Below the pieces are notes generated by a model. It was not told where the DNA came from. It worked only from the letters and a program-made list of their open reading frames with translations, and searched no databases. A stretch of 64,000 nucleotides of DNA from positions 2,900,539 to 2,964,538 of the forward strand of contig NZ_FXXA01000002.1 in NCBI RefSeq assembly GCF_900184265.1. The letters run 5' to 3'. The stretch is from Eggerthella timonensis. GTDB lineage: Bacteria > Actinomycetota > Coriobacteriia > Coriobacteriales > Eggerthellaceae. The position numbers and the translations under genes are program-made. Shown piece by piece: positions 1 to 64,000 of the stretch; within the stretch, counting starts at the first letter, position 1; every line of letters starts with the position of its first letter.

Positions 1-787
1 CCGGCGCGTCCTTGGCGTCCTTGCCCTCGGTCAGCACCACGGCCACCGAGCTGCCGTCCTTGATGATCTGCACGCTGGCGAACTCGTCGAGCAGCTTCGA
101 CAGCAGGTTCGTGCCGTAGCTGCGCACGTCGAAGTCGGGGAAGCGCTTGAGCAGGCGGCTGCCCACCTCGCCGAGGCCCGTCGACTTGCCGTTGTTCTGG
201 TTGTCCGTGATGATGTTCACCACGGCCTGCTCGATCTCGTCCTTGCTCATGGTGGTGGCGCCGGCGTTCTGCCCGCCCGACGAGACGCTCTGGTCGTGGC
301 GGCTCTTGCCGCGGCCGCCCGCGCCCTTGCCGCCCGTGTCTCCCAGCAACAGCTCGAGCGTGGTGAAGATGTCGCACGCCTTGCGGAACGGCGTGGGCGT
401 CTTCTTCTCGCCCATGCCGATGACCGTGAGGCCGCTCTCGCGGATACGGCTGGCCAGGCGCGTGAAATCGCTGTCGCTCGACACGATGCAGAACCCCTCC
501 ACCGAGCGCGTGTACAGGATGTCCATCGCGTCGATGATCATGGCCGAGTCGGTGGCGTTCTTGCCCTGCGTGTAGCCGAACTGCTGGATGGGCGTGATGG
601 AGTTCTCCAGCAGGGCGTCCTTCCATTTGGCGTGAAGCGTGAGCGTCCAGTCGCCGTAGATGCGCTTGTAGGTGACGGTGCCGTACTTCGACAGCTCGTC
701 GGTGATGGGCTTTATATACTTCGCCGACACGTTGTCGGCATCGATCAAGAGTGCGAACCGCTTTTCAGACGATTGCTTGGTATCCAC
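1..787 (-). CDS. NYN-domain protein with C-terminal OST-HTH/LOTUS domain (3' end outside window)
   Basis: The gene runs off the left edge, so only the first 262 codons are visible. It starts at a GTG (787-785) preceded by GAGG at a normal distance. Residues 10-140 look like a NYN (PIN-like) nuclease domain: there is an early LLIDADNVS strand with acidic residues, and later a SSDSDFTRLA motif. The region from about residue 178 resembles an OST-HTH/LOTUS RNA-binding domain, separated by a Gly/Lys/Arg-rich linker. Proteins of this LabA-like architecture are thought to act on RNA, but the substrate here is unknown. It is transcribed away from the tRNA genes. The family call rests on motif recognition only. 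Confidence 0.8.
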   Translation of the reverse strand, partial: MDTKQSSEKRFALLIDADNVSAKYIKPITDELSKYGTVTYKRIYGDWTLTLHAKWKDALLENSITPIQQFGYTQGKNATDSAMIIDAMDILYTRSVEGFCIVSSDSDFTRLASRIRESGLTVIGMGEKKTPTPFRKACDIFTTLELLLGDTGGKGAGGRGKSRHDQSVSSGGQNAGATTMSKDEIEQAVVNIITDNQNNGKSTGLGEVGSRLLKRFPDFDVRSYGTNLLSKLLDEFASVQIIKDGSSVAVVLTEGKDAKDAP

Positions 788-962
788 GTGGTGCTCCTCA
801 TTCCGATTGCGGGCGAGCCGTATGCCCTGCCCCTCGGGCGCCGCGTCCGCGCCGCCTCGGTTGACGGGTCGTTTTCGACGTCTCGACTGATTCTATACTA
901 CTTGAAAGTGAGCGTTGAGCGGGCAATTGCAAAAAGCCTGATACATTTTGTTCATATTCCTC

Positions 963-991
963 TTGCGCTCGCGGTAGAAAATCCGTATACT
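963..991 (+). promoter_or_regulatory. Promoter of tRNA-His
   Basis: TTGCGC (963-968) and TATACT (986-991) are separated by exactly 17 bases and lie 15 bases before the tRNA-His gene. This fits a housekeeping sigma-70 type promoter. Confidence 0.65.
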
Positions 992-1006
992 TCCACCTTG
1001 CGCCTT

Positions 1007-1081
1007 GGTGGGTGTAGTTCAGTCGGCTAGAACGCCAGATTGTGGCTCTGGAGGTCGTGGGTTCGAGTCCCATCATCCACC
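1007..1081 (+). tRNA. tRNA-His (anticodon GTG)
   Basis: The cloverleaf folds with a 7-bp acceptor stem (GTGGGTG with CATCCAC, one G-U pair). The anticodon loop reads TTGTGGC, giving anticodon GTG. The extra 5' G at 1007 faces discriminator C at 1081, as expected for the histidine identity element. CCA is encoded at 1082-1084. Confidence 0.93.
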
Positions 1082-1105
1082 CCAGCGCGAGTTTGAAAAA
1101 AGTGC

Positions 1106-1134
1106 TTGCAATTGCTGGAAACGTGCTTTAAAAT
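1106..1134 (+). promoter_or_regulatory. Promoter of tRNA-Lys
   Basis: TTGCAA (1106-1111) and TAAAAT (1129-1134) are 17 bases apart, about 48 bases upstream of the tRNA-Lys gene. tRNA-Lys therefore appears to have its own promoter rather than only reading through from tRNA-His. Confidence 0.6.
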
Positions 1135-1182
1135 AATCCAGCGCTTTGCGCACTTGGAACTTTGACATAGGCGTTACTTTTC

Positions 1183-1258
1183 GGACTGTTAGCTTAGTTG
1201 GTAGAGCAGGGGACTCTTAATCCCAAGGTCCGGGGTTCGAGTCCCCGACAGTCCACCA
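1183..1258 (+). tRNA. tRNA-Lys (anticodon CTT)
   Basis: The gene folds as a cloverleaf with acceptor stem GGACTGT/ACAGTCC, anticodon loop CTCTTAA (anticodon CTT) and T arm CGGGG-TTCGAGT-CCCCG. The 3' CCA is encoded at 1256-1258. Confidence 0.93.
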
Positions 1259-1271
1259 TTTGAATTCGAGA

Positions 1272-1298
1272 GGTCAGACAATGCGTCTGGCCTTTTTT
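1272..1298 (+). terminator. Rho-independent terminator after tRNA-Lys
   Basis: An 8-bp stem (GGTCAGAC with GTCTGGCC, one G-T pair) and a 5-base loop are followed by six T residues, starting 14 bases after the tRNA 3' end. Confidence 0.85.
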
Positions 1299-1357
1299 GT
1301 TGTCCTCGTTGCGCGCACGTTGCGAGCCCCCGAGAAAACCGTGCGCGAGCACCGCAT

Positions 1358-1517
1358 TCTCGATTCTGGCAAGTCCGCGTCGATTTGGCTATCCTCGCAT
1401 GCAGATGATCCCTGCTTGCACGAAGCCGACCAGGCCCGATGCTTTCGAGCACGGTGCACCCTGTTTTCCATCGCGCGAAAACCCCCGCATATCGGCGCGA
1501 ACTTGCCAGAATCGAGA
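1358..1517 (+). repeat. Dispersed ~140-bp intergenic element, copy A
   Basis: A core at 1368-1507 is bounded by GGCAAGTCCG and CGAACTTGCC. The inverted ends extend outward through TTCTCGATTCT (left) and its complement (right), giving about 28 bp of terminal inverted repeat with two mismatches. The inside holds two blocks, a GGCTATCCTC block near the left end and an AAAACCCCCGCATATCG block near the right end. Both recur in the opposite orientation at 25424-25564. No ORF in it looks real. It fills most of the 360-base gap before the sigma factor gene. Confidence 0.7.
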
Positions 1518-1659
1518 ACGTCGGGCACCGGAACTGCGCCGCGCGACGCGACACGTCCTCCCTTCTCCCCTGATTTGTGGGCACCTTGTGTATGATGGCG
1601 GTTGCATCTGCAACAAAAACGCTCCTTCGCCCGTGTTGGTAGCGGAAAGGAGATGGGAT

Positions 1660-2301
1660 ATGGAAACAGGTTGCGAGGCTCTGGGAGCGGGAATGCCCCT
1701 GAGCGATCGCCCGCTTGCTGCAGCAACCGGGCGAAGACCGCGCGTCGACGGAGAGTGCGATGGCGCGCATCCCCTCGACGCCGTGGCGCTCGAGGGGGCC
1801 ATGGAGCGCTGGGGCGACACTGTGCTGCGCTTGGCGACGAGCCGCATGGGCAGCGTCGCCGACGCCGAGGACGTGTTCCAAACCGTGTTCATGCGGCTGC
1901 TGCAATCGAAGGACCGGTTCGTCGACGACGAGCATCTGAAGGCGTGGCTGTTGCGCGTGACGGTCAACTGCTGCAACGATGCGCACCGCAGCCCTTGGAA
2001 CAAGCGGCGCGCCGAGCTCGACGACGCCACGGTGTCCACGCTGCGCGCGTCGGAGCTCGACGAGCCGGGGCAGGAGCCGCCCGACGACGCCTTCGGCAGC
2101 CGCGACCTCGAGCGCGGCGACCTGACCGCGGCCCTCGCCCGCCTCACGCCCCAGCAGCGCACCGTGGTGCACCTGTTCTACTTCGAAGGCTACGCGACCG
2201 ACGAGATAGCCCGCATCACCGGCGAGCGCCCCGGCACCGTCCGATCCCACCTCCACCGCGCGCGCAAGGCCCTCAAGATCGATTTAGGAGCGCACTCATG
2301 A
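1660..2301 (+). CDS. ECF-type RNA polymerase sigma factor
   Basis: The 213-residue product has a sigma region 2 at about residues 40-100 (core-binding DAEDVFQTVFMRLL motif) and a region 4 helix-turn-helix at about 155-205 (LTPQQRTVVHLFYFEGY, then a GTVRSHLHRARKAL recognition helix). The start at 1660 is preceded by an AAAGGAG site, and the first 35 residues are poorly conserved, so a slightly later start is possible. Its stop codon overlaps the ATG of the next gene (ATGA), implying translational coupling to a membrane partner that is probably its anti-sigma factor. Family members respond to extracytoplasmic signals. A GTTGCA-TC-TGCAAC dyad lies upstream at 1601-1614. Confidence 0.9.
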   Translation: METGCEALGAGMPLSDRPLAAATGRRPRVDGECDGAHPLDAVALEGAMERWGDTVLRLATSRMGSVADAEDVFQTVFMRLLQSKDRFVDDEHLKAWLLRVTVNCCNDAHRSPWNKRRAELDDATVSTLRASELDEPGQEPPDDAFGSRDLERGDLTAALARLTPQQRTVVHLFYFEGYATDEIARITGERPGTVRSHLHRARKALKIDLGAHS

Positions 2302-4103
2302 ACGAACGTGATTTCCGCCAAGCATACGAGGCGATGCAGCACGACGTGACCGCATCGTCCGATCTCAAGCAGCGAACGTTGGCCGCCGCGAAACGCGAGG
2401 CCCATCGCGGCGCCCCCGCCCCGCAAGCGACCGTGCCCGCGTCCGAAAAGCGCCCGCATCGTCGCACCGGATCGCGCGGCGCGCAGGTCGGCGGCATCGC
2501 CGTCGCGCGTCGCTGGGGACTTCCCGCCGCGGCCTGCCTCGTGGCAGTCGCCATCGTCGCCGGCGGCGTGCCTGTCGTCATGGGCGCGATGGACGCGGGC
2601 GGCCACTCGGCCATCTCCATGAACGACGCCCAGCAGGCCAGCGGGTTCTCGGTGCGCGCTTACGCGGCCGACGGCTCTTCGATGCTGGAACTCGGCAGCG
2701 ACGGCACCGTGGTGTTCGGGAGGCGCGCGCCGACGACCGGCCTCAGCGACCAGTACGACGTCGAAGGCGCGTTCACCGGCTGCACGTTCCGCGTGGAAGG
2801 CGACGGCATCGCCCGGGTGCAGATGAACGTCTCGAAGGGCGTGCTGTACCGCTCCGCCATCGAGCAGTTCCGCCGCGGCGACGAGCCGGAGAAATGGCAG
2901 GAGCTGATCAGCACGAAGCCGACGAACCGCGGCATGGGCGAATACTACGGGGCGTACGACGAAGCGTACCCGCTCATGATCGCGAACGACGGAGCGAAGG
3001 ACAACCCCGACGCCATCGTGGGCGCCGAGCTGAACAAGCTGCTGGGCTCCACCATCGACGTATCCGCGCAGGATGACCCCGGCATCGCCACCGGCGAGAC
3101 GAGCTTCGGCCTGTGGACGAACGAGGGCAACCCGTCCGCAGACGCCGCGTTCGACCCCTACGCCGGCGTGATCGACCAGTTCGACGGCCAAACGCTCACC
3201 GTCACGGTGACGTTCGAAGACGGGCACAGCTCCACCCAGGTCATCGAGCTGCACGCCGCCGACTTCCGCGTCGAATACACCAGCAGCACCGAAACCGAGC
3301 TCATCCCCGAGATCGTCGACCCCGCGCAGCTGGGCGAGGGCGAGCACTCCCTCCGCTCGCTGTACGGCACCGTGATCGAGGCGAACAAGGAAGCCTTCCC
3401 GCTGCCGCTCGACAACGCGAACGACCGCGCCGACGAGGTGCTGCCGGCCTACACGCTCGACCGCCAGGACGAGACCCGTCCCACCGACACGACGCTCGGC
3501 GAAGATGCGTTGCTCGGCGAGGGCACCACGATCGAGACGACCTACCGCAGCGAGGTCGCCGGGGAAGCATCCTTCGTCCCCCTCTCCTTCGGCTATCCGA
3601 CCGTGGAGCGCCTCAGCGCACCGCCCGACGGCAAGACGCTCGGCGACTTCAACGACGTCATCTACGGCTGGTTCGGCGACACCGCGTACGTGAACAAATG
3701 CTCGAACGAGGTGTGGGGCTACGGCTTCAACGACGACGGCACCCTGACGAGCGACGACTTCACCTACGTCACCGCGACGTTCGACGTGACGAACACGGGC
3801 GACGAAGCCATCGAGGTATGGCCCTCCGTTATCGGCGAATTCGCCATCATCAACGGCGACGGCGTCGTGGCCACGGCGAACACGGGCTACAACCTCGACT
3901 TCTCCGCCAGCGACAACGCGCTGCCGTGCGACGAGCCGCAGCACGTCGGCATCGCGGCAGGCGACACCGTGCAGATCACCATCCTGCGCGTGCTGTCGAA
4001 CCGCCTGGCCGACGACGACAGCCTCCTGTTCGTCCCGGCGAGCATCGCCGACGACGGCACGAGAGCCGTCACCCAAGCGTTCTCCGTCAGCGGGCAGCTC
4101 TAG
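2298..4103 (+). CDS. Probable anti-sigma factor with large extracytoplasmic domain
   Basis: The 601-residue protein overlaps the sigma factor gene by 4 bases. Residues 1-70 are a charged, probably cytosolic segment. One transmembrane helix follows at about 74-98 (PAAACLVAVAIVAGGVPVV). The remaining ~500 residues are acidic and Asp/Thr-rich, and contain several beta-rich repeats but no motif I can name. One TM after a short cytosolic N-terminus, next to an ECF gene, is the usual anti-sigma layout, with the outer part acting as sensor. A zinc-binding HxxxCxxC signature of ZAS anti-sigma factors is not visible. The outer domain is much longer than typical, so the assignment depends mainly on context. 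Confidence 0.7.
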   Translation: MNERDFRQAYEAMQHDVTASSDLKQRTLAAAKREAHRGAPAPQATVPASEKRPHRRTGSRGAQVGGIAVARRWGLPAAACLVAVAIVAGGVPVVMGAMDAGGHSAISMNDAQQASGFSVRAYAADGSSMLELGSDGTVVFGRRAPTTGLSDQYDVEGAFTGCTFRVEGDGIARVQMNVSKGVLYRSAIEQFRRGDEPEKWQELISTKPTNRGMGEYYGAYDEAYPLMIANDGAKDNPDAIVGAELNKLLGSTIDVSAQDDPGIATGETSFGLWTNEGNPSADAAFDPYAGVIDQFDGQTLTVTVTFEDGHSSTQVIELHAADFRVEYTSSTETELIPEIVDPAQLGEGEHSLRSLYGTVIEANKEAFPLPLDNANDRADEVLPAYTLDRQDETRPTDTTLGEDALLGEGTTIETTYRSEVAGEASFVPLSFGYPTVERLSAPPDGKTLGDFNDVIYGWFGDTAYVNKCSNEVWGYGFNDDGTLTSDDFTYVTATFDVTNTGDEAIEVWPSVIGEFAIINGDGVVATANTGYNLDFSASDNALPCDEPQHVGIAAGDTVQITILRVLSNRLADDDSLLFVPASIADDGTRAVTQAFSVSGQL

Positions 4104-4117
4104 CCGTTCCGCCACGC

Positions 4118-4150
4118 AAGGGCCCGCAGGTCGAACCTGCGGGCCCTTCC
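4118..4150. terminator. Bidirectional terminator between convergent genes
   Basis: A near-perfect 13-bp GC-rich stem (AAGGGCCCGCAGG with its complement) around a short loop lies between the convergent anti-sigma and ABC permease genes. The AA/TT ends give short U tracts in both directions. Confidence 0.75.
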
Positions 4151-4159
4151 TCATGCCCC

Positions 4160-6262
4160 CTACCCGCGCGCGAGCTTGCGGGCGCCGAAGTACGTCACGG
4201 CGAAGTACACGCCGTACACCGCGAGGAACGCTCCGGCGCAGGCGAGCGCCATCGAGGTGATGTCGAGGTGCCCGAACACGGCCACGACGTCGGTGACCAC
4301 CACGAGCGCGCACGCGGAGTGCGCCACCGCCAGCAGCAGCGGGAACAGGAAGTACACGAGCACCTGGGCGAACAGCGCCCCGTCGATCATGCGCTCGGGA
4401 GCGCCCAGCTTGCGCAGCAGACCGTAGCGCTGCGCGTTGTCGGACGCGTCGGACAGCTGCTGGATGGCCAGGATGGCCGCGCATGCGATAACCAGCACGA
4501 AACCGAGGTAAATGGCCAGGTACGCCACGATGGTCGAGAGGCTGATGCTCTGGTCGAAGACATCGGCACGCGTCATGGACAGCGTCACCGGCCAGGTGTC
4601 GGGGTTGTCGGTATCCGACACGGCATCCATCATCTCGCCGAACGCAGCCTCGTCCTCGTCGCTTCCGCACTGCACGTTGAGGATGGATTGGAGGATCATC
4701 GAGCCGTCCGACACGGCCTCGTCGGGCACCACGAGCGTGCCCGTGTTCATGGGAAACGGCGTGGTCTGCAGGCAATCGTCCCGGAATTGGGCCACGCGCA
4801 GGTCGTGCCCGCCCACGGACAGCTCGGTGCCGCGTTCCACCACGTCGCGGTAGAATCCGCTCGTGATGTCGGAGTCGCTGAAAACGGCGCACTCCCCCGC
4901 GCCCAATTCGAGCCCCGGCCGTCCCGCCAGCTCGAGCGTCGCGTTCACCTGCGACAGCTTCGCCACGTACACGGGGTACGCGCCGTAGCCGCTGTTGATG
5001 GACGCACCCGCGTAGTCGGCCAGCACAAGGCCGCTCGCGCGCTCCACGTCGTCCAGCACGAGGTCATCGGCAGGGTCGACCAAAAGATCGACCTGCGCCG
5101 TGGCGAGCGCGACCGCATCGAAGTCGCCCGCGCCCACCGTCGTCACGCTCGCGCGCAGCCCGGCCGCCATGTCGTAGCCTTGCCGTTCGGCGAAGGCCCC
5201 GAAATCGCCCAGCTCGGCAGGCTGATAGCCCGCCTCGGCGTTGTACGAGCCGAACGAGGTGGACACGCTGGCGCTGTAGTCGGTGCTCCGGTCCAGCGAG
5301 CCGTCGATGGCGTTGCGGATGCCGATGCCGCCGCACACGCTGGTGATGGCCAAAAACAGCACGAGGCACACCACCGACAGCGACGCGAACGTGGTGTTCA
5401 CCTTGGCGTTCAGCTGCCGCAACGTGAACATGTTGAGCCCTCGCAAGTACAGCGGGCGGACGAGCTGCACGAGCTTCAGCAGAAAGCCCGACAGCGCGTA
5501 GAAGAACAGCACCGTGCCCAGGCACACGAGCAGCGTGGCCGCCGCGAATTCGGGCGAGGGCTCCATCAGGCCGTTGTCGATGAGCAGCTTGTAGGACACG
5601 CCGATAAGCACGAGCGAGGCCGCGAACAGCGCGAGCGACAGCGGCAGGCTCGTCAGCTTCATCTCCTCGTTCTTGCGCTGCGCATGCAAGAGGTCGATGA
5701 GCTTCGCCCGCGCCACCGTGCGCGCGTTCAGCAGCGCGGCGACCAGGAAGATGGCCGCGAACACGATGACGGTCTTCACGAGCGCGTCGGCCGAGAACAC
5801 GAACGCGAACCCGCCGACCTCGGCCACGTCGGCCTGGAACAGCGCGCTCGTGAGCTGCAGCAGCAGCTGCGACAGTCCGATGCCCACGACAAGGCCCACC
5901 GCAAGCGACGCGGCGCCCACGATGAGCGACTCGAGCGCCACGATCTTCACCACGTCGCCCGTGCTCATGCCCAAAGTGAGGTACACCCCGAACTCGCGCT
6001 TGCGCCGCTTGACGAGGAAGCTGTTCGCGTACACCACGAGAAACACGAGCACGAACGCGATGAACACCGACACGCCGCCGATGACCATGCCCAGCAGCTC
6101 GAACATCTTGTCCTGCGTCTCGGAGAACGCGAGCACGCCCTGCTGGGCCGTCATGGAGTTGAACGCGTAGAACACGGCCACCCCCAGCACGACCGTGAGG
6201 AAGTAGATGCCGAAGTCAGCGAGGGATTTGCGCACGTTGCCGAGCGCGAGCCTAGCGAGCAT
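4160..6262 (-). CDS. ABC transporter permease, FtsX/BceB type
   Basis: The 700-residue membrane protein has about ten predicted helices. They cluster near residues 20-260, 275-330 and 575-695, with a large extracytoplasmic loop at about 325-570. This is the BceB/MacB-FtsX layout, where the big loop senses or binds cationic peptides. The ATG at 6262 overlaps the stop of the ATPase gene, so the two are translationally coupled. The divergent neighbour is a two-component system, a pairing typical of Bce-like detoxification modules. The actual substrate (bacteriocin, lantibiotic or other peptide) cannot be read from the sequence. Resistance is the likely role, but this is inference. Confidence 0.85.
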   Translation of the reverse strand: MLARLALGNVRKSLADFGIYFLTVVLGVAVFYAFNSMTAQQGVLAFSETQDKMFELLGMVIGGVSVFIAFVLVFLVVYANSFLVKRRKREFGVYLTLGMSTGDVVKIVALESLIVGAASLAVGLVVGIGLSQLLLQLTSALFQADVAEVGGFAFVFSADALVKTVIVFAAIFLVAALLNARTVARAKLIDLLHAQRKNEEMKLTSLPLSLALFAASLVLIGVSYKLLIDNGLMEPSPEFAAATLLVCLGTVLFFYALSGFLLKLVQLVRPLYLRGLNMFTLRQLNAKVNTTFASLSVVCLVLFLAITSVCGGIGIRNAIDGSLDRSTDYSASVSTSFGSYNAEAGYQPAELGDFGAFAERQGYDMAAGLRASVTTVGAGDFDAVALATAQVDLLVDPADDLVLDDVERASGLVLADYAGASINSGYGAYPVYVAKLSQVNATLELAGRPGLELGAGECAVFSDSDITSGFYRDVVERGTELSVGGHDLRVAQFRDDCLQTTPFPMNTGTLVVPDEAVSDGSMILQSILNVQCGSDEDEAAFGEMMDAVSDTDNPDTWPVTLSMTRADVFDQSISLSTIVAYLAIYLGFVLVIACAAILAIQQLSDASDNAQRYGLLRKLGAPERMIDGALFAQVLVYFLFPLLLAVAHSACALVVVTDVVAVFGHLDITSMALACAGAFLAVYGVYFAVTYFGARKLARG

Positions 6263-7082
6263 GGCGCGTCACCTCGTTCGAGGCGGCCTCGTCCTCGCCC
6301 GCTCCGCCCATGCTGGACACCACGTCCACGATCTTTCGGTAGAACGCCGCGCGTTCGGAGCCGTTGCGGCGCAGCTCGCCGAACAGGCCGCCGTCTTTGA
6401 TGAAGATGATGCGGTTGCAGTAGCTGGCCGAGAACGAGTCGTGCGTGACCATGAGGATGGTGGACCCGCGCTCGTTGAGGTACGCGAGCGATTCGAGCAG
6501 CTGGCGCGCCGACCGCGAGTCGAGAGCGCCTGTGGGCTCGTCGGCCAGCACGAGGCGCGGGCGGGTCACCGTGGCGCGCGCCGCAGCCACGCGCTGCTTC
6601 TGGCCGCCGGACATCTGATAGGGGTACTTCTGCAGCACGTCCTCGATGCCGAGCGCACGGGCCGCCTCCTGCACGCGCGGATCGATCTCGCGCGCGGGAA
6701 CGTTCTGAATGGTCAGCGCCAACGCGATGTTCTCGTACGCCGTGAGCGTGTCGAGCAGGTTCGAATCCTGGAAGATGAACCCCAGATCCTCGCGGCGGAA
6801 CTTCGCCAGCTCCTTGCCTGCGAGCGATCCCACGTCGCGTCCGCCGACGTGGATGCTGCCGCTCGAGGGCGCGTCGATGGTGGCCAGGCAGTTGAGCAGC
6901 GTCGATTTGCCCGACCCGCTCGGACCCATGATGCCGGTGAACTCGCCGCGCGTCACCGCGAAGCTCACGCGGTCGAGCGCCTGCGTCACGCTCGCGTCAT
7001 GCTTGCGTCCCTCGGTGCCGTAGCGCTTGCCGAGGGCGCGCACCTCCACCACCGTCGATCCGCTCCCATCATTCGTTTCCAT
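6252..7082 (-). CDS. ABC transporter ATP-binding protein, BceA/MacB type
   Basis: The 276-residue product carries Walker [10 protein letters not shown] at about residues 52-60, signature MSGGQKQR near 155, Walker [13 protein letters not shown] near 171 and an H-loop VTHDS. I chose the start at 7082 because AAGGAG precedes it; an upstream in-frame ATG at 7124 lacks such a site. It energises the permease encoded immediately downstream, with which it overlaps by 11 bases. The LolD/BceA subgroup is indicated by the ADEPTGALD form of Walker B. The gene is divergent from the response regulator gene, with a 186-base shared control region. Confidence 0.92.
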
Positions 7083-7134
7083 GATCCGCTCCTTCTTCTT
7101 CCGGGTTGCTCCTCCCCCAAGCATACGGAACCTT

Positions 7135-7194
7135 CCTTACGCTGCCTTGCAGTGCGCCTTGCATCAACCTTGCAGCACCTTGCGGCTGCCTTAC
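7135..7194. promoter_or_regulatory. Six phased CCTT(G/A)C hexamers, candidate response-regulator array
   Basis: CCTTAC or CCTTGC starts at 7135, 7145, 7157, 7168, 7178 and 7189, so successive copies are 10, 12, 11, 10 and 11 bases apart, one DNA turn each. The array sits between the ABC ATPase gene (minus) and the OmpR-type regulator gene (plus). Same-face direct repeats are the usual form of OmpR-family binding sites. A CATACT -10-like hexamer for the regulator gene lies at 7233-7238. Confidence 0.6.
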
Positions 7195-7268
7195 GTTGCG
7201 CTGAACCGGTGCGTCGGGCCGCCCGTCTGTGGCATACTGGCAAGCACGAGAGAGAAAGGGGTTCGACG

Positions 7269-8015
7269 ATGACGGGCGCATTCGGCATGGTGGAGGCGCA
7301 TCTGCGCGACAAGCGCATCCTGCTGGTAGACGACGAGCACGAGCTGGCCGATATGGTGGCCGCTATCCTGCATGGCGCGGGATTCGCCTCCGTCGATATC
7401 ATGAGCTCCAGCATCGACGCGCTTTCGTCCATCACGGAGCGCAGCAGCGTGCCCGAGCTGGCCTACCAGCTGTTCGTCCTCGACGTGATGATGCCGGGCA
7501 TGGACGGCTTCGACCTGCTGAGTCGCATCCGCCAGCTGCCCGCGCACGCCTCCACGCCCGCGCTGTTCCTCACGGCCAAAGACGAGCCCTTCGATCGCGT
7601 CTCGGGGCTCACGCTGGGCGCCGACGACTACATCGCGAAGCCGTTTCTGCCCCAAGAGCTGGTGCTGCGCATCGCCGCTGTGCTGCGACGCTGCTACGCC
7701 GCCGAGAGCCCCGTGCTCGAGCTTGCCGCGAGCCGCGTGAACTTCGCCACGGCCGAAGTGGAGCGCGCCGACGGGAGCACGGTGCTGCTCACCGCCAAGG
7801 AGCACGAGATACTCAGCGTGCTCGCGCGCAACGCCGGACGCATCGTCACCATCGACGCGCTGTGCGAGGCGTGCTGGGGAACCTCGTTCGGCTACGAGAA
7901 CTCGCTCATGGCGCACATTCGCCGCCTACGGGAGAAGATCGAGGCCAACCCGTCAGCACCGGCATCGCTCGTCACGGCGCGCGGCCTCGGCTACAAACTG
8001 ACGGAGCGGGGCTAG
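7269..8015 (+). CDS. Two-component response regulator, OmpR/PhoB family
   Basis: The 248-residue protein has a receiver domain at about 16-135 with acidic pocket VDDEHE, phosphoacceptor Asp72 in LFVLDVMMPGMDG and the KPF lysine. A winged-helix DNA-binding domain follows at about 150-245 (LTAKEHEILSVLARNAGRIV, ending in VTARGLGYKL). The start at 7269 follows a GAAAGGGG site. Three bases separate it from the histidine kinase gene. With the divergent ABC exporter this forms a sensing and detoxification module. The phased hexamer array upstream is its most likely target. Confidence 0.93.
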   Translation: MTGAFGMVEAHLRDKRILLVDDEHELADMVAAILHGAGFASVDIMSSSIDALSSITERSSVPELAYQLFVLDVMMPGMDGFDLLSRIRQLPAHASTPALFLTAKDEPFDRVSGLTLGADDYIAKPFLPQELVLRIAAVLRRCYAAESPVLELAASRVNFATAEVERADGSTVLLTAKEHEILSVLARNAGRIVTIDALCEACWGTSFGYENSLMAHIRRLREKIEANPSAPASLVTARGLGYKLTERG

Positions 8016-8018
8016 CGC

Positions 8019-9455
8019 ATGGGACGGCCTCCCCGCGCCTCGGGCCGCGCGCGCCGCAGCGCCCCGTCGGTGGGCTTCGCGCGCTTCTTCACCAAGCAGC
8101 TGCTGCTGTTCTTGGCGCTGGCGCTGCTCGTGGTGGTGGTCGACTTCTTCCTGTACGCCGTCATCGCCTACCAGGAATCGAACTCGAACTTCAACGACGG
8201 CACGCCCGCGTCCACGATGCGCGCCGTCGACCAGGCGCTCGAGCGGCAAGACGACGGCGCATGGACGCTCGGCGAGGCCGGGATCGAAGCGCTCGAGCAG
8301 CAGGGCGCATGGGCCCTCGTCATCGGGGAGGACGGTGCGGTGACGTGGTTCCAAGGCAAGCCCGACGACGTGCCCGACCGGTTCGACATCAACGACGTGG
8401 CGATGGCGGCCCACTACGCGGTCGTCGCCGACTATCCGACGTTTTTCTGGGATCGCGACGACGGCCTCTTGCTCCTCGGCTTCCCGAAGCACGAGTTCTG
8501 GACGATGACGCTGACCTATCCCGCGTCCACCGTGCGCAACTTCCCGCTGTACGTGCTGCTGATATTCGCGGTCGACCTAGGGATCCTCTATTCCATCTAC
8601 GCGGTGTCGCGCCGCCGCACGCAGAACGCCGTGGCTCCCATCGCCGACGCACTCGACGCGCTGTCGGACGGGCGGGCGGCCGAGCTGCACCTCAAGGGCG
8701 ACCTGCGCGGCATCGGCGACCAGATCACCGAGACGAGCGCCATCATCGAGCAGAAGGACGCCGCCCGCGCAAGCTGGATCCGCGGCATCTCGCACGACAT
8801 CCGCACGCCGCTGTCGATGATCCTCGGCTACGCCGACGCGCTCGCACAGGACGCAGGCACCGACGAGGAGGCGCGCGAGCGCGCTCGGGTCATCCGCACG
8901 CAGGGGCTCAAGATCAAGGATCTCGTCTGCGACCTCAACACCGCCTCGCAGCTCGACTACGACATGCAGCCGCTGCGCCTCGAACGCGTGCATGCGGCAC
9001 GCCTGCTGCGCACCGTGGTGGCCGCCCATGCGAACAGCGGCTTGGACGAGCGCCATCCCGTCGAGCTCGACATCGACGAAGGCGCGCTCAACGCCGTGGT
9101 GCTCGGCGATGAGCGGCTGCTGACGCGCGCGGTGGAGAACGCGCTCGCGAACGCGCGCCTGCACAACGAGCAAGGATGCGCGATACGCGTGACGTTGACG
9201 GCGCACGACGATGCGCGCTGCACGATCAGCGTGAGCGACGACGGCGCAGGGCTCGCGCCCGTCGAGCTCGCCGAGCTCGAAGCGCGCCTCGCACGCTCGC
9301 GCACCGCGAAGAGCGCTGCCGGCTCGTTCGACAAGGATCACGGCCTGGGGCTCGTGCTCATCGACCGCATCGCCCGCGCGCACGGCGGCTCGCTCGCGCT
9401 CGACGGCGAAGAGGGCGCGGGCTTCACCGTGGCCGTCACGCTGCCACTGGCCTAG
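8019..9455 (+). CDS. Membrane sensor histidine kinase
   Basis: The 478-residue kinase has two transmembrane helices (about 28-50 and 173-196) flanking a ~120-residue extracytoplasmic sensor. A cytosolic linker is followed by the dimerisation domain with H-box SHDIRTPL (His259) and an ATPase domain with N-box NALANARLHN, G1 DDGAGL and G2 HGLGLVLI. The N-terminus is short and Arg-rich. It is the cognate partner of the upstream regulator. The extracytoplasmic part is larger than in true BceS sensors, which have almost none, so it may sense a ligand directly rather than through the transporter. Confidence 0.92.
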   Translation: MGRPPRASGRARRSAPSVGFARFFTKQLLLFLALALLVVVVDFFLYAVIAYQESNSNFNDGTPASTMRAVDQALERQDDGAWTLGEAGIEALEQQGAWALVIGEDGAVTWFQGKPDDVPDRFDINDVAMAAHYAVVADYPTFFWDRDDGLLLLGFPKHEFWTMTLTYPASTVRNFPLYVLLIFAVDLGILYSIYAVSRRRTQNAVAPIADALDALSDGRAAELHLKGDLRGIGDQITETSAIIEQKDAARASWIRGISHDIRTPLSMILGYADALAQDAGTDEEARERARVIRTQGLKIKDLVCDLNTASQLDYDMQPLRLERVHAARLLRTVVAAHANSGLDERHPVELDIDEGALNAVVLGDERLLTRAVENALANARLHNEQGCAIRVTLTAHDDARCTISVSDDGAGLAPVELAELEARLARSRTAKSAAGSFDKDHGLGLVLIDRIARAHGGSLALDGEEGAGFTVAVTLPLA

Positions 9456-9559
9456 GGTGAGACAGAGGGACGGGGTAATCGTCTCATTCTGCAGTAAACA
9501 AGAGTTGACCGAAATCCTTTCGGCGGAATGAGACGATTACCCCGTCCCTCTGTCTCACC
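9456..9559. repeat. Head-to-head pair of TGAGAC repeat units
   Basis: Two 34-base arms (9456-9489 and 9526-9559) are perfect reverse complements separated by 36 bases. Each arm is itself a unit of the form TGAGAC-N17-GTCTCA. The block starts directly after the kinase stop codon and ends 21 bases before the convergent degV stop, so it can also act as a strong bidirectional terminator. Related units occur at 15958-15989 and 60370-60406. Confidence 0.9.
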
Positions 9560-9580
9560 CCGACGCGCCGACGCGCGGTT

Positions 9581-10435
9581 TTACGCCCCGCTCACGCCGA
9601 TGCCGATGAGGCCGGGGCCGGTGTGCACGACGAGCACGGGGCTGATCTGCCCCTCGTACCAGGCGTCGACGTTGCGCACGCTCCCCTCCAGCTCGCGTTT
9701 CACCTCGGCGGCCTCCTCGGCCGCGTCGCCGTTCACCACGGCCATCGCGCAGCGCGGGAAGCGCGCCGCCGCCTCCTCGGCGCACCGGATGGCCTTCTTG
9801 AGCGATTGGCGGCGGCCCTTCGCCTTCGCCACCGTGTAGTACACGCCCTTCTCGTTGCAGCTGATCACCGGCCGCATGTCGAGCAGGCTGCCCACGGCGT
9901 ACGTCACGTTGCCGATGCGGCCGCCCTTGTGCAGGTACTCGAGCGTGTCGACGCAGAAGAAGACCTTGGTGCTTTCCACGATGCGGTCGCTGTCGCGTCG
10001 CAGCTCGTCGAGCGTGGAGCCGGCGGCCAGCCTGCGCGCCACCGCGAGCGCCACGAGGCCCGCTCCCATGCCGATGTTCTTCGTGTCCACGATGTGGCAG
10101 TTCAGTTCGGGCATGCCCACGACGAGCGAGCGCATGAGCTCGCATGTGGCCGACAGCCCGCTCGAGATGGTGACGATGACGGCCTGCTCGTAACCGTCGT
10201 CCACCACGCGCTGCAGCACCTCGCGCGCGATGGCCGGCGTGGGCGTCGACGTGGTGGGAACCTCCTCGCTGAACCGGTCGTACACCTGCTGGGGCGTGAT
10301 GGTCACCTTGTCGAGGAAGCTCTCGCCTTCGTAGTTCACCTGCAGCGGCACCACGTACATGCCGTAGCGCTCGATGTCGGCGGGCGGCACGTCCGTGCAC
10401 GAGTCGATGACGAGGGCGATGCGGTTGGAGTCCAT
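9581..10435 (-). CDS. DegV family protein (fatty-acid binding)
   Basis: The 284-residue protein matches the full length of DegV/FakB-like proteins. The opening strand IALVIDSCTDVPP, the SGLSAT motif near 92, TKNIGMGAGL near 117 and the LEYLHKGGRIG motif near 164 are characteristic. Family members bind a fatty acid between two domains. In Firmicutes they present it to the FakA kinase, which is not in this window. The gene is convergent with the kinase gene and divergent from the DUF1836 gene, with which it shares an 8-bp-arm dyad. Function in this organism is inferred from the family. Confidence 0.9.
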   Translation of the reverse strand: MDSNRIALVIDSCTDVPPADIERYGMYVVPLQVNYEGESFLDKVTITPQQVYDRFSEEVPTTSTPTPAIAREVLQRVVDDGYEQAVIVTISSGLSATCELMRSLVVGMPELNCHIVDTKNIGMGAGLVALAVARRLAAGSTLDELRRDSDRIVESTKVFFCVDTLEYLHKGGRIGNVTYAVGSLLDMRPVISCNEKGVYYTVAKAKGRRQSLKKAIRCAEEAAARFPRCAMAVVNGDAAEEAAEVKRELEGSVRNVDAWYEGQISPVLVVHTGPGLIGIGVSGA

Positions 10436-10473
10436 ACGGCCTGCTTTCGTTCGGTCGGGGTCTCCCCCATGCT

Positions 10474-10494
10474 ATCTAGTTTCAATAACTAGAT
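10474..10494. promoter_or_regulatory. Perfect dyad between degV-type and DUF1836 genes
   Basis: ATCTAGTT and AACTAGAT are perfect inverted arms around a 5-base centre, in the 166-base divergent gap. The size fits a dimeric repressor site. DUF1836 proteins carry a putative helix-turn-helix, so autoregulation is a reasonable guess. No clear -35/-10 pair could be fixed. Confidence 0.5.
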
Positions 10495-10601
10495 TATTGG
10501 TTGCAGCACACCATGTCAAGGAGTTCGGAAGATTGACTCCAAACGCCCTTCTTGCTATCCTCGTGTTTCGGCTCCCCGTTCCTTACGCGAAAGGCTCCTC
10601 C

Positions 10602-11138
10602 ATGAACGACGCTTCCGTCAGCGCATCCTCGTACGCCGAGGGTCTCGTGGCGCTCCATCTGCCCCGCTACGAGGAGATCCCTTCGATCGACCTGTACATG
10701 GACCAGCTCATCGGCTACCTCGAGGAGACGCTCGGCCCCCTGTACCAGTCGGACGAGAAGATCATCACGCGCTCGATGGTGAACAACTACGTGAAGCAGG
10801 GCGTGCTGGCATCGGCGGCGGGCAAGAAATACACGCGCTCCCATATCGCCTACCTCGTCGTCATCTGCACGCTCAAGCAGACGTTCTCAATCGCCGAGAT
10901 CGATCGCCTCATCCGCATGCAAATCTCCAGCTTCGACACGCACGTGGCCTACGACTACTACTGCGACGCGTTCGAAGCGGCGCTGCGTGCGCTGTTCGCC
11001 CCCGTGCCCGCCAGCCCGAAGGGCCTGATGAGCGGTGCGAACGAAGGAGACTTCGAACGCGATCTCGTGCTGGCCTCCACCGCGGCGGTCGCCTACACGC
11101 TCTACATCAAGGCGAGCATCGCGGTGTCCCGAACGTAG
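10602..11138 (+). CDS. DUF1836 domain protein
   Basis: The 178-residue protein fits DUF1836. It has an N-terminal helix with LPRYEEIPSIDLYMDQLIGY, a central IITRSMVNNYVKQG motif with KKYTRSHIAYL, and a C-terminal helical region. The middle part resembles a MerR-like helix-turn-helix, and members are thought to bind DNA, but no function is established. The ATG at 10602 is chosen because homologous sequence begins about 15 residues later; an upstream extension in the same frame looks non-coding and has no ribosome-binding site. It may regulate the divergent DegV gene. Confidence 0.8.
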   Translation: MNDASVSASSYAEGLVALHLPRYEEIPSIDLYMDQLIGYLEETLGPLYQSDEKIITRSMVNNYVKQGVLASAAGKKYTRSHIAYLVVICTLKQTFSIAEIDRLIRMQISSFDTHVAYDYYCDAFEAALRALFAPVPASPKGLMSGANEGDFERDLVLASTAAVAYTLYIKASIAVSRT

Positions 11139-11240
11139 CGACGTTACGTCTTCCGCTCATTTCGTGCGCACCTTCGGGCATATACGACGAGCTCGGTTAC
11201 AATAGAAGGGTCGATCCCCATCCCACGATAGGAGGAGCCC

Positions 11241-13253
11241 TTGGAAGCGCTCATGCTCGCCCTGCTCTTGCTGGCAGCAGTCCTCGTCTCGTCGGTCATC
11301 GACCAGCTGGTGCCCAAGATATCCTCGCCCCTCATCCAGATACTGCTGGGACTGGGCATCGCGCTTCTCGCTTCCTCCCAAATCAAGATCGAGCTCGACG
11401 ACAAGCTGTTCCTCGTGCTGTTCATCGCGCCTTTGCTCTACGACGAGGCCAAGAACATCGACAAGGCGTCGCTGTGGAAGAACCGGCGGCCCGTGCTGTC
11501 GCTGGCCATCGGGCTCGTGGTGGCCACCGCGCTCGTCGTGAGCTTCGCGGTGAACTGGCTCGTGCCCTCCATCAGCCTGTTCGCGGCGTTCGCGCTAGGC
11601 GCGGCGCTCGGCCCCACCGACGCGGTGGCCGTGGCGTCGCTGTCGAAGGAGACCAACATCTCATCGCGATCCAAGAGCATCCTCGAAGGCGAATCGCTCA
11701 TCAACGACGCGTCGGGCATCGTCTCGTTCCAATTCGCCATCGCCGCCGCCGTCACGGGCACGTTCTCGCTCGTGGACGCCACGGCCGACTTCCTATTCAG
11801 CTTCTTCGGCGGCATCCTCATGGGCATCGTGCTGGGCTATCTGGGCAACTTCCTCGTGCGCAAGGTGCGCTCCTGGGGGCTGGAGAACACGACGTTCCAC
11901 GTGCTGTTCGAGGTGTTCACGCCGTTCATCGTGTACCTCGTGGCGAACGCGCTGCATACGAGCGGCATCCTGGCCGTGGTGGCAGCCGGCCTCGTGAACG
12001 TCATCTCGCCGCGCGTCATCGGACCGTCCATCTCGCGCATGAACATCGTGTCGACGAGCGTGTGGCGCGTGCTGTCGTTCACGCTCAACGGCGTGGTGTT
12101 CGTGCTGCTGGGCACGCAGCTGCCGCTCGCGTTCCAAGGCACGTGGGAGAGCACCGCCATCGCCAACGACAAGCTGATCGCCTACGTGCTGGGCCTCGCG
12201 CTGCTCATCATCGCCGTGCGGTTCGTCTGGGTGCTGCTCATGGAGTGGGTGCACAACCGCAAAGACCCCGATTCCGGAACGTTCGGCCTGGAGAACGTGC
12301 GCTCGGCCGCCGTCATGACGCTGGGAGGGCCGAAGGGCACCATCACGCTGGCCGTGGCGTTCACCATCCCCTACTCCGTGCCCCAACGCGATCTCATGAT
12401 ATTCATGGCCTGCGGCGTGATCGTGATCACCCTGCTGCTGGCCACGTTCGTGGTGCCGCTGCTGGCCCCGAAGAAGCCCCCCACCGACGAGGACCTGCGC
12501 TGCGACGAGACCGAGGTGAGCATCGAGATCCTGCGCACCGTCATCGAGGACCTGGCCGCGCGCCAGACCACCGAGAACCGCGCCGCCACGCAGATGGTCA
12601 TCCACTCCTACAACGACCGCATCGCGCGCATCAAGAGCCGCAACGACATCGAGGACAAGCCGAACACCGCCCTGCGCCTCCAGGCGGTGGCGTGGGAGCA
12701 GCAGCTCGTGCTCAAGCTCATCGACGACGAGGAGATCTACCCCATCATCGGCTATCAGTACCTCAGCCGTCTCGCCCGCATCGAGAACATGCTGCAGCAC
12801 CATCGTGGCCGCTGGTCCGCGCAGAACTTCATGCTGCGCCTGCGCGCCATCGTGCGCTCGGGCTGGCACCGCATCGTCTCCGGGCTGCCCGGCATCAACG
12901 TCACCGAGCGCGTGCAGGCCGTTCGCGACCTGCAGATGCAGTGCGCCGAGCACGTGGTGGAACGCTTGCAGCAGAAGCTGGCCTCCCCCGACTCGAACGA
13001 GCCCACCGAGGACGTGAGCACGCTCCTGCTGGAATACCAGCGCTCCATCACGGCGATGCGCAACGCGAACCCGTCCATCACCGCGCTCACGAACACCGCC
13101 GGCAAGGCGCTCGACATCGAGCGCTACGGCCTTCGCCTCGAGCTCGACCAGATCCAAGCGCGCTACGAGGAAGGCGAGCTGTGCCGCGCCTCGTACAAGC
13201 GCCTCCGCGAGAACGTCTACCTCATGCAGGTGGACCTGGAAGACAACGTGTAG
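11241..13253 (+). CDS. Na+/H+ antiporter, CPA1/NhaP family
   Basis: The 670-residue protein has about twelve membrane helices up to residue ~410. They include the ion-site helix GPTDAVAVASL and the EGESLINDASGIVSF motif, both typical of cation:proton antiporter-1 proteins, and a late GGPKGTITLAVAF helix. A cytosolic helical tail of about 250 residues follows, rich in Arg and Glu, probably for regulation or dimerisation. Translation most likely starts at TTG 11241, because AGGAGG lies 6 bases upstream; ATG 11253 is the alternative. It exports Na+ (or K+) in exchange for protons. It stands alone between the DUF1836 gene and argS. Confidence 0.9.
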   Translation: MEALMLALLLLAAVLVSSVIDQLVPKISSPLIQILLGLGIALLASSQIKIELDDKLFLVLFIAPLLYDEAKNIDKASLWKNRRPVLSLAIGLVVATALVVSFAVNWLVPSISLFAAFALGAALGPTDAVAVASLSKETNISSRSKSILEGESLINDASGIVSFQFAIAAAVTGTFSLVDATADFLFSFFGGILMGIVLGYLGNFLVRKVRSWGLENTTFHVLFEVFTPFIVYLVANALHTSGILAVVAAGLVNVISPRVIGPSISRMNIVSTSVWRVLSFTLNGVVFVLLGTQLPLAFQGTWESTAIANDKLIAYVLGLALLIIAVRFVWVLLMEWVHNRKDPDSGTFGLENVRSAAVMTLGGPKGTITLAVAFTIPYSVPQRDLMIFMACGVIVITLLLATFVVPLLAPKKPPTDEDLRCDETEVSIEILRTVIEDLAARQTTENRAATQMVIHSYNDRIARIKSRNDIEDKPNTALRLQAVAWEQQLVLKLIDDEEIYPIIGYQYLSRLARIENMLQHHRGRWSAQNFMLRLRAIVRSGWHRIVSGLPGINVTERVQAVRDLQMQCAEHVVERLQQKLASPDSNEPTEDVSTLLLEYQRSITAMRNANPSITALTNTAGKALDIERYGLRLELDQIQARYEEGELCRASYKRLRENVYLMQVDLEDNV

Positions 13254-13319
13254 GACGCCCCCGGCGCGGTCGGACGGGTCAAAGCGGCGCCTGGGGCAAG
13301 CATGCGAGGGCCTATGCGT

Positions 13320-13464
13320 TGCAGAATCGGGTTTTTGGCGGCTTTTTCCCGCTTTCAGCGCGCCCGAGGATTGCCCGCTGGCGCGCTCTTCAGCAAAACC
13401 CCTGGTAGCGCAACCTCCCTTCGATCAGCCGCGCCGCGCGCTCTGCCAAAAGTCCGATTTTGCA
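13320..13464. repeat. Inverted-repeat-bounded intergenic element (~145 bp)
   Basis: The left end reads TGCAGAATCGGGTTTTTGGC and the right end is its imperfect complement, about 19 of 23 positions. Weaker pairing continues outward. It lies in the 334-base gap between the antiporter gene and argS. Its length and arrangement match the 140-bp elements at 1358 and 25424, and its right flank shares their GCGATATG string, but the interior differs. No coding potential is seen. Confidence 0.5.
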
Positions 13465-13498
13465 CCATATCGCCGCGCCGGAACGACCGAACACAAGA

Positions 13499-13533
13499 AA
13501 AGAGCCGGAACCCCCTGAGGGCTCCGGCTCTTT
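13499..13533 (-). terminator. Terminator of argS
   Basis: AAAGAGCCGGAACCC pairs with GGGCTCCGGCTCTTT (one mismatch) around a 4-5-base loop. Read on the minus strand, it is followed by a TTTTCTTG tract. It lies 55 bases beyond the argS stop. Confidence 0.8.
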
Positions 13534-13587
13534 CGATCGTCGAACCTTGCTGCGGAAACGCGCCGCAAGCGCTTTCTGACGAGCGCG

Positions 13588-15324
13588 CTACATCTTGGCC
13601 GGGGCCGTGACACCCAAGAGATCGAGCGTGGTGGCCAGCACGATGCGAGTGGCGTCCGCGAGTGCCAGACGCGCGTTCTTCACGTCGTCCTCCTCGCCGA
13701 TGACATGGCAGTTCGTGTAGAACGAGTGGAACAGCGCCGCAAGGTCCTGCGCGTAGTGCGTCAGGCGGAACGCAGCGCGATCGCGGGCCGCCTGGGCCAC
13801 GAGCGGCCCGAAGTCGTCCATTTTGCGCATGAGCGCGAGCTCCGACTCGTGCGTGAGCGGCGACAGGTCCACGTTCGCCGGGATCACCTTCGCGGCCAGC
13901 TCGTCCATCGTGATGTCGCCGTTCGCGGCGGCCTCGGCGTCGGCCTCGTCGGCGGCCTTGCGCAGAATCGAGCAGATGCGGGCATGCGCGTACTGCACGT
14001 AGTACACCGGGTTCGACGCGTCCTTCTTCTTCGCCACCTCGATGTCGAAGTCGATGGGCTGGTCGGAGGACTTCGCCAGCATGAGGTAGCGGGTCGCGTC
14101 CACGCCCACCTCGTCGATGAGCTCCTCGAACGTGATCATCTCGCCGGTGCGCTTGGACATGCGCACGGCTTCGCCGTCGCGGAACAGGTTCACCAGCTGG
14201 CCGAGCATGATCTCGAGCGCGCCGGGCCAGCCCCAGGCCGCGAGCATGGCCTCGCAGCGGGCGATGTAGCCGTGGTGGTCGGCGCCCCAGATGTTGATGA
14301 GATGGTCGAAGCCGCGCTCCATCTTGTTGTAGTGATACGCCACGTCGCTCATGAAGTACGTCATCTCGCCGTTGGCCTTGATGAGCACGCGATCCTTCTC
14401 GTCGCCGAACGCGCTCGACTTGAACCAGGTTGCGCCGTCCTCGACGTAGATGTAGCCCTTCTCGTCCATGGCCTCGAGGCTGCGGTCGACCGCGCTCTTG
14501 CCGGTCTCGTCAGGCACGTACAGGCTGCGCTCGGAGAACCAGCACTCGAACGTGGTGCCGAAGCGCTCGGTGACGCGATGCTGCTCGGCCAGCTCGTAGG
14601 CGTAGGCGCGCTCGCGGAAGTTCTCCATGCGCTCCTTCGGGTCGGCGTCGAGCCACACATCGCCGTCCTCGTCGATGATGGTCTGCGCGATATCCTTCAC
14701 GTAAGAGCCCGCGTAGCACGCCTCCGGCATCTCGACGTCGCGGCCGAGCAGCTGCTGGTAGCGCACGGCCACCGACTCGCCGAAGTTGTCCATCTGCGTG
14801 CCGGCGTCGTTGATGTAGAACTCCTCGAACACGTCGTAGCCTGCGTGGCGCATGACGCGCGCCGTGGCGTCGCCGAGCGCGGCCCAACGGCCGTGGCCCA
14901 CGTGCAGGGGGCCGGTCGGGTTCGCCGAGATGTACTCGAGGTTGATCTTGCGCTCACCCTCCGGGATGGTACCCTTGCCGAAGTCGCCCTTCTCGGCGCG
15001 CGCGGCGGCGACGACGCTCTGCAGCACGGCGTTCGCAAGGCGGATGTTGATGAAGCCGGGGCCAGCGATGTCGACGGAGGCGATCATGTCGTTCTCCGGA
15101 AGGTGGTCGACGATGATCTGGGCGATCTCGCGCGGATTCTTCTTGGCGAGCTTTGCCGAACGCATGGCGACGGTGGACGCCCAATCGCCGTTGCTCTCGT
15201 CGCGCGGGCGCTCGAGGGCCGCCTCGGGAGCCTGCTCGAGCGTGAGCGTTCCGTCCTCGCACGCGGCCGCGACGGCTGCGTCGATCAGCTGTTCAAGTTG
15301 TTCGCGAATTTGCATGGTACGCAT
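13588..15324 (-). CDS. argS: Arginyl-tRNA synthetase
   Basis: The 578-residue class I synthetase charges tRNA-Arg with arginine. The N-terminal Add1 domain is at about 1-110. The HIGH signature is PTGPLHVGHG near residue 136, and the KMSKS loop appears as RMSKRTG near 385, the RMSKR form seen in many bacterial ArgRS. The C-terminal DALR anticodon-binding domain ends in LDLLGVTAPAKM. Two close ATGs exist (15324 and 15315). AAGGA is 3 bases from the first and 12 from the second, so the start is uncertain by three residues. The gene is divergent from the GNAT gene and stands apart from the arc operon. Confidence 0.96.
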   Translation of the reverse strand: MRTMQIREQLEQLIDAAVAAACEDGTLTLEQAPEAALERPRDESNGDWASTVAMRSAKLAKKNPREIAQIIVDHLPENDMIASVDIAGPGFINIRLANAVLQSVVAAARAEKGDFGKGTIPEGERKINLEYISANPTGPLHVGHGRWAALGDATARVMRHAGYDVFEEFYINDAGTQMDNFGESVAVRYQQLLGRDVEMPEACYAGSYVKDIAQTIIDEDGDVWLDADPKERMENFRERAYAYELAEQHRVTERFGTTFECWFSERSLYVPDETGKSAVDRSLEAMDEKGYIYVEDGATWFKSSAFGDEKDRVLIKANGEMTYFMSDVAYHYNKMERGFDHLINIWGADHHGYIARCEAMLAAWGWPGALEIMLGQLVNLFRDGEAVRMSKRTGEMITFEELIDEVGVDATRYLMLAKSSDQPIDFDIEVAKKKDASNPVYYVQYAHARICSILRKAADEADAEAAANGDITMDELAAKVIPANVDLSPLTHESELALMRKMDDFGPLVAQAARDRAAFRLTHYAQDLAALFHSFYTNCHVIGEEDDVKNARLALADATRIVLATTLDLLGVTAPAKM

Positions 15325-15521
15325 CTTTCCTTAGCGGATGGGTCCTTCTTTTACACGTCATTCGATTCTACCATGTTCGCGCATGTTTGGGGCACGCGGC
15401 CCCCAACGCGTTTCGCCCGGAGGCCCGTTATGCAGAAAACATACACACGACCTCGGATAAGACCGATTTCGTTGCGCAGATATGGTAGAGTTGCCTGCGA
15501 CCGACGAGAGAGAGGGCCAGC

Positions 15522-15956
15522 ATGGATTTGCGATTCGAGCACGGGAACTTCGAAGACGCGCGCATCGTGCGCACGCGCGTCTTCATGGAGGAGCAGGGAT
15601 TTCAAGACGAGTTCGACGCCGTGGACGACGACCCGCGCACCATCCACGTGACGCTCTACGTTGACGACGCCCTCGTCGGGTGCGCACGCGTCTTCCCCGA
15701 CCCCGACCATCCCCACCAGCCCGGACGCTGGGTGTTCGGCCGCCTGGCCGTATTGCCCGAGGCGCGCCATGGCGGCTTCGGCGCCAAGCTGCTGGCCGAG
15801 TCCGAGCGCCTGGCGCGCGAAGCCGGCGCCGCCGAGGTGCACCTGCACGCGCAGTGCCGCGTCACGCCGTTCTACGAGCGCGCGGGCTACGAGCAGTACG
15901 GCCCCGTCGAGCTGGACGAGCACGTCGAGCACATCTGGATGAAGAAGGCGCTGTAA
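15522..15956 (+). CDS. GNAT family N-acetyltransferase (ElaA/YjcF-like)
   Basis: The 144-residue single-domain acetyltransferase contains the strand 4-helix 3 acetyl-CoA loop RLAVLPEARHGGFGAKLL at about 75-93. Its final helix carries FYERAGYEQYG, as in ElaA/YjcF-like GNATs. An ATG at 15522 follows a GAGAGAGAGGG stretch at a good distance. The substrate is unknown. It stands alone between argS (divergent) and the arc operon (convergent), and a TGAGAC-type repeat begins at its stop codon. Confidence 0.85.
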   Translation: MDLRFEHGNFEDARIVRTRVFMEEQGFQDEFDAVDDDPRTIHVTLYVDDALVGCARVFPDPDHPHQPGRWVFGRLAVLPEARHGGFGAKLLAESERLAREAGAAEVHLHAQCRVTPFYERAGYEQYGPVELDEHVEHIWMKKAL

Positions 15957-15957
15957 C

Positions 15958-15989
15958 GAGACAAAGGGGCGGGGTCAACGTCTCATTTC
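15958..15989 (+). repeat. Single TGAGAC-family repeat unit
   Basis: The unit begins with GAGACAAAGGGGCGGGGT and ends with CGTCTCATT. It matches one arm of the 9456-9559 pair with a few substitutions, and keeps the GAGAC/GTCTC inverted ends. It starts one base past the GNAT stop codon. Confidence 0.75.
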
Positions 15990-16005
15990 GACCCCTGCCT
16001 ACGCG

Positions 16006-16034
16006 AAGAGCCCCCGCCGAAGCGGGGGCTCTCG
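16006..16034. terminator. Terminator between GNAT gene and arc operon
   Basis: A 10-bp perfect stem (GAGCCCCCGC with GCGGGGGCTC) and a short loop lie between the two convergent transcription units. The T tract is weak on both sides. Confidence 0.65.
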
Positions 16035-16076
16035 TATACCGTCGTGCACCACGCGGTTTCGCTTGTCGCGATGCGC

Positions 16077-17684
16077 TTACGCGACGCCTGGTATGACCAT
16101 CATCGCAACCGTCAAGATGATCACGCACGCCACGCCCAGCATCACGAACAGCTTGCCGCCGAACTTCAGCCACGTGGAGTACTCCACCTTGGCCAGCGCC
16201 AAACCGCCCATGATCGCACCGCTCGTCGGGGTGAACAGGTTCACCAGGCCGTTGCCGGCGCTGAAGATCATGATCATGACGTCGGTCGAGAAGCCCAGCG
16301 AGTTCGCCAGCGGCCCCATGATGGGCATGGACACCGTTGCCATGCCGGACGACGACGGGATGAGGAACGACAGCACGATGTACAGCAGGAACGACATGGG
16401 GGCGAAGATGACTGCCGACAGGCCGTTCAACGCATTCGCTGCGTTCTCGAGAATCCACATGTCGAGGCCGGTCTCGCCCATGAGCACCGTGATCGAACGG
16501 GCCATGGCGATGATCAGCACGACGCTCATCATATCGGCGGTGCCGTTGATGAACGCCTTCACGAAACGGCTCTCGGACACGCCGCCGACGATGCCGATGA
16601 CGATGGCCATGATAAGGAACCAGGTGGAAGCCTCGTCGAAGTACCACTGACCCAGCGGCAGACCCGTCAGGAACGCGGACCAACCCTCGGAAATCTGGTC
16701 TTCCGTCGTGACCGTGCCGGACACATCGCCCGTGAAGGTCAGCTCGCCCATGTCTTCATCTGCGTACACGGCGGAGATGTCGTCACCGGTAACCGGCGTC
16801 GTGACTTCCTCCGTGGCTGCGCCGGCATCGAACACCTCGACGCCGAAGTCGCCCCAGGGGATGAAGCCGACGATCATGACCACGAACGTCAGAGCGAACA
16901 CGATGAGCGTCCACTTCTGGCGGCCCGTCATAAGCTTCTCGTTCGGGTTCGCCTCAGCGCTTTCAGCTTCCTGCTGAGCCTCGCCGAACTCGGCCTTCAT
17001 GGTCTCCTGCTCCTGCAAGGACAGGATGGTGGAACCCTTGTTGGCCTTGACCTTCTTCGCGTAGCGCATGACGAAGACGATGGAGATCGCCAGCGTCACG
17101 AGCCACAGCACCACGCCGAGCATGATGATGGTGCCCTGGTTGATCTCGATGCCCGACGTGCTCAGGGAGTCAACGGCAGCACCAACGGCGAACGGGTTGA
17201 CCGTCGAACCGAGCACGCCGCAGCCAGCGCCCAACAGGACGACCGCAGCACCGACAACGCTGTCGAAGCCTGCGGCGACCATCGTGGCCGCGAGCAGCAG
17301 GTAGAACGGTACCGTTTCCTCGCACATGCCGTACGTCGTACCGCCGATGGAGAAGATGAACATCAGAATGGGGATGAGCACGAGCTCGTTGCCCTTCAGC
17401 TTCTTCACCAGCGCTGCGATACCGGCGTCCAGCGCGCCCGTCTCCGTGACGATGCCCAGGAAGCCACCCAGGATCAGCACGAACAGACAAACGGGTAGAG
17501 CGTCGGTAAAGCCCTTAACGGGAGCCGTTGCCACATTGGCAACCGTGGCGCCTTCGATTCCCTGCACACCAACCAGCGACATCACTACCGTGACCAGCGC
17601 CAGCACGATCAAGATGATCAGCAGGATGGTAAACGATGATATAGATCGCTTTTTCTTGCTCTTTTCTTTTGCTTTCTCGGTCAT
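16077..17684 (-). CDS. arcD: YfcC-type basic amino acid carrier, probable arginine/ornithine antiporter
   Basis: The 535-residue protein has about 12-13 membrane helices after a Lys-rich N-terminus. It belongs to the YfcC/DcuC-like carriers: SIGGTTYGMCEETVPFY near 113 and the SSSGMATVSMPIMGPLA helix near 440 are typical. It is the last gene of the arc cluster, so arginine import in exchange for ornithine is the likely job. The APC-type ArcD of lactic bacteria is a different family. An acidic insertion of about 65 residues (near 285-350, rich in Thr, Asp and Glu) lies between helices and is predicted to face outward. The symbol reflects function by context, not homology to classical ArcD. Confidence 0.8.
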   Translation of the reverse strand: MTEKAKEKSKKKRSISSFTILLIILIVLALVTVVMSLVGVQGIEGATVANVATAPVKGFTDALPVCLFVLILGGFLGIVTETGALDAGIAALVKKLKGNELVLIPILMFIFSIGGTTYGMCEETVPFYLLLAATMVAAGFDSVVGAAVVLLGAGCGVLGSTVNPFAVGAAVDSLSTSGIEINQGTIIMLGVVLWLVTLAISIVFVMRYAKKVKANKGSTILSLQEQETMKAEFGEAQQEAESAEANPNEKLMTGRQKWTLIVFALTFVVMIVGFIPWGDFGVEVFDAGAATEEVTTPVTGDDISAVYADEDMGELTFTGDVSGTVTTEDQISEGWSAFLTGLPLGQWYFDEASTWFLIMAIVIGIVGGVSESRFVKAFINGTADMMSVVLIIAMARSITVLMGETGLDMWILENAANALNGLSAVIFAPMSFLLYIVLSFLIPSSSGMATVSMPIMGPLANSLGFSTDVMIMIFSAGNGLVNLFTPTSGAIMGGLALAKVEYSTWLKFGGKLFVMLGVACVIILTVAMMVIPGVA

Positions 17685-17789
17685 AACAACCCCTCCTATT
17701 TGAGGATCGAGTCGGATATTTTGGCGAACGAGAAATTTTCAAGCGGATCAGTGGAAGCGTAACCGCACAATCCGCTGTACCCCTGCTAC

Positions 17790-17817
17790 GGTGGCATGCG
17801 CCGAAGCGCATGCCACC
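17790..17817 (-). promoter_or_regulatory. Strong hairpin between arcC and arcD
   Basis: GGTGGCATGCG pairs perfectly with CGCATGCCACC around a 6-base loop, in the 182-base gap between arcC and the carrier gene. No U tract follows in the direction of transcription. It is better read as an mRNA-stability or processing element, or a partial attenuator, than as a classical terminator. Confidence 0.5.
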
Positions 17818-17866
17818 GATCCATCGTGCGGAAGCGTGGGAAGCCTTCCGCGCACACGCAAAACGT

Positions 17867-18820
17867 TTACGCCGTGATGACCGTGCCCGTCTTGCCCTCG
17901 AGGCCCGCGGCGGCGCACTCGAGGCTCGTGATGAGCGCCTTGCCCTCGGGGAACGCGCGCACGTACTCGATGCACGCCTCCACCTTCGGGAGCATGGAGC
18001 CGGGGGCGAACTGGCCCTGGGCGATGTACTCCTCGGCCTCGGCGACCGTCATGGTGCTGATCTCGGCCTGGTCGGGCTTGCCGAAGTTGACGCACACCTT
18101 CTCGACGGCCGTGAGGATGACGAGCATGTCGGCGCCGAAGTCGGCCGCGAGCTTGGCCGAGGAGCGGTCCTTGTCGATGACGGCGGGGACGCCGACGTAG
18201 CCGTCCTCCGTCTCGAACACCGGCACGCCGCCGCCGCCCGTGGACACCACGATGTAGCCGTCGTCCATGAGGTCCTTCACGGCGTCGAACTCGACGATGC
18301 GCACGGGCTTGGGCGAGGCCACCACCTGGCGCCAGCCGCGGCCGGCGTCCTCCTTGAACGTCCAGCCGGTCTCCTCGGCCTTGGCCTTGGCCTCCTCCTC
18401 GGTGAGGAAGGCGCCGACGGGCTTGGTGGGGTTCTGGAACGCCGGGTCGTCCGGGTCCACGACCGTCTGGGTCACGACGCAGGCCGTGGAGCGCATGATG
18501 CCGCGCTCCTTCATGTCGTTGAGGATGGCCTGGGACAGCTGGTAGCCGATGTAGCCCTGGCTCATGGCGCCGGCCTCGGGGAACGGCATCTCCGGGGTCT
18601 TGCCGTCGTGCTGGGACGCGTAGGCGAACGCGTTGTTGATCATGCCGACCTGCGGGCCGTTGCCGTGGGAGACCACGACGTTGGTGCCCTCGCCCACCAT
18701 GTCCACGATGTGCTTGGCCGTGTTCTTCACGAGCGCCAGCTGCTCCTGGGGCGTGTTGCCCAGGGCGTTGCCGCCGAGCGCGATGACGACGCTGGGGCCT
18801 TCTCCTTTAGCGTAAGGCAT
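17867..18820 (-). CDS. arcC: Carbamate kinase
   Basis: The 317-residue enzyme makes ATP from carbamoyl phosphate and ADP, releasing carbamate (NH3 + CO2). This is the energy-yielding last step of the ADI pathway. Signatures of the amino acid kinase fold are visible: IALGGNALG near residue 13, SHGNGPQVG near 51, STGGGGVPV near 194 and DKDRSSAKLA near 217. The length matches the family. It follows arcB by 21 bases in the same direction, and so is co-transcribed. The ribosome-binding site is weak (GGTG), which may lower its yield relative to arcA and arcB. Confidence 0.96.
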   Translation of the reverse strand: MPYAKGEGPSVVIALGGNALGNTPQEQLALVKNTAKHIVDMVGEGTNVVVSHGNGPQVGMINNAFAYASQHDGKTPEMPFPEAGAMSQGYIGYQLSQAILNDMKERGIMRSTACVVTQTVVDPDDPAFQNPTKPVGAFLTEEEAKAKAEETGWTFKEDAGRGWRQVVASPKPVRIVEFDAVKDLMDDGYIVVSTGGGGVPVFETEDGYVGVPAVIDKDRSSAKLAADFGADMLVILTAVEKVCVNFGKPDQAEISTMTVAEAEEYIAQGQFAPGSMLPKVEACIEYVRAFPEGKALITSLECAAAGLEGKTGTVITA

Positions 18821-18841
18821 ACTGGATCACCGTTTCTTTCT

Positions 18842-19837
18842 TTAGGAGAGCGTCGCGTACATGACAGCCTTGATGGTGTGCATGCGGTTCTCGGCCTCGT
18901 CGAACACCTTGGACTGCTTGGACTCGAACACGACGTCCTCGACTTCCATCTCCGTGACGCCGAAGCGCTCGGCGATGTCGGCACCGGTGGTGGTGTTGGT
19001 GTCGTGGAACGACGGCAGGCAGTGCAGGAAGATAGCGTTGGGGTTGGCCATGGCCATGACTTCCTTCGTCACGCGGTACGGCTCGAGGAGCTTGATGCGC
19101 TCGGCCCACACCTCGTCGGGCTCGCCCATGGACACCCACACGTCGGTGTAGATGACGTCGGCGTTCGTGCAGGCGTCCTTCACGTCTTCGGTCAGCTTGA
19201 TCGTGCAGCCGTTCTCGGCAGCGATCTCCTCGCAGGTCTTCACGAGGTCGGCGTCGGGCATGTTCTCCTTGGGGCCGCAAGCGACGAAGTTCAAGCCCAG
19301 CTTGGCGCACACGACCATGAGCGAACGGGCCACGTTGTTGGCGGCGTCGCCCATGAACACCAGCGTCTTGCCCTTGATGTCGTAGTTGAAGTTCTCCTGA
19401 ACCGTCAGGATGTCAGCGAGCATCTGGGTGGGGTGCCACTCGGTGGTCAGGCCGTTCCACACCGGCACGGAGGCGCCGGCAGCCAGCTCTTCCACGTCGG
19501 ACTGGGCGAAGCCGCGGAACTCGATGCCGTCGTAGAAGCGGTCGAGCACGCGGGCGGTGTCCTCGATGGACTCCTTCTTGCCCATCTGGGAGCTGCCCGG
19601 ATCAAGGTAGGTCACGCCCATGCCGAGGTCCATGGCACCGACCTCGAACGCGCAACGCGTACGGGTGGACGTCTTCTGGAACAGGAGGACGATGTTCTTG
19701 CCCTCGAGGTAACGATGGGGGGTACCCGTCAATTTCAGGTTCTTGAATTCGCGGGACAACTTCAGCAGGTACTCGATTTCCTCGGTGGTGAAGTCGAGGA
19801 GGCGCAGGAAGTCGCGACCGCTCAGGCTAGTAGGCAT
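18842..19837 (-). CDS. arcB: Catabolic ornithine carbamoyltransferase
   Basis: The 331-residue transcarbamylase splits citrulline phosphorolytically into ornithine and carbamoyl phosphate. The carbamoyl phosphate site STRTR is near residue 57, the partner motif HPTQ near 135, and HCLPSFHD near 274 supplies the catalytic Cys and ornithine contacts. The location between arcA and arcC supports the catabolic rather than the biosynthetic role (no other arg genes are nearby). The length is normal for the family. It is separated from arcA by 180 bases containing a hairpin. Confidence 0.95.
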   Translation of the reverse strand: MPTSLSGRDFLRLLDFTTEEIEYLLKLSREFKNLKLTGTPHRYLEGKNIVLLFQKTSTRTRCAFEVGAMDLGMGVTYLDPGSSQMGKKESIEDTARVLDRFYDGIEFRGFAQSDVEELAAGASVPVWNGLTTEWHPTQMLADILTVQENFNYDIKGKTLVFMGDAANNVARSLMVVCAKLGLNFVACGPKENMPDADLVKTCEEIAAENGCTIKLTEDVKDACTNADVIYTDVWVSMGEPDEVWAERIKLLEPYRVTKEVMAMANPNAIFLHCLPSFHDTNTTTGADIAERFGVTEMEVEDVVFESKQSKVFDEAENRMHTIKAVMYATLS

Positions 19838-19922
19838 AGATCATTCCTTTCAACGTTGCTTACAAAACCAAACATGATACCGGCAGGCGGTGCCAAGTAA
19901 TTCCGCCCGCCCCTCTTCGAAC

Positions 19923-19949
19923 GCCAGGGCCGCGTTGCACGGCCCCGGC
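19923..19949 (-). promoter_or_regulatory. Intercistronic hairpin between arcA and arcB
   Basis: GCCGGGGCCG and CGGCCCTGGC form a 10-bp stem (one G-T pair) with a 7-base loop. No U tract follows. Such hairpins between arc genes may protect the 3' end of the arcA message or reduce read-through. This role is inferred. Confidence 0.45.
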
Positions 19950-20017
19950 AATCCGGAAAAGGCAAGGGTAGCTCAAACAGCACTCGCGCACATGCAGCTG
20001 CGCGCGAGCTTGGAACC

Positions 20018-21235
20018 TTAGTCCTCGCGCACGAGCGGCATGCTCATGCAGCGCGGGCCGCCACGACCGCGGGACAGCTCGGCGGAGGGCATCTCGAGAA
20101 CCGTGAGACCCTTCTCCTTGAGCAGCGCGTTCGTCACGTCGTTGCGCTCGTACACCACGATGGTGCCCGGGGCGATGCACAGCGTGTTCGAGCCGTCGTT
20201 CCACTGCTCGCGCTCGGCCGCGATGCGGTCGCCGCCGCCGCAGGGGATGAGCTCGACCGGGTTGCCGACGTACTTCTCGAGGATGTCCTCGAGCTTGCCG
20301 TTCATCTCCTTGACCTTGATGCCGTCGCCCTCAGGGGTGATCTCGAAGACGGTCAGCGGGCCCATGATGCCCGGGTGGATGGTGAACTTGTCGACGTCGA
20401 TCTGGGTGAACACGGTGTCGAGGTGCATCATGGCGCGGTTGTTCGGGATGTTGAACGCCAGGATGGTCTCGACCGGGCTCGTCTCATCGTTGAAGATATT
20501 GTGCGCAATGGCGTCGATGGCATCGGGCTCGGTGCGCTGGGAGATGCCGATAGCCAGCACCTTGTCGTTGATGTTGAGGATGTCGCCGCCCTCGATGTGG
20601 AACGTGTTGTAGCGGCTGTAGTACTCGGGGACGTCCGCGAAATCAGGATGGTTCCCGAAGATGTACTCGGCGTAGATGGTCTCGCGGTTGCGCGTGACGG
20701 AGTACATACGGTTGATGGACACGCCGTTGCCGATGGACGCGAACGGGTCGCGGGTGAAGTACAGGTTCGGCATGGGGGCGACGACCATCTTGGAGGCCTC
20801 GCTGACGAGGTCGACGAGCGAGTTCGACGCATCGGTGTGAAGCTCGGTGAGGTTGATGCCCTCCATCGTCTTCATGACCAGGTCGAGGTTGTCGGGATAG
20901 TTGTCATTGAGGTAGTCGAAGATGATCTTCTGGTAGCGATCCGTGCGGATGCCGGCTTCCTCGATGAACTGCTTAAGGAACTGCTCGCGCAGCTCGGGGT
21001 TCTGATCGAGCACTTCGGCCATGAGCTTCTCGAGGTACACGACCTCGACGCCGTTGTCGCGGAGTATCTGCGCGAACGCGTCGTGCTCTTCCTGGGCGAC
21101 CTTCAAGAACGGGATGTCGTCGAACAGCAGCTCTTCGAGCGTGTTCGGCGTCAGGTTCAGAAGCTCTCGACCAGGGCGGTGGAGCAGAACTTTCTTCAAG
21201 GGCTTGATCTCGCTCTTGACGTTCAAACCAGCCAT
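20018..21235 (-). CDS. arcA: Arginine deiminase
   Basis: The 405-residue enzyme hydrolyses arginine to citrulline and ammonia. Expected ADI motifs are present: the N-terminal [21 protein letters not shown] near 160, FHIEGGDIL near 212 and the C-terminal nucleophile Cys396 in [12 protein letters not shown]. Catalytic acidic residues of the pentein fold are in the expected places. The start at 21235 has AGGAGG 6 bases upstream, the strongest site in the operon. It is the first gene of the arcABCD transcription unit. The long upstream region is likely to hold its promoter and arginine or oxygen control sites. Confidence 0.97.
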
Positions 21236-21729
21236 AGCAACCCTCCTTTTCCTTTATGCATTTTCCAGATTTTTGGCTTGCGGAAGCACCCGTTGCGCAC
21301 CGGGTGTCCGTTCACTTCGCCAAAATCTCATGGTTCGGATCAAATTGCAACCACAAAAACGAAACAAAACGGTGCCCCTCGCGATACCTCGTGTTTTTTC
21401 GGCGAATGGTCACCTCTCGTTGAGCAGTTTTTCATATTTTCGCCACATTTGCTTTTTCACGCTATAGCGATGAAGCGGCGTTTTTCACCCTGTTTCGCCC
21501 CTGAGACGACCGTGCGCCGGCCTTGCGAATTGCATATTTGATTAACTCGAATGCATAAACATTGAAAAAGATGCATTTCGGGCGCAACCGCTTCGGATCA
21601 TGCCGATCAGGCAGCGCGCCCTGGGGACGCCCCGCGGGGTCGAACCATGGGCGATCTTCGGTAAAATACCAGATACCGGGCAGATTTTACTTCTTCGCTC
21701 CCCCGCCGAAACGCTTGACTTATCCATGC
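21236..21729. other. Long divergent control region between arcA and tRNA-Arg
   Basis: About 500 bases without a convincing ORF, more AT-rich than the genes around it. It contains a CACCCG/CGGGTG hairpin at 21287-21306 in the arcA leader and several A/T runs (21340-21480). A GGTAAAATACC string at 21661-21671 is repeated as GGTATAATACC in the tRNA-Arg promoter at 21750-21760. I could not fix the arcA promoter: TTGCAA-17-GATTTT on the minus strand near 21325-21355 is only a weak candidate. Confidence 0.5.
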
Positions 21730-21757
21730 TTCGCACAGGGGGATTTTACGGTATAAT
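21730..21757 (+). promoter_or_regulatory. Promoter of tRNA-Arg
   Basis: TTCGCA (21730-21735) and a perfect TATAAT (21752-21757) are 16 bases apart. Transcription should start about 12 bases before the tRNA. The -10 box sits inside GGTATAATACC. Confidence 0.7.
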
Positions 21758-21775
21758 ACCGATGCTCGCTGAAAC

Positions 21776-21851
21776 GCGCCCGTGGCTCAATGGATAGAGC
21801 AACGGACTTCTAATCCGTCGGTTGCAGGTTCGAGTCCTGCCGGGCGCGCCA
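21776..21851 (+). tRNA. tRNA-Arg (anticodon TCT)
   Basis: The acceptor stem GCGCCCG pairs perfectly with CGGGCGC. The anticodon loop is CTTCTAA (anticodon TCT), and the discriminator is G. CCA is encoded at 21849-21851. It reads the rare AGA codons of this GC-rich genome. Confidence 0.94.
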
Positions 21852-22138
21852 TCTTTCGCTTACGCTGCCGCTTCGCGCAATCCCCCTTTTGCATCCCTTT
21901 GAGCGAAAAACAAAATAGTATCGCATACTTTTCTCTATATCACAATAGAAAGTTCTTAGGTAGTTACAGAGTGATGACAAACACCCGTCTTTTTCCAACG
22001 GGGTGCGGAGAGTTGTCAACCGATTGGCAACAGCCCTCCGAATCGGCTCGTCCCGTGCGATCGTTGGCGTAACATGGAAAGCTCTATCATCCCCGAGCTC
22101 ATGAATATTCTTCGATCGCACATCGAGAGGAGCTGCCC

Positions 22139-22381
22139 ATGCCGTACATGGAAAACCACACGTTGTACTACAAGAAGCAGTGCCCGTTCTGCCAAAAGGT
22201 TCTGCGCTTCATGGATGACAACAAAATCACGATGGACACGCGAGACACCTTGCAGCCCGGCAACCAGAACGACCTCGTCCGCATCGGCGGCAAGAAGCAG
22301 GTGCCGTGCCTCGTCATCAACGGCAAGCCGCTCTACGAGTCGGACGACATCATCGCCTACCTGCGCACGACCGTCGCGTAA
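22139..22381 (+). CDS. Small glutaredoxin-like thiol-disulfide protein
   Basis: The 80-residue thioredoxin-fold protein has the redox site CPFC at residues 15-18. The cis-proline VPC motif is near 55 and ESDDIIAYL closes the C-terminal helix. The length is that of a minimal glutaredoxin or the N-terminal GST-like domain. GAGAGGAG precedes the ATG at 22139 at a good distance; an ATG three codons later has no better site. The 287-base stretch before it is AT-rich and holds no other gene. It probably reduces protein or glutathione-type disulfides, but the electron donor in this anaerobe is unknown. Confidence 0.85.
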   Translation: MPYMENHTLYYKKQCPFCQKVLRFMDDNKITMDTRDTLQPGNQNDLVRIGGKKQVPCLVINGKPLYESDDIIAYLRTTVA

Positions 22382-22412
22382 CGCGATCGCCCGTCGCCTC
22401 GATCGAACAACC

Positions 22413-22436
22413 GCCCGCAAACACTGCGGGCTTTTT
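22413..22436. terminator. Terminator between glutaredoxin and LysR genes
   Basis: GCCCGCA and TGCGGGC form a perfect 7-bp stem with a 5-base loop, followed by TTTTT in the plus direction. It ends at the LysR gene stop, and serves the glutaredoxin gene. Confidence 0.85.
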
Positions 22437-23347
22437 CATGCCGTGAACCTGCCGCGACGGCGATGCGCCACCCGCTCGTCCAGGTAGGCGATCAGATCCT
22501 CCTCGCGCGGTCCCAGGGTGTGCGCCTTGAGGTGCGACACGCCGAATCCCCAACTGAAACCGCAGGTCGGCACGGCCACCACCGATTCGCTGCCCTTGAA
22601 CACCTCGAGCGACGCGAGGTGCGGCAGCGTGAACCCGATGCCCTCGCCGCGCAGAACGAATTCGTATATCCAGAAAATCTCGGAGTACTTCACGATCTCG
22701 GGCGGGCGGACCCTCTCGCGCTCGAAGCGGCCCACGAGGTCGCGGTAGCACTTGAAGTCGTCGCCGGGAATGGCAAGGCGCCGCTGCGCCAGGTCTTCGA
22801 GCTCGAGCACGGCGCGCTCGCTGAGAGGATCGTCGCTGCGCACCCAGTAACTCACGGGCGAGGAGTACAGCTCGTGGGAGTCGAAGTCGTCGACGGAGGA
22901 CGTCACGGTGAGCGCGAGGTCGTACAGGCCGTCGCGCAGCACCGACTCGCACATCGAGTCGGGCATCTCGTTGAGCGTGATGGACACGTCGGGATGCTGC
23001 TTGAGGAAGCCGTCGAGAAAGCCCGATCCCAGAAGCCCGGGCACGCCCAACGAGCAGGCGATGCGCAGCTCCACGTAACCGCTCGACGAGATGCGCTCGA
23101 AAGCGCTGGCCAGCAGGTTGCGTTCGGCGCGCATGCGCTTGGCGTACTCGTACAGCTCGTCGGCGTAGGGCGTCGCACGACGGGTGCCGTCCTCCTCCAC
23201 CGCGAACAGCGGCACGCCCAGCTCGCGCTCGAGGTTGCGGATCGCCTTCGCGAATCCTTGCGGCGACATGGGGACCTTGCCGGCCGCGGCGCTGAAGCTA
23301 GGCGAATCGTAAGCCAGCATGAAGTAGTCGTACTTGTCCTGCACCAT
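22436..23347 (-). CDS. LysR-type transcriptional regulator
   Basis: The 303-residue protein has an N-terminal winged helix-turn-helix at about 1-60 (FSAAAGKVPMSPQGFAKAIRNLERELG). A substrate-binding domain of two Rossmann-like lobes follows from about 90. It is divergent from the Tat flavoprotein gene, with a 245-base shared region that contains a perfect dyad (TTGAAACT-aag-AGTTTCAA). LysR regulators usually control such a divergent neighbour in response to the neighbour's substrate, so the effector is probably the reductase substrate. Its identity is unknown. The HTH is slightly atypical but intact. Confidence 0.9.
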   Translation of the reverse strand: MVQDKYDYFMLAYDSPSFSAAAGKVPMSPQGFAKAIRNLERELGVPLFAVEEDGTRRATPYADELYEYAKRMRAERNLLASAFERISSSGYVELRIACSLGVPGLLGSGFLDGFLKQHPDVSITLNEMPDSMCESVLRDGLYDLALTVTSSVDDFDSHELYSSPVSYWVRSDDPLSERAVLELEDLAQRRLAIPGDDFKCYRDLVGRFERERVRPPEIVKYSEIFWIYEFVLRGEGIGFTLPHLASLEVFKGSESVVAVPTCGFSWGFGVSHLKAHTLGPREEDLIAYLDERVAHRRRGRFTA

Positions 23348-23445
23348 CGCACGTCCCTCCCTCCGATGCGGAAGGGCTCCCTCCCCTGCTCCGCGTCGCC
23401 CATTGTACTACGACGGCGCGAGGCGGACCCGGCTTTCTGCTGTGC

Positions 23446-23464
23446 TTGAAACTAAGAGTTTCAA
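23446..23464. promoter_or_regulatory. Dyad operator between LysR and flavoprotein genes
   Basis: TTGAAACT and AGTTTCAA are perfect inverted arms around AAG. Partial GCTG/CAGC pairing continues outside. The site contains the T-N(11)-A core favoured by LysR regulators, and lies about 100 bases from the LysR start and about 130 from the target start. Confidence 0.6.
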
Positions 23465-23592
23465 CAGCATCCAAGTAGCTACACGTCAAGCTCTTGCACG
23501 AAATATCCATGAGAAACTACAGTGGGGACAGGCCGCAGGAGGGCGGCCGCAATCCGCTTCCTCGTAACGGAGGCAGCTAAGGAGGATCCATC

Positions 23593-25314
23593 ATGAGTGC
23601 AGCTACCAACAACTTGAGCAGGCGTTCCTTTCTCGCAGGCGCCGGTATTCTAACCGCAGGCTTCGCCGGCGCGGCGCTGACGGGCTGCGGGCCGCAGCAG
23701 ACCAAGGACGCCAAGGCCGACGCCCCCGCCGAGGGCTCCGACGCGAGCGCCGCGTCGGGCAGCTCCACCGCCGCCGACGACGCCATCTGGAGCATCCCCG
23801 AGCTGGGCGAGCCGAAGGAGACCGTGCAGGCCGACGTGTGCATCGTGGGCGCGGGCGGCACAGGCACGGCAGCGGCCATCCAAGCCATCGACCTGGGGCT
23901 CAAGCCGGTCGTCATCGAGCGTTTGAGCGGCTACGGCGGATCGTTCATCGGCACCGAGGGCATGACCGGCCTCGAGACGCACTTCACCGAAGCCGACGGC
24001 GGCGTGAAGTTCGCCGGCGCCTACAGCCCCGATGCCCCCTACGGCGTGAAGAACGCCATCAACACCTGCCTGAACTACCATCACTGGATCCCCCAGCACA
24101 AGCTGTACGAGAACTTCTTCGGCCAGACGTCCGAAACCATCGACTGGCTCGAGAGCCACGGCATCCAGTTCGAGGGCAACATCTCCATCGGCGTGGGCCC
24201 GAAGGTGTGGCACGTCTACGACAAGGGCGACAACGCGAGCCCCGGCGGCTACTTCATGCAGTGCTTCGGCGCCGAAGCCGAGAAGCTGGGCGTGCAGGCC
24301 TACTTCAACACGTTCGGCCGCAAGCTCGTCGTGGAGGACGGCAAGGTGAAGGGCGTGCTCGCCGAGAAGGAGAACGGCGAAGTGCTGAAGGTGGAGGCCC
24401 CCGTCGTGATGATCGCCACCGGCGGCTATGCCAACAACTCCGAGTTCCTCTACGCCGTGTCCGAGACGAAGAACGCCAACATCCAGGCGCTCGGCATGGA
24501 TTGCCGCGCCGGCGACGGCATCAAGATGGCGAAGGACGCAGGCGCGGAGATGGCCGAAGGGCTGGGCACGGTCATGTGGTGCGGCCCGGTGACCATCGGC
24601 GCCGTGACGGCCACGTGGACCACCGATGCGTACTCCGCCGGCGTGCAGCCGACGCTGTGGCTCAACGAGAGCGGCTCGCGCTTCTGCAAGGAAGACCTGT
24701 GGCTCGACGACTTCGCGGGCGCGGGCATCTGCGTGCGCAACCAGGAGAAGACGTTCGCGCTGTTCACCGAGGCCGACATGCTGCGCTGGGAAGCGGAAGG
24801 CCCCGACGGCCAGGTGTTCTCGTTCGGCACGCCCGGCACGCCGTTGGCCAAGGCGCGCGAGGTGCTTGAGAAGGCCGAGGGCTGCCATGTGGGCGACTCC
24901 CTCGAAGCCGTATGCAAGGAAGTGGGGCTCGACCCGGCCGCGGTGAAGGCCACCGTCGACCAGTACAACGGCTACTGCGACGCGGCCGCCGGCCTCGACG
25001 GCGACGACACGAGCGCCGACGAGGAGTTCGGCAAGCGCGCGAAGTACCTGCACAAGATGGACGAGGGGCCCTACTGGCTGTGCGAGACGGCAGACGGCTT
25101 CTACACCACGTGCGGCGGCATCAAGGTGAACGAGAAGACCCAGGTGCTCGACCAGGACGGCCAGGTCATCGTGGGCCTGTACGCGGGCGGCTCCGACGCG
25201 GGCGGCCTGTACGGCGACTCCTACGACGTGAAGTTCGCCCCCGGCTCCCAGGCGGCATGGGCGGTCAACTCCGGACGCCTGGCCATGAAGGACGCCAAGG
25301 AGCTGCTGGCGTAG
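23593..25314 (+). CDS. Tat-exported FAD-dependent reductase, flavocytochrome c/fumarate reductase-like lipoprotein
   Basis: The 573-residue protein begins with a twin-arginine signal (SRRSFLAG, residues 9-16) ending at LTGC, where Cys32 can be lipidated. It should therefore be an anchored extracytoplasmic enzyme. The FAD-binding domain starts with VCIVGAGGTGTAAA near residue 82. The capping domain and C-terminal ADP-binding part (YAGGSDAGGLYGDSYD) match the fumarate/urocanate/ketosteroid reductase group. No haem CxxCH motifs and no FMN domain are present, so electrons must come from a separate partner, which is not in the window. AAGGAGG at 23580-23586 supports the start. Gut Coriobacteria hold many such paralogues with diverse dietary or drug substrates; this substrate is unknown. 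Confidence 0.92.
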   Translation: MSAATNNLSRRSFLAGAGILTAGFAGAALTGCGPQQTKDAKADAPAEGSDASAASGSSTAADDAIWSIPELGEPKETVQADVCIVGAGGTGTAAAIQAIDLGLKPVVIERLSGYGGSFIGTEGMTGLETHFTEADGGVKFAGAYSPDAPYGVKNAINTCLNYHHWIPQHKLYENFFGQTSETIDWLESHGIQFEGNISIGVGPKVWHVYDKGDNASPGGYFMQCFGAEAEKLGVQAYFNTFGRKLVVEDGKVKGVLAEKENGEVLKVEAPVVMIATGGYANNSEFLYAVSETKNANIQALGMDCRAGDGIKMAKDAGAEMAEGLGTVMWCGPVTIGAVTATWTTDAYSAGVQPTLWLNESGSRFCKEDLWLDDFAGAGICVRNQEKTFALFTEADMLRWEAEGPDGQVFSFGTPGTPLAKAREVLEKAEGCHVGDSLEAVCKEVGLDPAAVKATVDQYNGYCDAAAGLDGDDTSADEEFGKRAKYLHKMDEGPYWLCETADGFYTTCGGIKVNEKTQVLDQDGQVIVGLYAGGSDAGGLYGDSYDVKFAPGSQAAWAVNSGRLAMKDAKELLA

Positions 25315-25347
25315 CGCGCCTCCCTTTCTCCCCCCCCTCCCCTCCCA

Positions 25348-25379
25348 GAAGCCCCGGCCGCGCGCGCAGCCGGGGCTTC
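25348..25379 (+). terminator. Terminator of the flavoprotein gene
   Basis: GAAGCCCCGGC and GCCGGGGCTTC form a perfect 11-bp stem around a 10-base GC loop, 33 bases after the stop codon. The U tract is poor. Confidence 0.7.
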
Positions 25380-25423
25380 GACCTGCACGGGCGCGAGGGA
25401 CGTGCGTGGTGCGGGCGCACGGC

Positions 25424-25564
25424 GGCAAGTTCGGGGGCGATATGCGAGGGTTTTCTCGTGGTTTGGAGCACATCGCCCAAAGCTCATGAACGTCACGCCT
25501 GTTCAGAAGCGCACGAAGAGATCATATCCCCTATTGAGGATAGCCACAACGACCCGAACTTACC
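25424..25564 (-). repeat. Dispersed ~140-bp intergenic element, copy B
   Basis: The element is bounded by GGCAAGTTCG and CGAACTTACC (inverted ends with one mismatch). Its internal blocks CGATATGCGAGGGTTTTC and GAGGATAGCCA are the reverse complements of blocks in copy A at 1358-1517. The length (141 against 140 bp) is conserved although the middle has diverged. It lies in the 425-base gap between the flavoprotein gene and tRNA-Gly, which otherwise holds only terminators and about 130 bases with no recognised content. Confidence 0.7.
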
Positions 25565-25693
25565 AAAATCGACCGCGGCTCTCGAATCATCCCGCAACGG
25601 ACGCGTGGCATCGGCGCTACGATTGGGCGGCAAAAAGCCGATGCACGCGCATCAGCCCACGCAAGAGGCTCACCATAGCGATTGAAAGCCGGA

Positions 25694-25725
25694 AAAGAAA
25701 AAGCCGCGCACCCTCGGTGCACGGC
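25694..25725 (-). terminator. Terminator of tRNA-Gly
   Basis: On the minus strand GCCGTGCACC pairs with GGTGCGCGGC (one mismatch) around GAG, followed by TTTTTCTTTT. It lies about 12 bases after the tRNA 3' end. Confidence 0.85.
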
Positions 25726-25736
25726 CTGCGAATTCG

Positions 25737-25810
25737 TGGAGCGGGTGACGGGAATCGAACCCGCGTCATGAGCTTGGAAGGCTCAGGTTCTACCATTGAA
25801 CCACACCCGC
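25737..25810 (-). tRNA. tRNA-Gly (anticodon TCC)
   Basis: The acceptor stem GCGGGTG/CACCCGC is perfect. The anticodon loop CTTCCAA gives anticodon TCC, the discriminator is T and CCA is encoded at 25739-25737. A TACAAT -10 hexamer lies about 17 bases upstream (25832-25827). Confidence 0.94.
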
Positions 25811-25886
25811 GTTTTGCGCGGCGACTATTGTACCGCAAGTTCGCCCGATGCGAGCGAAATAATCCGAGAAGAACCACGAGGTGGCC

Positions 25887-28346
25887 ATGACCTCTCCTTT
25901 GAGCGACTACAACCGCAAGCGCAACTTCGACCGGACGGCGGAACCGCCCGGCACGATGGAACCGCGCCCCGAGGAGGACGGAGACGGGCGGCTCCGCTTC
26001 GCCGTGCAGCACCACCTGGCGTCGCGCGACCACTACGACCTGCGGCTCGAATGGAACGGTGCGCTTATGAGCTGGGCTGTTCCCAAAGGACCGTCCTACA
26101 ACCCGCGCGACAAGCGGCTGGCGGTGCGGGTGGAGGACCACCCGCTGGACTACCGCACGTTCGAGGGAACCATCGCGCAAGGCGAATACGGCGGCGGCTC
26201 CGTCATGCTGTGGGACGAAGGCTACTGGGAGCCGCTCGTGGACGTGGAGGAAGGGTTGCGCGACGGCGATCTCAAGTTCGTGCTCGACGGGCACCGCCTC
26301 AAGGGCGCGTGGGTGCTCGTGCACATGAAGCCGAAGGGTCGCGAACGCGACAACAACTGGCTGCTCATCAAGGAGAAGGACGACCTGGTCCAACCGCGCG
26401 CCGGCATCGAGGGCTTCGACACGTCCGTGCAGACGGGGCGCACGATGGACGAGATCGCCCGTGGGGAGGAGGAACGCATCGTCGAGAACCCGTTCGATAG
26501 CGTCGACGTGGAACTCGCCAAGCTCGTGAGCGCGGCCCCGTCCGGAGACGATTGGGTGTTCGAGGTCAAGTACGACGGCTACCGCATCGTCGCCTACCTC
26601 GAGGGCGGCACGGCGCGCCTCGTCACGCGCAACGGCAACGACTACACCGAGCGCTTCGGCGCCGTCGCGCGCTCGCTGGAGGATTGGGCGGGTCGGCGCG
26701 CGATGGTGCTCGACGGCGAGCTCGTGGTCGCCGACGAGGCCGGCAAGACCGACTTCCAGGCGCTGCAGAGCTTCCTGCGCGACCCTTCCGGCAAGCATCC
26801 CGCCTACATCGCGTTCGACCTGCTGGCGCTCGACGGCGAGGACCTGCGCGACCGGCCGCTCGTCGAGCGCAAGCAGCTGCTTGAGACGCTGCTGCAGGAC
26901 GCGCCTGCCGACGTTCGCTACAGCGTGCACGTACGCGGCAACGGAGCCGAGAGCTTCCGCGCCGCCTGCGAGCAAGGCCTCGAGGGCGTGGTGGGCAAGC
27001 GCGCCGACGCGCCCTACCGCAGCGGGCGCGTCGGCGACTGGATCAAGCTGAAGTGCGGCAACGAGGAGGAGTTCCTCGTCGGCGGGTACACGCGCTCGTC
27101 CAAGCGCGCGCACGGCATCAGCTCGCTGCTGCTGGGCTTGCACGAGGGCGCGCGTCTCGCGTACGCAGGGCGCGTAGGCTCGGGCCTCGGCGAAGCGGCG
27201 TCGCGCGAACTGCTCGAGGCGTTCGAGGGCCTCGAGCGACCGGACGCCCCCTTCGACGGTGCCCCGAAGCCGCGCGCCGGCGAGCACGTCACATGGCTCG
27301 ACCCCCAGACGGTCGTGCAGGTGAAGTTCTCCGAGCGGACGGAGGACGGCCTGCTGCGCCACCCCAGCTACCTCGGCCTGCGCACCGACAAGGATCCGCG
27401 CGACGTGCAGCGGGAACCCGCCGAGGAGCCTTCTCCGAACCCGACCGAGCGAATGGAGCCGCCTATAAGCACCGTCAACGAGAAGAGCGCCGAGCTGCAT
27501 ATCGACGGCGTGCGCATCACGAACCCCGGCAAGCTGCTGTTCGAGGATCCGCCCATCACGAAGGAGGACGTGGTGCGCTACTACGCCCGCATGGCCGAGC
27601 GCATGCTGCCCTTCGCGGGCGGCCGCATCCTCAGCATCGTGCGATGCCCGCGCGGCGCGGGCTCGGCCTGCTTCTTCAAGAAGCACCCCGGCCCCTCCAC
27701 TCCGGGCGTGCGCACCGTTTCCATCCCCACGAGCAGCGGAGAGGACGAGCCCTACTTCTACGTGGAGGACGCCGCCGGACTCGTATACGAAGCGCAGATG
27801 GACACGCTCGAGTTCCATGTATGGGGCAGCAAGGTCGAAACGCTCGAGCAGCCCGACATGATGGTGTTCGACCTCGATCCCGACAAGGGCCTCGAGCTTG
27901 TGCAGGTGCGCCAAGGCGTGCGCGACCTGAAGGGCATCCTCGACGAACTGGGGTTGAGGACGTTCCTCAAGACGAGCGGCGGCAAGGGCTACCACGTGGT
28001 GGTGCCGTTCGAGCCCGCCGCGTCATGGGACGCGTTCTACGGTTTCGCGAAGCGCATCGCCCAGGTGATGGCCGAGAAATGGCCCGACCGCTACACGAGC
28101 AACGTGCGGCTGGCGAAGCGAACCGGCAAGGTGTTCATCGACTGGATGCGCAACGGGCGCGGCGCCACGAGCATCGCCCCGTACTCGCTGCGCGCCCGCA
28201 GCGGCGCGCGCGTGTCCATGCCGCTGGCCTGGGACGAGCTGGACGAGGTGGCCCCGAACGCCGTGACGATGGCCGACGCGCTCGCGCGCATCGAGGGCGT
28301 CGATCCATGGGACGGCTACTTCGACGTGGACCAGGCGCTCGAATAG
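25887..28346 (+). CDS. ligD: ATP-dependent DNA ligase D, PE-LIG-POL architecture
   Basis: The ~819-residue multidomain repair enzyme has three parts. A 3'-phosphoesterase domain lies at about 30-160 (HYDLRLEWNGALMSWAVPKG with catalytic His/Asp/Glu). The ATP-dependent ligase domain follows at about 190-500, with nucleotidyl Lys228 in EVKYDGYR and an OB fold. The primase-polymerase domain spans about 525-815 (FDLDPD metal site, SGGKGYHVVV). This order is that of Pseudomonas LigD; mycobacterial LigD is POL-PE-LIG. It repairs double-strand breaks by non-homologous end joining with Ku, but no ku gene lies in the window. ATG 25887 follows GAGG; GTG 25881 is an alternative start two codons earlier. 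Confidence 0.93.
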   Translation: MTSPLSDYNRKRNFDRTAEPPGTMEPRPEEDGDGRLRFAVQHHLASRDHYDLRLEWNGALMSWAVPKGPSYNPRDKRLAVRVEDHPLDYRTFEGTIAQGEYGGGSVMLWDEGYWEPLVDVEEGLRDGDLKFVLDGHRLKGAWVLVHMKPKGRERDNNWLLIKEKDDLVQPRAGIEGFDTSVQTGRTMDEIARGEEERIVENPFDSVDVELAKLVSAAPSGDDWVFEVKYDGYRIVAYLEGGTARLVTRNGNDYTERFGAVARSLEDWAGRRAMVLDGELVVADEAGKTDFQALQSFLRDPSGKHPAYIAFDLLALDGEDLRDRPLVERKQLLETLLQDAPADVRYSVHVRGNGAESFRAACEQGLEGVVGKRADAPYRSGRVGDWIKLKCGNEEEFLVGGYTRSSKRAHGISSLLLGLHEGARLAYAGRVGSGLGEAASRELLEAFEGLERPDAPFDGAPKPRAGEHVTWLDPQTVVQVKFSERTEDGLLRHPSYLGLRTDKDPRDVQREPAEEPSPNPTERMEPPISTVNEKSAELHIDGVRITNPGKLLFEDPPITKEDVVRYYARMAERMLPFAGGRILSIVRCPRGAGSACFFKKHPGPSTPGVRTVSIPTSSGEDEPYFYVEDAAGLVYEAQMDTLEFHVWGSKVETLEQPDMMVFDLDPDKGLELVQVRQGVRDLKGILDELGLRTFLKTSGGKGYHVVVPFEPAASWDAFYGFAKRIAQVMAEKWPDRYTSNVRLAKRTGKVFIDWMRNGRGATSIAPYSLRARSGARVSMPLAWDELDEVAPNAVTMADALARIEGVDPWDGYFDVDQALE

Positions 28347-28380
28347 GAGGCGTGCTACGCTGGTCGGACCGGCGGCACGC

Positions 28381-28944
28381 TCACACGCGCAGCGAGCCGC
28401 GGAACCCGCGCGAGGCGTAGTAGGATTCGGCGCCGTTATGGAAGGTGAACACGCGGTTGTAGCGGCGGTCGCAGAACAGCGCGCCGCCGAGCGCGCGTAC
28501 CGACTCGGGCGTTTCGATCCAACTCGACGTCTTGGCGTCGAACTCGCCTAGCTCCTGCAGCGCGCGGTACTGCGCCTCGGTCAACAGCTCGATGCCCATC
28601 GCGGCCGCCGTGTCGACAGCGTTGCCTGCGGGCTTGTTGCGTTTGCGCGCTTCCCAGGCCGCACGGTCGTAGCACAGGTTCCGACGGCCCGTCGGCGTTT
28701 CGGGCGAACAGTCGTAGAACACGTACTCGTCCGCCGTCGGGTCGTACGCGACCACGTCGGGCTCGCCGCCCGTTTCTTCCATAGCAAAGAGCGCGGCGAG
28801 CTTGCCGTCGTCCGCTTCCAGCTTCGCCCGCACGCCGTCCCAGGCGATGCCGGGATGGAGGTGCGCATTGCGCTCGAACCGCGCACGCAGCACGTCCAGC
28901 AGCGCGGTGCGCTGTTCGTCGGCGAGGGTGTTCTCGATTTCCAT
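28381..28944 (-). CDS. DUF4256 family protein
   Basis: The 187-residue soluble protein fits the DUF4256 family. It has an N-terminal helix LLDVLRARFERNAHLHPGI, the EPDVVAYDPTADEYVFYDCS strand pair near 70, and CYDRAAWEARKRNKP near 95. A C-terminal RVFTFHNGAESYYASRGFRGSLRV is also conserved. The start at 28944 has AAGGA 7 bases upstream; longer readings of the frame go through low-complexity Arg-rich sequence and are rejected. It is convergent with ligD. No function is known for the family; members occur as stand-alone genes. Confidence 0.8.
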   Translation of the reverse strand: MEIENTLADEQRTALLDVLRARFERNAHLHPGIAWDGVRAKLEADDGKLAALFAMEETGGEPDVVAYDPTADEYVFYDCSPETPTGRRNLCYDRAAWEARKRNKPAGNAVDTAAAMGIELLTEAQYRALQELGEFDAKTSSWIETPESVRALGGALFCDRRYNRVFTFHNGAESYYASRGFRGSLRV

Positions 28945-29059
28945 GGCGGATCCTTCGGTCGCAGGTGGTCGGTCGTTTCCGCCATGGTAAAGCGCCAGCC
29001 AGCCTGCGTGGGGCAGCGCGCGCAACGCGCGGCAAGCCGTTACCGGACGGCCACCCCGC

Positions 29060-29620
29060 CTACATGGGCTTGAGGTTCCTCTCGAGGCGGTCGAGCATCC
29101 ACGCGAGGCGGTTGGCACGACCGGCGTCCGTCTTCGCGCCGAAGTACGCCTTCGCGTAGGTGGTGCGCACCGACGGCGACATGGCCTTGAAGTTCGAGCA
29201 TGCCGGCTCATGGCCTTTCAGCAGGCCCTCGAGCTGCACCATCTGCTCCTCGGTGATCCCCGGCGCTTTGCGTGCATCCCAACGGCCGTCGCGCTTGGCG
29301 GCTGCGATCCTCTCGCGCCCGCGATCGGTCATGAGGCCCTGCGCCTCGAGCTGCTCGGCCAGCGCCTTGTTCTTGTCCGACCACGCGCTCTGCGGCGTGC
29401 GGCGCGCGAAGTACTTGCGGTAGGCGGCGGCGTCGATACTCTGCATCTGCCCGTCGATCCACCCGAAGCACAGCGCCTCCTCCAACGCCTCGGCTGCCTT
29501 GAGCGTGACGGGGCCGCCCTTCTTGCCGAACAGCAGCCACACCCCGGCGCTCGTCTCGCCGAACTCGTCGAGCCACGTCCGAAACGCCGCCCGATCAGGG
29601 AAAACCAACGGCTCATCCAC
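29060..29620 (-). CDS. YdeI/OmpD-associated (bacteriocin-protection-like) family protein
   Basis: The 186-residue protein belongs to the YdeI family. It has FRTWLDEFGETSAGVWLLFGKK at the N-terminus, the signature ALCFGWIDGQ near 55 with YFARRTPQSAWSDKN, and a C-terminal RLERNLKP helix. GTG 29620 is taken as start because AAAGGGG lies 7 bases before it. It overlaps the upstream GNAT gene by 8 bases, so the two are coupled. Relatives were named for protection against bacteriocins or for an outer-membrane-associated role, but the mechanism is unclear, and in a Gram-positive organism the name has little meaning. Confidence 0.82.
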   Translation of the reverse strand: MDEPLVFPDRAAFRTWLDEFGETSAGVWLLFGKKGGPVTLKAAEALEEALCFGWIDGQMQSIDAAAYRKYFARRTPQSAWSDKNKALAEQLEAQGLMTDRGRERIAAAKRDGRWDARKAPGITEEQMVQLEGLLKGHEPACSNFKAMSPSVRTTYAKAYFGAKTDAGRANRLAWMLDRLERNLKPM

Positions 29621-30110
29621 GCTGCGCCCCTTTCGCGATGTCCAGCGCGTACAACTCGCGCGCCGAGTCGAAGGAGAACCCGTTGGACAACAGCGCGCCG
29701 CACGAAGCCTTGTTCTCGGGTTCGGGCTGCACGATGACGCATCGCGCGTCGGCGCGCGCCGCGATGCGCTCGACGAGCGCGCCGACGATGGCCGACCCGA
29801 GGCCTTTGCCCAGATAGGAGGTCTCCCCGATGAGGTAGTCGATGCTGTATACGCCTGCCACGTCCAAGTCGCCGTGCCAGTCCTCGCCGCCGCAGGCATA
29901 CTCGTAGAATTGGCAGAAACCGATGGGCTCGCCGTCCGCTTCGACGATGAAATGATGGAGGAACGCATACTCGTCGTGGCGCTTGCATACCTCGTCGATC
30001 CACTCGAGGGGATCGCCGTACCAAGCGGCCACATGGGGACGTGCCAGCCAGCTTTCGAACAGGGGGAGGTCGTCGTCTTGAAACGCTCTCAGCGCGAGGC
30101 TCTTGGTCAT
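29613..30110 (-). CDS. GNAT acetyltransferase, AAC(6')-Ib-like fold
   Basis: The 165-residue acetyltransferase opens with LALRAFQDDDLPLFESWLARPHVAAWYG, followed by IGFCQFYEY and the acetyl-CoA loop SYLGKGLGSAIVGALVER near 105. This resembles the RimJ/AAC(6')-like GNAT group, which includes aminoglycoside acetyltransferases and siderophore enzymes. Resistance cannot be claimed from sequence alone. I chose ATG 30110 (GGAG upstream). A longer reading enters the tRNA-Pro fragment and looks false. It is the first gene of a two-gene unit with the YdeI-like gene. Confidence 0.8.
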   Translation of the reverse strand: MTKSLALRAFQDDDLPLFESWLARPHVAAWYGDPLEWIDEVCKRHDEYAFLHHFIVEADGEPIGFCQFYEYACGGEDWHGDLDVAGVYSIDYLIGETSYLGKGLGSAIVGALVERIAARADARCVIVQPEPENKASCGALLSNGFSFDSARELYALDIAKGAQRG

Positions 30111-30157
30111 GGGCTCTCCGTCATTCGGGGACACCGGCACGATCGATCGAGATAAGC

Positions 30158-30196
30158 GGTCGGGACGACAGGATTCGAACCTGCGACGTCCTGCTC
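30158..30196 (-). pseudogene. 3' fragment of a tRNA-Pro gene, inverted
   Basis: These 39 bases match the 3' half of the intact tRNA-Pro at 30515-30553 with one mismatch, from the anticodon stem to the first two bases of CCA, but in the opposite orientation. No 5' half exists beside it. Such 3' tRNA ends are what integrases leave as attachment-site duplicates. The 280 bases between fragment and intact gene carry no recognisable gene. Confidence 0.75.
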
Positions 30197-30477
30197 GAAA
30201 TCCCCGCAACTCTCATACAATCCTGTCCGGAAATGATAGCACACCGTTTCGCTGAAAGCCCGATCTCGCGGCATGAAGCCGCTCGCACTAGATCGCATCC
30301 GTGACATAGTTGGCCGGTTGCGCGTTTCCAGCCATTGCCGAACGCACCATGGATGATGCGATGACCCGAGCTCGGAGCGCGTGCATCAGCAGATCGAAGG
30401 AGACCGGGTTGTCTGTCATGATTCGAAGACGCGCTTCGTCCGAGTTCTGCTATACTAGCTCCTGCCGTTTTTCGCGT

Positions 30478-30554
30478 CGGGACGTGGCGCAGTTTGGTAG
30501 CGCGCCTGCTTTGGGAGCAGGATGTCGCAGGTTCGAATCCTGTCGTCCCGACCA
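30478..30554 (+). tRNA. tRNA-Pro (anticodon TGG)
   Basis: The acceptor stem CGGGACG/CGTCCCG is perfect. The anticodon loop TTTGGGA gives anticodon TGG, and the discriminator is A. CCA is encoded at 30552-30554. An extended -10 box TGCTATACT ends at 30456. Confidence 0.94.
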
Positions 30555-30563
30555 TTTTCCCTC

Positions 30564-30626
30564 ATGCACGCTTTTGACAAGCGAAATAGCTTCGATTGGG
30601 TGCACATGGTTGACAAAAGCGTGCAT
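30564..30626. repeat. Hairpin repeat flanking the AbiEi-like gene, copy 1
   Basis: ATGCACGCTTTTGACAA (30564-30580) and TTGACAAAAGCGTGCAT (30610-30626) are 17-bp inverted arms with one mismatch, starting 10 bases after tRNA-Pro. The same arms recur at 31851-31913, on the other side of the next gene. Confidence 0.8.
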
Positions 30627-30669
30627 CAAGCAGCAATTCGCACAACTTCTACAAGCGCTCGCCCCGTTT

Positions 30670-31809
30670 TCACCCGCAGCGCGGGACGTGGGCCGCTTCG
30701 AGGATCGAACGCAAGCGCTCGGGCCGCATGAGATCGTCCCAGCCGATGCGCACGAATCGGAACCCGAGATTCCCTATGGCATTTTGCCGTTGCCGCTCCC
30801 TTTCCAACACTTCAGCATAATCTTGCCGATACTTCAGCTTGCCGTCGAATTCGACGACGACGGAGCCGTTGTCTCCAAGCCGCCTGCATTGGAGAAAGCG
30901 CCCGAACCGGCTATCGCTTCGATAGAGGCTCTTCCGCACGGCTTCAGAAGGCCAGAGCCCGTCGACGCGACCGAGATGCCTCCCGTTCGAAGGATCGAGG
31001 ATGTTGACCTGCAGATAGGGAATCTCGAAGCCAAGCTCGGCGCAACGGGCGACCAGCAACGACTCGGCCGGCGATTCAACCTGGTCGGTAAAGTACAGGC
31101 CCGCCTTCAATGCGCTGCGCACTCCGCGTTTTCTGCCATTGACGAGGCAGAGCTGCGCGAAGCCGAGCCAGAGGAGCTCGGCTTCCGGCGAAACGAATCC
31201 GGTCATGCGCGCAGCGCTGTAGTTGGCAAGGAAGTCAGGGGCTTCCACGTCGAGCGTGCGGATATCGAGCGCAGTGGGGATGCCCGCTTCCCCGCCCTCA
31301 GAGGTTGCAGGCTCCCATACGAGCGCTTCGGTCGTCTTCTCGTCCAGATCCCTGAACGCCACCAGACCGCCCTGCGCTTGCGCGGAAGAACGTCGCAGCA
31401 GATAATTCGCCGCTAAGAGCGCATCCGGCAAAGGGGAGGTCGAGGCGCATTCGAAGAGCGTTTGCGCAACAGGGTTCGATGAAGCTTCCAGCGAAGCCTC
31501 GTGAAAAGCGCAACCGTCCTGCTTGCTCTTGGCGTGGCTTCGCGCGCCGCCGAAATGCAAAGGAGCTCCGTTCAGGACCGGCGTCCCTTCAAGAGCGGCT
31601 GCGGTGATCCCCCACGCCCGAAGCTTCGCATGCGTCGCGAGAAACGCCTGGGCACGGGCCCGGTATCTTCCCGAGATGTCGAGCGCCGCGTACTCCTGCG
31701 CATCTATGTACGCGCCGCGGAACAGGCGTACGAGACGATGCTTCTCGGCCTGCTGTCGAAGAGCTTGCCTGCTCATGCTCGAATTCGAATGCGTGATGAT
31801 TCCGGACAT
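30670..31809 (-). CDS. AbiEi-type antitoxin-like protein with C-terminal DUF559/Vsr-like nuclease fold
   Basis: The 379-residue protein has an N-terminal winged-helix-like region (SRQALRQQAEKHRLVRLFRGAYI, residues 13-35) resembling AbiEi antitoxins of type IV abortive infection systems. Its C-terminal ~100 residues look like a PD-(D/E)xK fold of the DUF559/Vsr type (GRVDGLWPS, VVVEFDGKLKY, FRFVRIGWDDL). This AbiEi-DUF559 combination is common in Actinobacteria as a single gene. No AbiEii nucleotidyltransferase toxin lies beside it, so it is an orphan. GAAGAGG supports ATG 31809. It lies next to tRNA-Pro between two copies of a hairpin repeat, which suggests an acquired unit. Whether it acts in defence is inference. 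Confidence 0.65.
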   Translation of the reverse strand: MSGIITHSNSSMSRQALRQQAEKHRLVRLFRGAYIDAQEYAALDISGRYRARAQAFLATHAKLRAWGITAAALEGTPVLNGAPLHFGGARSHAKSKQDGCAFHEASLEASSNPVAQTLFECASTSPLPDALLAANYLLRRSSAQAQGGLVAFRDLDEKTTEALVWEPATSEGGEAGIPTALDIRTLDVEAPDFLANYSAARMTGFVSPEAELLWLGFAQLCLVNGRKRGVRSALKAGLYFTDQVESPAESLLVARCAELGFEIPYLQVNILDPSNGRHLGRVDGLWPSEAVRKSLYRSDSRFGRFLQCRRLGDNGSVVVEFDGKLKYRQDYAEVLERERQRQNAIGNLGFRFVRIGWDDLMRPERLRSILEAAHVPRCG

Positions 31810-31850
31810 GCTGCCTCTTCCCGTCGCGGCGAAAACCGATCGTGCCGCTC

Positions 31851-31913
31851 ATGCACGCTTTTGTCAAGCGATCACGCGCTTTTCAGGCAGTTTTGCTTGT
31901 CAAAAGCGTGCGC
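31851..31913. repeat. Hairpin repeat flanking the AbiEi-like gene, copy 2
   Basis: ATGCACGCTTTTGTCAAGC (31851-31869) pairs with GCTTGTCAAAAGCGTGCGC (31895-31913) with three mismatches. The arms are nearly identical to those at 30564-30626. The two copies bracket the AbiEi-like gene. Confidence 0.78.
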
Positions 31914-31938
31914 GAACGGAGCGCTTGCCGACGCAGGC

Positions 31939-32544
31939 TCACCGCCCGCTTGGTGCGAGCTTCGCGCGCAGCTGGCGCAGGGCGTTGCCGCGGTGGGACA
32001 CGGCGTTCTTCTCCTCGGGCAGCGCCTCGGCGAGCGTGCGGCCGTCGTCGAACACGTCGGGCAGAAACAACGGGTCGTAGCCGAAGCCGTGCTCCCCACG
32101 CTCCTCGTGTCCGATGCGCCCCTCGACGGTGCCGTGCGCGACCGTCTCGGCGCCGTTCTCGTCGATGAACACGAGCGTGCACACGAACCGTCCCGTGCGC
32201 TCCTCGTCGGACACGCCGGCCAGTTCCGCAAGCAGCTTGGCGTTGTTCGCCGCATCGTCGCACGGATCGCCCGCATACCGCGCCGAGTACACGCCCGGCG
32301 CGCCGTCGAGCGCATCCACGGCCAGCCCGGAGTCGTCAGCGAGCACGGCCATACCGCCGCTCGCCGCGCGGGCGGCCTGCGCCTTGATGCGCGCGTTGCC
32401 CTCGAACGAGTCGGCGTCCTCGACCGGGTCGGAATCAAGCCCCAGATCGCGCAGCGTGCGGAACTCCCAACCGGGAAAGTCGAGCGCCGTGGCGATCTCC
32501 TCGGCCTTGTGCGCGTTGTTGCTGGCGATGACGATGGTCTTCAT
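31939..32544 (-). CDS. rdgB: Non-canonical purine NTP pyrophosphatase (RdgB/HAM1)
   Basis: The 201-residue house-cleaning enzyme hydrolyses ITP, dITP and XTP to monophosphates, and so keeps deaminated purines out of nucleic acids. Typical motifs are IVIASNNAHKAEEI at the N-terminus (substrate and phosphate contacts), SFEGNARIKAQAA near 47, ADDSGLAVDALDGAPGVYSARYAG near 69 (catalytic acid) and HGFGYDPLFLP near 152. SHRGNALRQL closes the protein. It follows murI by 33 bases in the same direction, and the pair is probably one operon. Confidence 0.95.
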   Translation of the reverse strand: MKTIVIASNNAHKAEEIATALDFPGWEFRTLRDLGLDSDPVEDADSFEGNARIKAQAARAASGGMAVLADDSGLAVDALDGAPGVYSARYAGDPCDDAANNAKLLAELAGVSDEERTGRFVCTLVFIDENGAETVAHGTVEGRIGHEERGEHGFGYDPLFLPDVFDDGRTLAEALPEEKNAVSHRGNALRQLRAKLAPSGR

Positions 32545-32577
32545 GCGATGAGGCTCCTTCTCCTTGGGTGATGTGCG

Positions 32578-33489
32578 CTACGAGGGAAACGCGACGCGCC
32601 CGACCCGGTCGATATCCGTGCGGAACACGCGCGCGCCGAAGCTGCGGAACTCCTCCACGTCCTCCCCCGTCGTGTAGAAGTCGTAGCAGGGCTCGTGGTC
32701 GTCCGAGGCCAGCGCGCCGCGCCGCGAGAGGATGTGCGCCACGTCGTGCGCGGCCTCCTGCGCCGACGAGATCAGCGTCACGTCGCGCCCCACCACGCCG
32801 CCGATAAGCGCTTTGAGCAGCGGGAAATGGGTGCATCCCAGCACGAGCGTGTCGATGTCGCAGCGGCGCAGCGGCTCGAGGTACTCGCGGGCGATCTCCA
32901 GAAACGCCGGGCGGATGTACACGGTGGACACGAGCGACGTGAAGTCCTCGATGGGGCCCTCGGCCATGCGCAAACCCTGTTCGGCGATCTCCACGAAACG
33001 CGGCGTGGCCGTGGAGAACACGGTGATGCCGGCGTCGAGGTGGCGGATGGCCTTCGTGTACGCGTCCGACTCCACCGTGGCCTTCGTGGCGATCACGCCC
33101 ACGCGGCGGTTCTTCGTGGCGTGGGCCGCAGCGCGGGCGCCAGGCTCCACCACGCCGACGACCGGCACGGGAAACGTCTGCTGCGCGTGGGACAGGCCGG
33201 CCGCGGTGGCCGTGTTGCACGCGATGACGACGAGCTTCACGCCGCGCCCGACGAGCCACGCGCCGATCTGCTGCACGAAGCCGTCCACCTCGTCGAGGCT
33301 GCGCGGCCCGTAGGGGCAGCGCGCCGAGTCGCCGAGGTACACGATGGACTCGTTCGGCAGCTCCTTGGCGATCTCGCGCGCCACGGTGAGCCCGCCGAAT
33401 CCGGAGTCGAACACGCCGATGGGCGCGTTGTCGAACCCTGCGGCGCCTTCGGCGAGGGACGGCGCGGTCGTTGTCTCGATGGTTTCCAT
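32578..33489 (-). CDS. murI: Glutamate racemase
   Basis: The 303-residue enzyme makes D-glutamate for peptidoglycan. The N-terminal catalytic motif is GVFDSGFGGLTVAREI. The two catalytic cysteines lie in VIACNTATAA (near 101) and VLGCTHFPLL (near 212). A ~25-residue N-terminal extension precedes the conserved part. A TATACT hexamer ends 6 bases before the ATG at 33489, and no ribosome-binding site is seen, so the message may be leaderless; alternatively a start further in is used. It is divergent from the flavoprotein-like reductase gene. Confidence 0.95.
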   Translation of the reverse strand: METIETTTAPSLAEGAAGFDNAPIGVFDSGFGGLTVAREIAKELPNESIVYLGDSARCPYGPRSLDEVDGFVQQIGAWLVGRGVKLVVIACNTATAAGLSHAQQTFPVPVVGVVEPGARAAAHATKNRRVGVIATKATVESDAYTKAIRHLDAGITVFSTATPRFVEIAEQGLRMAEGPIEDFTSLVSTVYIRPAFLEIAREYLEPLRRCDIDTLVLGCTHFPLLKALIGGVVGRDVTLISSAQEAAHDVAHILSRRGALASDDHEPCYDFYTTGEDVEEFRSFGARVFRTDIDRVGRVAFPS

Positions 33490-33604
33490 CGCCCCAGTAT
33501 ACCGCAGGGTTCGTTCGTTGTTTGCATTCGACACCCGCCGGTCATAGTTTCTGCTAACCTGATGCATGAGCGGAGAAAGCACGATGAGAAACGAGGCGAA
33601 GCTT

Positions 33605-34219
33605 ATGAAGGTTCTGCTGATCAACGGAAGCCCGAACGAGAAGCGCTGCACGTACACCGCGCTCAGCGAGGTGGCCGGCGCGCTGGAAGCGCAGGGCGTC
33701 GAAACCGAGGTCGCCTGGATCGGGCGCGAGCCGGTGCGCGGCTGCCTGGGATGCGGCGGCTGCTCCAAGCGCGGCGACAATCGCTGCATCTTCGACGACG
33801 ACGTGGCGAACGGCCTCATCGAGAAGGCGGTGGATGCCGACGGCCTCGTCGTGGGAACGCCGGTGTTCTACGCGGGAGCGAACGGCGCGCTGCTGGCCGT
33901 ACTCGACCGCATGTTCTACGCCGCCTCCAAGGCGCTGCGCTTCAAGCCCGCGGCCGCCGTGGCCTCCGCGCGGCGCGCCGGCACCACCCCGGCCATCGAC
34001 CAGGTCAACAAGTACTTCCAGATAAGCTGCATGCCCGTGGTGTCGTCGACCTACTGGCCCATGGTGCACGGCCAGAGCGTCGAGCAGGTGCGCGAGGACG
34101 CCGAAGGCATGCAGATCATGCGCGGCCTCGGCACGAACATGGCCTGGATGCTGCAGGCGACCGCCTCCGTGCCCGTGCCCGAAATGGAGCGCAAGATCGT
34201 GACGAGCTTCATCCGCTAG
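33605..34219 (+). CDS. NADPH-dependent FMN reductase / iron-sulfur flavoprotein-like
   Basis: The 204-residue flavodoxin-fold protein begins MKVLLINGSPNEKRCTY (FMN phosphate loop). A compact cysteine motif follows, GCLGCGGCSKRGDNRC near 44-59, typical of the Isf-like branch in which cysteines can bind a 4Fe-4S cluster. VVGTPVFYAGANGALLAVLDRMFY near 92 is the flavin-binding segment. GAGG precedes ATG 33605 by 8 bases; an ATG at 33584 is possible. It may shuttle electrons in anaerobic metabolism. Its 18-base distance to ybaK suggests co-transcription. Confidence 0.85.
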   Translation: MKVLLINGSPNEKRCTYTALSEVAGALEAQGVETEVAWIGREPVRGCLGCGGCSKRGDNRCIFDDDVANGLIEKAVDADGLVVGTPVFYAGANGALLAVLDRMFYAASKALRFKPAAAVASARRAGTTPAIDQVNKYFQISCMPVVSSTYWPMVHGQSVEQVREDAEGMQIMRGLGTNMAWMLQATASVPVPEMERKIVTSFIR

Positions 34220-34237
34220 CGCAGGCGCGAGGGAACC

Positions 34238-34723
34238 ATGGCCAAGGAATACGATCGCAAGACGAATGCGATGCGCGTGCTCGACGCGGCGGGGACGCCT
34301 TACCGGGCGCGCTTCTTCGATTGCCCGGAAGCGCTTTCGGGCGTGGAGGTGGCGCGCATCCTCGAGCTCGACCCCGACACCGTGTTCAAGACCCTCGTCA
34401 CCCAGGGGAAATCGGGCGAGCACTACGTGTTCATGATACCCGTGGCCTGCGAGCTCGACCTCAAAAAGGCCGCTGCCGTCGTGGGCGAGAAGGCCGTGGC
34501 CATGATCCGCTCGCGCGAGCTGCTCGGCCTGACCGGATATGTGCACGGCGGCTGCTCGCCGCTCGGCATGAAGAAGGCCTTCCCCACCGCCATCGACGAG
34601 ACGTGCCGGCTCCACGAGCGCATCGCGTTCTCGGGCGGGCGCATCGGCTGCCAGATCGAGATGGCGCCCGACGACCTGGCGCGCGTGGTGCCCCTCGTCG
34701 CAGCAGACCTCACCGTGGTATGA
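34238..34723 (+). CDS. ybaK: Cys-tRNA(Pro) deacylase, YbaK/EbsC family
   Basis: The 161-residue editing protein hydrolyses Cys-tRNA(Pro) formed by mistake by prolyl-tRNA synthetase. Motifs of the YbaK group are present: GVEVARILELDPDTVFKTLVT near 34 with catalytic Lys, LDLKKAAAVVGEKAV near 75, and GYVHGGCSPLGMKK near 102. The last is the family's strongest signature. The length is normal. It follows the flavin reductase gene closely. A TGTCCC hairpin and a minus-strand terminator begin right after its stop codon. Confidence 0.92.
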   Translation: MAKEYDRKTNAMRVLDAAGTPYRARFFDCPEALSGVEVARILELDPDTVFKTLVTQGKSGEHYVFMIPVACELDLKKAAAVVGEKAVAMIRSRELLGLTGYVHGGCSPLGMKKAFPTAIDETCRLHERIAFSGGRIGCQIEMAPDDLARVVPLVAADLTVV

Positions 34724-34727
34724 AGAA

Positions 34728-34760
34728 TGTCCCAAACGGGGACTGTCACCGTTTGGGACA
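34728..34760. repeat. TGTCCC hairpin repeat
   Basis: TGTCCCAAACGG and CCGTTTGGGACA form a perfect 12-bp stem around a 9-base loop. The design (inverted ends around a GGGAC-rich core) resembles the TGAGAC units elsewhere in the window. It may also terminate the ybaK message, although the following run is A, not T. Confidence 0.7.
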
Positions 34761-34793
34761 AAAAAAACGGGCCCGCGCGATGCGGGCCCGTTG
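34761..34793 (-). terminator. Terminator of the L,D-transpeptidase gene
   Basis: On the minus strand ACGGGCCCGC pairs with GCGGGCCCGT around ATCGC, followed by seven or more T residues. It lies 22 bases after the stop codon. Confidence 0.88.
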
Positions 34794-34814
34794 CCTTGGG
34801 TCGAAGCGGCCATC

Positions 34815-36476
34815 CTACCAGTGCGACACCACCGTGTCGCCGGACGAGAGCAGGCCGTACAGCTCGGCCGCCTTCGATGGGGAGAGGTTCACGCATCCGT
34901 GGCTGCCGAAGCCGTCCGCGTACATCGTGCCTCCGAAGCCCGAAGTCTGCCAGTCGGCATCGTGGAAGCCGATGTAGTTGCCCACGAAGGGCATCCAGTA
35001 CTGCACCTCGGTCTCGTAGATCTTCTCGTTTCCATTGTAGCCGATAAGCTTCGAGGGGCTTGCCATCTGGTTGACCATGTAGACGCCCGTAGGGGTGTCG
35101 TGCTCGCCGTCGGGCTTGCCGGTGATGACGTCGGTTTCCCAGATGATGGCGCCCGACGCATCGTAGAAGCGCGCATGCTGCTCGGACAGGTCGAGATCCA
35201 CATAGCGGCTTCCCCAATCCTGCTTGCCTGCGCCGTTGTACGCGTCGCCCGTCTGCGTGCACGGGATGTCCACCGTGTCCGCCGTGCCGTTCGCCACGCC
35301 GTCCTTCACAAGCGTGAGCAGGGCGTCCTTGTCAACCTCCCAGCCGTACGTGCCGCCGGCGACCGTGACCACCTTGCCGTCGGGACGCGTGTAGGTGCGC
35401 TGCGTGCCGACGGTGTTGCAGGCGGCCGCGAGCTCGTCCACCCACGCCGCGAGCGCGCCTTCGTCGAGCGTCACCGTGAGGTCGTCGGCAAGCGTCACCC
35501 ATTGGGAGATGAGGCTCGCGTCCACCGTGCCCGCCACCGTGCCGGCCATGAGCAGCTCGAGGTCGGCCTTGATCATGGCGTTCGCCTCGTCGGCCGCCGC
35601 GGAGAGCTTCGGATCGGAGGAGAGCACCGTCGGCTTGAGCAGCTGCTCGGCGGTGAGCTTCACCTGCGGGTCGAGTCCCGCCACCGCTTCGTCGGCCGCC
35701 TTGATCACCGCGTCGGCATCGAGCGCCGTGCCCACGGCCTCGGGCTGCACGACGAAGGCGGCCTGAGCCTCGTCGAAGCCGATGGCCGCGTTCGTGGGCT
35801 GCGTGGCGTCCTCGTTGAACGTGGCCACCGCGGTGCGGATGGCGTCCTCGAGGCCCGTGCCGTTGTACGTGGCCACGAGCTTGGCCGTCTCGTCGTGATC
35901 CTTCCGCAGCTCGAACGGCCAGGCCCACGGGTTCATGTCGGACAGCATGTCCTTCACGACCTTGCCCTCGTCGATGGACAGCCCCGCATCGGTGGCGTCC
36001 AGCTTGAGCGAGAAGCCCTGCCCGTCGATGGACAGCTCGTAGTCCTTGATGGAATCGGTCAGCACCTTCTCGGCGTCGCCTGCGCTCATGAGCGACACGT
36101 TGAGGTCGCCGATGCTCGAGTTCGGCATGAAGCGGTCGGTGAAGTACCATGCCACGCCCGCATACGCGACCAGGAGCAACGCGACGATCACGCCGAGCGT
36201 GATGCCGAGGATCTTGAGGGGCTTGTGCTTGCGCTCGCGCACAGGACCCTGCCCCATATCGACCGGCCGCATGGAGCCGAGCGGTTGGAACACCTGGTCG
36301 GACGCGTAGCGCATCGGAGGCTGCTGCCCCGCTTCGCGCGGAGGCTGCGCAACCGGGGGCATGGCGGCCGTGGGCTGCACGGGAGGGACGGTGGGAAGCG
36401 GCTCGCTGTTCGCGCTATGATGAGCGCCGGCGGCGTGACGGCCGCGCGACGGCTTGTCGGACTTGTTTTCGCTCAT
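34815..36476 (-). CDS. L,D-transpeptidase (YkuD) with membrane anchor and peptidoglycan-binding-like repeats
   Basis: The 553-residue protein has a Pro/Gln-rich cytosolic N-terminus, one transmembrane helix at about 87-110 and an outer part. The outer region carries two tandem YoaR/PG-binding-4-like domains at about 115-400. The catalytic YkuD domain follows at about 425-553, with the SHGCVNLS nucleophile motif (Cys near 526) and the upstream HDADW. It forms 3-3 cross-links or attaches proteins to peptidoglycan. ATG 36476 is preferred over ATG 36488, which leaves the better-placed GAGAG site. A TACAAT -10 box lies about 30 bases upstream. Confidence 0.92.
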   Translation of the reverse strand: MSENKSDKPSRGRHAAGAHHSANSEPLPTVPPVQPTAAMPPVAQPPREAGQQPPMRYASDQVFQPLGSMRPVDMGQGPVRERKHKPLKILGITLGVIVALLLVAYAGVAWYFTDRFMPNSSIGDLNVSLMSAGDAEKVLTDSIKDYELSIDGQGFSLKLDATDAGLSIDEGKVVKDMLSDMNPWAWPFELRKDHDETAKLVATYNGTGLEDAIRTAVATFNEDATQPTNAAIGFDEAQAAFVVQPEAVGTALDADAVIKAADEAVAGLDPQVKLTAEQLLKPTVLSSDPKLSAAADEANAMIKADLELLMAGTVAGTVDASLISQWVTLADDLTVTLDEGALAAWVDELAAACNTVGTQRTYTRPDGKVVTVAGGTYGWEVDKDALLTLVKDGVANGTADTVDIPCTQTGDAYNGAGKQDWGSRYVDLDLSEQHARFYDASGAIIWETDVITGKPDGEHDTPTGVYMVNQMASPSKLIGYNGNEKIYETEVQYWMPFVGNYIGFHDADWQTSGFGGTMYADGFGSHGCVNLSPSKAAELYGLLSSGDTVVSHW

Positions 36477-36680
36477 AATCACTCTCATAGGTCTGGGTCT
36501 TCTGACCATTGTAGCAAGTCGAGGGTAATTCTCCTGTAACAAAACGGTTCGCTTTCCGGTTGGGCTGCGATTGTCACAATTTCGACACGGGGCGCGCATG
36601 AGACGTCCGCATGTCTTCCTCAACGTGCGGTTGAGCGTCGACTCGTCCACAACGCGTCGTCCACAACGCCGCGATCGTCC

Positions 36681-36708
36681 TTGACAAACGCGCACGCGCC
36701 GATAGAAT
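36681..36708 (+). promoter_or_regulatory. Promoter of ssrA
   Basis: A perfect TTGACA (36681-36686) and TAGAAT (36703-36708) with a 16-base spacer. The strength fits a stable-RNA promoter. The RNA 5' end is 62 bases downstream, so a short leader is removed or a second start is used. Confidence 0.75.
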
Positions 36709-36770
36709 GGATGTTCGCGGCGAAGCCGTGGAACATTGACAAGGTGGGCCTTCGACCCCGCACTTCTTCT

Positions 36771-37139
36771 GGGGGCGACTGGTTTCGACATGGTACGTTT
36801 GAAATGAGGAGCAGGTCGTGGTCTCCTCGCCACGTTAAACAGGGGTACCGTCAATTTAATTGGCAAGAACAACACTCAGAGCGCTCCGGCGCTCGCCATG
36901 GCTGCTTAATAGCGCCAGGCTGTCGGCCTTGGGATTTCCCCGCCCCTCGGTCCGGCATCAACCTAGGGGAATGCGCTTGAGCACGTAGCCGGTATGGCTC
37001 AGGCAAAGATCGAACCGGCTAGGGTGCGTCTCGCTTGTCCGCGGGCTGGCCGCATCCGAATCTCGACCACGGACTAAGCTTGTAGAGCCTCATGGAGAAG
37101 GTAGTATGGACCGGAGTTCGATTCTCCGCGCCTCCACCA
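36771..37139 (+). ncRNA. ssrA: Transfer-messenger RNA (tmRNA)
   Basis: The tRNA-like ends pair (GGGGGCG with CGCCTCC plus ACCA). The 3' part contains GGTTCGATTC-type T-arm sequence, written here as GGAGTTCGATTCTCC. The mRNA-like part encodes a tag read back from the TAA-TAG stops as GKNNTQSAPALAMAA, ending in the hydrophobic ALAMAA that marks proteins for proteolysis. With SmpB (38058-38525) it rescues stalled ribosomes. Confidence 0.96.
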
Positions 37140-37147
37140 CCAATGAC

Positions 37148-37183
37148 AGGACCCCGTCGGCTGCGCGCCGACGGGGTCCTTTG
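37148..37183. terminator. Terminator of ssrA (bidirectional)
   Basis: AGGACCCCGTCGGC and GCCGACGGGGTCCT form a perfect 14-bp stem with a 5-base loop and a short TTT tail. It separates ssrA from the convergent acidic-protein gene. Confidence 0.9.
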
Positions 37184-37206
37184 CGTTTGCGGGGTTGCGC
37201 CCGGGG

Positions 37207-38022
37207 TTACTTCTTCAGGAAGGACGTGAAGTCGAGCGCGCTCTTGATGTCGTCGAAAGCGCCCTTGAGCTCGGCTGCCACGGCGATGCCGTCCTTGTAG
37301 ATGGCATTCATGTCGCTCGTGGCCTCGGCCACGCCCTCCTTCGTGATGCCGAGGTCGTAGGGGTTGTCCTCCTCGTCGGTGCCGGACCCCTCGTCCTCCT
37401 CGACGTAGTAGTACTCCGCCTCTTCGCCGTCCTCCATGAGCACGAACCCGATGACGTCGCCGTCCTCGTCCTCGATGTAACGCACGATGTCGTCATCGTC
37501 GAGTTCGAGCTCCACCAGCTCGTAGCCGTCGTCCTCGGCGCTCGGCTCGATGATGGCGACGTCCTGCACGTCGTCGGCCTGGCCACCCTCAAGCTCCTCG
37601 AGGGCGTTGGCTTGCGTGATCTCGGACACCGCGCCGGCGGTCACGTCGCCGTCCTCGCCGAGCGCGTCGGCGTCGTAGGAATCGAGGGAGCCCTCCTCGT
37701 AGAGCTGCGCCTCCTCGTCGGCCGCGTCGCCGTCAACGATATGGAAGCCCTCCTCGGACAGGTCGATGCCCACCGCCTGCGACGCGACGGCTGCGAGGCC
37801 CCCGTCGTCGCCGGAAAGCGACGTCTCTCCCTCGCCGTCGGGGCCTTCCTCGGCGAAGAAGCCCTCGTAGGCGTCCTCGAGGTCGGTCTCGTCGTCGGCC
37901 GGATCGAACTCCTCGTCGTCTTGGAACTCCTCGACGTCCTCGAGCTCCGTCTCCTGGTCGATCTGCTCGGCTTCCGTCTCCGCGCCGTCCTCGATGGTTT
38001 CCAGTTCCTCGTCCAAGCCCAT
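37207..38022 (-). CDS. Hypothetical highly acidic protein
   Basis: The 271-residue product is not recognised. About a third of its residues are Asp or Glu, in runs such as ELELDDDDIVRYIEDEDGD, and there is almost no Lys/Arg before the last 50 residues. The C-terminus (DMNAIYKDGIAVAAELKGAF) is likely to be helical and better ordered. It has no signal or membrane segment. AGGAGG precedes ATG 38022 by 6 bases, so expression should be good. It is 35 bases downstream of smpB in one direction, probably the last gene of the M42 peptidase-smpB unit. The charge pattern suggests a disordered binder of basic surfaces such as ribosomes or histone-like proteins. That is speculation. Confidence 0.8.
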   Translation of the reverse strand: MGLDEELETIEDGAETEAEQIDQETELEDVEEFQDDEEFDPADDETDLEDAYEGFFAEEGPDGEGETSLSGDDGGLAAVASQAVGIDLSEEGFHIVDGDAADEEAQLYEEGSLDSYDADALGEDGDVTAGAVSEITQANALEELEGGQADDVQDVAIIEPSAEDDGYELVELELDDDDIVRYIEDEDGDVIGFVLMEDGEEAEYYYVEEDEGSGTDEEDNPYDLGITKEGVAEATSDMNAIYKDGIAVAAELKGAFDDIKSALDFTSFLKK

Positions 38023-38057
38023 GATGGCCTCCTTCGCGTCTGTAACGTTGCCGCAGC

Positions 38058-38525
38058 CTAGTACCGGCTGCGCTCCTTGAGCACGCGCTCCACCTCGCGG
38101 CGGGAGTCGCGCGCCGCCATGGTCGCGCGCTTGTCGTAGAGCTTCTTGCCGCGCGCCACGGCCAGCTCCACCTTCACGAGCGAGTTGTCCTTGAAGTACA
38201 TCTTCACGGGCACGAGCGCCATGCCCTTCTCCTTGACCTGCTCCTGCAGCTGGCGGATCTGCTTCTTGTGCAGCAGCAGCTTGCGCTTGCGGTCGGGGTC
38301 GGGGTTGGCGATGTTGCCGTTCAGGTACGGCGGGATGTGCACGTTGTGCAGCCACACCTCGCCGTCGCGGATGAGCGCGAAGCAGTCGGTGAGCTGGCAG
38401 TGGTTGTCGCGCAGCGAGCGCACCTCGGTGCCCGTCAGCTCGATGCCCGCCTCGATCGTCTCGAGGATCTCGTATTCGTGGAACGCCTTCTTGTTCTTGG
38501 CGATGGTCTTCTCTTCGCGTTTCAC
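38058..38525 (-). CDS. smpB: SsrA-binding protein SmpB
   Basis: The 155-residue OB-fold protein binds tmRNA and brings it to stalled ribosomes. The sequence shows the KKAFHEYEILETIEAGIELTGTEV-type opening (given here in part), the conserved LRDNHCQLTDCFALI region and the C-terminal basic tail KKLYDKRATMAARD that enters the mRNA channel. It is 9 bases downstream of the M42 peptidase gene. ssrA is 0.9 kb away on the other strand, a common neighbourhood for the two partners. Confidence 0.97.
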   Translation of the reverse strand: MKREEKTIAKNKKAFHEYEILETIEAGIELTGTEVRSLRDNHCQLTDCFALIRDGEVWLHNVHIPPYLNGNIANPDPDRKRKLLLHKKQIRQLQEQVKEKGMALVPVKMYFKDNSLVKVELAVARGKKLYDKRATMAARDSRREVERVLKERSRY

Positions 38526-38534
38526 GCCGTACCT

Positions 38535-39683
38535 CTACTCCACGCCCGTCTCGTCGAAGCGCTCTTGCGCGGTCGACTCGGCTTCGCCCTCGTCGTCGGT
38601 CACCGCATCGCCCATGCCCGGCACGAAGCAGGCGTCCTCGTCCAAGTCGAGCGCAAAGCGGACGAGCAGCTTCACCGTCGCGTCCAAGTCGTCGAGGCTG
38701 ACCACCTCGGTGGGCGTGTGCATGTAGCGCAGGGGCACCGACACGAGGCCGGTGGGGATGCCGCTGCGGGTGATCTGGATGGAGCGGGCGTCGGTGCCGG
38801 TGACGCCGGGCTCGGCCTCGATCTGGTACGGCAGCCCCTCGGCCTCGGCCGCCGCCACGAGGCGCTCGAACACGGCGGGGTTGATGTTGGGGCCGCGCGC
38901 GATGACGGGGCCTTCCCCGCAGACGATCTTGCCGTACTTCGTCTTGTCGATGCCGGGATAGTCGGTGGCGTGCGTCACGTCGAACGCGATGGCCACGTCG
39001 GGGTTCAGGCCGTACGTGGACGTGATGGCGCCGCGCGTGCCGATCTCCTCCTGCACGGTGGCAGCCACGATGAAGTCGCCGGGCGCGCGACCCTCCTTCG
39101 CGAGCGTCTCGAGCACGCGCGCAGCGATCCACACGCCCGCCTTGTCGTCGAAGGCGCGCGAGACGGCCATGTTCTTGCCGAAGCGCTCGAAGCCCACGCC
39201 GAACGTGATGACGTCGCCCACCATGACGAGCTTCTTCACGCGCTTGGCCGGCAAGCCCAGGTCGATGACCAGCTTGTCGATGGGCGTGACGTTCTTGCGC
39301 TCGTCGGGCTCGATGAGGTGGATGGGCTTGCGGCCCACCACGCCGCGCAGCGGCTCGAAAGAGTTCGACGCGTGCACGTCCACGCGCATGCCCGGCAGGA
39401 TGGCCGCGTCCACGCCGCCGACCGACGACACGGACAGGAAGCCCTCGTCGGAGATGTAGGTGACCATGAGGCCGATCTCGTCCATGTGCGCGGACAGCAT
39501 GAGCGACGGGGCCACGCCCGTGCCCGACAGCCGCGCATGGACCGAGCCCATGACGTCGGTTTGGATCTCGTCGGCCGTGCCGGCCAGGCGCTCGCGCACG
39601 AGCTCGGCCACGGCGATCTCGGTGCCGGTGGCCGACGGGGTCTCGAGCAGTTGCTTGAGGAATTTGACCTGCTTGTTCTTCAT
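38535..39683 (-). CDS. M42 family metallo-aminopeptidase/glutamyl aminopeptidase
   Basis: The 382-residue cytosolic enzyme is a di-metal TET-type peptidase. Metal ligands are recognisable in LSAHMDEIGLMV (His/Asp near 64), SRAFDDKAGVW near 175 (bridging Asp), the catalytic VQEEIGTRGA near 210 and FDVTHATDYPG near 232. A HTPTE-type His appears in YMHTPTEVV near 322. It degrades peptides, perhaps also cellulose-like substrates in some homologues. The start at 39683 has AGGGAG upstream. A disordered acidic tail of about 35 residues follows the catalytic domain. It heads the unit with smpB and the acidic protein. Confidence 0.92.
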   Translation of the reverse strand: MKNKQVKFLKQLLETPSATGTEIAVAELVRERLAGTADEIQTDVMGSVHARLSGTGVAPSLMLSAHMDEIGLMVTYISDEGFLSVSSVGGVDAAILPGMRVDVHASNSFEPLRGVVGRKPIHLIEPDERKNVTPIDKLVIDLGLPAKRVKKLVMVGDVITFGVGFERFGKNMAVSRAFDDKAGVWIAARVLETLAKEGRAPGDFIVAATVQEEIGTRGAITSTYGLNPDVAIAFDVTHATDYPGIDKTKYGKIVCGEGPVIARGPNINPAVFERLVAAAEAEGLPYQIEAEPGVTGTDARSIQITRSGIPTGLVSVPLRYMHTPTEVVSLDDLDATVKLLVRFALDLDEDACFVPGMGDAVTDDEGEAESTAQERFDETGVE

Positions 39684-39872
39684 AGCGCTCCCTGTTCTGG
39701 GCAAGGCCGCGCGGGCGCGCGGCACGTTCGTTCGGTATGGGACACAGTATAGCCCCTGCGACGCCTGAGCGGCTACCTCATCGCAGCGTTGACGCGAGGC
39801 CGTCACCGGAGCACCACGAAGCATCCGGGGCCGACGGCGCGCGACGGGCTGGCAGGCGACCTGGCGAGGGGC

Positions 39873-40154
39873 CTACCAGTACTCCTTCTTCTTCGCCCGC
39901 TTGCGCTCGGGCTTCGGCGGGCGGAAGTCGAGCGCCAGCTGACCGTCCTGCGAGGCGACGGACGCCTTCTTCCGCTCCACGCTGTCGATGGTCCACGACA
40001 CGGCGTCCTTGCCGTACAGCTCCAGCATCTTGAGGCGCGCGTCGCGCAGGTTGCCCTTCGTGTTGGCGCGCGAGTCGCTTTCGAATTCGAAAAGCCCCGT
40101 GCCGCGCACGTCGGCGGCCGCGGGAGAGACGTAGTGGGCGATGTAGGTCTGCAT
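39873..40154 (-). CDS. Small hypothetical protein
   Basis: The 93-residue soluble protein is not recognised. It begins MQTYIAHYVSPAAADVRGTG, has a compact alpha/beta-like core to about residue 70 (LFEFESDSRANTKGN, ARLKMLELYG) and ends in a very basic tail (PKPERKRAKKKEYW). The conserved-looking core and the normal codon bias support a real gene. The upstream GGAAGGAT is a plausible ribosome-binding site. It is monocistronic between the M42 peptidase and otsAB. The tail could bind nucleic acid, but nothing proves it. Confidence 0.7.
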   Translation of the reverse strand: MQTYIAHYVSPAAADVRGTGLFEFESDSRANTKGNLRDARLKMLELYGKDAVSWTIDSVERKKASVASQDGQLALDFRPPKPERKRAKKKEYW

Positions 40155-40347
40155 ATCCTTCCTTCAAAGGTCGTGGTTTTCGCACTGTTCGCATGATACC
40201 CCAAGGCGGCCGCGCATGCTGCGCGAACGCGCGAGAAAAGGGCGCGTTCACGACGACCTGACAGCCGCGAAACAAGGATGCAACCGCTTCGGGAAGCGGC
40301 CCGTCGCTTCCCTACAATGGCAGAAAAGACAGCAAAGGTGGACCCCC

Positions 40348-42693
40348 ATGCCAAACTCTCACAGCACCTCGGCGACGCTTCGCCGCGAAACGCCGCTCCC
40401 CCTGCCGCTCGCCCGGTTCGACGAACCCCGGGAGGCGAACGCACCCGCGCGTCGCCCCCGGCCGAGCGCGCGCCGCGCCGCCGCGCCCGAAGCCGGCCGG
40501 CTCATCATCGTGTCGAACCGCCTGCCCTACCGCTTCGAGGACGACGGCGAGGGAGGCTTCGAGCTCGAGCGCAGCGTGGGCGGCCTGGCGACCGGCCTGG
40601 GGCCCTTGCACGAGCAGGACGGCAACCTCTGGATCGGCTGGGCCGACGCCGACGCGTGCATGGGCGACGAGGAGCGCGCGCGGCTGGCCGCGGCGTTCGA
40701 AGAGCGCGCCTGCCGGCCCGTCTTCCTCGACGACCACGACGCCGAAGCGTACTACGAGGGGTTCTCCAACTCGGCCATCTGGCCGCTGTTTCACGGATTT
40801 CCCCAGTTCACGCGCTTCGACGAAGAGGAATGGGAGGCCTACCGGCGCGTGAACGAGCGGTTCTGCGAGGCGGTGCTGGCCGAAGCGCGGCCCGGCGACA
40901 CCCTGTGGATCCAGGACTACCACCTCATGCTGCTGCCGTCGATGCTGCGCGAGGCGCTGCCGGAGGCCTCCATCGGGTTCTTCCTCCACATCCCCTTCCC
41001 CGACTACGAGACGTTCCGCACGCTGCCGTGGCGCGACGAGATCGTGCGCGGCGTGCTGGGCGCCGACCTCATCGGCTTCCACGCATACGACTACGTGCGC
41101 CACTTCCTGTCGAGCTGCCGACGCGTGGCGGGCATCGAGAACACGAGCGGCACCCTCACGGTGGACGGGCGCATCGTGCAGGTGGACGCGTTCCCGCTCG
41201 GCATCGACTACGCGCGCTACCGCGACGCAGCGCGCACGCCCGAGGTGCGCGCGTCCATGGAGACGCTCGCGGCCGAGAAGGGCCACGAGGGCTGCAAGGT
41301 GATGCTGTCGGTGGAGCGGCTCGACTACTCGAAGGGCATCCCCGAGCGCATCGAGGCGTTCGACGCCTTCCTCGACCGATACCCCGAATGGAAGGGGCGC
41401 GTCGTGCTCATGCTGGTCACCGTGCCGTCCCGCGAGAACGTGGCGTCGTACCGCGCGCTCAAGAAGCGCATCGACGAGCTGGTGGGCCTCGTGAACGGCA
41501 AGCACTCCACGATGGACTGGACGCCCGTGGACTACTACTACCGCGCGCTGCCCTTCGAGCAGCTGGTCAGCCTGTACGCCGCGAGCGACGTCATGCTGGT
41601 CACGCCTTTGCGCGACGGTATGAACCTCGTGTGCAAGGAGTACCTGGCTTGCCACGACGGCAACGGCGGCGTGCTGGTGCTGTCGGAGATGGCGGGCGCG
41701 TCCTACGAGCTGCACGAGGCGCTGTGCGTGAACCCGTTCGACCGCGCGGGCATCGTCGCGGCCATGCAGCGGGCGCTCACCATGCCCGAAGACGAGCAGC
41801 GCAAGCGCAACGCGCCCATGCAGCAGCGCCTCGCGCGCTACACGTCGAAGAAGTGGGCGCGCGAGTTCCTCGCCGCCGTGGACGACGTCAAGCGCCGGCA
41901 GGCGGGCATGAGCGCGCACCTGCTGGGCCCCACGTCCGCCGGCAGGCTGCTCGAGGCGTTTGGCGGGGCGGGCCGGCGCGCGCTTCTGCTCGACTACGAC
42001 GGAACGCTCATGCCGTTCTCGGACGACCCCGCGCACGTCGCTCCCGACGAGCGGCTGCTCGACGTGCTGGCGCGCCTGGGCGGGCACGCGGACAACGACG
42101 TGGTGGTGGTGTCGGGACGCGACCACGCCACGCTCGAGGCGTGGCTGGGGGCGCTTCCCATCGACCTCGTTGCCGAGCACGGCGTGTGGTTCGCCGCCCG
42201 CACCGCGGGAGCCGGGCGCGCCTGGACGCTGCAGGAGCCGCTCGACAACAGCTGGAAGGACGCCATCCGCCCTGTGCTGGCCGACTTCGTCGACCGCACG
42301 CCCGGGTCGCTTTTGGAGGAGAAGGACTACTCGCTCGTGTGGCACTACCGCATGTGCAGCCAGGAGCTGGCCGAACGGCGCGTCATCGAGATCAAGAACG
42401 CGCTGGGCGACGGCCTGGCCGACCGCGGCATCGCGCTGATGGACGGCAACAAGGTGATCGAGGTGAAGCCGCGCGGCGTGGACAAAGGGCACGCCGCCCA
42501 CCGCTGGTTCCGCGATCCCGCATACGGCTTCCTGTTGGCCGCCGGCGACGACCGCACCGACGAGGACGTGTTCGAGGCCGCGCCGGCCGACGCCTGGACC
42601 ATCAAGATCGGCGGCGGCCCCACCCGCGCCCGCTTCGCGCTCAAGGACAGCGCCGAGATGCGCCAGCTGCTGGAAGTGCTCGCGGAGGCCTAA
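40348..42693 (+). CDS. Bifunctional trehalose-6-phosphate synthase/phosphatase
   Basis: The 781-residue protein joins OtsA and OtsB. A GT20 synthase domain at about 50-520 shows [10 protein letters not shown], the VGGLATGL loop, [15 protein letters not shown], and the nucleotide-sugar motif [20 protein letters not shown] phosphatase domain at about 545-775 has nucleophile motif [21 protein letters not shown] and [12 protein letters not shown]. It makes trehalose from UDP- or GDP-glucose and glucose-6-phosphate in one chain. The first ~48 residues are Arg/Pro-rich and probably disordered. AAGGTGG precedes ATG 40348. Its stop overlaps that of the convergent next gene by 4 bases. Confidence 0.94.
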
Positions 42694-43268
42694 AACGCGC
42701 GCGAGGAGCCGCGGAAGAGACAGCCGGCGTTTGGCGCGTCGAGGGTTTCGGGCGCGTCGGCGCCCGTGAGGAATGCGAGCATCCGGCCGAGCAGGGCGTC
42801 CAGCTCGGCCTCGTCGAGCGTGCGCGCGAAGCCGCTGTCGGCGAGGTTCTCGAACGCGGCGGCGTTGCGGTAGCGGATGCCGTCGAGGAAGAACGCCTTG
42901 CGCCGGTTGTCGCGATCGCGCACCACGACGACGGTCTGCGACGGCAGCGCCGCGTAGGCTGCTTCGTCCAGGCCGAGCTTCCGCTCGTACCATTCGGGCA
43001 CGTTGCGCACGCCCTCGTCGGCGAAGAACTCCCGGATCTCCCCGCACCCCGCCAGCGGGTACGGCGGCAGGTCGTAGCCCCGATGGCGCGCGTACGCGTA
43101 GATGTAGCGGGATGCGTCGCCCACCTGCGCGCGGTCGCCCAGCACGAACGACAGCAGCTCGAGCAGCCGATGCGGCGACCAGCGGTCGCGCTCGAGCTCC
43201 AGCAGCCGCGCGAGGCCCGCGACGACGTCTCCCCCGTTGCCGGCCCCGTCGGGAACCGCGGCGCTCAT
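42690..43268 (-). CDS. Hypothetical protein
   Basis: The 192-residue protein is not recognised with confidence. A helical N-terminal half ([24 protein letters not shown]) is followed by a segment [17 protein letters not shown], and it ends in FRGSSRAF. It has no signal or membrane helix. The ATG at 43268 overlaps the GIY-YIG gene stop (ATGA), so it is translated from the same message as the two upstream genes. Codon use is like that of its neighbours. Its end overlaps the otsAB stop by 4 bases on the opposite strand. No function is proposed. Confidence 0.75.
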
Positions 43269-43600
43269 CGTCCCTCGCTTCCGCCGTCATCCGCCATGAT
43301 AGAGCGCAGCACGCACTCGAACGGCTCGCGGGCGGCGCGGCGCACGAGGCGCTCCTTCTGGCGGCGCGTGAGGCGCTTGAAGCGGTACTCGGCGCTCATG
43401 GCCTCGTGCTTCGTCGCGAACGCGGCTTGCGCGAGCAGATGCACGGGCAGGCGGCTGCGCGTGTACTTCGCGCCCGCACCGGCGTTGTGGGCGCGCACGC
43501 GCTCGTCGACGTCCACGGTGTAGCCCGTGTACCAGGTGCCGTCGGCGCACTCGAGCACGTACAGGTAGAACGACGGGGTTTCCGCCACCGAGGACTCCAT
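43265..43600 (-). CDS. GIY-YIG nuclease family protein (YhbQ/UPF0213 type)
   Basis: The 111-residue protein is a minimal GIY-YIG domain. The two motif strands appear as [18 protein letters not shown] (Y and T-Y-T in place of GIY...YIG), followed by [11 protein letters not shown] with catalytic Arg, and [13 protein letters not shown] Glu-containing helix ([14 protein letters not shown]) completes the active site. YhbQ-like proteins are small DNA nucleases of uncertain role. ATG 43600 lies 4 bases after the YhcH-type gene stop, and the stop overlaps the next start, so it is the middle gene of a three-gene unit. The basic charge agrees with nucleic-acid binding. Confidence 0.88.
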
Positions 43601-43604
43601 GAGG

Positions 43605-44060
43605 TTACGCGAGCACCTTGACGACGATCTTGCGCACGCGGCCCGGCGCTTCGAGCGCGCACCCCGGCTTATGGGCGTCCTCGGGCGCGAGCACGGCCAC
43701 GTCGCCCGCGCGCAACACGACGGAGCTGGGGCGATCCGGCGCGACGTACAGCCCGAAGTCGGCGTCTTCGTCGAACGGCTGTGCTTCGGCAAGCCCTTCG
43801 AGCGGCGCGTACTCCATGACCTCCTCGCCCGCCACGACGAACTGCACGTCGAAGTAGCGGCGATGCGCCTCCATGTCCTTCTCCGCGGCCGGGACGGTGT
43901 CGTATTCCTGCACGTTGGCGAACACGGCGTCCCCGTCGATGTCGACGCGGCCGAGCGGCAGGGCGGCCAGATCCTCCTGCGCCAGGAAAGCGTAAGCGGC
44001 CTGGAAGCGCGCGGAGCGGTAGTCGTGGTCGGCGGCGTGACGAAGCGTTGAAGCCAGCAT
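43605..44060 (-). CDS. YhcH/YjgK/YiaL family protein (EbgC-like cupin)
   Basis: The 151-residue cupin-like protein matches YhcH/YjgK/Yia[32 protein letters not shown] near 50-80 (shown in part by its start and end) is the family core, and [10 protein letters not shown] near 128 holds metal-binding His. Relatives are linked to sialic acid or uronate metabolism, possibly as anomerases. No such sugar genes lie nearby, so the role here is open. The start at 44060 has AAAGGA upstream, and a TATACT -10 box sits near 44114. It is the first gene of the unit with the GIY-YIG and hypothetical genes. Confidence 0.85.
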
Positions 44061-44127
44061 GGACGGTCCTTTCGGTACGGGGTTGCGGTGCGGTTCGGTG
44101 CGCATCGCAGTATACACCCGGCTCCCG

Positions 44128-46506
44128 CTAACGCCGAGACCCTTCGGCGCGCGTGCAGCGGCGCGCGATGGCGAGCGTCGCGAGCGCGGCGAGCGCTGCC
44201 GCGGAAAGCCACGCACCTGCGGCCCCGTCGCCCGTCGAGGCCAAGGCGGCGGGCGACCCCGGCGTCGGCGTCCCGGTGCCGGCGCCCGCAGCGCCGCCTG
44301 CGCCCGCGCCGCCGCCCGTCGCGACAGGAAGGTTGCGAAGCGCTCCCGACCATGCGGAACCGTCGCTCGTCTCGACGCTCGCACGCAGCGTCCCCTCGTC
44401 GTCTGCAGCGATCGTCAAAACGAGCTCCACGTTCGACAGGACGTATCCGTCGGGAGCTTTCGTCTCCCGGATCTTGTAGCGGCCGGCCGGCAGGTCGGAG
44501 AACGTCAGCGTCCCCTCCGGGTTCGACGAAACCGCCTCGCACAGCATCGCCCCCGCCTCGTCGTACAAGGCGAATGCGGCGCCCGCAAGCGGAAGGCCCT
44601 GCTCGTCGGCCTTCGTCAGCGAGAACGAGGCGACCTTGAGCCGGTTCGTAATCGTGATCGCCGTGGCCGCCTCGGTCACGCTCGACTCGTAATCCAGCGG
44701 AACGCCTACCTCGGACACGGAGTACGAGAAGCTCTCGCCCTCGTTGTTGTACGCAGGCAGCCTCACCGAAAGATCGTCGCCTTGCGGCACGACCGCGTCC
44801 ACCGACGCTCGCCATCCCGTCGCCCGCACAAGCTCCAGAGGCTCGCTTCGGGTCCACGCGTCGGCCGCGGTGACCGGCTCGCGCACCACCGTGTATCCAA
44901 CGGAGCTGGGGCGCCGATCCGAATAGTCCACCTCCGCGCCGTTCGCGCCTCCCACGTTCACGGTATCGTCCCACTCCTTCGCGACGTCGAGGACGATCGA
45001 CGGGGCCTTAACAGACGGCACCGGGAAGAAAGCGGTCTCGCCGTCGCCCAAGCGGTCGAGCGTCGTCGCCCCGTTCGCGGGATGCCAAACGTCCGGGCGG
45101 AAGCCACGCGCTTCGGTGTCGAGCCGTACGCGGTACTCGAGCACGATGCGCTCGTCGGAACCGAGGGAAAGGCCCGACATCCGGATCGCCCCGTCCTCGA
45201 ACCCCACCTCCACCGACGAGGCGATCTGCGGGTTCTCGGCCCAGGTTCCATCCGGCCCCTTGCGGTAGCCGGCGAGCTCGTAGTCGTCAGGGCCGAAGCC
45301 CGACGCGCTCTGCTGCAGGATGACGCCCTCCCCCATCGGATCGGCCACCGTGCCGCCGCTGACGGTTTTTCCGATGCGCGACGCGACCCCCGCGAGCGCC
45401 TGGGAGAGCCCGGCGAGGTCGGCGTCGATAGCGACGTAGCGCGTCTCGCCGTCGGAAGCCATGTTGTACGCGGTGTATTTGCCGCGCGTCGAGGGGTCGA
45501 CGCCGATGGAGAATATCTCGATGCCGCCGTCCTTGAGGTCGATCGCCGTGCCCAGCGTGAAGTTCGACAGCATCTGCCGATCGTCGGTCGGAACGGCGTT
45601 GGGATCGGACGTCGTCAATGAGGCGTAGTAACGCTCCGAGCCCGTTTGGAACGAGGTGATGTACGAATCGGCAGAGTAGCCGCCCATGGCGACGATCCGC
45701 CCGTCGTTCGGATACGCCGTCGCGCCGTCGGTCGGAAGGTACGCGCAGTTCGCGCTGCCGTCGCCCACATGGATGAGCAGATGGCGGGCGTCGGCGCGGC
45801 CTTGGCTTTGAAAGAGGCGCTGCGCCTCGTACAGCCCTTTCTGGACGAACGTTCCGCTGCCGCTTTTGGCGGTGTTCTCGAGAAAGCCCAGCACCTCGTC
45901 GGGGTCGGTTGCGAAGCCGCCCATCGCATACGCCTCGCGGTTGTAGGCGACGGCGGCGACCCGTATGCGCCCCGCCTCGAGCGGGTCGGCCACCGCGCCG
46001 AGGAAGTCGCGCACGCCCGCAAGCGCGTTCTCCAGCTTCGTTCCCGACATCGTGGACGAGAAGTCGATGACGAGCACCACGTCGACCGGGTTCTCGATCT
46101 GATTGCCCTTGATGTCGAGCGTCATGCCGAACAGGCCCTGGGAGCCGGGCACCTCCTCCGCCGATTTCTTCAAGAACGCAGCCCCGCGATCAGAAGACTC
46201 GTCGGGGACGATGACGTAGCCCTCGTCGTCCAACCGCACCGTGCCGCCCGCCTCGGGCAGCTCCGCGCCGGGCGTTTGGGGATAGTTCCACACGACGCCC
46301 TCGCCCGAGCCGTTCGCCAAGACGATGCCGTCGTCGCCTTCGTCGTACGAATAGCGCCCGTCGGGAACCGTCGTGACCGCGAACGAAGGCGCAGGCGCCA
46401 GCGCGAAGAAGAGCGCGATCGAGACGAGCAGCCCGATCAGCGTCGCCCTGCGCACCCCCTCGCCTCTCGAACCCGTGCCCGAAACGACGCGAACCATCGT
46501 AGCCAT
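44128..46506 (-). CDS. Cell-surface adhesin/pilin-like protein: VWA and SpaA-like domains, LASTG anchor
   Basis: The 792-residue secreted protein has a signal peptide (residues 18-43, ending PSFA). A von Willebrand A domain with MIDAS-like DFSSTMS near 150 (a DxSxT form) follows, then a Cna_B-like region at about 500-620. A SpaA-type prealbumin repeat lies at about 630-720 ([23 protein letters not shown], given in part; [14 protein letters not shown]). A Gly/Ala/Thr/Pro-rich linker leads to LASTG near 755, one membrane helix and an Arg-rich tail. This is a pilus-tip or MSCRAMM layout. No sortase or other pilin gene is in the window. GAGGAGAG precedes ATG 46506. Confidence 0.88.
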
Positions 46507-46796
46507 GCTCTCTCCTCACCGTGCGTGATCTCGCTTGCGCTTGCTCCACCGCGATCGCCTGGCGCGCGCCATCTCATCGCAGTTCGCTCATCGTAGCGTC
46601 TCCCGATTCTCGCGCGTCGAACGGTTGACGAGACCGTGCCAAACGGTTTGCAGAGCGTCACCCGTCGCGACGGCAGCGCTTGCGCATTCTGCTTGAAGTA
46701 TCGCAGGGCCTCGTGGACGAAGGCGGCGGGGAAGTCGATAATGGCCTCATCAGCCCCGCGCCGGCATTGCGGCGCCGTCCACCGAAGGAGCAAGGC

Positions 46797-48605
46797 ATGA
46801 TCAACCAGTTCTGCAAGAAACCGCTGTGGGAATGCTCGAAAACCCTTTCCGCCGTGGCCCAGGGACTCGCGCCCGCCGACACGGTGATCAGGGGAGCGAA
46901 GCTCGTGAACGTGTGCACGGCCGAGATCCAGGAGGACGTGGACGTGGCCATCGCCGAGGGCCGCATCGCCTACCTCGGGCAGGCCGACCACTGCATCGGC
47001 GAGAGCACGCAGGTCATCGACGCGGAGGGGCAGTACATCGCGCCCGGGTTCCTGGACGGGCACATCCATGTGGAGTCGTCGATGATGGGCGTGGGCGAAT
47101 ACGCGCGCGCCGTCGTGCCGCACGGCACCGTCGGCATCTACTGGGATCCGCATGAGATCTGCAATGTGCTGGGGCTCGAAGGCGTGCAGGTGATGGCCGA
47201 GGACGCGCAGCGCACGCCGCTCAAGGCCATGATCACCACCCCCTCGTGCGTGCCCGCCGTGCCCGGCTTCGAGGACACCGGCTCGTTCATCGGACCCGAC
47301 GACGTCGCCGAGACGATGGCGTGGCCGAACGTCGTGGGCCTCGGCGAGATGATGAACTTCCCCGGCATCCTGGGCAGCACCGACCACGCGCACGGCGAGG
47401 TGGGAGCGACGCTGCGCGCCGGCAAAATAGTGACCGGCCATTACTCCTTGCCCGAAACCGACCGCGGCCTGAACGCCTACATCGCCTCCGGCGTGCGCTG
47501 CTGTCACGAATCGACGCGTCCCGAAGACGTGCTCGCGAAGATGCGCCTCGGCATGTACGCGCAACTGCGCTACGGCTCGGCATGGAAGGACCTGCCCGTG
47601 CTGGGCGAGGCCATTCTGGCGAACGACATCGACACGCGTTTCGCCATGCTCGTGAGCGACGACACGCATCCGCACACGCTGGTAGCCGACGGACACCTCG
47701 ACCACATCGTGCGAGTTGCCGTCGATCTGGGGATCGACGCCGTGACCGCCATCCAGATGGTCACCATCAACTGCGCCCAGTGCTTCCAGATGGACCACGA
47801 CCTGGGATCCATCACCCCCGGCAAGTGCGCCGACATCGTGTTCCTGGACGACCTGGAAAGCCTGCAGGTCACCCGCGTGCTCATCGACGGCGACGTCGTG
47901 GCCGAGAACGGACGCCCGCTGTTCGACTTGCCGCCGTTCCAATTCCCGGAGTGGGTGACGCATTCCATGCATCTGGGCCGCGAGCTCACGGCGAAGTCGT
48001 TCGCCGTGGCCGCGCCCGAGGGCACGCGCGATGGCGATCGCGTGCGCGTGCGCGCGATCGAGGTCATCCCCGGGAAAGTGGGCACGAACGAGGTGCACGT
48101 CGACCTGCCGGTGGTCGACGGCCGATTGGAATCCGACCTCGAGCAGGACGTGCTCAAGACGTTCGTGTTCGAGCGCCATCACGAGACGGGCACGTGCGGT
48201 TACGGCTTCGTGAAGGGCTTCGGCATCAAGCGCGGCGCGATGGCCTCGACGGTGGCGCACGATGCGCATAACCTGCTGGTCGTGGGTACGAACGACGAAG
48301 ACATGGCCCTGGCCGCGAGCACGCTCGCCGCGTGCGGCGGCGGCATGGTCGTGGTCGCCGACGGCGAGGTGCTGGGGTTGGTGGAGCTTCCCATCGCCGG
48401 CCTCATGGACGCGCTGCCCGCCGAAGCGATGAGCGAGAAGGTGCATCGGCTGGAGAAGACGTGGGCCGAGATCGGCTGCACCATGCCGTCGCCGTTCATG
48501 ACGATGGCGCTGATACCGCTCGCCTGCCTGCCGGAGCTGAGGCTGACGAACCGAGGGCTGGTGGACTGCACCAAGTTCGAGTTCGCTGATTTGGTGGTGG
48601 AATAA
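46797..48605 (+). CDS. ade: Adenine deaminase
   Basis: The 602-residue amidohydrolase converts adenine to hypoxanthine and ammonia for purine salvage. Metal ligands sit in PGFLDGHIHVESSM near 82, and GEMMNFPGI near 182. Others are in SDDTHPHTLVADGHLD near 284 and the second-domain HHETGTCGYGFVKGF near 460. The length and two-domain shape are those of AdeC-type enzymes. AAGGAG lies 6 bases before ATG 46797. The 290-base region upstream, shared with the divergent adhesin gene, contains an AACGGTTGACGAGACCGT-like imperfect dyad near 46620 but no clear promoter. Purine control is likely but not visible. Confidence 0.95.
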   Translation: MINQFCKKPLWECSKTLSAVAQGLAPADTVIRGAKLVNVCTAEIQEDVDVAIAEGRIAYLGQADHCIGESTQVIDAEGQYIAPGFLDGHIHVESSMMGVGEYARAVVPHGTVGIYWDPHEICNVLGLEGVQVMAEDAQRTPLKAMITTPSCVPAVPGFEDTGSFIGPDDVAETMAWPNVVGLGEMMNFPGILGSTDHAHGEVGATLRAGKIVTGHYSLPETDRGLNAYIASGVRCCHESTRPEDVLAKMRLGMYAQLRYGSAWKDLPVLGEAILANDIDTRFAMLVSDDTHPHTLVADGHLDHIVRVAVDLGIDAVTAIQMVTINCAQCFQMDHDLGSITPGKCADIVFLDDLESLQVTRVLIDGDVVAENGRPLFDLPPFQFPEWVTHSMHLGRELTAKSFAVAAPEGTRDGDRVRVRAIEVIPGKVGTNEVHVDLPVVDGRLESDLEQDVLKTFVFERHHETGTCGYGFVKGFGIKRGAMASTVAHDAHNLLVVGTNDEDMALAASTLAACGGGMVVVADGEVLGLVELPIAGLMDALPAEAMSEKVHRLEKTWAEIGCTMPSPFMTMALIPLACLPELRLTNRGLVDCTKFEFADLVVE

Positions 48606-48625
48606 ACGGAAAAGGATGCGGACAG

Positions 48626-48658
48626 TCTGGCCGCTCATTGCAAGCGCGAGCGGCCAGA
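48626..48658. terminator. Hairpin between convergent ade and mcrC
   Basis: TCTGGCCGCTC and GAGCGGCCAGA form a perfect 11-bp stem around an 11-base loop, in the 61-base gap between the genes. No T tract follows on either side, so termination may be partial. Confidence 0.55.
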
Positions 48659-48666
48659 TGGAATTG

Positions 48667-49755
48667 CTAGCCGCAATCCATGCTGTCAAATATCTCAAGC
48701 ATCTGCGATTCAACAACCTGCCAACTGGCATCAAGGTCGACCGTTCTGACATGCAACGACCCTTCGGACAGTACGACATCCTCGCACAAACGCCTCCCGT
48801 TCAGAGGATAGAGCAGGCACCCATGCACCTCATGGAACTTCATCAATGAAGCGGTACGAGCATTCGACATGTAACTGTAAATCTGATATAGGTTTTCAGT
48901 TTTAAACTTGCTCCCATCGCGCAAGGCCTCCCGATAGTACTTCGCATCGATGATAAAAAGCCGAGACGAGCCGACGTCGGATATCGTTTCAATCCAGATG
49001 TCGGCTTCCATGCGGGGCATAAAGGGACAGATATCGGTGGAGTCTCGCGTCGCCCAGGCGATAGGTTTGTTCTTCTCGAACACGACGTAACGAGATCCTT
49101 TAAGACGCGGCAGCTCTTTGCGATAGAACGCTCGAGCGAACTTTTCAAAGATATGATTCAGCGTAGTTCGCTCCGAATCGCTCATGAGGACACCGTCAGC
49201 ACCCTCCAAAGGAAGCGTATGGCGATAAAGCAGTGAGCAAAGCGATATGACGAATCGATATCGCGAGGTCGTGCGGTTGAATACGATGCGCGAGAGAACT
49301 TGCTCAGTCGGAGCGACAGGATCAATCTCCTCGAATGAGGGGTATGCCGCCCTAACCAGTCTCCGGGTTTCTGCATGCTCGCTGCACACGCTCATCAACG
49401 CATGCGCGACGATACCGTTCAGGTCGTTGTTGGTGGTGTACTCATCGGGCCTACATACCAGTTTTTGATCGAGACGTGCAACATGAGAGAAGGATTCCTT
49501 CATGTTCACAGGTCCTCTTGGAGAAGCAGTGCACGCCTCGAAAGAGACGTACTCGCGGGCAAGACCCAGCTGGGCGATGTTCTTCGCCTCACGCGCCACA
49601 AGATACGAAAGAAGGTCTTCGACTCCCTCGAATCGCCCCGCCTCACCCGTGAGGCATTCGTCGAGAAGGTAACGGCCACTCCATGCGTAGCAGAGCATAT
49701 GATAGATATTGCGAACAGGGATTCCCCCGCATCGCAATTCTGTTGAACGAGTCAC
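48667..49755 (-). CDS. mcrC: McrC-type nuclease subunit of type IV restriction system
   Basis: The 362-residue protein is the McrC partner. The N-terminal McrC domain (IPVRNIYHMLCYAW, residues 12-25) is followed by a PD-(D/E)xK nuclease core at about 235-275 (MEADIWIE, then LFIIDAKYYREAL). It cuts DNA bearing modified cytosine when recruited by McrB. The start is a GTG at 49755 with no clear ribosome-binding site, 14 bases after mcrB, so translation probably depends on coupling. Base composition is about 50% GC against roughly 65% in the surroundings, a sign of acquisition by transfer. Confidence 0.88.
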   Translation of the reverse strand: MTRSTELRCGGIPVRNIYHMLCYAWSGRYLLDECLTGEAGRFEGVEDLLSYLVAREAKNIAQLGLAREYVSFEACTASPRGPVNMKESFSHVARLDQKLVCRPDEYTTNNDLNGIVAHALMSVCSEHAETRRLVRAAYPSFEEIDPVAPTEQVLSRIVFNRTTSRYRFVISLCSLLYRHTLPLEGADGVLMSDSERTTLNHIFEKFARAFYRKELPRLKGSRYVVFEKNKPIAWATRDSTDICPFMPRMEADIWIETISDVGSSRLFIIDAKYYREALRDGSKFKTENLYQIYSYMSNARTASLMKFHEVHGCLLYPLNGRRLCEDVVLSEGSLHVRTVDLDASWQVVESQMLEIFDSMDCG

Positions 49756-49769
49756 GATAAGTCTGACTG

Positions 49770-51629
49770 CTACTTGCGAGCGCCAGCAAGTTCTCGAAGC
49801 GGCGCAACGTAACTCGCGATAATGTTCGGAGCAGCGTCAAACCAATACTCTTCGAGAAGCGGCGCAATCTCGTAATCTACGATGGATCCCAACCAGGATT
49901 GAGCTGCGGAAACATCCATTACGCCATCATTATCGGGAGCGTCGAGAAAGAAGCTGTGACCGATGCACAAGCCTCGCCCCCGTTCCTCCTCGATTCTTGC
50001 ATTGAGTTCCCGCACCGAAGCTATGAGAGCATCGGCAAAGTCAGCGGGCATGAGTTCGTACAGCCTCTTTCGAAAACCGTCCTGTTGAAATGCAGGTCTC
50101 ATCTCGAAATACGCGAATCGGCGACGCAGCGCATAATCCATTGTGGCAATCGAGCGATCCGCAGTGTTCATCATACCGATAATGTAGATGTTCCCGGGAA
50201 CGGAAAAGCCGTTGCGTCCATCCTGCAAACGCACTCCAACCGTCTCCCCTCGGTGCTTCTTCTCAACCGTCATCAGCATCTCGCCCATAACCTTGGAAAC
50301 GTTTGCTCGATTGATCTCGTCGATGATGAAAAAGTATGCCTCCGTGGAAGCCTCGGCTCGCTGGCAAAGCCGAGTGAACGTCCCGTTTTTCAGCTTAAAG
50401 CCACCGTTTTCTGTGGGTCGATAGCCAACGATTATGTCCTCGTACGCAGTGCTTTGATGGAATTGCACGAACTCGATTCTGCTATCATCTTTCTTTCCCA
50501 TTAGCGACCATGCGAGACGTTTCGCAGCATAGGTTTTACCGGTGCCGGGAGCGCCCTGCAGTATCACATTGCCCTTTCGCCTGAGAAGTTCAACAAGTCG
50601 GTCATACTCAGTCTCGTCCATGAAAACGTCGTGCAAGAAGTCTTTCGGACCATACGGTTTAGCTTCGATCGCTGCTTCTTCGAGTTCGGAAAGCTCGGCA
50701 TCCTCTCCTTCGACTACAGCATCGTAGCGACCAACCCACAGCGGATCGGAAATGAACGCCTCAATATCTTGAACATCGTCGTTGAACGCGAAGTCTATCA
50801 GAGCTCCACGTTTCCAATCCTGTAAGTCACGCCTAATGAAGTTAAATGCTGGACGCAGAGTGAAGAACAACCATTCGCGCGGTTCGTAGTCCTTATCCCA
50901 ATCGACTCGCAGCGTTTTTCCATCGCAAGGGTTGTATCGAACCGTGCCTCGCGCCTTGATTTTCATTACCGATACGGTTTCTTCGTGATTGTCGAACGGC
51001 AAGTCGTACTTGCGCGTGTACGCCGCCTTGATAGCTATCGATGTACCTTGCTGGATAGCGTTGATCTGGTCAGCATATTTCTCTTCGTAACCGCACTGCC
51101 AGATCCCCTCCGAGAGAAATCCCTCGGTCATATCAACGCCATTAATTGATGCTCCCACAAAATATGCAAAAAGCGGCTGATCAGGCGATGGATTAAGATC
51201 AGAATCAGCATCAGGCACGTCTAAGGAGTAGTATTCGAACCCCGGATTAGCACTTTCTTTGCCGGCGTCCGCTCCTAAAGAGCGCTGCGCGGCTTCGAGC
51301 GAACGAATAGCGTTGACCTGCGCGATAATTTCAGACGGGTCACCGTCAAGCGCCAACCTTCCTTTTTCAGTTAGCTCCCATGTGCTCCGCGCAGGATTCT
51401 CAACCATGCCAATCTTTTTTAGATCGGTCCGTGCCCAAGCAAGACGATAAGAAACTTCCGATTTCGTAGATCCGAGATGGGGGAAAGAAACGACTTCGTT
51501 CGAAAAGCCCATGAGATCAATGACGCGCTGATCGATTTCCTCGTTCATGGCCCGACCACCCAATTCTTCGAGTGCTCGCAATACGTACGGCATCATTTTT
51601 ATATAGGTCGGACCCGTAAACTTGGCCAT
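49770..51629 (-). CDS. mcrB: McrB-type AAA+ GTPase/ATPase with N-terminal Mrr-N domain
   Basis: The 619-residue protein drives McrBC restriction. Residues 1-90 are an Mrr_N-like winged helix (DLMGFSNEVVSFPHLGSTKSEVSYRLAWARTDLKKIG, quoted only by its ends DLMGFSN and LKKIG). A central ~130-residue domain (PLFAYFVGASI to WLFFTLRPAF) is likely to be the modified-DNA sensor. The AAA+ motor starts near 345, with Walker A GAPGTGKTY near 357, Walker B FFIIDEINRAN and the McrB signature MNTADRS near 488. GGAGGGG precedes ATG 51629. It heads the mcrBC unit and is divergent from the RloC-like ATPase. GC content is low. Confidence 0.88.
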   Translation of the reverse strand: MAKFTGPTYIKMMPYVLRALEELGGRAMNEEIDQRVIDLMGFSNEVVSFPHLGSTKSEVSYRLAWARTDLKKIGMVENPARSTWELTEKGRLALDGDPSEIIAQVNAIRSLEAAQRSLGADAGKESANPGFEYYSLDVPDADSDLNPSPDQPLFAYFVGASINGVDMTEGFLSEGIWQCGYEEKYADQINAIQQGTSIAIKAAYTRKYDLPFDNHEETVSVMKIKARGTVRYNPCDGKTLRVDWDKDYEPREWLFFTLRPAFNFIRRDLQDWKRGALIDFAFNDDVQDIEAFISDPLWVGRYDAVVEGEDAELSELEEAAIEAKPYGPKDFLHDVFMDETEYDRLVELLRRKGNVILQGAPGTGKTYAAKRLAWSLMGKKDDSRIEFVQFHQSTAYEDIIVGYRPTENGGFKLKNGTFTRLCQRAEASTEAYFFIIDEINRANVSKVMGEMLMTVEKKHRGETVGVRLQDGRNGFSVPGNIYIIGMMNTADRSIATMDYALRRRFAYFEMRPAFQQDGFRKRLYELMPADFADALIASVRELNARIEEERGRGLCIGHSFFLDAPDNDGVMDVSAAQSWLGSIVDYEIAPLLEEYWFDAAPNIIASYVAPLRELAGARK

Positions 51630-51790
51630 AGCCCCTCCATTATTGCAGCTTCATCGCGTAGCGAAGTATACGTCATCAACCCATCAATTTATAGCCGCAT
51701 CACCACGTACACGAGCTATTATGCTTGAAGTGGCACATTTCACTGCCTTATGATGGCGTTACTAATCCGCATATAGCGAGGAGTCCACGC

Positions 51791-53977
51791 ATGGGCAGTA
51801 TTGATATTAGCTTTAAAAATTGCCGCAATATTGCCTCCGTCGTCGACGGTTCCTTGCATATCGCAGAAAACACTTTAAACATCTTCTACGCCGCTAATGG
51901 CACAGGAAAAACTACTATAGTACGTATCTGTGACTATCTGTCAAAGAGAGGGACGGACGAAGAAGGAGCCGCTTACGAAGCATTGCGATCATTCGCAAGC
52001 CTCTTCCACCCCAATGACGAGGACGCAAAACCTTCGGTCACGAAACCTGACCGATCGCTCAGCGTAGCTATATTCGATGAAAACTGGGTTGACAAACACT
52101 GCTTCAAACAGGACAGTCTTCGAGACGATGTGTTTCGCATATTTGTAGAAACAGGCGAATACAAGCGACTCGCATCAAAACGAGCCCGAATACTTGCCGA
52201 GATCCAGCAAGTTCTGCACCAAGAGGAAATCGATCTTCTCATAAAAGGATTTCAGAGCTTAAGAAAGGGCATCGGCGCAACGAGCGCAAGCGGGTCCCTC
52301 ATGCAGTCAGCTTGCTATAGCAAAGCTTTCAAACAAGGCTCGCCCCTCGGCTCTGTTCCCGAAAGCATCGAGCCAGTTCTGAACCCGCTTTTGCCCGTAG
52401 AAAGAGCTGATTGGCTTGGTTGGCATATAAAGGGTCTGAAGTTTGCAAAGAACGACCAGCATCGATGCCCCTATTGCGGAACCGTAGACGATGCCCTGAT
52501 GCACGCTTGCATCGCCTACGACGAATCACGTACCGACGCACCGGCGAACGGCTGGCTCAAAACCGCAACGGCTTTTGCCGACAATGCCTCCTTGTTCAAC
52601 AACAACTCATTATATGTCGCGAATGCGGTTCTTTCTGCAGAATCGAATCCTACGGCCGATAACGACGAATACTTCGCCATTATCTCAAGAAGGGCAAACG
52701 AAGTTGCAGACACTTTGTCTTCGCTGAAAAGTCTTCACCTCAATGGAACAATCGATACCCCGTCTATAAAAGCTCAAATACAGGACGCTCTCACAAAGCT
52801 CGCCTGTAAACACCATGTGTTTTCGGAGAAAATCGAAATCACACTATCCACCATCACCGATATTTTGCATAAAGCGTTGGATAACATCGAAAAAGCAGCA
52901 GCGATGATAGCAGAACAGAACTCGCTCATTGAATCGGCAGTGAAAAATCACGAGGGCGAGATCAATACCTTTTTGAAAGAAGCGGGATATAACTATGAAG
53001 TAGAGTTGGAGGTAGATGAAAAGGGTGCGGCTTCTCTGATCCTGAAAGATGCTGACAGTGCTTATCCCGTTTTGGGGTCAAAAGATCATTTGAGCTACGG
53101 CGAGAGAAATGCCATAACTCTCATTCTTTTTCTGTATGAAGCGCTTGAGGCCGAACCTGATCTGGTCGTTCTTGATGACCCAGTATCATCCTTCGACGGA
53201 GACAAAAGATTTGCTCTTCTTTATACGCTCTTTTCTCCCTGTCAGCAATTGCTTTGCAACAACCTCCAAGATACGACGGTTGCCCTATTCACTCACGACT
53301 TTCTCGTTGTTTCAGATTGGCTCAAGGTTCTCAAAAACACACATGGAGGTTCGGGCATCAAAGCCAATTGCCTCCGAACCAATGAAACCGGAAGCATTCT
53401 CTGTCGCCAAATCAAGTGTAACGATATCGAGGATTTTCGATCCATCACCTACAAGAAAGCTCAACATAGCGCGAATGATTTATCTCGGCTTATTTACGCT
53501 CGGCAGTTGGTGGAACTGGAAAAAGGCGTCGACGAGTCTCTAAAACCAGCATGGAATGTTCTCTCCTCCCTTTTCCATAAACGCGAATACGCCACCGATA
53601 ACAAGGGGAATATACTCGACGATAACGATATGGGTTCGGCCTGCAACTACATACATGACTTGACGAGCATCCAGTTCGCATATCAAGAATGGTACGAACG
53701 GGTTAAGAACGGCTCGTCGTATATCGTTTCATGCTACGAACAGAGCGAATCAGCTTACGAAAAACTGCAGTTCGTCCGGATTATTCTTGAGAAAAGCGAC
53801 CTTCTCTCAACTTGCGATAAGACAATCATGACAAGATTCGCTGACGAAACGTACCATATCGGAGGGGATTATCTCTATCAACTCGATCCTTGCGCATTCC
53901 AACAAGTACCGAATTATGTCGAATCTTGGTGCGACGACATCGTTGCTAAATACAAAACAAAGCACCAACTGGACTGA
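51791..53977 (+). CDS. AAA_13/RloC-PrrC-like ABC ATPase with CPYC zinc-hook motif
   Basis: The 728-residue ATPase has Walker A NGTGKTT near 36, an ABC signature LSYGERN near 437, Walker B VVLDDPVSSFD and an H-loop ALFTHD. This is the split SMC/Rad50-like nucleotide domain seen in AAA_13 proteins. CPYC at 226-229 lies within a helical insertion and could be a zinc hook as in RloC. The C-terminal ~200 residues contain Arg571-x3-Glu575 followed by His596 and His622, which recalls the Arg-Glu-His nuclease triad of PrrC/RloC. The spacing differs, so this is unproven. GAGGAG precedes ATG 51791. GC is about 45%. It is divergent from mcrB, which supports a defence role. Confidence 0.75.
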   Translation: MGSIDISFKNCRNIASVVDGSLHIAENTLNIFYAANGTGKTTIVRICDYLSKRGTDEEGAAYEALRSFASLFHPNDEDAKPSVTKPDRSLSVAIFDENWVDKHCFKQDSLRDDVFRIFVETGEYKRLASKRARILAEIQQVLHQEEIDLLIKGFQSLRKGIGATSASGSLMQSACYSKAFKQGSPLGSVPESIEPVLNPLLPVERADWLGWHIKGLKFAKNDQHRCPYCGTVDDALMHACIAYDESRTDAPANGWLKTATAFADNASLFNNNSLYVANAVLSAESNPTADNDEYFAIISRRANEVADTLSSLKSLHLNGTIDTPSIKAQIQDALTKLACKHHVFSEKIEITLSTITDILHKALDNIEKAAAMIAEQNSLIESAVKNHEGEINTFLKEAGYNYEVELEVDEKGAASLILKDADSAYPVLGSKDHLSYGERNAITLILFLYEALEAEPDLVVLDDPVSSFDGDKRFALLYTLFSPCQQLLCNNLQDTTVALFTHDFLVVSDWLKVLKNTHGGSGIKANCLRTNETGSILCRQIKCNDIEDFRSITYKKAQHSANDLSRLIYARQLVELEKGVDESLKPAWNVLSSLFHKREYATDNKGNILDDNDMGSACNYIHDLTSIQFAYQEWYERVKNGSSYIVSCYEQSESAYEKLQFVRIILEKSDLLSTCDKTIMTRFADETYHIGGDYLYQLDPCAFQQVPNYVESWCDDIVAKYKTKHQLD

Positions 53978-53983
53978 CAATCC

Positions 53984-54580
53984 ATGCCCCTCATCGACGA
54001 CATACGCGCGTACCTACCCTTCAACCAGCAAGAGGTTGCGGATCGCGCCATCATCCTCCAGCAGCTCGAAACCGATCCGCACGTGTTCGACCGCGACTCG
54101 CTCGCGCATATGACGTGCTCGATCTGGACGGTCGACCCGACCGCGACCAGGACGCTCATGGTGTTCCACAACACCTACGGCTCATGGAGCTGGATCGGCG
54201 GGCACGCCGACGGCGAGCGCGACCTGGCGCATGTCGCGCTCAGGGAGCTCGAGGAGGAGACAGGCGTCGTCGAAGCGCGGATCGTGCCGTGCGGGCCGGG
54301 GAACATCTTCTCGCTCGAGGTGCTCACCGTGGACGGGCACGAGAAGCGCGGTCGGTACGTGAGCTCGCACTTGCATCTCAACGTGACGTACCTGGCCGTG
54401 GCCTCGCCGGACGAGCCGCTGCGCGTCAAGCCGGACGAGAACAGCGGCGTGCGCTGGTTCGACCTCGAAGAGGCCCTTACCGCATCCACGGAACCGTGGA
54501 TGCGCGATCGGATCTACCGCAAGCTCGTCGACAAGCTGGCAGCAGTCGACATCGACGCCCAGCGCTCGCGCGTGAGGTAG
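53984..54580 (+). CDS. Nudix hydrolase
   Basis: The 198-residue protein has a Nudix fold with box GGHADGERDLAHVALREL-EEETG near 68-91. The Glu-rich REL-EEETG helix binds metal; the spacing between the first Gly and RE is one residue longer than the canonical box. The family hydrolyses nucleoside diphosphates linked to other moieties. The substrate is not deducible. The gene begins 6 bases after the ATPase gene but returns to the high GC of the chromosome, so it marks the right edge of the low-GC module. Its last 67 bases overlap the convergent DUF523-GNAT gene. Confidence 0.85.
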   Translation: MPLIDDIRAYLPFNQQEVADRAIILQQLETDPHVFDRDSLAHMTCSIWTVDPTATRTLMVFHNTYGSWSWIGGHADGERDLAHVALRELEEETGVVEARIVPCGPGNIFSLEVLTVDGHEKRGRYVSSHLHLNVTYLAVASPDEPLRVKPDENSGVRWFDLEEALTASTEPWMRDRIYRKLVDKLAAVDIDAQRSRVR

Positions 54581-55611
54581 TACAGCTCTAAGTCCTGCGT
54601 GAGTCCGTCCGGGGTCGCCTCAGCGCCGTGGAGGGTGCCCTCGTGGACGAACCCCGATTTCTCGATCACGCGGCCGGAACGCTCGTTGAACGTATAATGC
54701 GTACATGTGATCAGGCCGAGCCCCAGCTCCTCGAAACCGTAGCGCAGTACCTCGCCCGATGCTTCGGTCATGTAGCCGCGGCCCCACGCGCTCCGCGCGA
54801 GCGCATAGCCCAGCATGAGGCAGTCGACGTTGCGGCGCTGCGGGTCGCGGATGAGCCCGATCGATCCGATGCACGGCCCCACGGCGCCGGCACCGGCGCC
54901 CTCCCCCGCTGAAACCTTCTCGAAAACGCCGAACACGTGCGGCTCGCGCGCGATCACCTCCACGAACACGCGCGCGTCCTCGCGCGTGCGGTGCGGCGCC
55001 CATCCGGCGTCGGGGCCGACGGCGGGATCGCTGCAGTAGGCGAACACGTCGTCGATGTCGTCGGACGTCAGCGGGCGCAGCACGAGACGCTCCGTTTCGA
55101 GAACCGGGCACTCCGCCGACGTCGCCGCCAGCACGGCCGGCGCCTGGCCCGGGCGCCGCGCCTCGCCAGCTTCAAGGCAAGCCGCAAGCTGCACCTCGTC
55201 GAGCGTGCGCACCCCCGCCTCGCGCAGCGCCCGCGCCGCCACGCCGTACCCGGGCACGAGCGTGCCCGTGAACGTGCCGTCGTACACGAGGCCGCATCCG
55301 CACGAGGGGCTCTTCGCCTTGAGAACGGCCAGCGTGCAGCCCCGCTCCTGCACCAGCTCCACCGTTTTGGCGGCCCCGGCCAGAAACGCGTCCGTGGCGT
55401 CGCCCCCGTCCGCATCCACCACGCGCAGCGCGCGCTCGGCGGCGACGATCTCGCAGGGCATGCGCGGAACGGGCAGCCCTCCGAGCGTCTCGGGGCATAC
55501 GCTCACAAGCTCGTGCGTCGCACGCAGCTGCAACACGGCCTCGCACGGACGCGATTCCCCGTCATAGCGGCAGGGTTCGCCCAGCAGGCACGCGCTCACG
55601 GCTATCGGCAT
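54514..55611 (-). CDS. DUF523-GNAT fusion protein
   Basis: The 365-residue protein joins two domains. Residues 1-150 are DUF523 with the paired Cys motifs VSACLLGEPCRYDG and KSPSCGCGLVYDG. Residues 165-365 are a RimJ/RimL-type GNAT acetyltransferase (LETERLVLRPLTSDDID, SAWGRGYMTEASGEVLRYGF with acetyl-CoA loop, FNERSGRVIEKSGF). DUF523 is usually stand-alone or fused to DUF1722. A fusion to GNAT is unusual. The DUF523 cysteines could bind metal or a cluster. The acetyl acceptor is unknown. The 3' end overlaps the Nudix gene on the other strand, so the two may interfere. Confidence 0.85.
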   Translation of the reverse strand: MPIAVSACLLGEPCRYDGESRPCEAVLQLRATHELVSVCPETLGGLPVPRMPCEIVAAERALRVVDADGGDATDAFLAGAAKTVELVQERGCTLAVLKAKSPSCGCGLVYDGTFTGTLVPGYGVAARALREAGVRTLDEVQLAACLEAGEARRPGQAPAVLAATSAECPVLETERLVLRPLTSDDIDDVFAYCSDPAVGPDAGWAPHRTREDARVFVEVIAREPHVFGVFEKVSAGEGAGAGAVGPCIGSIGLIRDPQRRNVDCLMLGYALARSAWGRGYMTEASGEVLRYGFEELGLGLITCTHYTFNERSGRVIEKSGFVHEGTLHGAEATPDGLTQDLELYYLTRERWASMSTAASLSTSLR

Positions 55612-55681
55612 GGATCATCCTCGTTTCGTCACGGAATCGTTTGGCGGGCATCAGTATAGCAAAGCCCGCAACCGCGTCGCG

Positions 55682-56899
55682 CTAGCGCGTGCGCACGAAC
55701 ACCGCCGCCGCGGCCACGGCCGCGAACCCGGCCAGCGCCGCGAGCACGCCCACGAGCGTCGTCGCGCCCACGAGCGCCCCCATCGCCCCGCTGAGCACGG
55801 CCGACCCCGTATAGCCGATGAGGTTGATGGTGGACACCACCGTCGCCGTGCTGCGCATGTCGGACTTCGCGAACAAGAGGCGCAGGCTGCCCGACAGGCA
55901 CATGCCCGTGGACAGGCCGAACAGAGCCACCAGCACGAGGAACGGCCCCAGCGCCCCGGCCGCCATGGCCGCGCACATCGCGCACGTGAACGCGAGAAGG
56001 GCCGCCATCGACACGCGCAGCGACACGCCCGACGGCATGCGCGCCTCGAGCGGCGCCCCCAGCGCGCTCGGCGCCATCGACAGCGCGAGGATGGCCGACG
56101 CCACGAACGGGTCGTTCGAGCCGAAGCATTCCACCGCCACCGGCGAGCTGAACGATTGGAAGAACGTGCCCACGCCCCACGAGGCGACGTAGGCGCACGC
56201 GGCGATGGGCAGAACGCCGCGCAGCTTCGCGTCCACCCCGATCACCGGCTTGCACGCGGTGCGTAGCGGCGTGCGCCGCAGCACCGTCTCGGGCGCGGCA
56301 GGTACGAGCACCACGCCGAGCGCGAGCAGGGCGATCATGATCCAGTAGATCAGCTCGTGCTGCGCCGTGGCGAGCGACAGCACGCCCACGGCAAGCGAGC
56401 CCGCCATCACGCCCAACAGCGCCCCGCATCCGGCCACCGCGAGGCCGAACCCCTCGTAGCGCCCCTCCGCCGAATCCACGACGAGGGCCGAAGTCGCGCT
56501 CATGGCCAGACCGCACGACACCCCCTGCACGGCGCGCGCCGCCAGCACGACCGAAGGGCCGTCGGCGCGCAGGAACATGAAGCACCCGAGCATGGCCAGC
56601 AACAGCGACGCTGCGGCGAGCGGGCGGCGCCCGGCTGCGTCGGAGAGCGACCCCGAGAGGAACAGCGTCAGGATCACGCCGAACAGGTACATGAGCATGG
56701 TGGCGGAGATATCGGCGTCGGTGAGGCCGATGGCGACCTTGTACTCCGAGTACAAGGGGATGGGCACGGCCGAGGCCGCGAACACGGCGACGAAGGCGAA
56801 CGTGGCGATGGCGAGGCCGCGCACGCCCCGTCCCGCGCCCCGATCCGGCTCCTGCCGGGAAAGACTCGACCCTACCGCTTCGACCGCATGCGCGCGCAT
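55682..56899 (-). CDS. MFS transporter
   Basis: The 405-residue membrane protein has 12 predicted helices in two bundles and the MFS motif A between helices 2 and 3 (LSGSLSDAAGRRPLAAASLL). The start at 56899 is chosen because the upstream extension of the frame is not hydrophobic and has no ribosome-binding site. The substrate is unknown; general sequence character suggests a drug/proton antiporter-like exporter. It is a single gene divergent from the SNF2 gene. Confidence 0.87.
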   Translation of the reverse strand: MRAHAVEAVGSSLSRQEPDRGAGRGVRGLAIATFAFVAVFAASAVPIPLYSEYKVAIGLTDADISATMLMYLFGVILTLFLSGSLSDAAGRRPLAAASLLLAMLGCFMFLRADGPSVVLAARAVQGVSCGLAMSATSALVVDSAEGRYEGFGLAVAGCGALLGVMAGSLAVGVLSLATAQHELIYWIMIALLALGVVLVPAAPETVLRRTPLRTACKPVIGVDAKLRGVLPIAACAYVASWGVGTFFQSFSSPVAVECFGSNDPFVASAILALSMAPSALGAPLEARMPSGVSLRVSMAALLAFTCAMCAAMAAGALGPFLVLVALFGLSTGMCLSGSLRLLFAKSDMRSTATVVSTINLIGYTGSAVLSGAMGALVGATTLVGVLAALAGFAAVAAAAVFVRTR

Positions 56900-57090
56900 G
56901 GCACCACCCGTCCGTCCCCCGCGAATTCCGCCCGCATTCCTCCCTGCGAGGAGCGATTGCGCCCAGCATAGCACCTCGAAATCATGGAGGGAACACCCGC
57001 CCGCCGCGAATAAGGGGCCCGCATCGCCGAAAGTCTGATACCATGGTACAAATGTTCTGAAACGTTCCACCGAGGAGGACACCGCACCGC

Positions 57091-60000
57091 ATGCTATCCG
57101 AAGACGAGATCAGCCGACAGTGCTCGGCGCGCACCCTGGCACGAGCGCAGTCCATCGCCGCCTCGGATAGGAACATCCTCACGAAACAGGTGCGCTACAA
57201 CCCGCCCGAGACCACGCTGTCCGCGTTCGTGGCCAGCAGCAGCGGATGGACCGACCGCTACCGCACCTCCGTCACGTTCGACGAGGGCGAGGGAGCCGTC
57301 GTCGACTACGCGTGCACCTGCCCCGCCTACCGCGAGCACGACGGCATGTGCAAGCACTGCGCGGCGCTGGCGCTGTCGTACCTGTCCGCGCCCGAGAAGT
57401 TCATGGGCTATCGCGCCCATCGCGCGCCGACGACATCCGCGAGTCTGCTCGAACTCATGGCGCGCAGCAAGGCCGTCGCCGAGGCGGAGGAAGCCGGCGG
57501 CATCGATTTGGAGCCCACCATCGTCTACGGCTACCGATCGTGGTCGGCGCACTTCAGGATCGTCGGGCCGCAGGGCGGCTACGTCATGAAGAGCATCTCG
57601 GACTTCATGGGGCGCATGCGCCGCGGCGAGCGGTTCTCCTACGGCAAGAAGCTCGCGTTCACGCACGTCCCCTCCCTGCTCGCCGACCAGGCGCGCCCTA
57701 TCGCCCGGTTCCTCGACCGCGCGGTGGCCCAACGCGAGCAGGCCGCCGGCACCGCGTTTCTGCGCTATCGCGGGCGCGACCAGATCGGGCGCGACCTCGA
57801 CCTGTCGGATTACGAGCTCATCGAGCTCTTGGACCTGCTCGACGGCCGCCCGTTCACCGTCGAAGGCACCGACTGGGGAACGCGCTCCCTCACGCACGCG
57901 CGCATCGTGAGCGCCGACCCCGACATCGACGTCCGGGTTGAGCGCACCGACGAGGGCGGGTACGCCATCGTCCAGCCCGACGAGCTGCCGTTCGTCGCCC
58001 AGGGAGACCGCATGTACCTGTGGCAGGACGACACGTTCTACCGCTGCTCGGCCGACTTCGCGCGCACGGCCGGCTTTTTGCGCACCGTTTACGACAACGA
58101 CGACGCGCGCCTGTTCGTCAGCCTCGCCGACATGCCGCTGTTCTGCGCCACCGTGCTGCCCGCCATCGAGCAGCGCCTCCATGTGGAAACGCCGCCCGAG
58201 ATCGAGCTGTTCCGCCCCGTGCCGTGCAAGCTGGAATTCTACTTCGACAAGACCGACCGCGACGTCACGTGCTCCGCGCAGGCCGTGTACGGAAGCCGCC
58301 GCTACCCGCTGTTCGACTCTGCAGCGGGAGACGAGACCGGCCCGCTGCGCGACGAGCGGCTGGAAGGGCGGGCGAAGAAGCTGGCCAAGCGGTACTTCGA
58401 CACGTTCGAGGCGCCCCCGGCCATCCAGCTGGCCGACGAGGCCGCCGTGGCGGACCTCGTGTTCGGCGGGCTCGCGGAGTTCCAGGCGCTCGGCGAGTCG
58501 TTCACGACGCCTGCGTTCGACCGCCTGCTCGTCGACAAGAAGCCGCGCCTGTCGGTGGGCATCTCGCTGGCCGGCAACCTCATCAACCTCACCGTGTCGG
58601 CCGACGACCTGCCCCCGGCCGAGGTGGCCGCGCTGTTGGCGAGCTACCGGCGGCGCAAGCGCTACCACCGCCTGAAGAGCGGCGCGTACCTCAACCTCGC
58701 CGAGTACGACCTGGCCCAGCTCGACCACCTCGCGGACGACTTCGGCTTCACGCCCAAGCAGCTGGCCGCGGGCCAGGTCGAGCTGCCCGCCTATCACGCG
58801 TTCTACCTGGACGAGCAGTTCGACGACGCCGAGCGCAACCGCCCCTTCACACGCTACCTCGAGAGCTTCCGGGCCGCCAGCGCCGAGCCCTGCCCCGTTC
58901 CGGAGCAGCTGGCCGCCACGCTGCGCCCCTACCAGGCCGAGGGCCTGCGCTGGATGAGCGCGCTCGCCGACCGCGACCTCGGCGGCATCCTGGCCGACGA
59001 GATGGGCCTCGGCAAGTCGGTGCAGCTCATCGCGTTCTTGCTGGCGCGTCAGAGCGAGGCTCGGGCCGTGGGCCCCAGCCTCGTCGTCTGCCCTGCATCG
59101 CTCGTGTACAACTGGATGGCCGAGTTCGAGCGTTTCGCGCCCGGCCTCGACGTGCGCGCCGCGGTGGGCGCCAAGCGCGAGCGGATGCGCATCCGCTCCG
59201 AAGCCTGCGACCGCCACGCGCGCGAAAGCGAGCTCGCCCGCGACGGGCGCTGCTGCGACGTGCTGATCACCTCGTACGACCTGCTGCGCATCGACGCGGA
59301 CGACGTCGCCGCGCGCGAGTTCTACTGCTGCGCGCTCGACGAAGCCCAGTACGTCAAGAACCACGCCACCAAAACGGCGCGCGCCGCGAAGCGCGTGCGG
59401 GCGCGCCATCGCTTCGCCCTCACCGGCACGCCGATGGAGAACCGCCTGAGCGAGCTGTGGAGCATCTTCGACTTCCTCATGCCGGGCCTGCTGGGCTCCT
59501 ACATGCGCTTCCGCGAGCACTTCGAGCTGGACATCACCGGCGGCGACGAGGACGCCGCGCGCCGGCTGCGATCGCTCGTGGCCCCCTTCATGCTGCGCCG
59601 CCTGAAGGCCGACGTGCTGAAGGACCTGCCCGACAAGCTGGAATCGGTGGTGTACGTCCCCATGGAGGGCGAGCAGCAGCGCCTGTACGCCGCGCACGAG
59701 CAGCAGCTGCGCGACGCGCTGACGCTGCAGAAGAACAACCGCAACAACCGGCAGTTCCGCGAGCGCAAGGTGGAGATCCTCGCCGAGCTGACGAAGCTGC
59801 GCCAGCTGTGCTGCGACCCGCGCCTGTTGTACGAGAACTACGCCGGCCACGCCGCGAAACTGGACGCCATCGCCGAGATCGTGGAGTCGGCCATGGACGC
59901 CGGCGAGAAGACGCTCGTGTTCTCGCAGTTCACGAGCTTTCTCCAGCTGATCGCCGACGTGCTCGACGCGCGCAGGGTGCCCTACTTCACCATCACGGGC

Positions 60001-60363
60001 GCCACGCCCAAGAAGCGCCGGCTCGAGCTGGTGAACCGGTTCAACGACGACGACACGCCCGTCTTCCTCGTGTCGCTCAAAGCGGGCGGCACCGGGCTCA
60101 ACCTCACGGGCGCGTCGGTGGTGGTGCACGCCGACCCCTGGTGGAACGCGGCCGCGCAGAACCAGGCCACCGACCGCGCGCACCGCATCGGCCAGACGCA
60201 GGTGGTGAGCGTTCACAAGGTCATCGCTAAGGACACCGTCGAGGAGCGCATCCTGCATCTGCAGGACGCGAAGACCGACCTCGCCGACCAGGTGATCGGC
60301 GCCGGCGGCGTGTCGCTTGCGACGCTCAGCCAAGAGGAGCTGCTCGACCTGCTCGAGGGCTAG
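57091..60363 (+). CDS. SNF2 family helicase with SWIM zinc finger
   Basis: The 1090-residue protein has a SWIM zinc finger CTC..CKH (Cys75, Cys77, Cys87, His89) at the N-terminus and a long middle region. The Swi2/Snf2 motor runs from about 605 to 1060, with motif I DEMGLGKS (636-643), motif II DEAQ at 750-753, LTGTPMENRLSELWSIFDF, and motifs V/VI (LKAGGTGLNLTGA, TDRAHRIGQ). It is a DNA translocase of the bacterial RapA-like/HepA group; its partner or substrate is unknown. A TACCATGGTA palindrome lies upstream at 57039-57048. Its TAG stop shares CTAG with the stop of the convergent TetR gene. Confidence 0.93.
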   Translation: MLSEDEISRQCSARTLARAQSIAASDRNILTKQVRYNPPETTLSAFVASSSGWTDRYRTSVTFDEGEGAVVDYACTCPAYREHDGMCKHCAALALSYLSAPEKFMGYRAHRAPTTSASLLELMARSKAVAEAEEAGGIDLEPTIVYGYRSWSAHFRIVGPQGGYVMKSISDFMGRMRRGERFSYGKKLAFTHVPSLLADQARPIARFLDRAVAQREQAAGTAFLRYRGRDQIGRDLDLSDYELIELLDLLDGRPFTVEGTDWGTRSLTHARIVSADPDIDVRVERTDEGGYAIVQPDELPFVAQGDRMYLWQDDTFYRCSADFARTAGFLRTVYDNDDARLFVSLADMPLFCATVLPAIEQRLHVETPPEIELFRPVPCKLEFYFDKTDRDVTCSAQAVYGSRRYPLFDSAAGDETGPLRDERLEGRAKKLAKRYFDTFEAPPAIQLADEAAVADLVFGGLAEFQALGESFTTPAFDRLLVDKKPRLSVGISLAGNLINLTVSADDLPPAEVAALLASYRRRKRYHRLKSGAYLNLAEYDLAQLDHLADDFGFTPKQLAAGQVELPAYHAFYLDEQFDDAERNRPFTRYLESFRAASAEPCPVPEQLAATLRPYQAEGLRWMSALADRDLGGILADEMGLGKSVQLIAFLLARQSEARAVGPSLVVCPASLVYNWMAEFERFAPGLDVRAAVGAKRERMRIRSEACDRHARESELARDGRCCDVLITSYDLLRIDADDVAAREFYCCALDEAQYVKNHATKTARAAKRVRARHRFALTGTPMENRLSELWSIFDFLMPGLLGSYMRFREHFELDITGGDEDAARRLRSLVAPFMLRRLKADVLKDLPDKLESVVYVPMEGEQQRLYAAHEQQLRDALTLQKNNRNNRQFRERKVEILAELTKLRQLCCDPRLLYENYAGHAAKLDAIAEIVESAMDAGEKTLVFSQFTSFLQLIADVLDARRVPYFTITGATPKKRRLELVNRFNDDDTPVFLVSLKAGGTGLNLTGASVVVHADPWWNAAAQNQATDRAHRIGQTQVVSVHKVIAKDTVEERILHLQDAKTDLADQVIGAGGVSLATLSQEELLDLLEG

Positions 60364-60983
60364 GGGGGCGGTGAGACAGAGAGACGCCCGGTGAGACAGA
60401 GGGACGTCACCCGGGCGCGGGCGGCATCGTCCTCGCAGCCGTCGTGCATCTGCATGAGCGTCATGAGCGGCGCGAAGAACTCCAGCGCCATGAGCCGCCC
60501 GTCGCCCGGCGCGAACGCCCCGGCCTGCACCATGCCGTCGAACAGCGCGGCCTGGTACGCGATGGGGCCGTCGGCGAAACGGCCGCGGTAGAGCGCGCCC
60601 ATGGCGGCGTCGCGGTACTGCTCCCGCGTGAGCAGGCGCCGGTACAGCACGGCCTCCTCGTCCTGCGTCCAATAGCGGAACTGCGCCTCGGCCATGTCCT
60701 CGATCGCCCCGATCGGCAGGGCGGCGTACGCGCCCGCCAGCTGAGGGACCTCGCCCGACGGCGTGCCGAGCGAGGCCGCGAAGCGCTCGTAGGCGGCGTC
60801 CATGCGCTCGACCACGGCGTCGAACAGCGCCTGCTTGCCGGAGAAATGCTTGTACAGCGAAGCGGGCTTGACGTCCACCGCCGCCGCGATGTCGCGCATG
60901 CTCACGCCGTCGTACCCGTGCTCGGCGAACAGCCGCAGAGCCGCCTTCGCCACCGCCTCCTTCGTGTTGCGCCGCGCCGTCAC
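60360..60983 (-). CDS. TetR family repressor
   Basis: The 207-residue repressor has an N-terminal helix-turn-helix at about 5-55 (AALRLFAEHGYDGVSMRDIA, then VKPASLYKHFSGKQAL). An all-helical ligand domain follows. GTG 60983 overlaps the stop of the membrane protein gene (GTGA), so the two are coupled. Its own promoter is probably the one at 61425-61479 that contains the TetR-like dyads. The last 16 residues (VTSLCLTGRLSVSPPP) are encoded entirely by two TGAGAC-family repeat units, so the natural C-terminus has been replaced. The effector is unknown. Confidence 0.9.
   Translation of the reverse strand: MTARRNTKEAVAKAALRLFAEHGYDGVSMRDIAAAVDVKPASLYKHFSGKQALFDAVVERMDAAYERFAASLGTPSGEVPQLAGAYAALPIGAIEDMAEAQFRYWTQDEEAVLYRRLLTREQYRDAAMGALYRGRFADGPIAYQAALFDGMVQAGAFAPGDGRLMALEFFAPLMTLMQMHDGCEDDAARARVTSLCLTGRLSVSPPP
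60370..60406. repeat. Two tandem TGAGAC units inside the tetR-like 3' end
   Basis: GGTGAGACAGAGAGACG (60370-60386) and GGTGAGACAGAGGGACG (60390-60406) are tandem copies of the first half of the arms at 9456-9559. They lie inside the TetR reading frame and supply its stop context. Confidence 0.85.
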
Positions 60984-61405
60984 GGGCGCGCGCCTTCTGC
61001 GCGGCGGGCGCGCCAGCTCGCCGCCAGCTGCAGAGCGCCGATGACCAGGTAGACGACCGTGACAGGATTGGGCATGAACGCCGTCTCGACGAGCGTCCAG
61101 GCGACGAGCAGCCCGCCCGCCGCCATGCCCGCCGCGTACGACGCCGCCCGCTCGCCGCGGAACCGCAACGCGAGCGCGACGAGATTGGGCACGCCGTTCA
61201 CGAGGACGAGCGCGAGCCCCGGCCAGAAATGGCTCGTGAAGAACACGTCGTGCAGCGGGAAGCCGTCGTACACCGACAGCGGCATAAACGCGTTGTCGGC
61301 GCCCGTAAGCCCCAGAACCATCATGAGGCCGCCGCACACGACCGCGCACGCCCCATTGAACCAGTTCACGAACAGCGCGAACCCGCGCGCAAGCCGATCA
61401 AGCAT
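60980..61405 (-). CDS. Small membrane protein
   Basis: The 141-residue protein has four predicted membrane helices (about 12-35, 58-77, 86-104 and 112-130). It has no motif I recognise; a DUF-type integral membrane protein is likely. AGGAGGG lies 5 bases before ATG 61405. It is the first gene of the two-gene unit with tetR and should be repressed by it, as the dyads overlap its promoter. The pairing of a TetR regulator with a small membrane protein suggests an efflux or stress role, but no transport motif is visible. Confidence 0.8.
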   Translation of the reverse strand: MLDRLARGFALFVNWFNGACAVVCGGLMMVLGLTGADNAFMPLSVYDGFPLHDVFFTSHFWPGLALVLVNGVPNLVALALRFRGERAASYAAGMAAGGLLVAWTLVETAFMPNPVTVVYLVIGALQLAASWRARRAEGARP

Positions 61406-61424
61406 GAGGGTCCCTCCTATCGGT

Positions 61425-61479
61425 TAACGATCGTTAGCTTTATGGGAGCCAGTATAGCTAACAATCGTTAGCCTTGCAA
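61425..61479 (-). promoter_or_regulatory. Promoter with two TetR-type dyads
   Basis: On the minus strand TTGCAA (61479-61474), a 17-base spacer and TATACT (61456-61451) form a good promoter. The spacer is almost entirely the dyad GCTAACGATTGTTAGC. A second, perfect dyad TAACGATCGTTA lies downstream at 61425-61436, between the start site and the ribosome-binding site. Both share TAACGA-T/C-GTTA cores, as expected for an autoregulating TetR repressor. Confidence 0.8.
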
Positions 61480-61507
61480 GGGAGGGAGACGGCGGCGCGC
61501 AAACGAC

Positions 61508-61535
61508 AAGCGCCCCGCCGGAGGGCGGGGCGCTT
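61508..61535 (-). terminator. Terminator of accD-accA
   Basis: AAGCGCCCCGCC and GGCGGGGCGCTT form a perfect 12-bp stem with a 4-base loop, 21 bases after the stop codon. The U tract is weak (GTCGTTT). Confidence 0.8.
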
Positions 61536-61556
61536 CTGCGGGACGAGGGCTCGGGC

Positions 61557-64000
61557 CTAGAACTTGCCGAAGCGCTCGTAGCGGGCGCGCAGCAGCTCGG
61601 GCACAGGCACGCCGCACAGCTCGTCGAGGGTGGCGCACACGTACGCGCGCACGCCCTCGGCCGCCTGCTCGGGGTTCTCGTGCGCAGGCCCCGCGCCCTC
61701 GGACAGCACGGCGTCCACGATGCCCATCTCGCACGCTTCCGCGGCGCTCATCTTCATCACGGCGGCCGCTTCGGGGGCGCGCGTGCGGTCTTTCCACAGG
61801 ATGGACGCGAAGCCCTCCGGCGACAGCACCGAGTACACCGCGTGCTCCTGCATGGCCACGCGGTCGGCCAGCGCGAGCGCCAGCGCACCGCCCGAGCCGC
61901 CCTCGCCCAGAAGCACGCTCACCACGGGCACGCGCAGGCCCGCGAGCGCCAGCAGGTTGTCGGCGATGGCGTTGCCCTGCCCGCGCTCCTCGGCCTCCAT
62001 GCCGCAGAACGCGCCCTGCGTGTCCACGAGGCACACCACCGGGCGGCCGAACTTCTCGGCCTGCCGCATGAGGCGCAGGGACTTGCGGTAGCCCTCCGGC
62101 TGCGGGCAGCCGAAGTTGCGGGCGATGCGCTCGCGCAAGTCGCGGCCCTTCTCCTGGGCGATCACCGTCACCGCGCGCCCGCCGATCCAGCCGAGGCCGC
62201 ACACGATGGCGCCATCGTCGCCGAACATGCGGTCGCCGTGCAGCTCGATGAAGCCGTCCACGAACGCGTCGATGTAGGCGAGCGCCGTCGGGCGGTGCAC
62301 GTTGCGCGCCAGCTGCACGCTCTCCCACGCGCGGTTCGACGCGGGCGCGCTCGCCTCGCGCGCCGCGGCGGACGCGTCCTCCAGCGACACGCCGGCCTCC
62401 GCGTCGAAGCCGCCCGTGCTGAGCGCCTTCTCGAGGCGCTTGGCGCGGGAGGACCCGCGACGGTCGAAGCGCTCGGTGACGGCGGCGATGCGCCCGCGCA
62501 GTTTGCGCGATGCCGATCCGGCGGCCCCGGCGAACGGCAGGCCGCCCACGGTCAGATCGCCGTACGTCACCGTGTTGTACGTGGCGGCTCCGCTGGCCAG
62601 ATTCTCGCGCACCGCCTCGTAGCTGACGAGGATGTCGCGGTCGCCGGGCTCGTGCAAGTCGCGCGACGCCACGGCCGTGGCCAGGTGCAGCGCCAGCAGG
62701 TGCGCGAGCGTGCCGCGCAGCTCGCCGCGCTCCACGATGGCGTCGATCAGGCCGTGCTCGAGCGCGAACTCGGCCGTCTGGAATCCCTCGGGAAGCTCCT
62801 GCTTGATGGTGTCCTTGATGACGCGCTGGCCCGCGAAGCCGATGAGCGCGCGGGGCTCGGCCAGGATCACGTCGCCTTGCATGGCGAACGACGCGGTCAC
62901 GCCGCCCGTCGTGGGGTCGGTGAGCACCGAGATGTAGGGCAGCTTGGCTTCGGCGTGGCGCTCGAGCGCGCACGACACCTTCGCCATCTGCATGAGCGAC
63001 ACGAGGCCCTCCTGCATACGCGCGCCGCCCGACGCGGTGAACACCACCACGGGCAGACGCTCGTCGGTCGCGCGCTCCACGAGCCGTGCCACCTTCTCGC
63101 CCACCACCGAGCCCATCGAGCCCATGAAGAACTGCGACTCCATGATGCCGATGGCCACGCGCAGGCCGGCGATGCGGCCCTCGCCCGTGCGCACGCCCTC
63201 CTCGAGGCCCGTCTTCTCGCGCTGGGCTTCCAGCTTGCCCAAGTAGCCGGGGAATGCGAGGGGATCGGTCTCGGGGACGGAGCGGTTCCACTCCACGAAG
63301 CTGTCGGCGTCGAGCAAGTCGTCGATGCGCTCGCTCGAGGACATGCGCAGGTACCCGCCGCAGGTGGGGCACACGTAGTGGCCGGCCGCCAAGCTGGGGC
63401 CGTCGAACTTGAGGCCGCAGTGCGGGCACGCGCGCCACGAGTCGCCGTCGATGGCGGGCTTGTCGGTGGTGCACAGCACCCAGCCCAACAGCGGCGCGTC
63501 GTTGCTGAGCGGGCGGAACACCCGCACGCCGTGCGCCGCCGTGCGCGCGAGGAAGCTGTCCACCTCGGCCAGCGGCAGCGCCTCGTCGCACAGCAGCACC
63601 ACCGAGGCGCCGCAAGCGTCGGCCGCCGTCAAGACGGCGTGGCTGTTGCAGAACAAGGCGTCCGAGTACTTCTCGCCCAAGCTCACCGCGCTCTGGGCCA
63701 GCTTGAGGTGCCCGTCGCCGCGGTGGTCCTGCGTGTACACGGCGCATGCCGCGAACCCGGCATCGGACACGGCCTGCAACAGGCGCTTCGCCGTCTTCGG
63801 ACGCGCCATCACGAGCGCGACGGGCTTGGGGGCCGCATCGGCAGCCATCCCCGCCTGGCGCGGGGAAGCGGTCGCCAGCGCGCGCGGCACGGCGGTGTAG
63901 TCGGCCGCGTCGGCCGCGTCGTGCGCGTTCGGCGCGGCCAGCTGGCCGGCCGCCGCCTCCTCGGCCATGCGCGTGAGGCGGTAGGCCACGTCGGCCGACT
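61557..64000 (-). CDS. Fused acetyl-CoA carboxylase carboxyltransferase (AccD-AccA), 5' end open
   Basis: At least 810 residues are visible, and the frame is still open at the right edge. Three parts are seen. An N-terminal ~110-residue stretch (PKTAKRLLQAVSDAGFAACAVYT onward, quoted by PKTAKRLL) resembles the Rossmann N-domain of biotin carboxylase. AccD-beta follows with its zinc finger (CPHC...CPTC near 185-208) and carboxyltransferase core (FTASGGARMQEG). AccA-alpha comes after a linker (residues ~555-800: RPTALAYIDAFVDGF, GEGGSGGALALALADRV). It transfers carboxyl from biotin to acetyl-CoA to make malonyl-CoA. GTG 63989 and ATG 63968 are possible starts, but neither has a clear ribosome-binding site, so the true start is probably outside the window. 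Confidence 0.9.
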   Translation of the reverse strand, partial: SADVAYRLTRMAEEAAAGQLAAPNAHDAADAADYTAVPRALATASPRQAGMAADAAPKPVALVMARPKTAKRLLQAVSDAGFAACAVYTQDHRGDGHLKLAQSAVSLGEKYSDALFCNSHAVLTAADACGASVVLLCDEALPLAEVDSFLARTAAHGVRVFRPLSNDAPLLGWVLCTTDKPAIDGDSWRACPHCGLKFDGPSLAAGHYVCPTCGGYLRMSSSERIDDLLDADSFVEWNRSVPETDPLAFPGYLGKLEAQREKTGLEEGVRTGEGRIAGLRVAIGIMESQFFMGSMGSVVGEKVARLVERATDERLPVVVFTASGGARMQEGLVSLMQMAKVSCALERHAEAKLPYISVLTDPTTGGVTASFAMQGDVILAEPRALIGFAGQRVIKDTIKQELPEGFQTAEFALEHGLIDAIVERGELRGTLAHLLALHLATAVASRDLHEPGDRDILVSYEAVRENLASGAATYNTVTYGDLTVGGLPFAGAAGSASRKLRGRIAAVTERFDRRGSSRAKRLEKALSTGGFDAEAGVSLEDASAAAREASAPASNRAWESVQLARNVHRPTALAYIDAFVDGFIELHGDRMFGDDGAIVCGLGWIGGRAVTVIAQEKGRDLRERIARNFGCPQPEGYRKSLRLMRQAEKFGRPVVCLVDTQGAFCGMEAEERGQGNAIADNLLALAGLRVPVVSVLLGEGGSGGALALALADRVAMQEHAVYSVLSPEGFASILWKDRTRAPEAAAVMKMSAAEACEMGIVDAVLSEGAGPAHENPEQAAEGVRAYVCATLDELCGVPVPELLRARYERFGKF

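Follow-up and report, generated by a model that had tools for sequence, protein, structure and literature searches.

A mobile cassette of mcrBC and a divergent RloC-like ATPase gene at an apparent defense exchange site in Eggerthella

Introduction

Restriction enzymes of the McrBC family cut modified DNA in a GTP-dependent manner. Phages have counters to them, such as Arn of T4, an inhibitor of McrBC (PMC12707154). A restriction-guard principle is known from PrrC-EcoprrI, in which an ABC ATPase with an RNase-type triad sits beside the restriction system; PrrC proteins are 341 to 416 aa long, have no zinc hook and are encoded inside a type I locus. The anticodon nuclease RloC is larger (658 to 897 aa), combines a split ABC ATPase containing a CX2C zinc hook with a triad defined as R-X3-E-X36-52-H, often with a Ser ahead of the His (PMC2610378), and is occasionally linked to restriction loci. 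In response to DNA breaks, RloC becomes active and cleaves tRNA (PMC2610378, PMC12707154). In a type IV context, an attack on DNA followed by RNA-based suicide has previously been proposed for the CoCoNuTs, which have HEPN RNases, long coiled coils and a single operon, and whose branch is marked by an NxD signature in the GTPase (PMC11090510). A further group of ATPases, PDC-S06 of the PADLOC collection, is a single-gene candidate defense system with no assigned mechanism, and our literature search found no experiment on any member of its PDLC04889 subfamily.

Here we describe a locus of Eggerthella timonensis in which a PDLC04889 ATPase gene lies divergently beside mcrBC. It is contained in a 64,000-nucleotide stretch of contig NZ_FXXA01000002.1 (positions 2,900,539 to 2,964,538; hereafter the window, to which all coordinates refer). 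The original prediction, made from this DNA, was of a defense module in which a RloC/PrrC-like ATPase is specifically wired to a type IV restriction system.

Results

A low-GC block of three genes between ade and a NUDIX hydrolase gene

Three long, intact ORFs occupy positions 48667 to 53977 of the window, in the arrangement originally predicted. mcrC (48667..49755; 362 aa) and mcrB (49770..51629; 619 aa) are both on the minus strand, spaced by 14 bp, and the ATPase gene (51791..53977; 728 aa) is on the plus strand. mcrB and the ATPase gene diverge from an intergenic region that, as read from the sequence, measures 161 bp (51630..51790), counting from an ATG at 51791 with GGAG upstream; an alternative ATPase start is a TTG at 51725. 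This region could hold the promoters of both mcrB and the ATPase gene. In a promoter scan of the block, promoter-like matches were no commoner than in shuffled sequences.

Two plus-strand genes outside the cassette form its borders: adenine deaminase (ade, named by eye; 46680..48605) on the left, and on the right a NUDIX hydrolase (53984..54580; Pfam NUDIX, 8.8e-13) that begins 6 bp past the ATPase stop codon. The ade/mcrC gap contains a hairpin (48626..48658; RNA fold of -24 kcal/mol, z = -3.05), located at the left edge of the cassette, which is likely a two-way terminator. GC content is 52.6% in mcrC, 51.2% in mcrB and 46.6% in the ATPase gene, compared to 66 to 69% in the neighboring genes, and GC3 is 0.51 to 0.60 in the three genes of the block versus 0.89 to 0.95 in the neighbors (0.89 in ade). 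The block of low-GC genes among high-GC neighbors was thus found as described, although the proposed range of 45 to 50% GC applies to the ATPase gene only, the values for mcrC and mcrB being slightly higher.

The McrBC pair is of a conventional type IV kind

The gene identities assigned to mcrB and mcrC were borne out by Pfam and structure matches. McrC, the nuclease subunit, matched the Pfam McrBC family (1.1e-25) and structure 6hz4_M (5.1e-24), could be aligned with E. coli McrC over its full length, and has the PD-(D/E)xK residues (MEADIWI...IIDAKYY, the D and the DAK being kept relative to the E. coli protein). McrB matched the E. coli McrB structure 6hz4_A (4.5e-71). It comprises an N-terminal Mrr_N domain (residues 9-94; Pfam, 5.2e-16), an unnamed region, and an AAA+ GTPase domain (residues 325-599; Pfam AAA_5, 5.7e-23) carrying GAPGTGKT and MNTAD, the latter of the NxxD type. 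The middle region (residues about 95-330) matched no Pfam family at E values up to 10 and no PDB chain by profile search. The likeness to E. coli McrBC extends to the mcrB-mcrC order, the NxxD GTPase and the D..DAK of McrC, while the N-terminal reader differs in being Mrr_N plus an unnamed domain.

Judged by these motifs, McrB and McrC form a conventional type IV pair whose catalytic residues are intact, and since the D/DAK of McrC and the GTPase motifs of McrB are kept, the nuclease should be functional. With the CoCoNuTs the locus has in common, as an idea, a DNA attack first and an RNA-cleaving suicide second. Membership in that group can be ruled out, as McrB has the NxxD signature MNTAD, instead of NxD, together with an Mrr_N N terminus.

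The ATPase is RloC-like but falls outside the definition of RloC

The ATPase matched PADLOC model PDLC04889 of PDC-S06 over positions 2 to 690 of 693 (E = 1.8e-148), Pfam AAA_13 (8e-18) and, more weakly, the PADLOC models for LmuB (2.3e-10) and PrrC (2.7e-4). It shares the ABC, CPxC and C-terminal domain layout of PDC-S06, and is distinguished from that single-gene system by adjoining McrBC. In an alignment with 29 full-length relatives, all of its motifs were invariant or nearly so. These are, in order along the plus strand, a Walker A motif (NGTGKTT, residues 36-42, 51896..51916; N36, G37, G39 and K40 invariant), a zinc-hook-like CPYC motif (residues 226-229, 52466..52477; C226, P227 and C229 invariant), the signature LSYGE (residues 434-438) and the Walker B/D-loop LDDPVSSFD (residues 461-469), which together span 53090..53197 and are invariant at nearly all positions, then R571-X3-E575 (53501..53515) and H689 (53855..53857), both invariant in the aligned relatives and together a putative RNase-like triad. 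In the predicted structure, the CPYC motif, situated between Walker A and the signature, has helices on either side. The E575-to-H spacing is X113 in the window ATPase and X105-121 in its relatives, the residue before the invariant His being Y, C or another within the family. Set against the R-X4-6-H motif of HEPN RNases, the residues leading up to the His read R682-X6-H689 in the window ATPase and [RK]-X6-H in the relatives, the basic residue there being either Arg or Lys. H596 (in LFHKR) was rejected as the catalytic His, its position being occupied by Asp or Lys in some relatives.

With RloC the protein has in common its size, the split ABC ATPase motifs, the position of the CX2C and an R-X3-E followed by a later invariant His. 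It cannot, however, be classed as RloC given the triad spacing (105-121 versus 36-52 residues) and the dissimilarity of its C terminus, and it also lacks the Ser ahead of the His. PrrC is ruled out by size, by the presence of CPYC and by context, a search of the E. timonensis genome for HsdR having returned none. We class the ATPase as of the SMC/Rad50 type by fold and, on its motifs, as RloC-like but outside the RloC definition. A protein from another member of the same bacterial family (L140) does fit the RloC motifs (R-X3-E-X38-SH, with CPFC) and matches PDLC04898, a sister PDC-S06 model, which places it in one broad group with the window ATPase. The original assignment to a RloC/PrrC-like family can therefore be retained in the sense of a divergent relative of that group.

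Structure models, built from shallow alignments, gave Smc and Rad50 heads and the retron-associated PtuA as fold matches for the full-length ATPase (pLDDT 79). Its C terminus (residues 535-728, 53393..53974) was predicted by AlphaFold2 as an all-helical domain and putative effector (pLDDT 87 and pTM 0.86 when modeled alone). A Foldseek search of the PDB with this domain gave no match at E below 1 and no HEPN fold; a HEPN domain was likewise rejected by Pfam and PDB profile searches. Alignment to the RloC C terminus by hhalign revealed no detectable likeness. An RNase or suicide activity of the ATPase is thus putative, suggested by the three invariant residues.

The three genes were exchanged as a unit between species

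A near-identical version of the block is present in E. sinensis DSM 16107 (G054/L002). Between the two species, DNA identity is 97.3 to 97.7% in the three genes and 98 to 100% in the gaps, compared to 89.7% in ade, 84% in the NUDIX gene and 79 to 83% further into the flank. The 61-bp ade/mcrC gap is shared with E. sinensis at 100% identity and is missing from two other Eggerthella genomes (G202 and G070). We conclude from block identities of 97.3 to 97.7% against 79 to 90% in the flanks that the three genes were transferred jointly, as a unit, after the two species had split, consistent with the predicted module in the sense of genes that move together.

In G202, whose flanks are 92 to 96% identical to those of the window, homology ends exactly at the stop codon of ade, to resume exactly at the NUDIX ATG. 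The interval is filled by two genes of 40 to 48% GC, one encoding GmrSD_N (3e-29) and the other a RiboL-PSP HEPN protein (6.6e-18). G070 has type I-C CRISPR-Cas-like genes with repeats (identified by eye) in the same interval, followed by NUDIX. The presence of three different defense sets at one location, in a comparison comprising one genome per species and few Eggerthella species, indicates that ade|NUDIX is a defense exchange site in this genus. A search at the cassette for an integrase, a tRNA or flanking repeats was negative, and no direct or inverted repeats convincingly mark its ends.

The ATPase family recurs at restriction loci of several types

Of 398 Coriobacteriia genomes, 9 carried ATPase relatives; the corresponding numbers were 7 in 397 genomes for the order, 4 in 396 for the phylum and 4 in 250 for the family of G604 (these samples overlap). 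Relatives were also detected in 882 plasmid records and about two dozen viral-type contigs. None was found in sequenced phages. The nearest kin group of the window ATPase consists of the E. sinensis protein and those of G136, G762 and G298, with full support and several long branches.

In neighborhoods annotated from long ORFs and selected family scans, restriction genes of several kinds recurred. In the close kin G136, the ATPase gene shares its strand with HsdR, HsdM and HsdS genes and a GmrSD-like gene, and in L101 a type I HsdR gene and a Hachiman pair lie ahead of it. Type III Mod and Res genes are directly upstream of the ATPase gene in three loci (G856, L103 and L100), and on plasmids of Citrobacter, Klebsiella and Enterobacter it is followed by a type II methylase and endonuclease. 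The family thus recurs beside type I, II and III systems, including mod-res-ATPase strings, a statement of recurrence, not of enrichment, that bears out the expected association of the clade with restriction. Other loci had no restriction gene nearby, such as those of E. coli plasmids (vapBC), Variovorax (conjugation genes) and viral contigs (phage genes), indicating that a restriction partner is not obligatory. Overall, the neighbors of the ATPase relatives vary widely and also include TIR, caspase-like, Abi_2 and SbcCD genes.

The pairing with McrBC is represented by one cassette

Neighborhoods were examined at 38 further ATPase loci (8 from genomes, 8 from plasmids and 22 from viral-type contigs) with essentially full-length relatives, amounting to about 30 distinct sequences, some neighborhoods being cut by contig ends. 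No McrBC was detected beside the ATPase at any of the 38 (tblastn with the window McrB and McrC, E < 0.001 or E < 0.01). Conversely, of 138 genomes from the bacterial family, 22 had McrB relatives, and none of 18 other McrB neighborhoods, in 16 of which McrC could be detected as well, contained an ATPase relative; the closest McrBC relative (McrB 61% and McrC 47% identical) is among those lacking it. No McrB relatives were found in viral contigs. The pairing is therefore one cassette seen in two species. These counts do not sustain the specific McrBC-ATPase wiring originally proposed; random variation of the neighbors in related genomes had been named in advance as evidence against it, and much of what we observed is of that kind.

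Discussion

The cassette is real, well formed, compact and mobile, and its parts are of known kinds; the proposed new wiring rests on this one example. The reading we prefer, to which we give about an even chance of being correct, is that of a 5.4-kb anti-phage cassette in which two stacked defenses move together, the ATPase acting independently of McrBC. Going by the respective families, McrB would recognize modified bases and drive McrC to cut phage DNA, and the Rad50-like head and zinc hook of the ATPase would sense broken or abnormal DNA, upon which its C-terminal domain would arrest the infected cell, perhaps through tRNA cleavage like RloC. The ATPase would be a second line with no need to bind McrBC, and the pairing would reflect shared transfer at a defense site more than an obligatory interdependence of the molecules. 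We rank independent action above control by McrBC because the pairing is unique and the ATPase is widespread without McrBC. On the other hand, the repeated linkage of the family to type I, II and III loci hints at a real restriction link, McrBC would be the candidate partner in a genome devoid of HsdR, and a joint system would likewise show a divergent promoter region and joint transfer. A working partnership is thus possible. In its PrrC-style form, McrBC or its assembly on DNA would silence the ATPase until a phage block (e.g., an Arn-like DNA mimic) or failed McrBC cutting freed it to stop translation. The joint transfer of the block, the presence of the family at restriction loci (type I in close kin, the three type III loci and the type II plasmids), the missing HsdR and the precedent of T4 Arn as an inhibitor of McrBC (PMC12707154) all speak for such a guard, but the pairing occurs in one cassette only, the closest McrBC relative does without the ATPase, many ATPase relatives do without restriction genes, and the genes are divergent, unlike the single operon of prr or type III loci; we consider it unlikely. 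Its broader version, a partner-unselective guard in which one ATPase family has successively been joined to restriction loci of types I to III and, in this cassette, type IV, the McrBC form sensing failed restriction of modified DNA and arresting the cell via a previously undescribed helical RNase domain, is in our judgment more improbable still.

A mere neighbor effect, in which unrelated defense genes were gathered by chance with no functional relation or shared regulation, would fit the swapping of whole defense sets at ade|NUDIX and the widely varied company of the ATPase relatives. It sits less well with a clean three-gene block that has a common divergent promoter region and was jointly transferred after the species split, and we regard it as rather doubtful. 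The nature of the effector is a separate matter. The ATPase may be an SMC-like DNA sensor comparable to Lamassu LmuB or PtuA, with no RNase activity and with a helical C-terminal domain that serves either as a new effector or to bind a partner, a possibility to be taken seriously, if somewhat short of even, and one that overlaps the other readings, which do not hinge on effector chemistry. The Smc/Rad50 and PtuA fold matches of the full chain and the LmuB score point in this direction, as does a C-terminal domain that matches neither HEPN, nor any solved fold, nor the RloC C terminus. Against it stand the invariant R-X3-E...H, as in the proven triads of RloC and PrrC (PMC2610378), and the PADLOC grouping of the ATPase with RloC-type proteins in PDC-S06.

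If the ATPase does back up McrBC, the restriction-guard principle known from PrrC and type I systems would extend to modification-dependent restriction, and this would account for the bacterial response to phages that combine DNA modification with a block of McrBC. Even so, the concept would not be new, having been put forward for the CoCoNuTs (PMC11090510). Independently of this, our survey shows that the RloC-like PDC-S06 subfamily recurs next to restriction systems of four kinds and is present on hundreds of enterobacterial plasmids, and the ade|NUDIX site offers a compact place to seek new defense sets in Eggerthella.

Genetic contexts of the ATPase relatives

The RloC-like ATPase of the cassette (PDC-S06 family) has relatives that lie beside restriction genes of other types. 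At three loci, type III mod, type III res, and a PDC-S06 ATPase gene follow one another in a row on one strand (L137, positions 2947 to 10115; L103, 2864 to 10220; and L100, 3101 to 10124), the genes overlapping or being spaced about 55 to 200 bp apart. In G136, a genome carrying close kin of the ATPase, the gene forms part of a type I restriction locus (L016, 7959 to 16467, with L141, 2607 to 7554) in which HsdM, HsdS, a GmrSD-like gene, HsdR, and the ATPase share one strand.

ATPase relatives, mostly full length, were also found in 882 plasmid records (e.g., L027 and L032), many of them from E. coli, Salmonella, and Klebsiella. They are annotated only as AAA ATPases, and vapBC adjoins the gene in both of the E. 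coli/Salmonella plasmid records read.

Two further loci place the ATPase in other company. L101 (1 to 10154), a viral-type contig, brings three defense types together in the order HsdS end (identified by eye), HsdR, Hachiman HamA and HamB, and ATPase. In L102 (3942 to 10100), the ATPase directly follows SbcD- and SbcC-like genes of its own strand, which puts a Rad50-type pair next to a Rad50-like ATPase.

The middle region of McrB

Residues 95 to 330 of McrB (window 50640 to 51347, minus strand) are conserved across three genera, at 45 to 56% identity, and matched no Pfam family or PDB chain. This makes the region a candidate for a new modified-DNA reader.

The ade-NUDIX site and its surroundings

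In another Eggerthella genome, G202, genes for a GmrSD_N protein and then a RiboL-PSP HEPN protein (L070, 3996 to 5560), low in GC and overlapping by one base, fit exactly between the adenine deaminase (ade) and NUDIX hydrolase genes; the pair is a candidate small two-gene defense system. In G070, the genes and repeats filling the same interval resemble a type I-C CRISPR-Cas locus (L071, 4500 to 12900, and L138, 627 to 1208).

In the window, only 6 bp separate the ATPase stop from the NUDIX start (53977 to 53984), and in G202 NUDIX likewise directly follows the last defense gene, suggesting that NUDIX expression may depend on whichever cassette occupies the site. The end of the minus-strand gene at 54514 to 55611, which by eye encodes a DUF523-acetyltransferase fusion protein, overlaps the NUDIX gene on the opposite strand. 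Upstream of ade lies a gene (44128 to 46506, minus strand) whose product appears by eye to be a large cell wall surface protein containing a von Willebrand-like domain.
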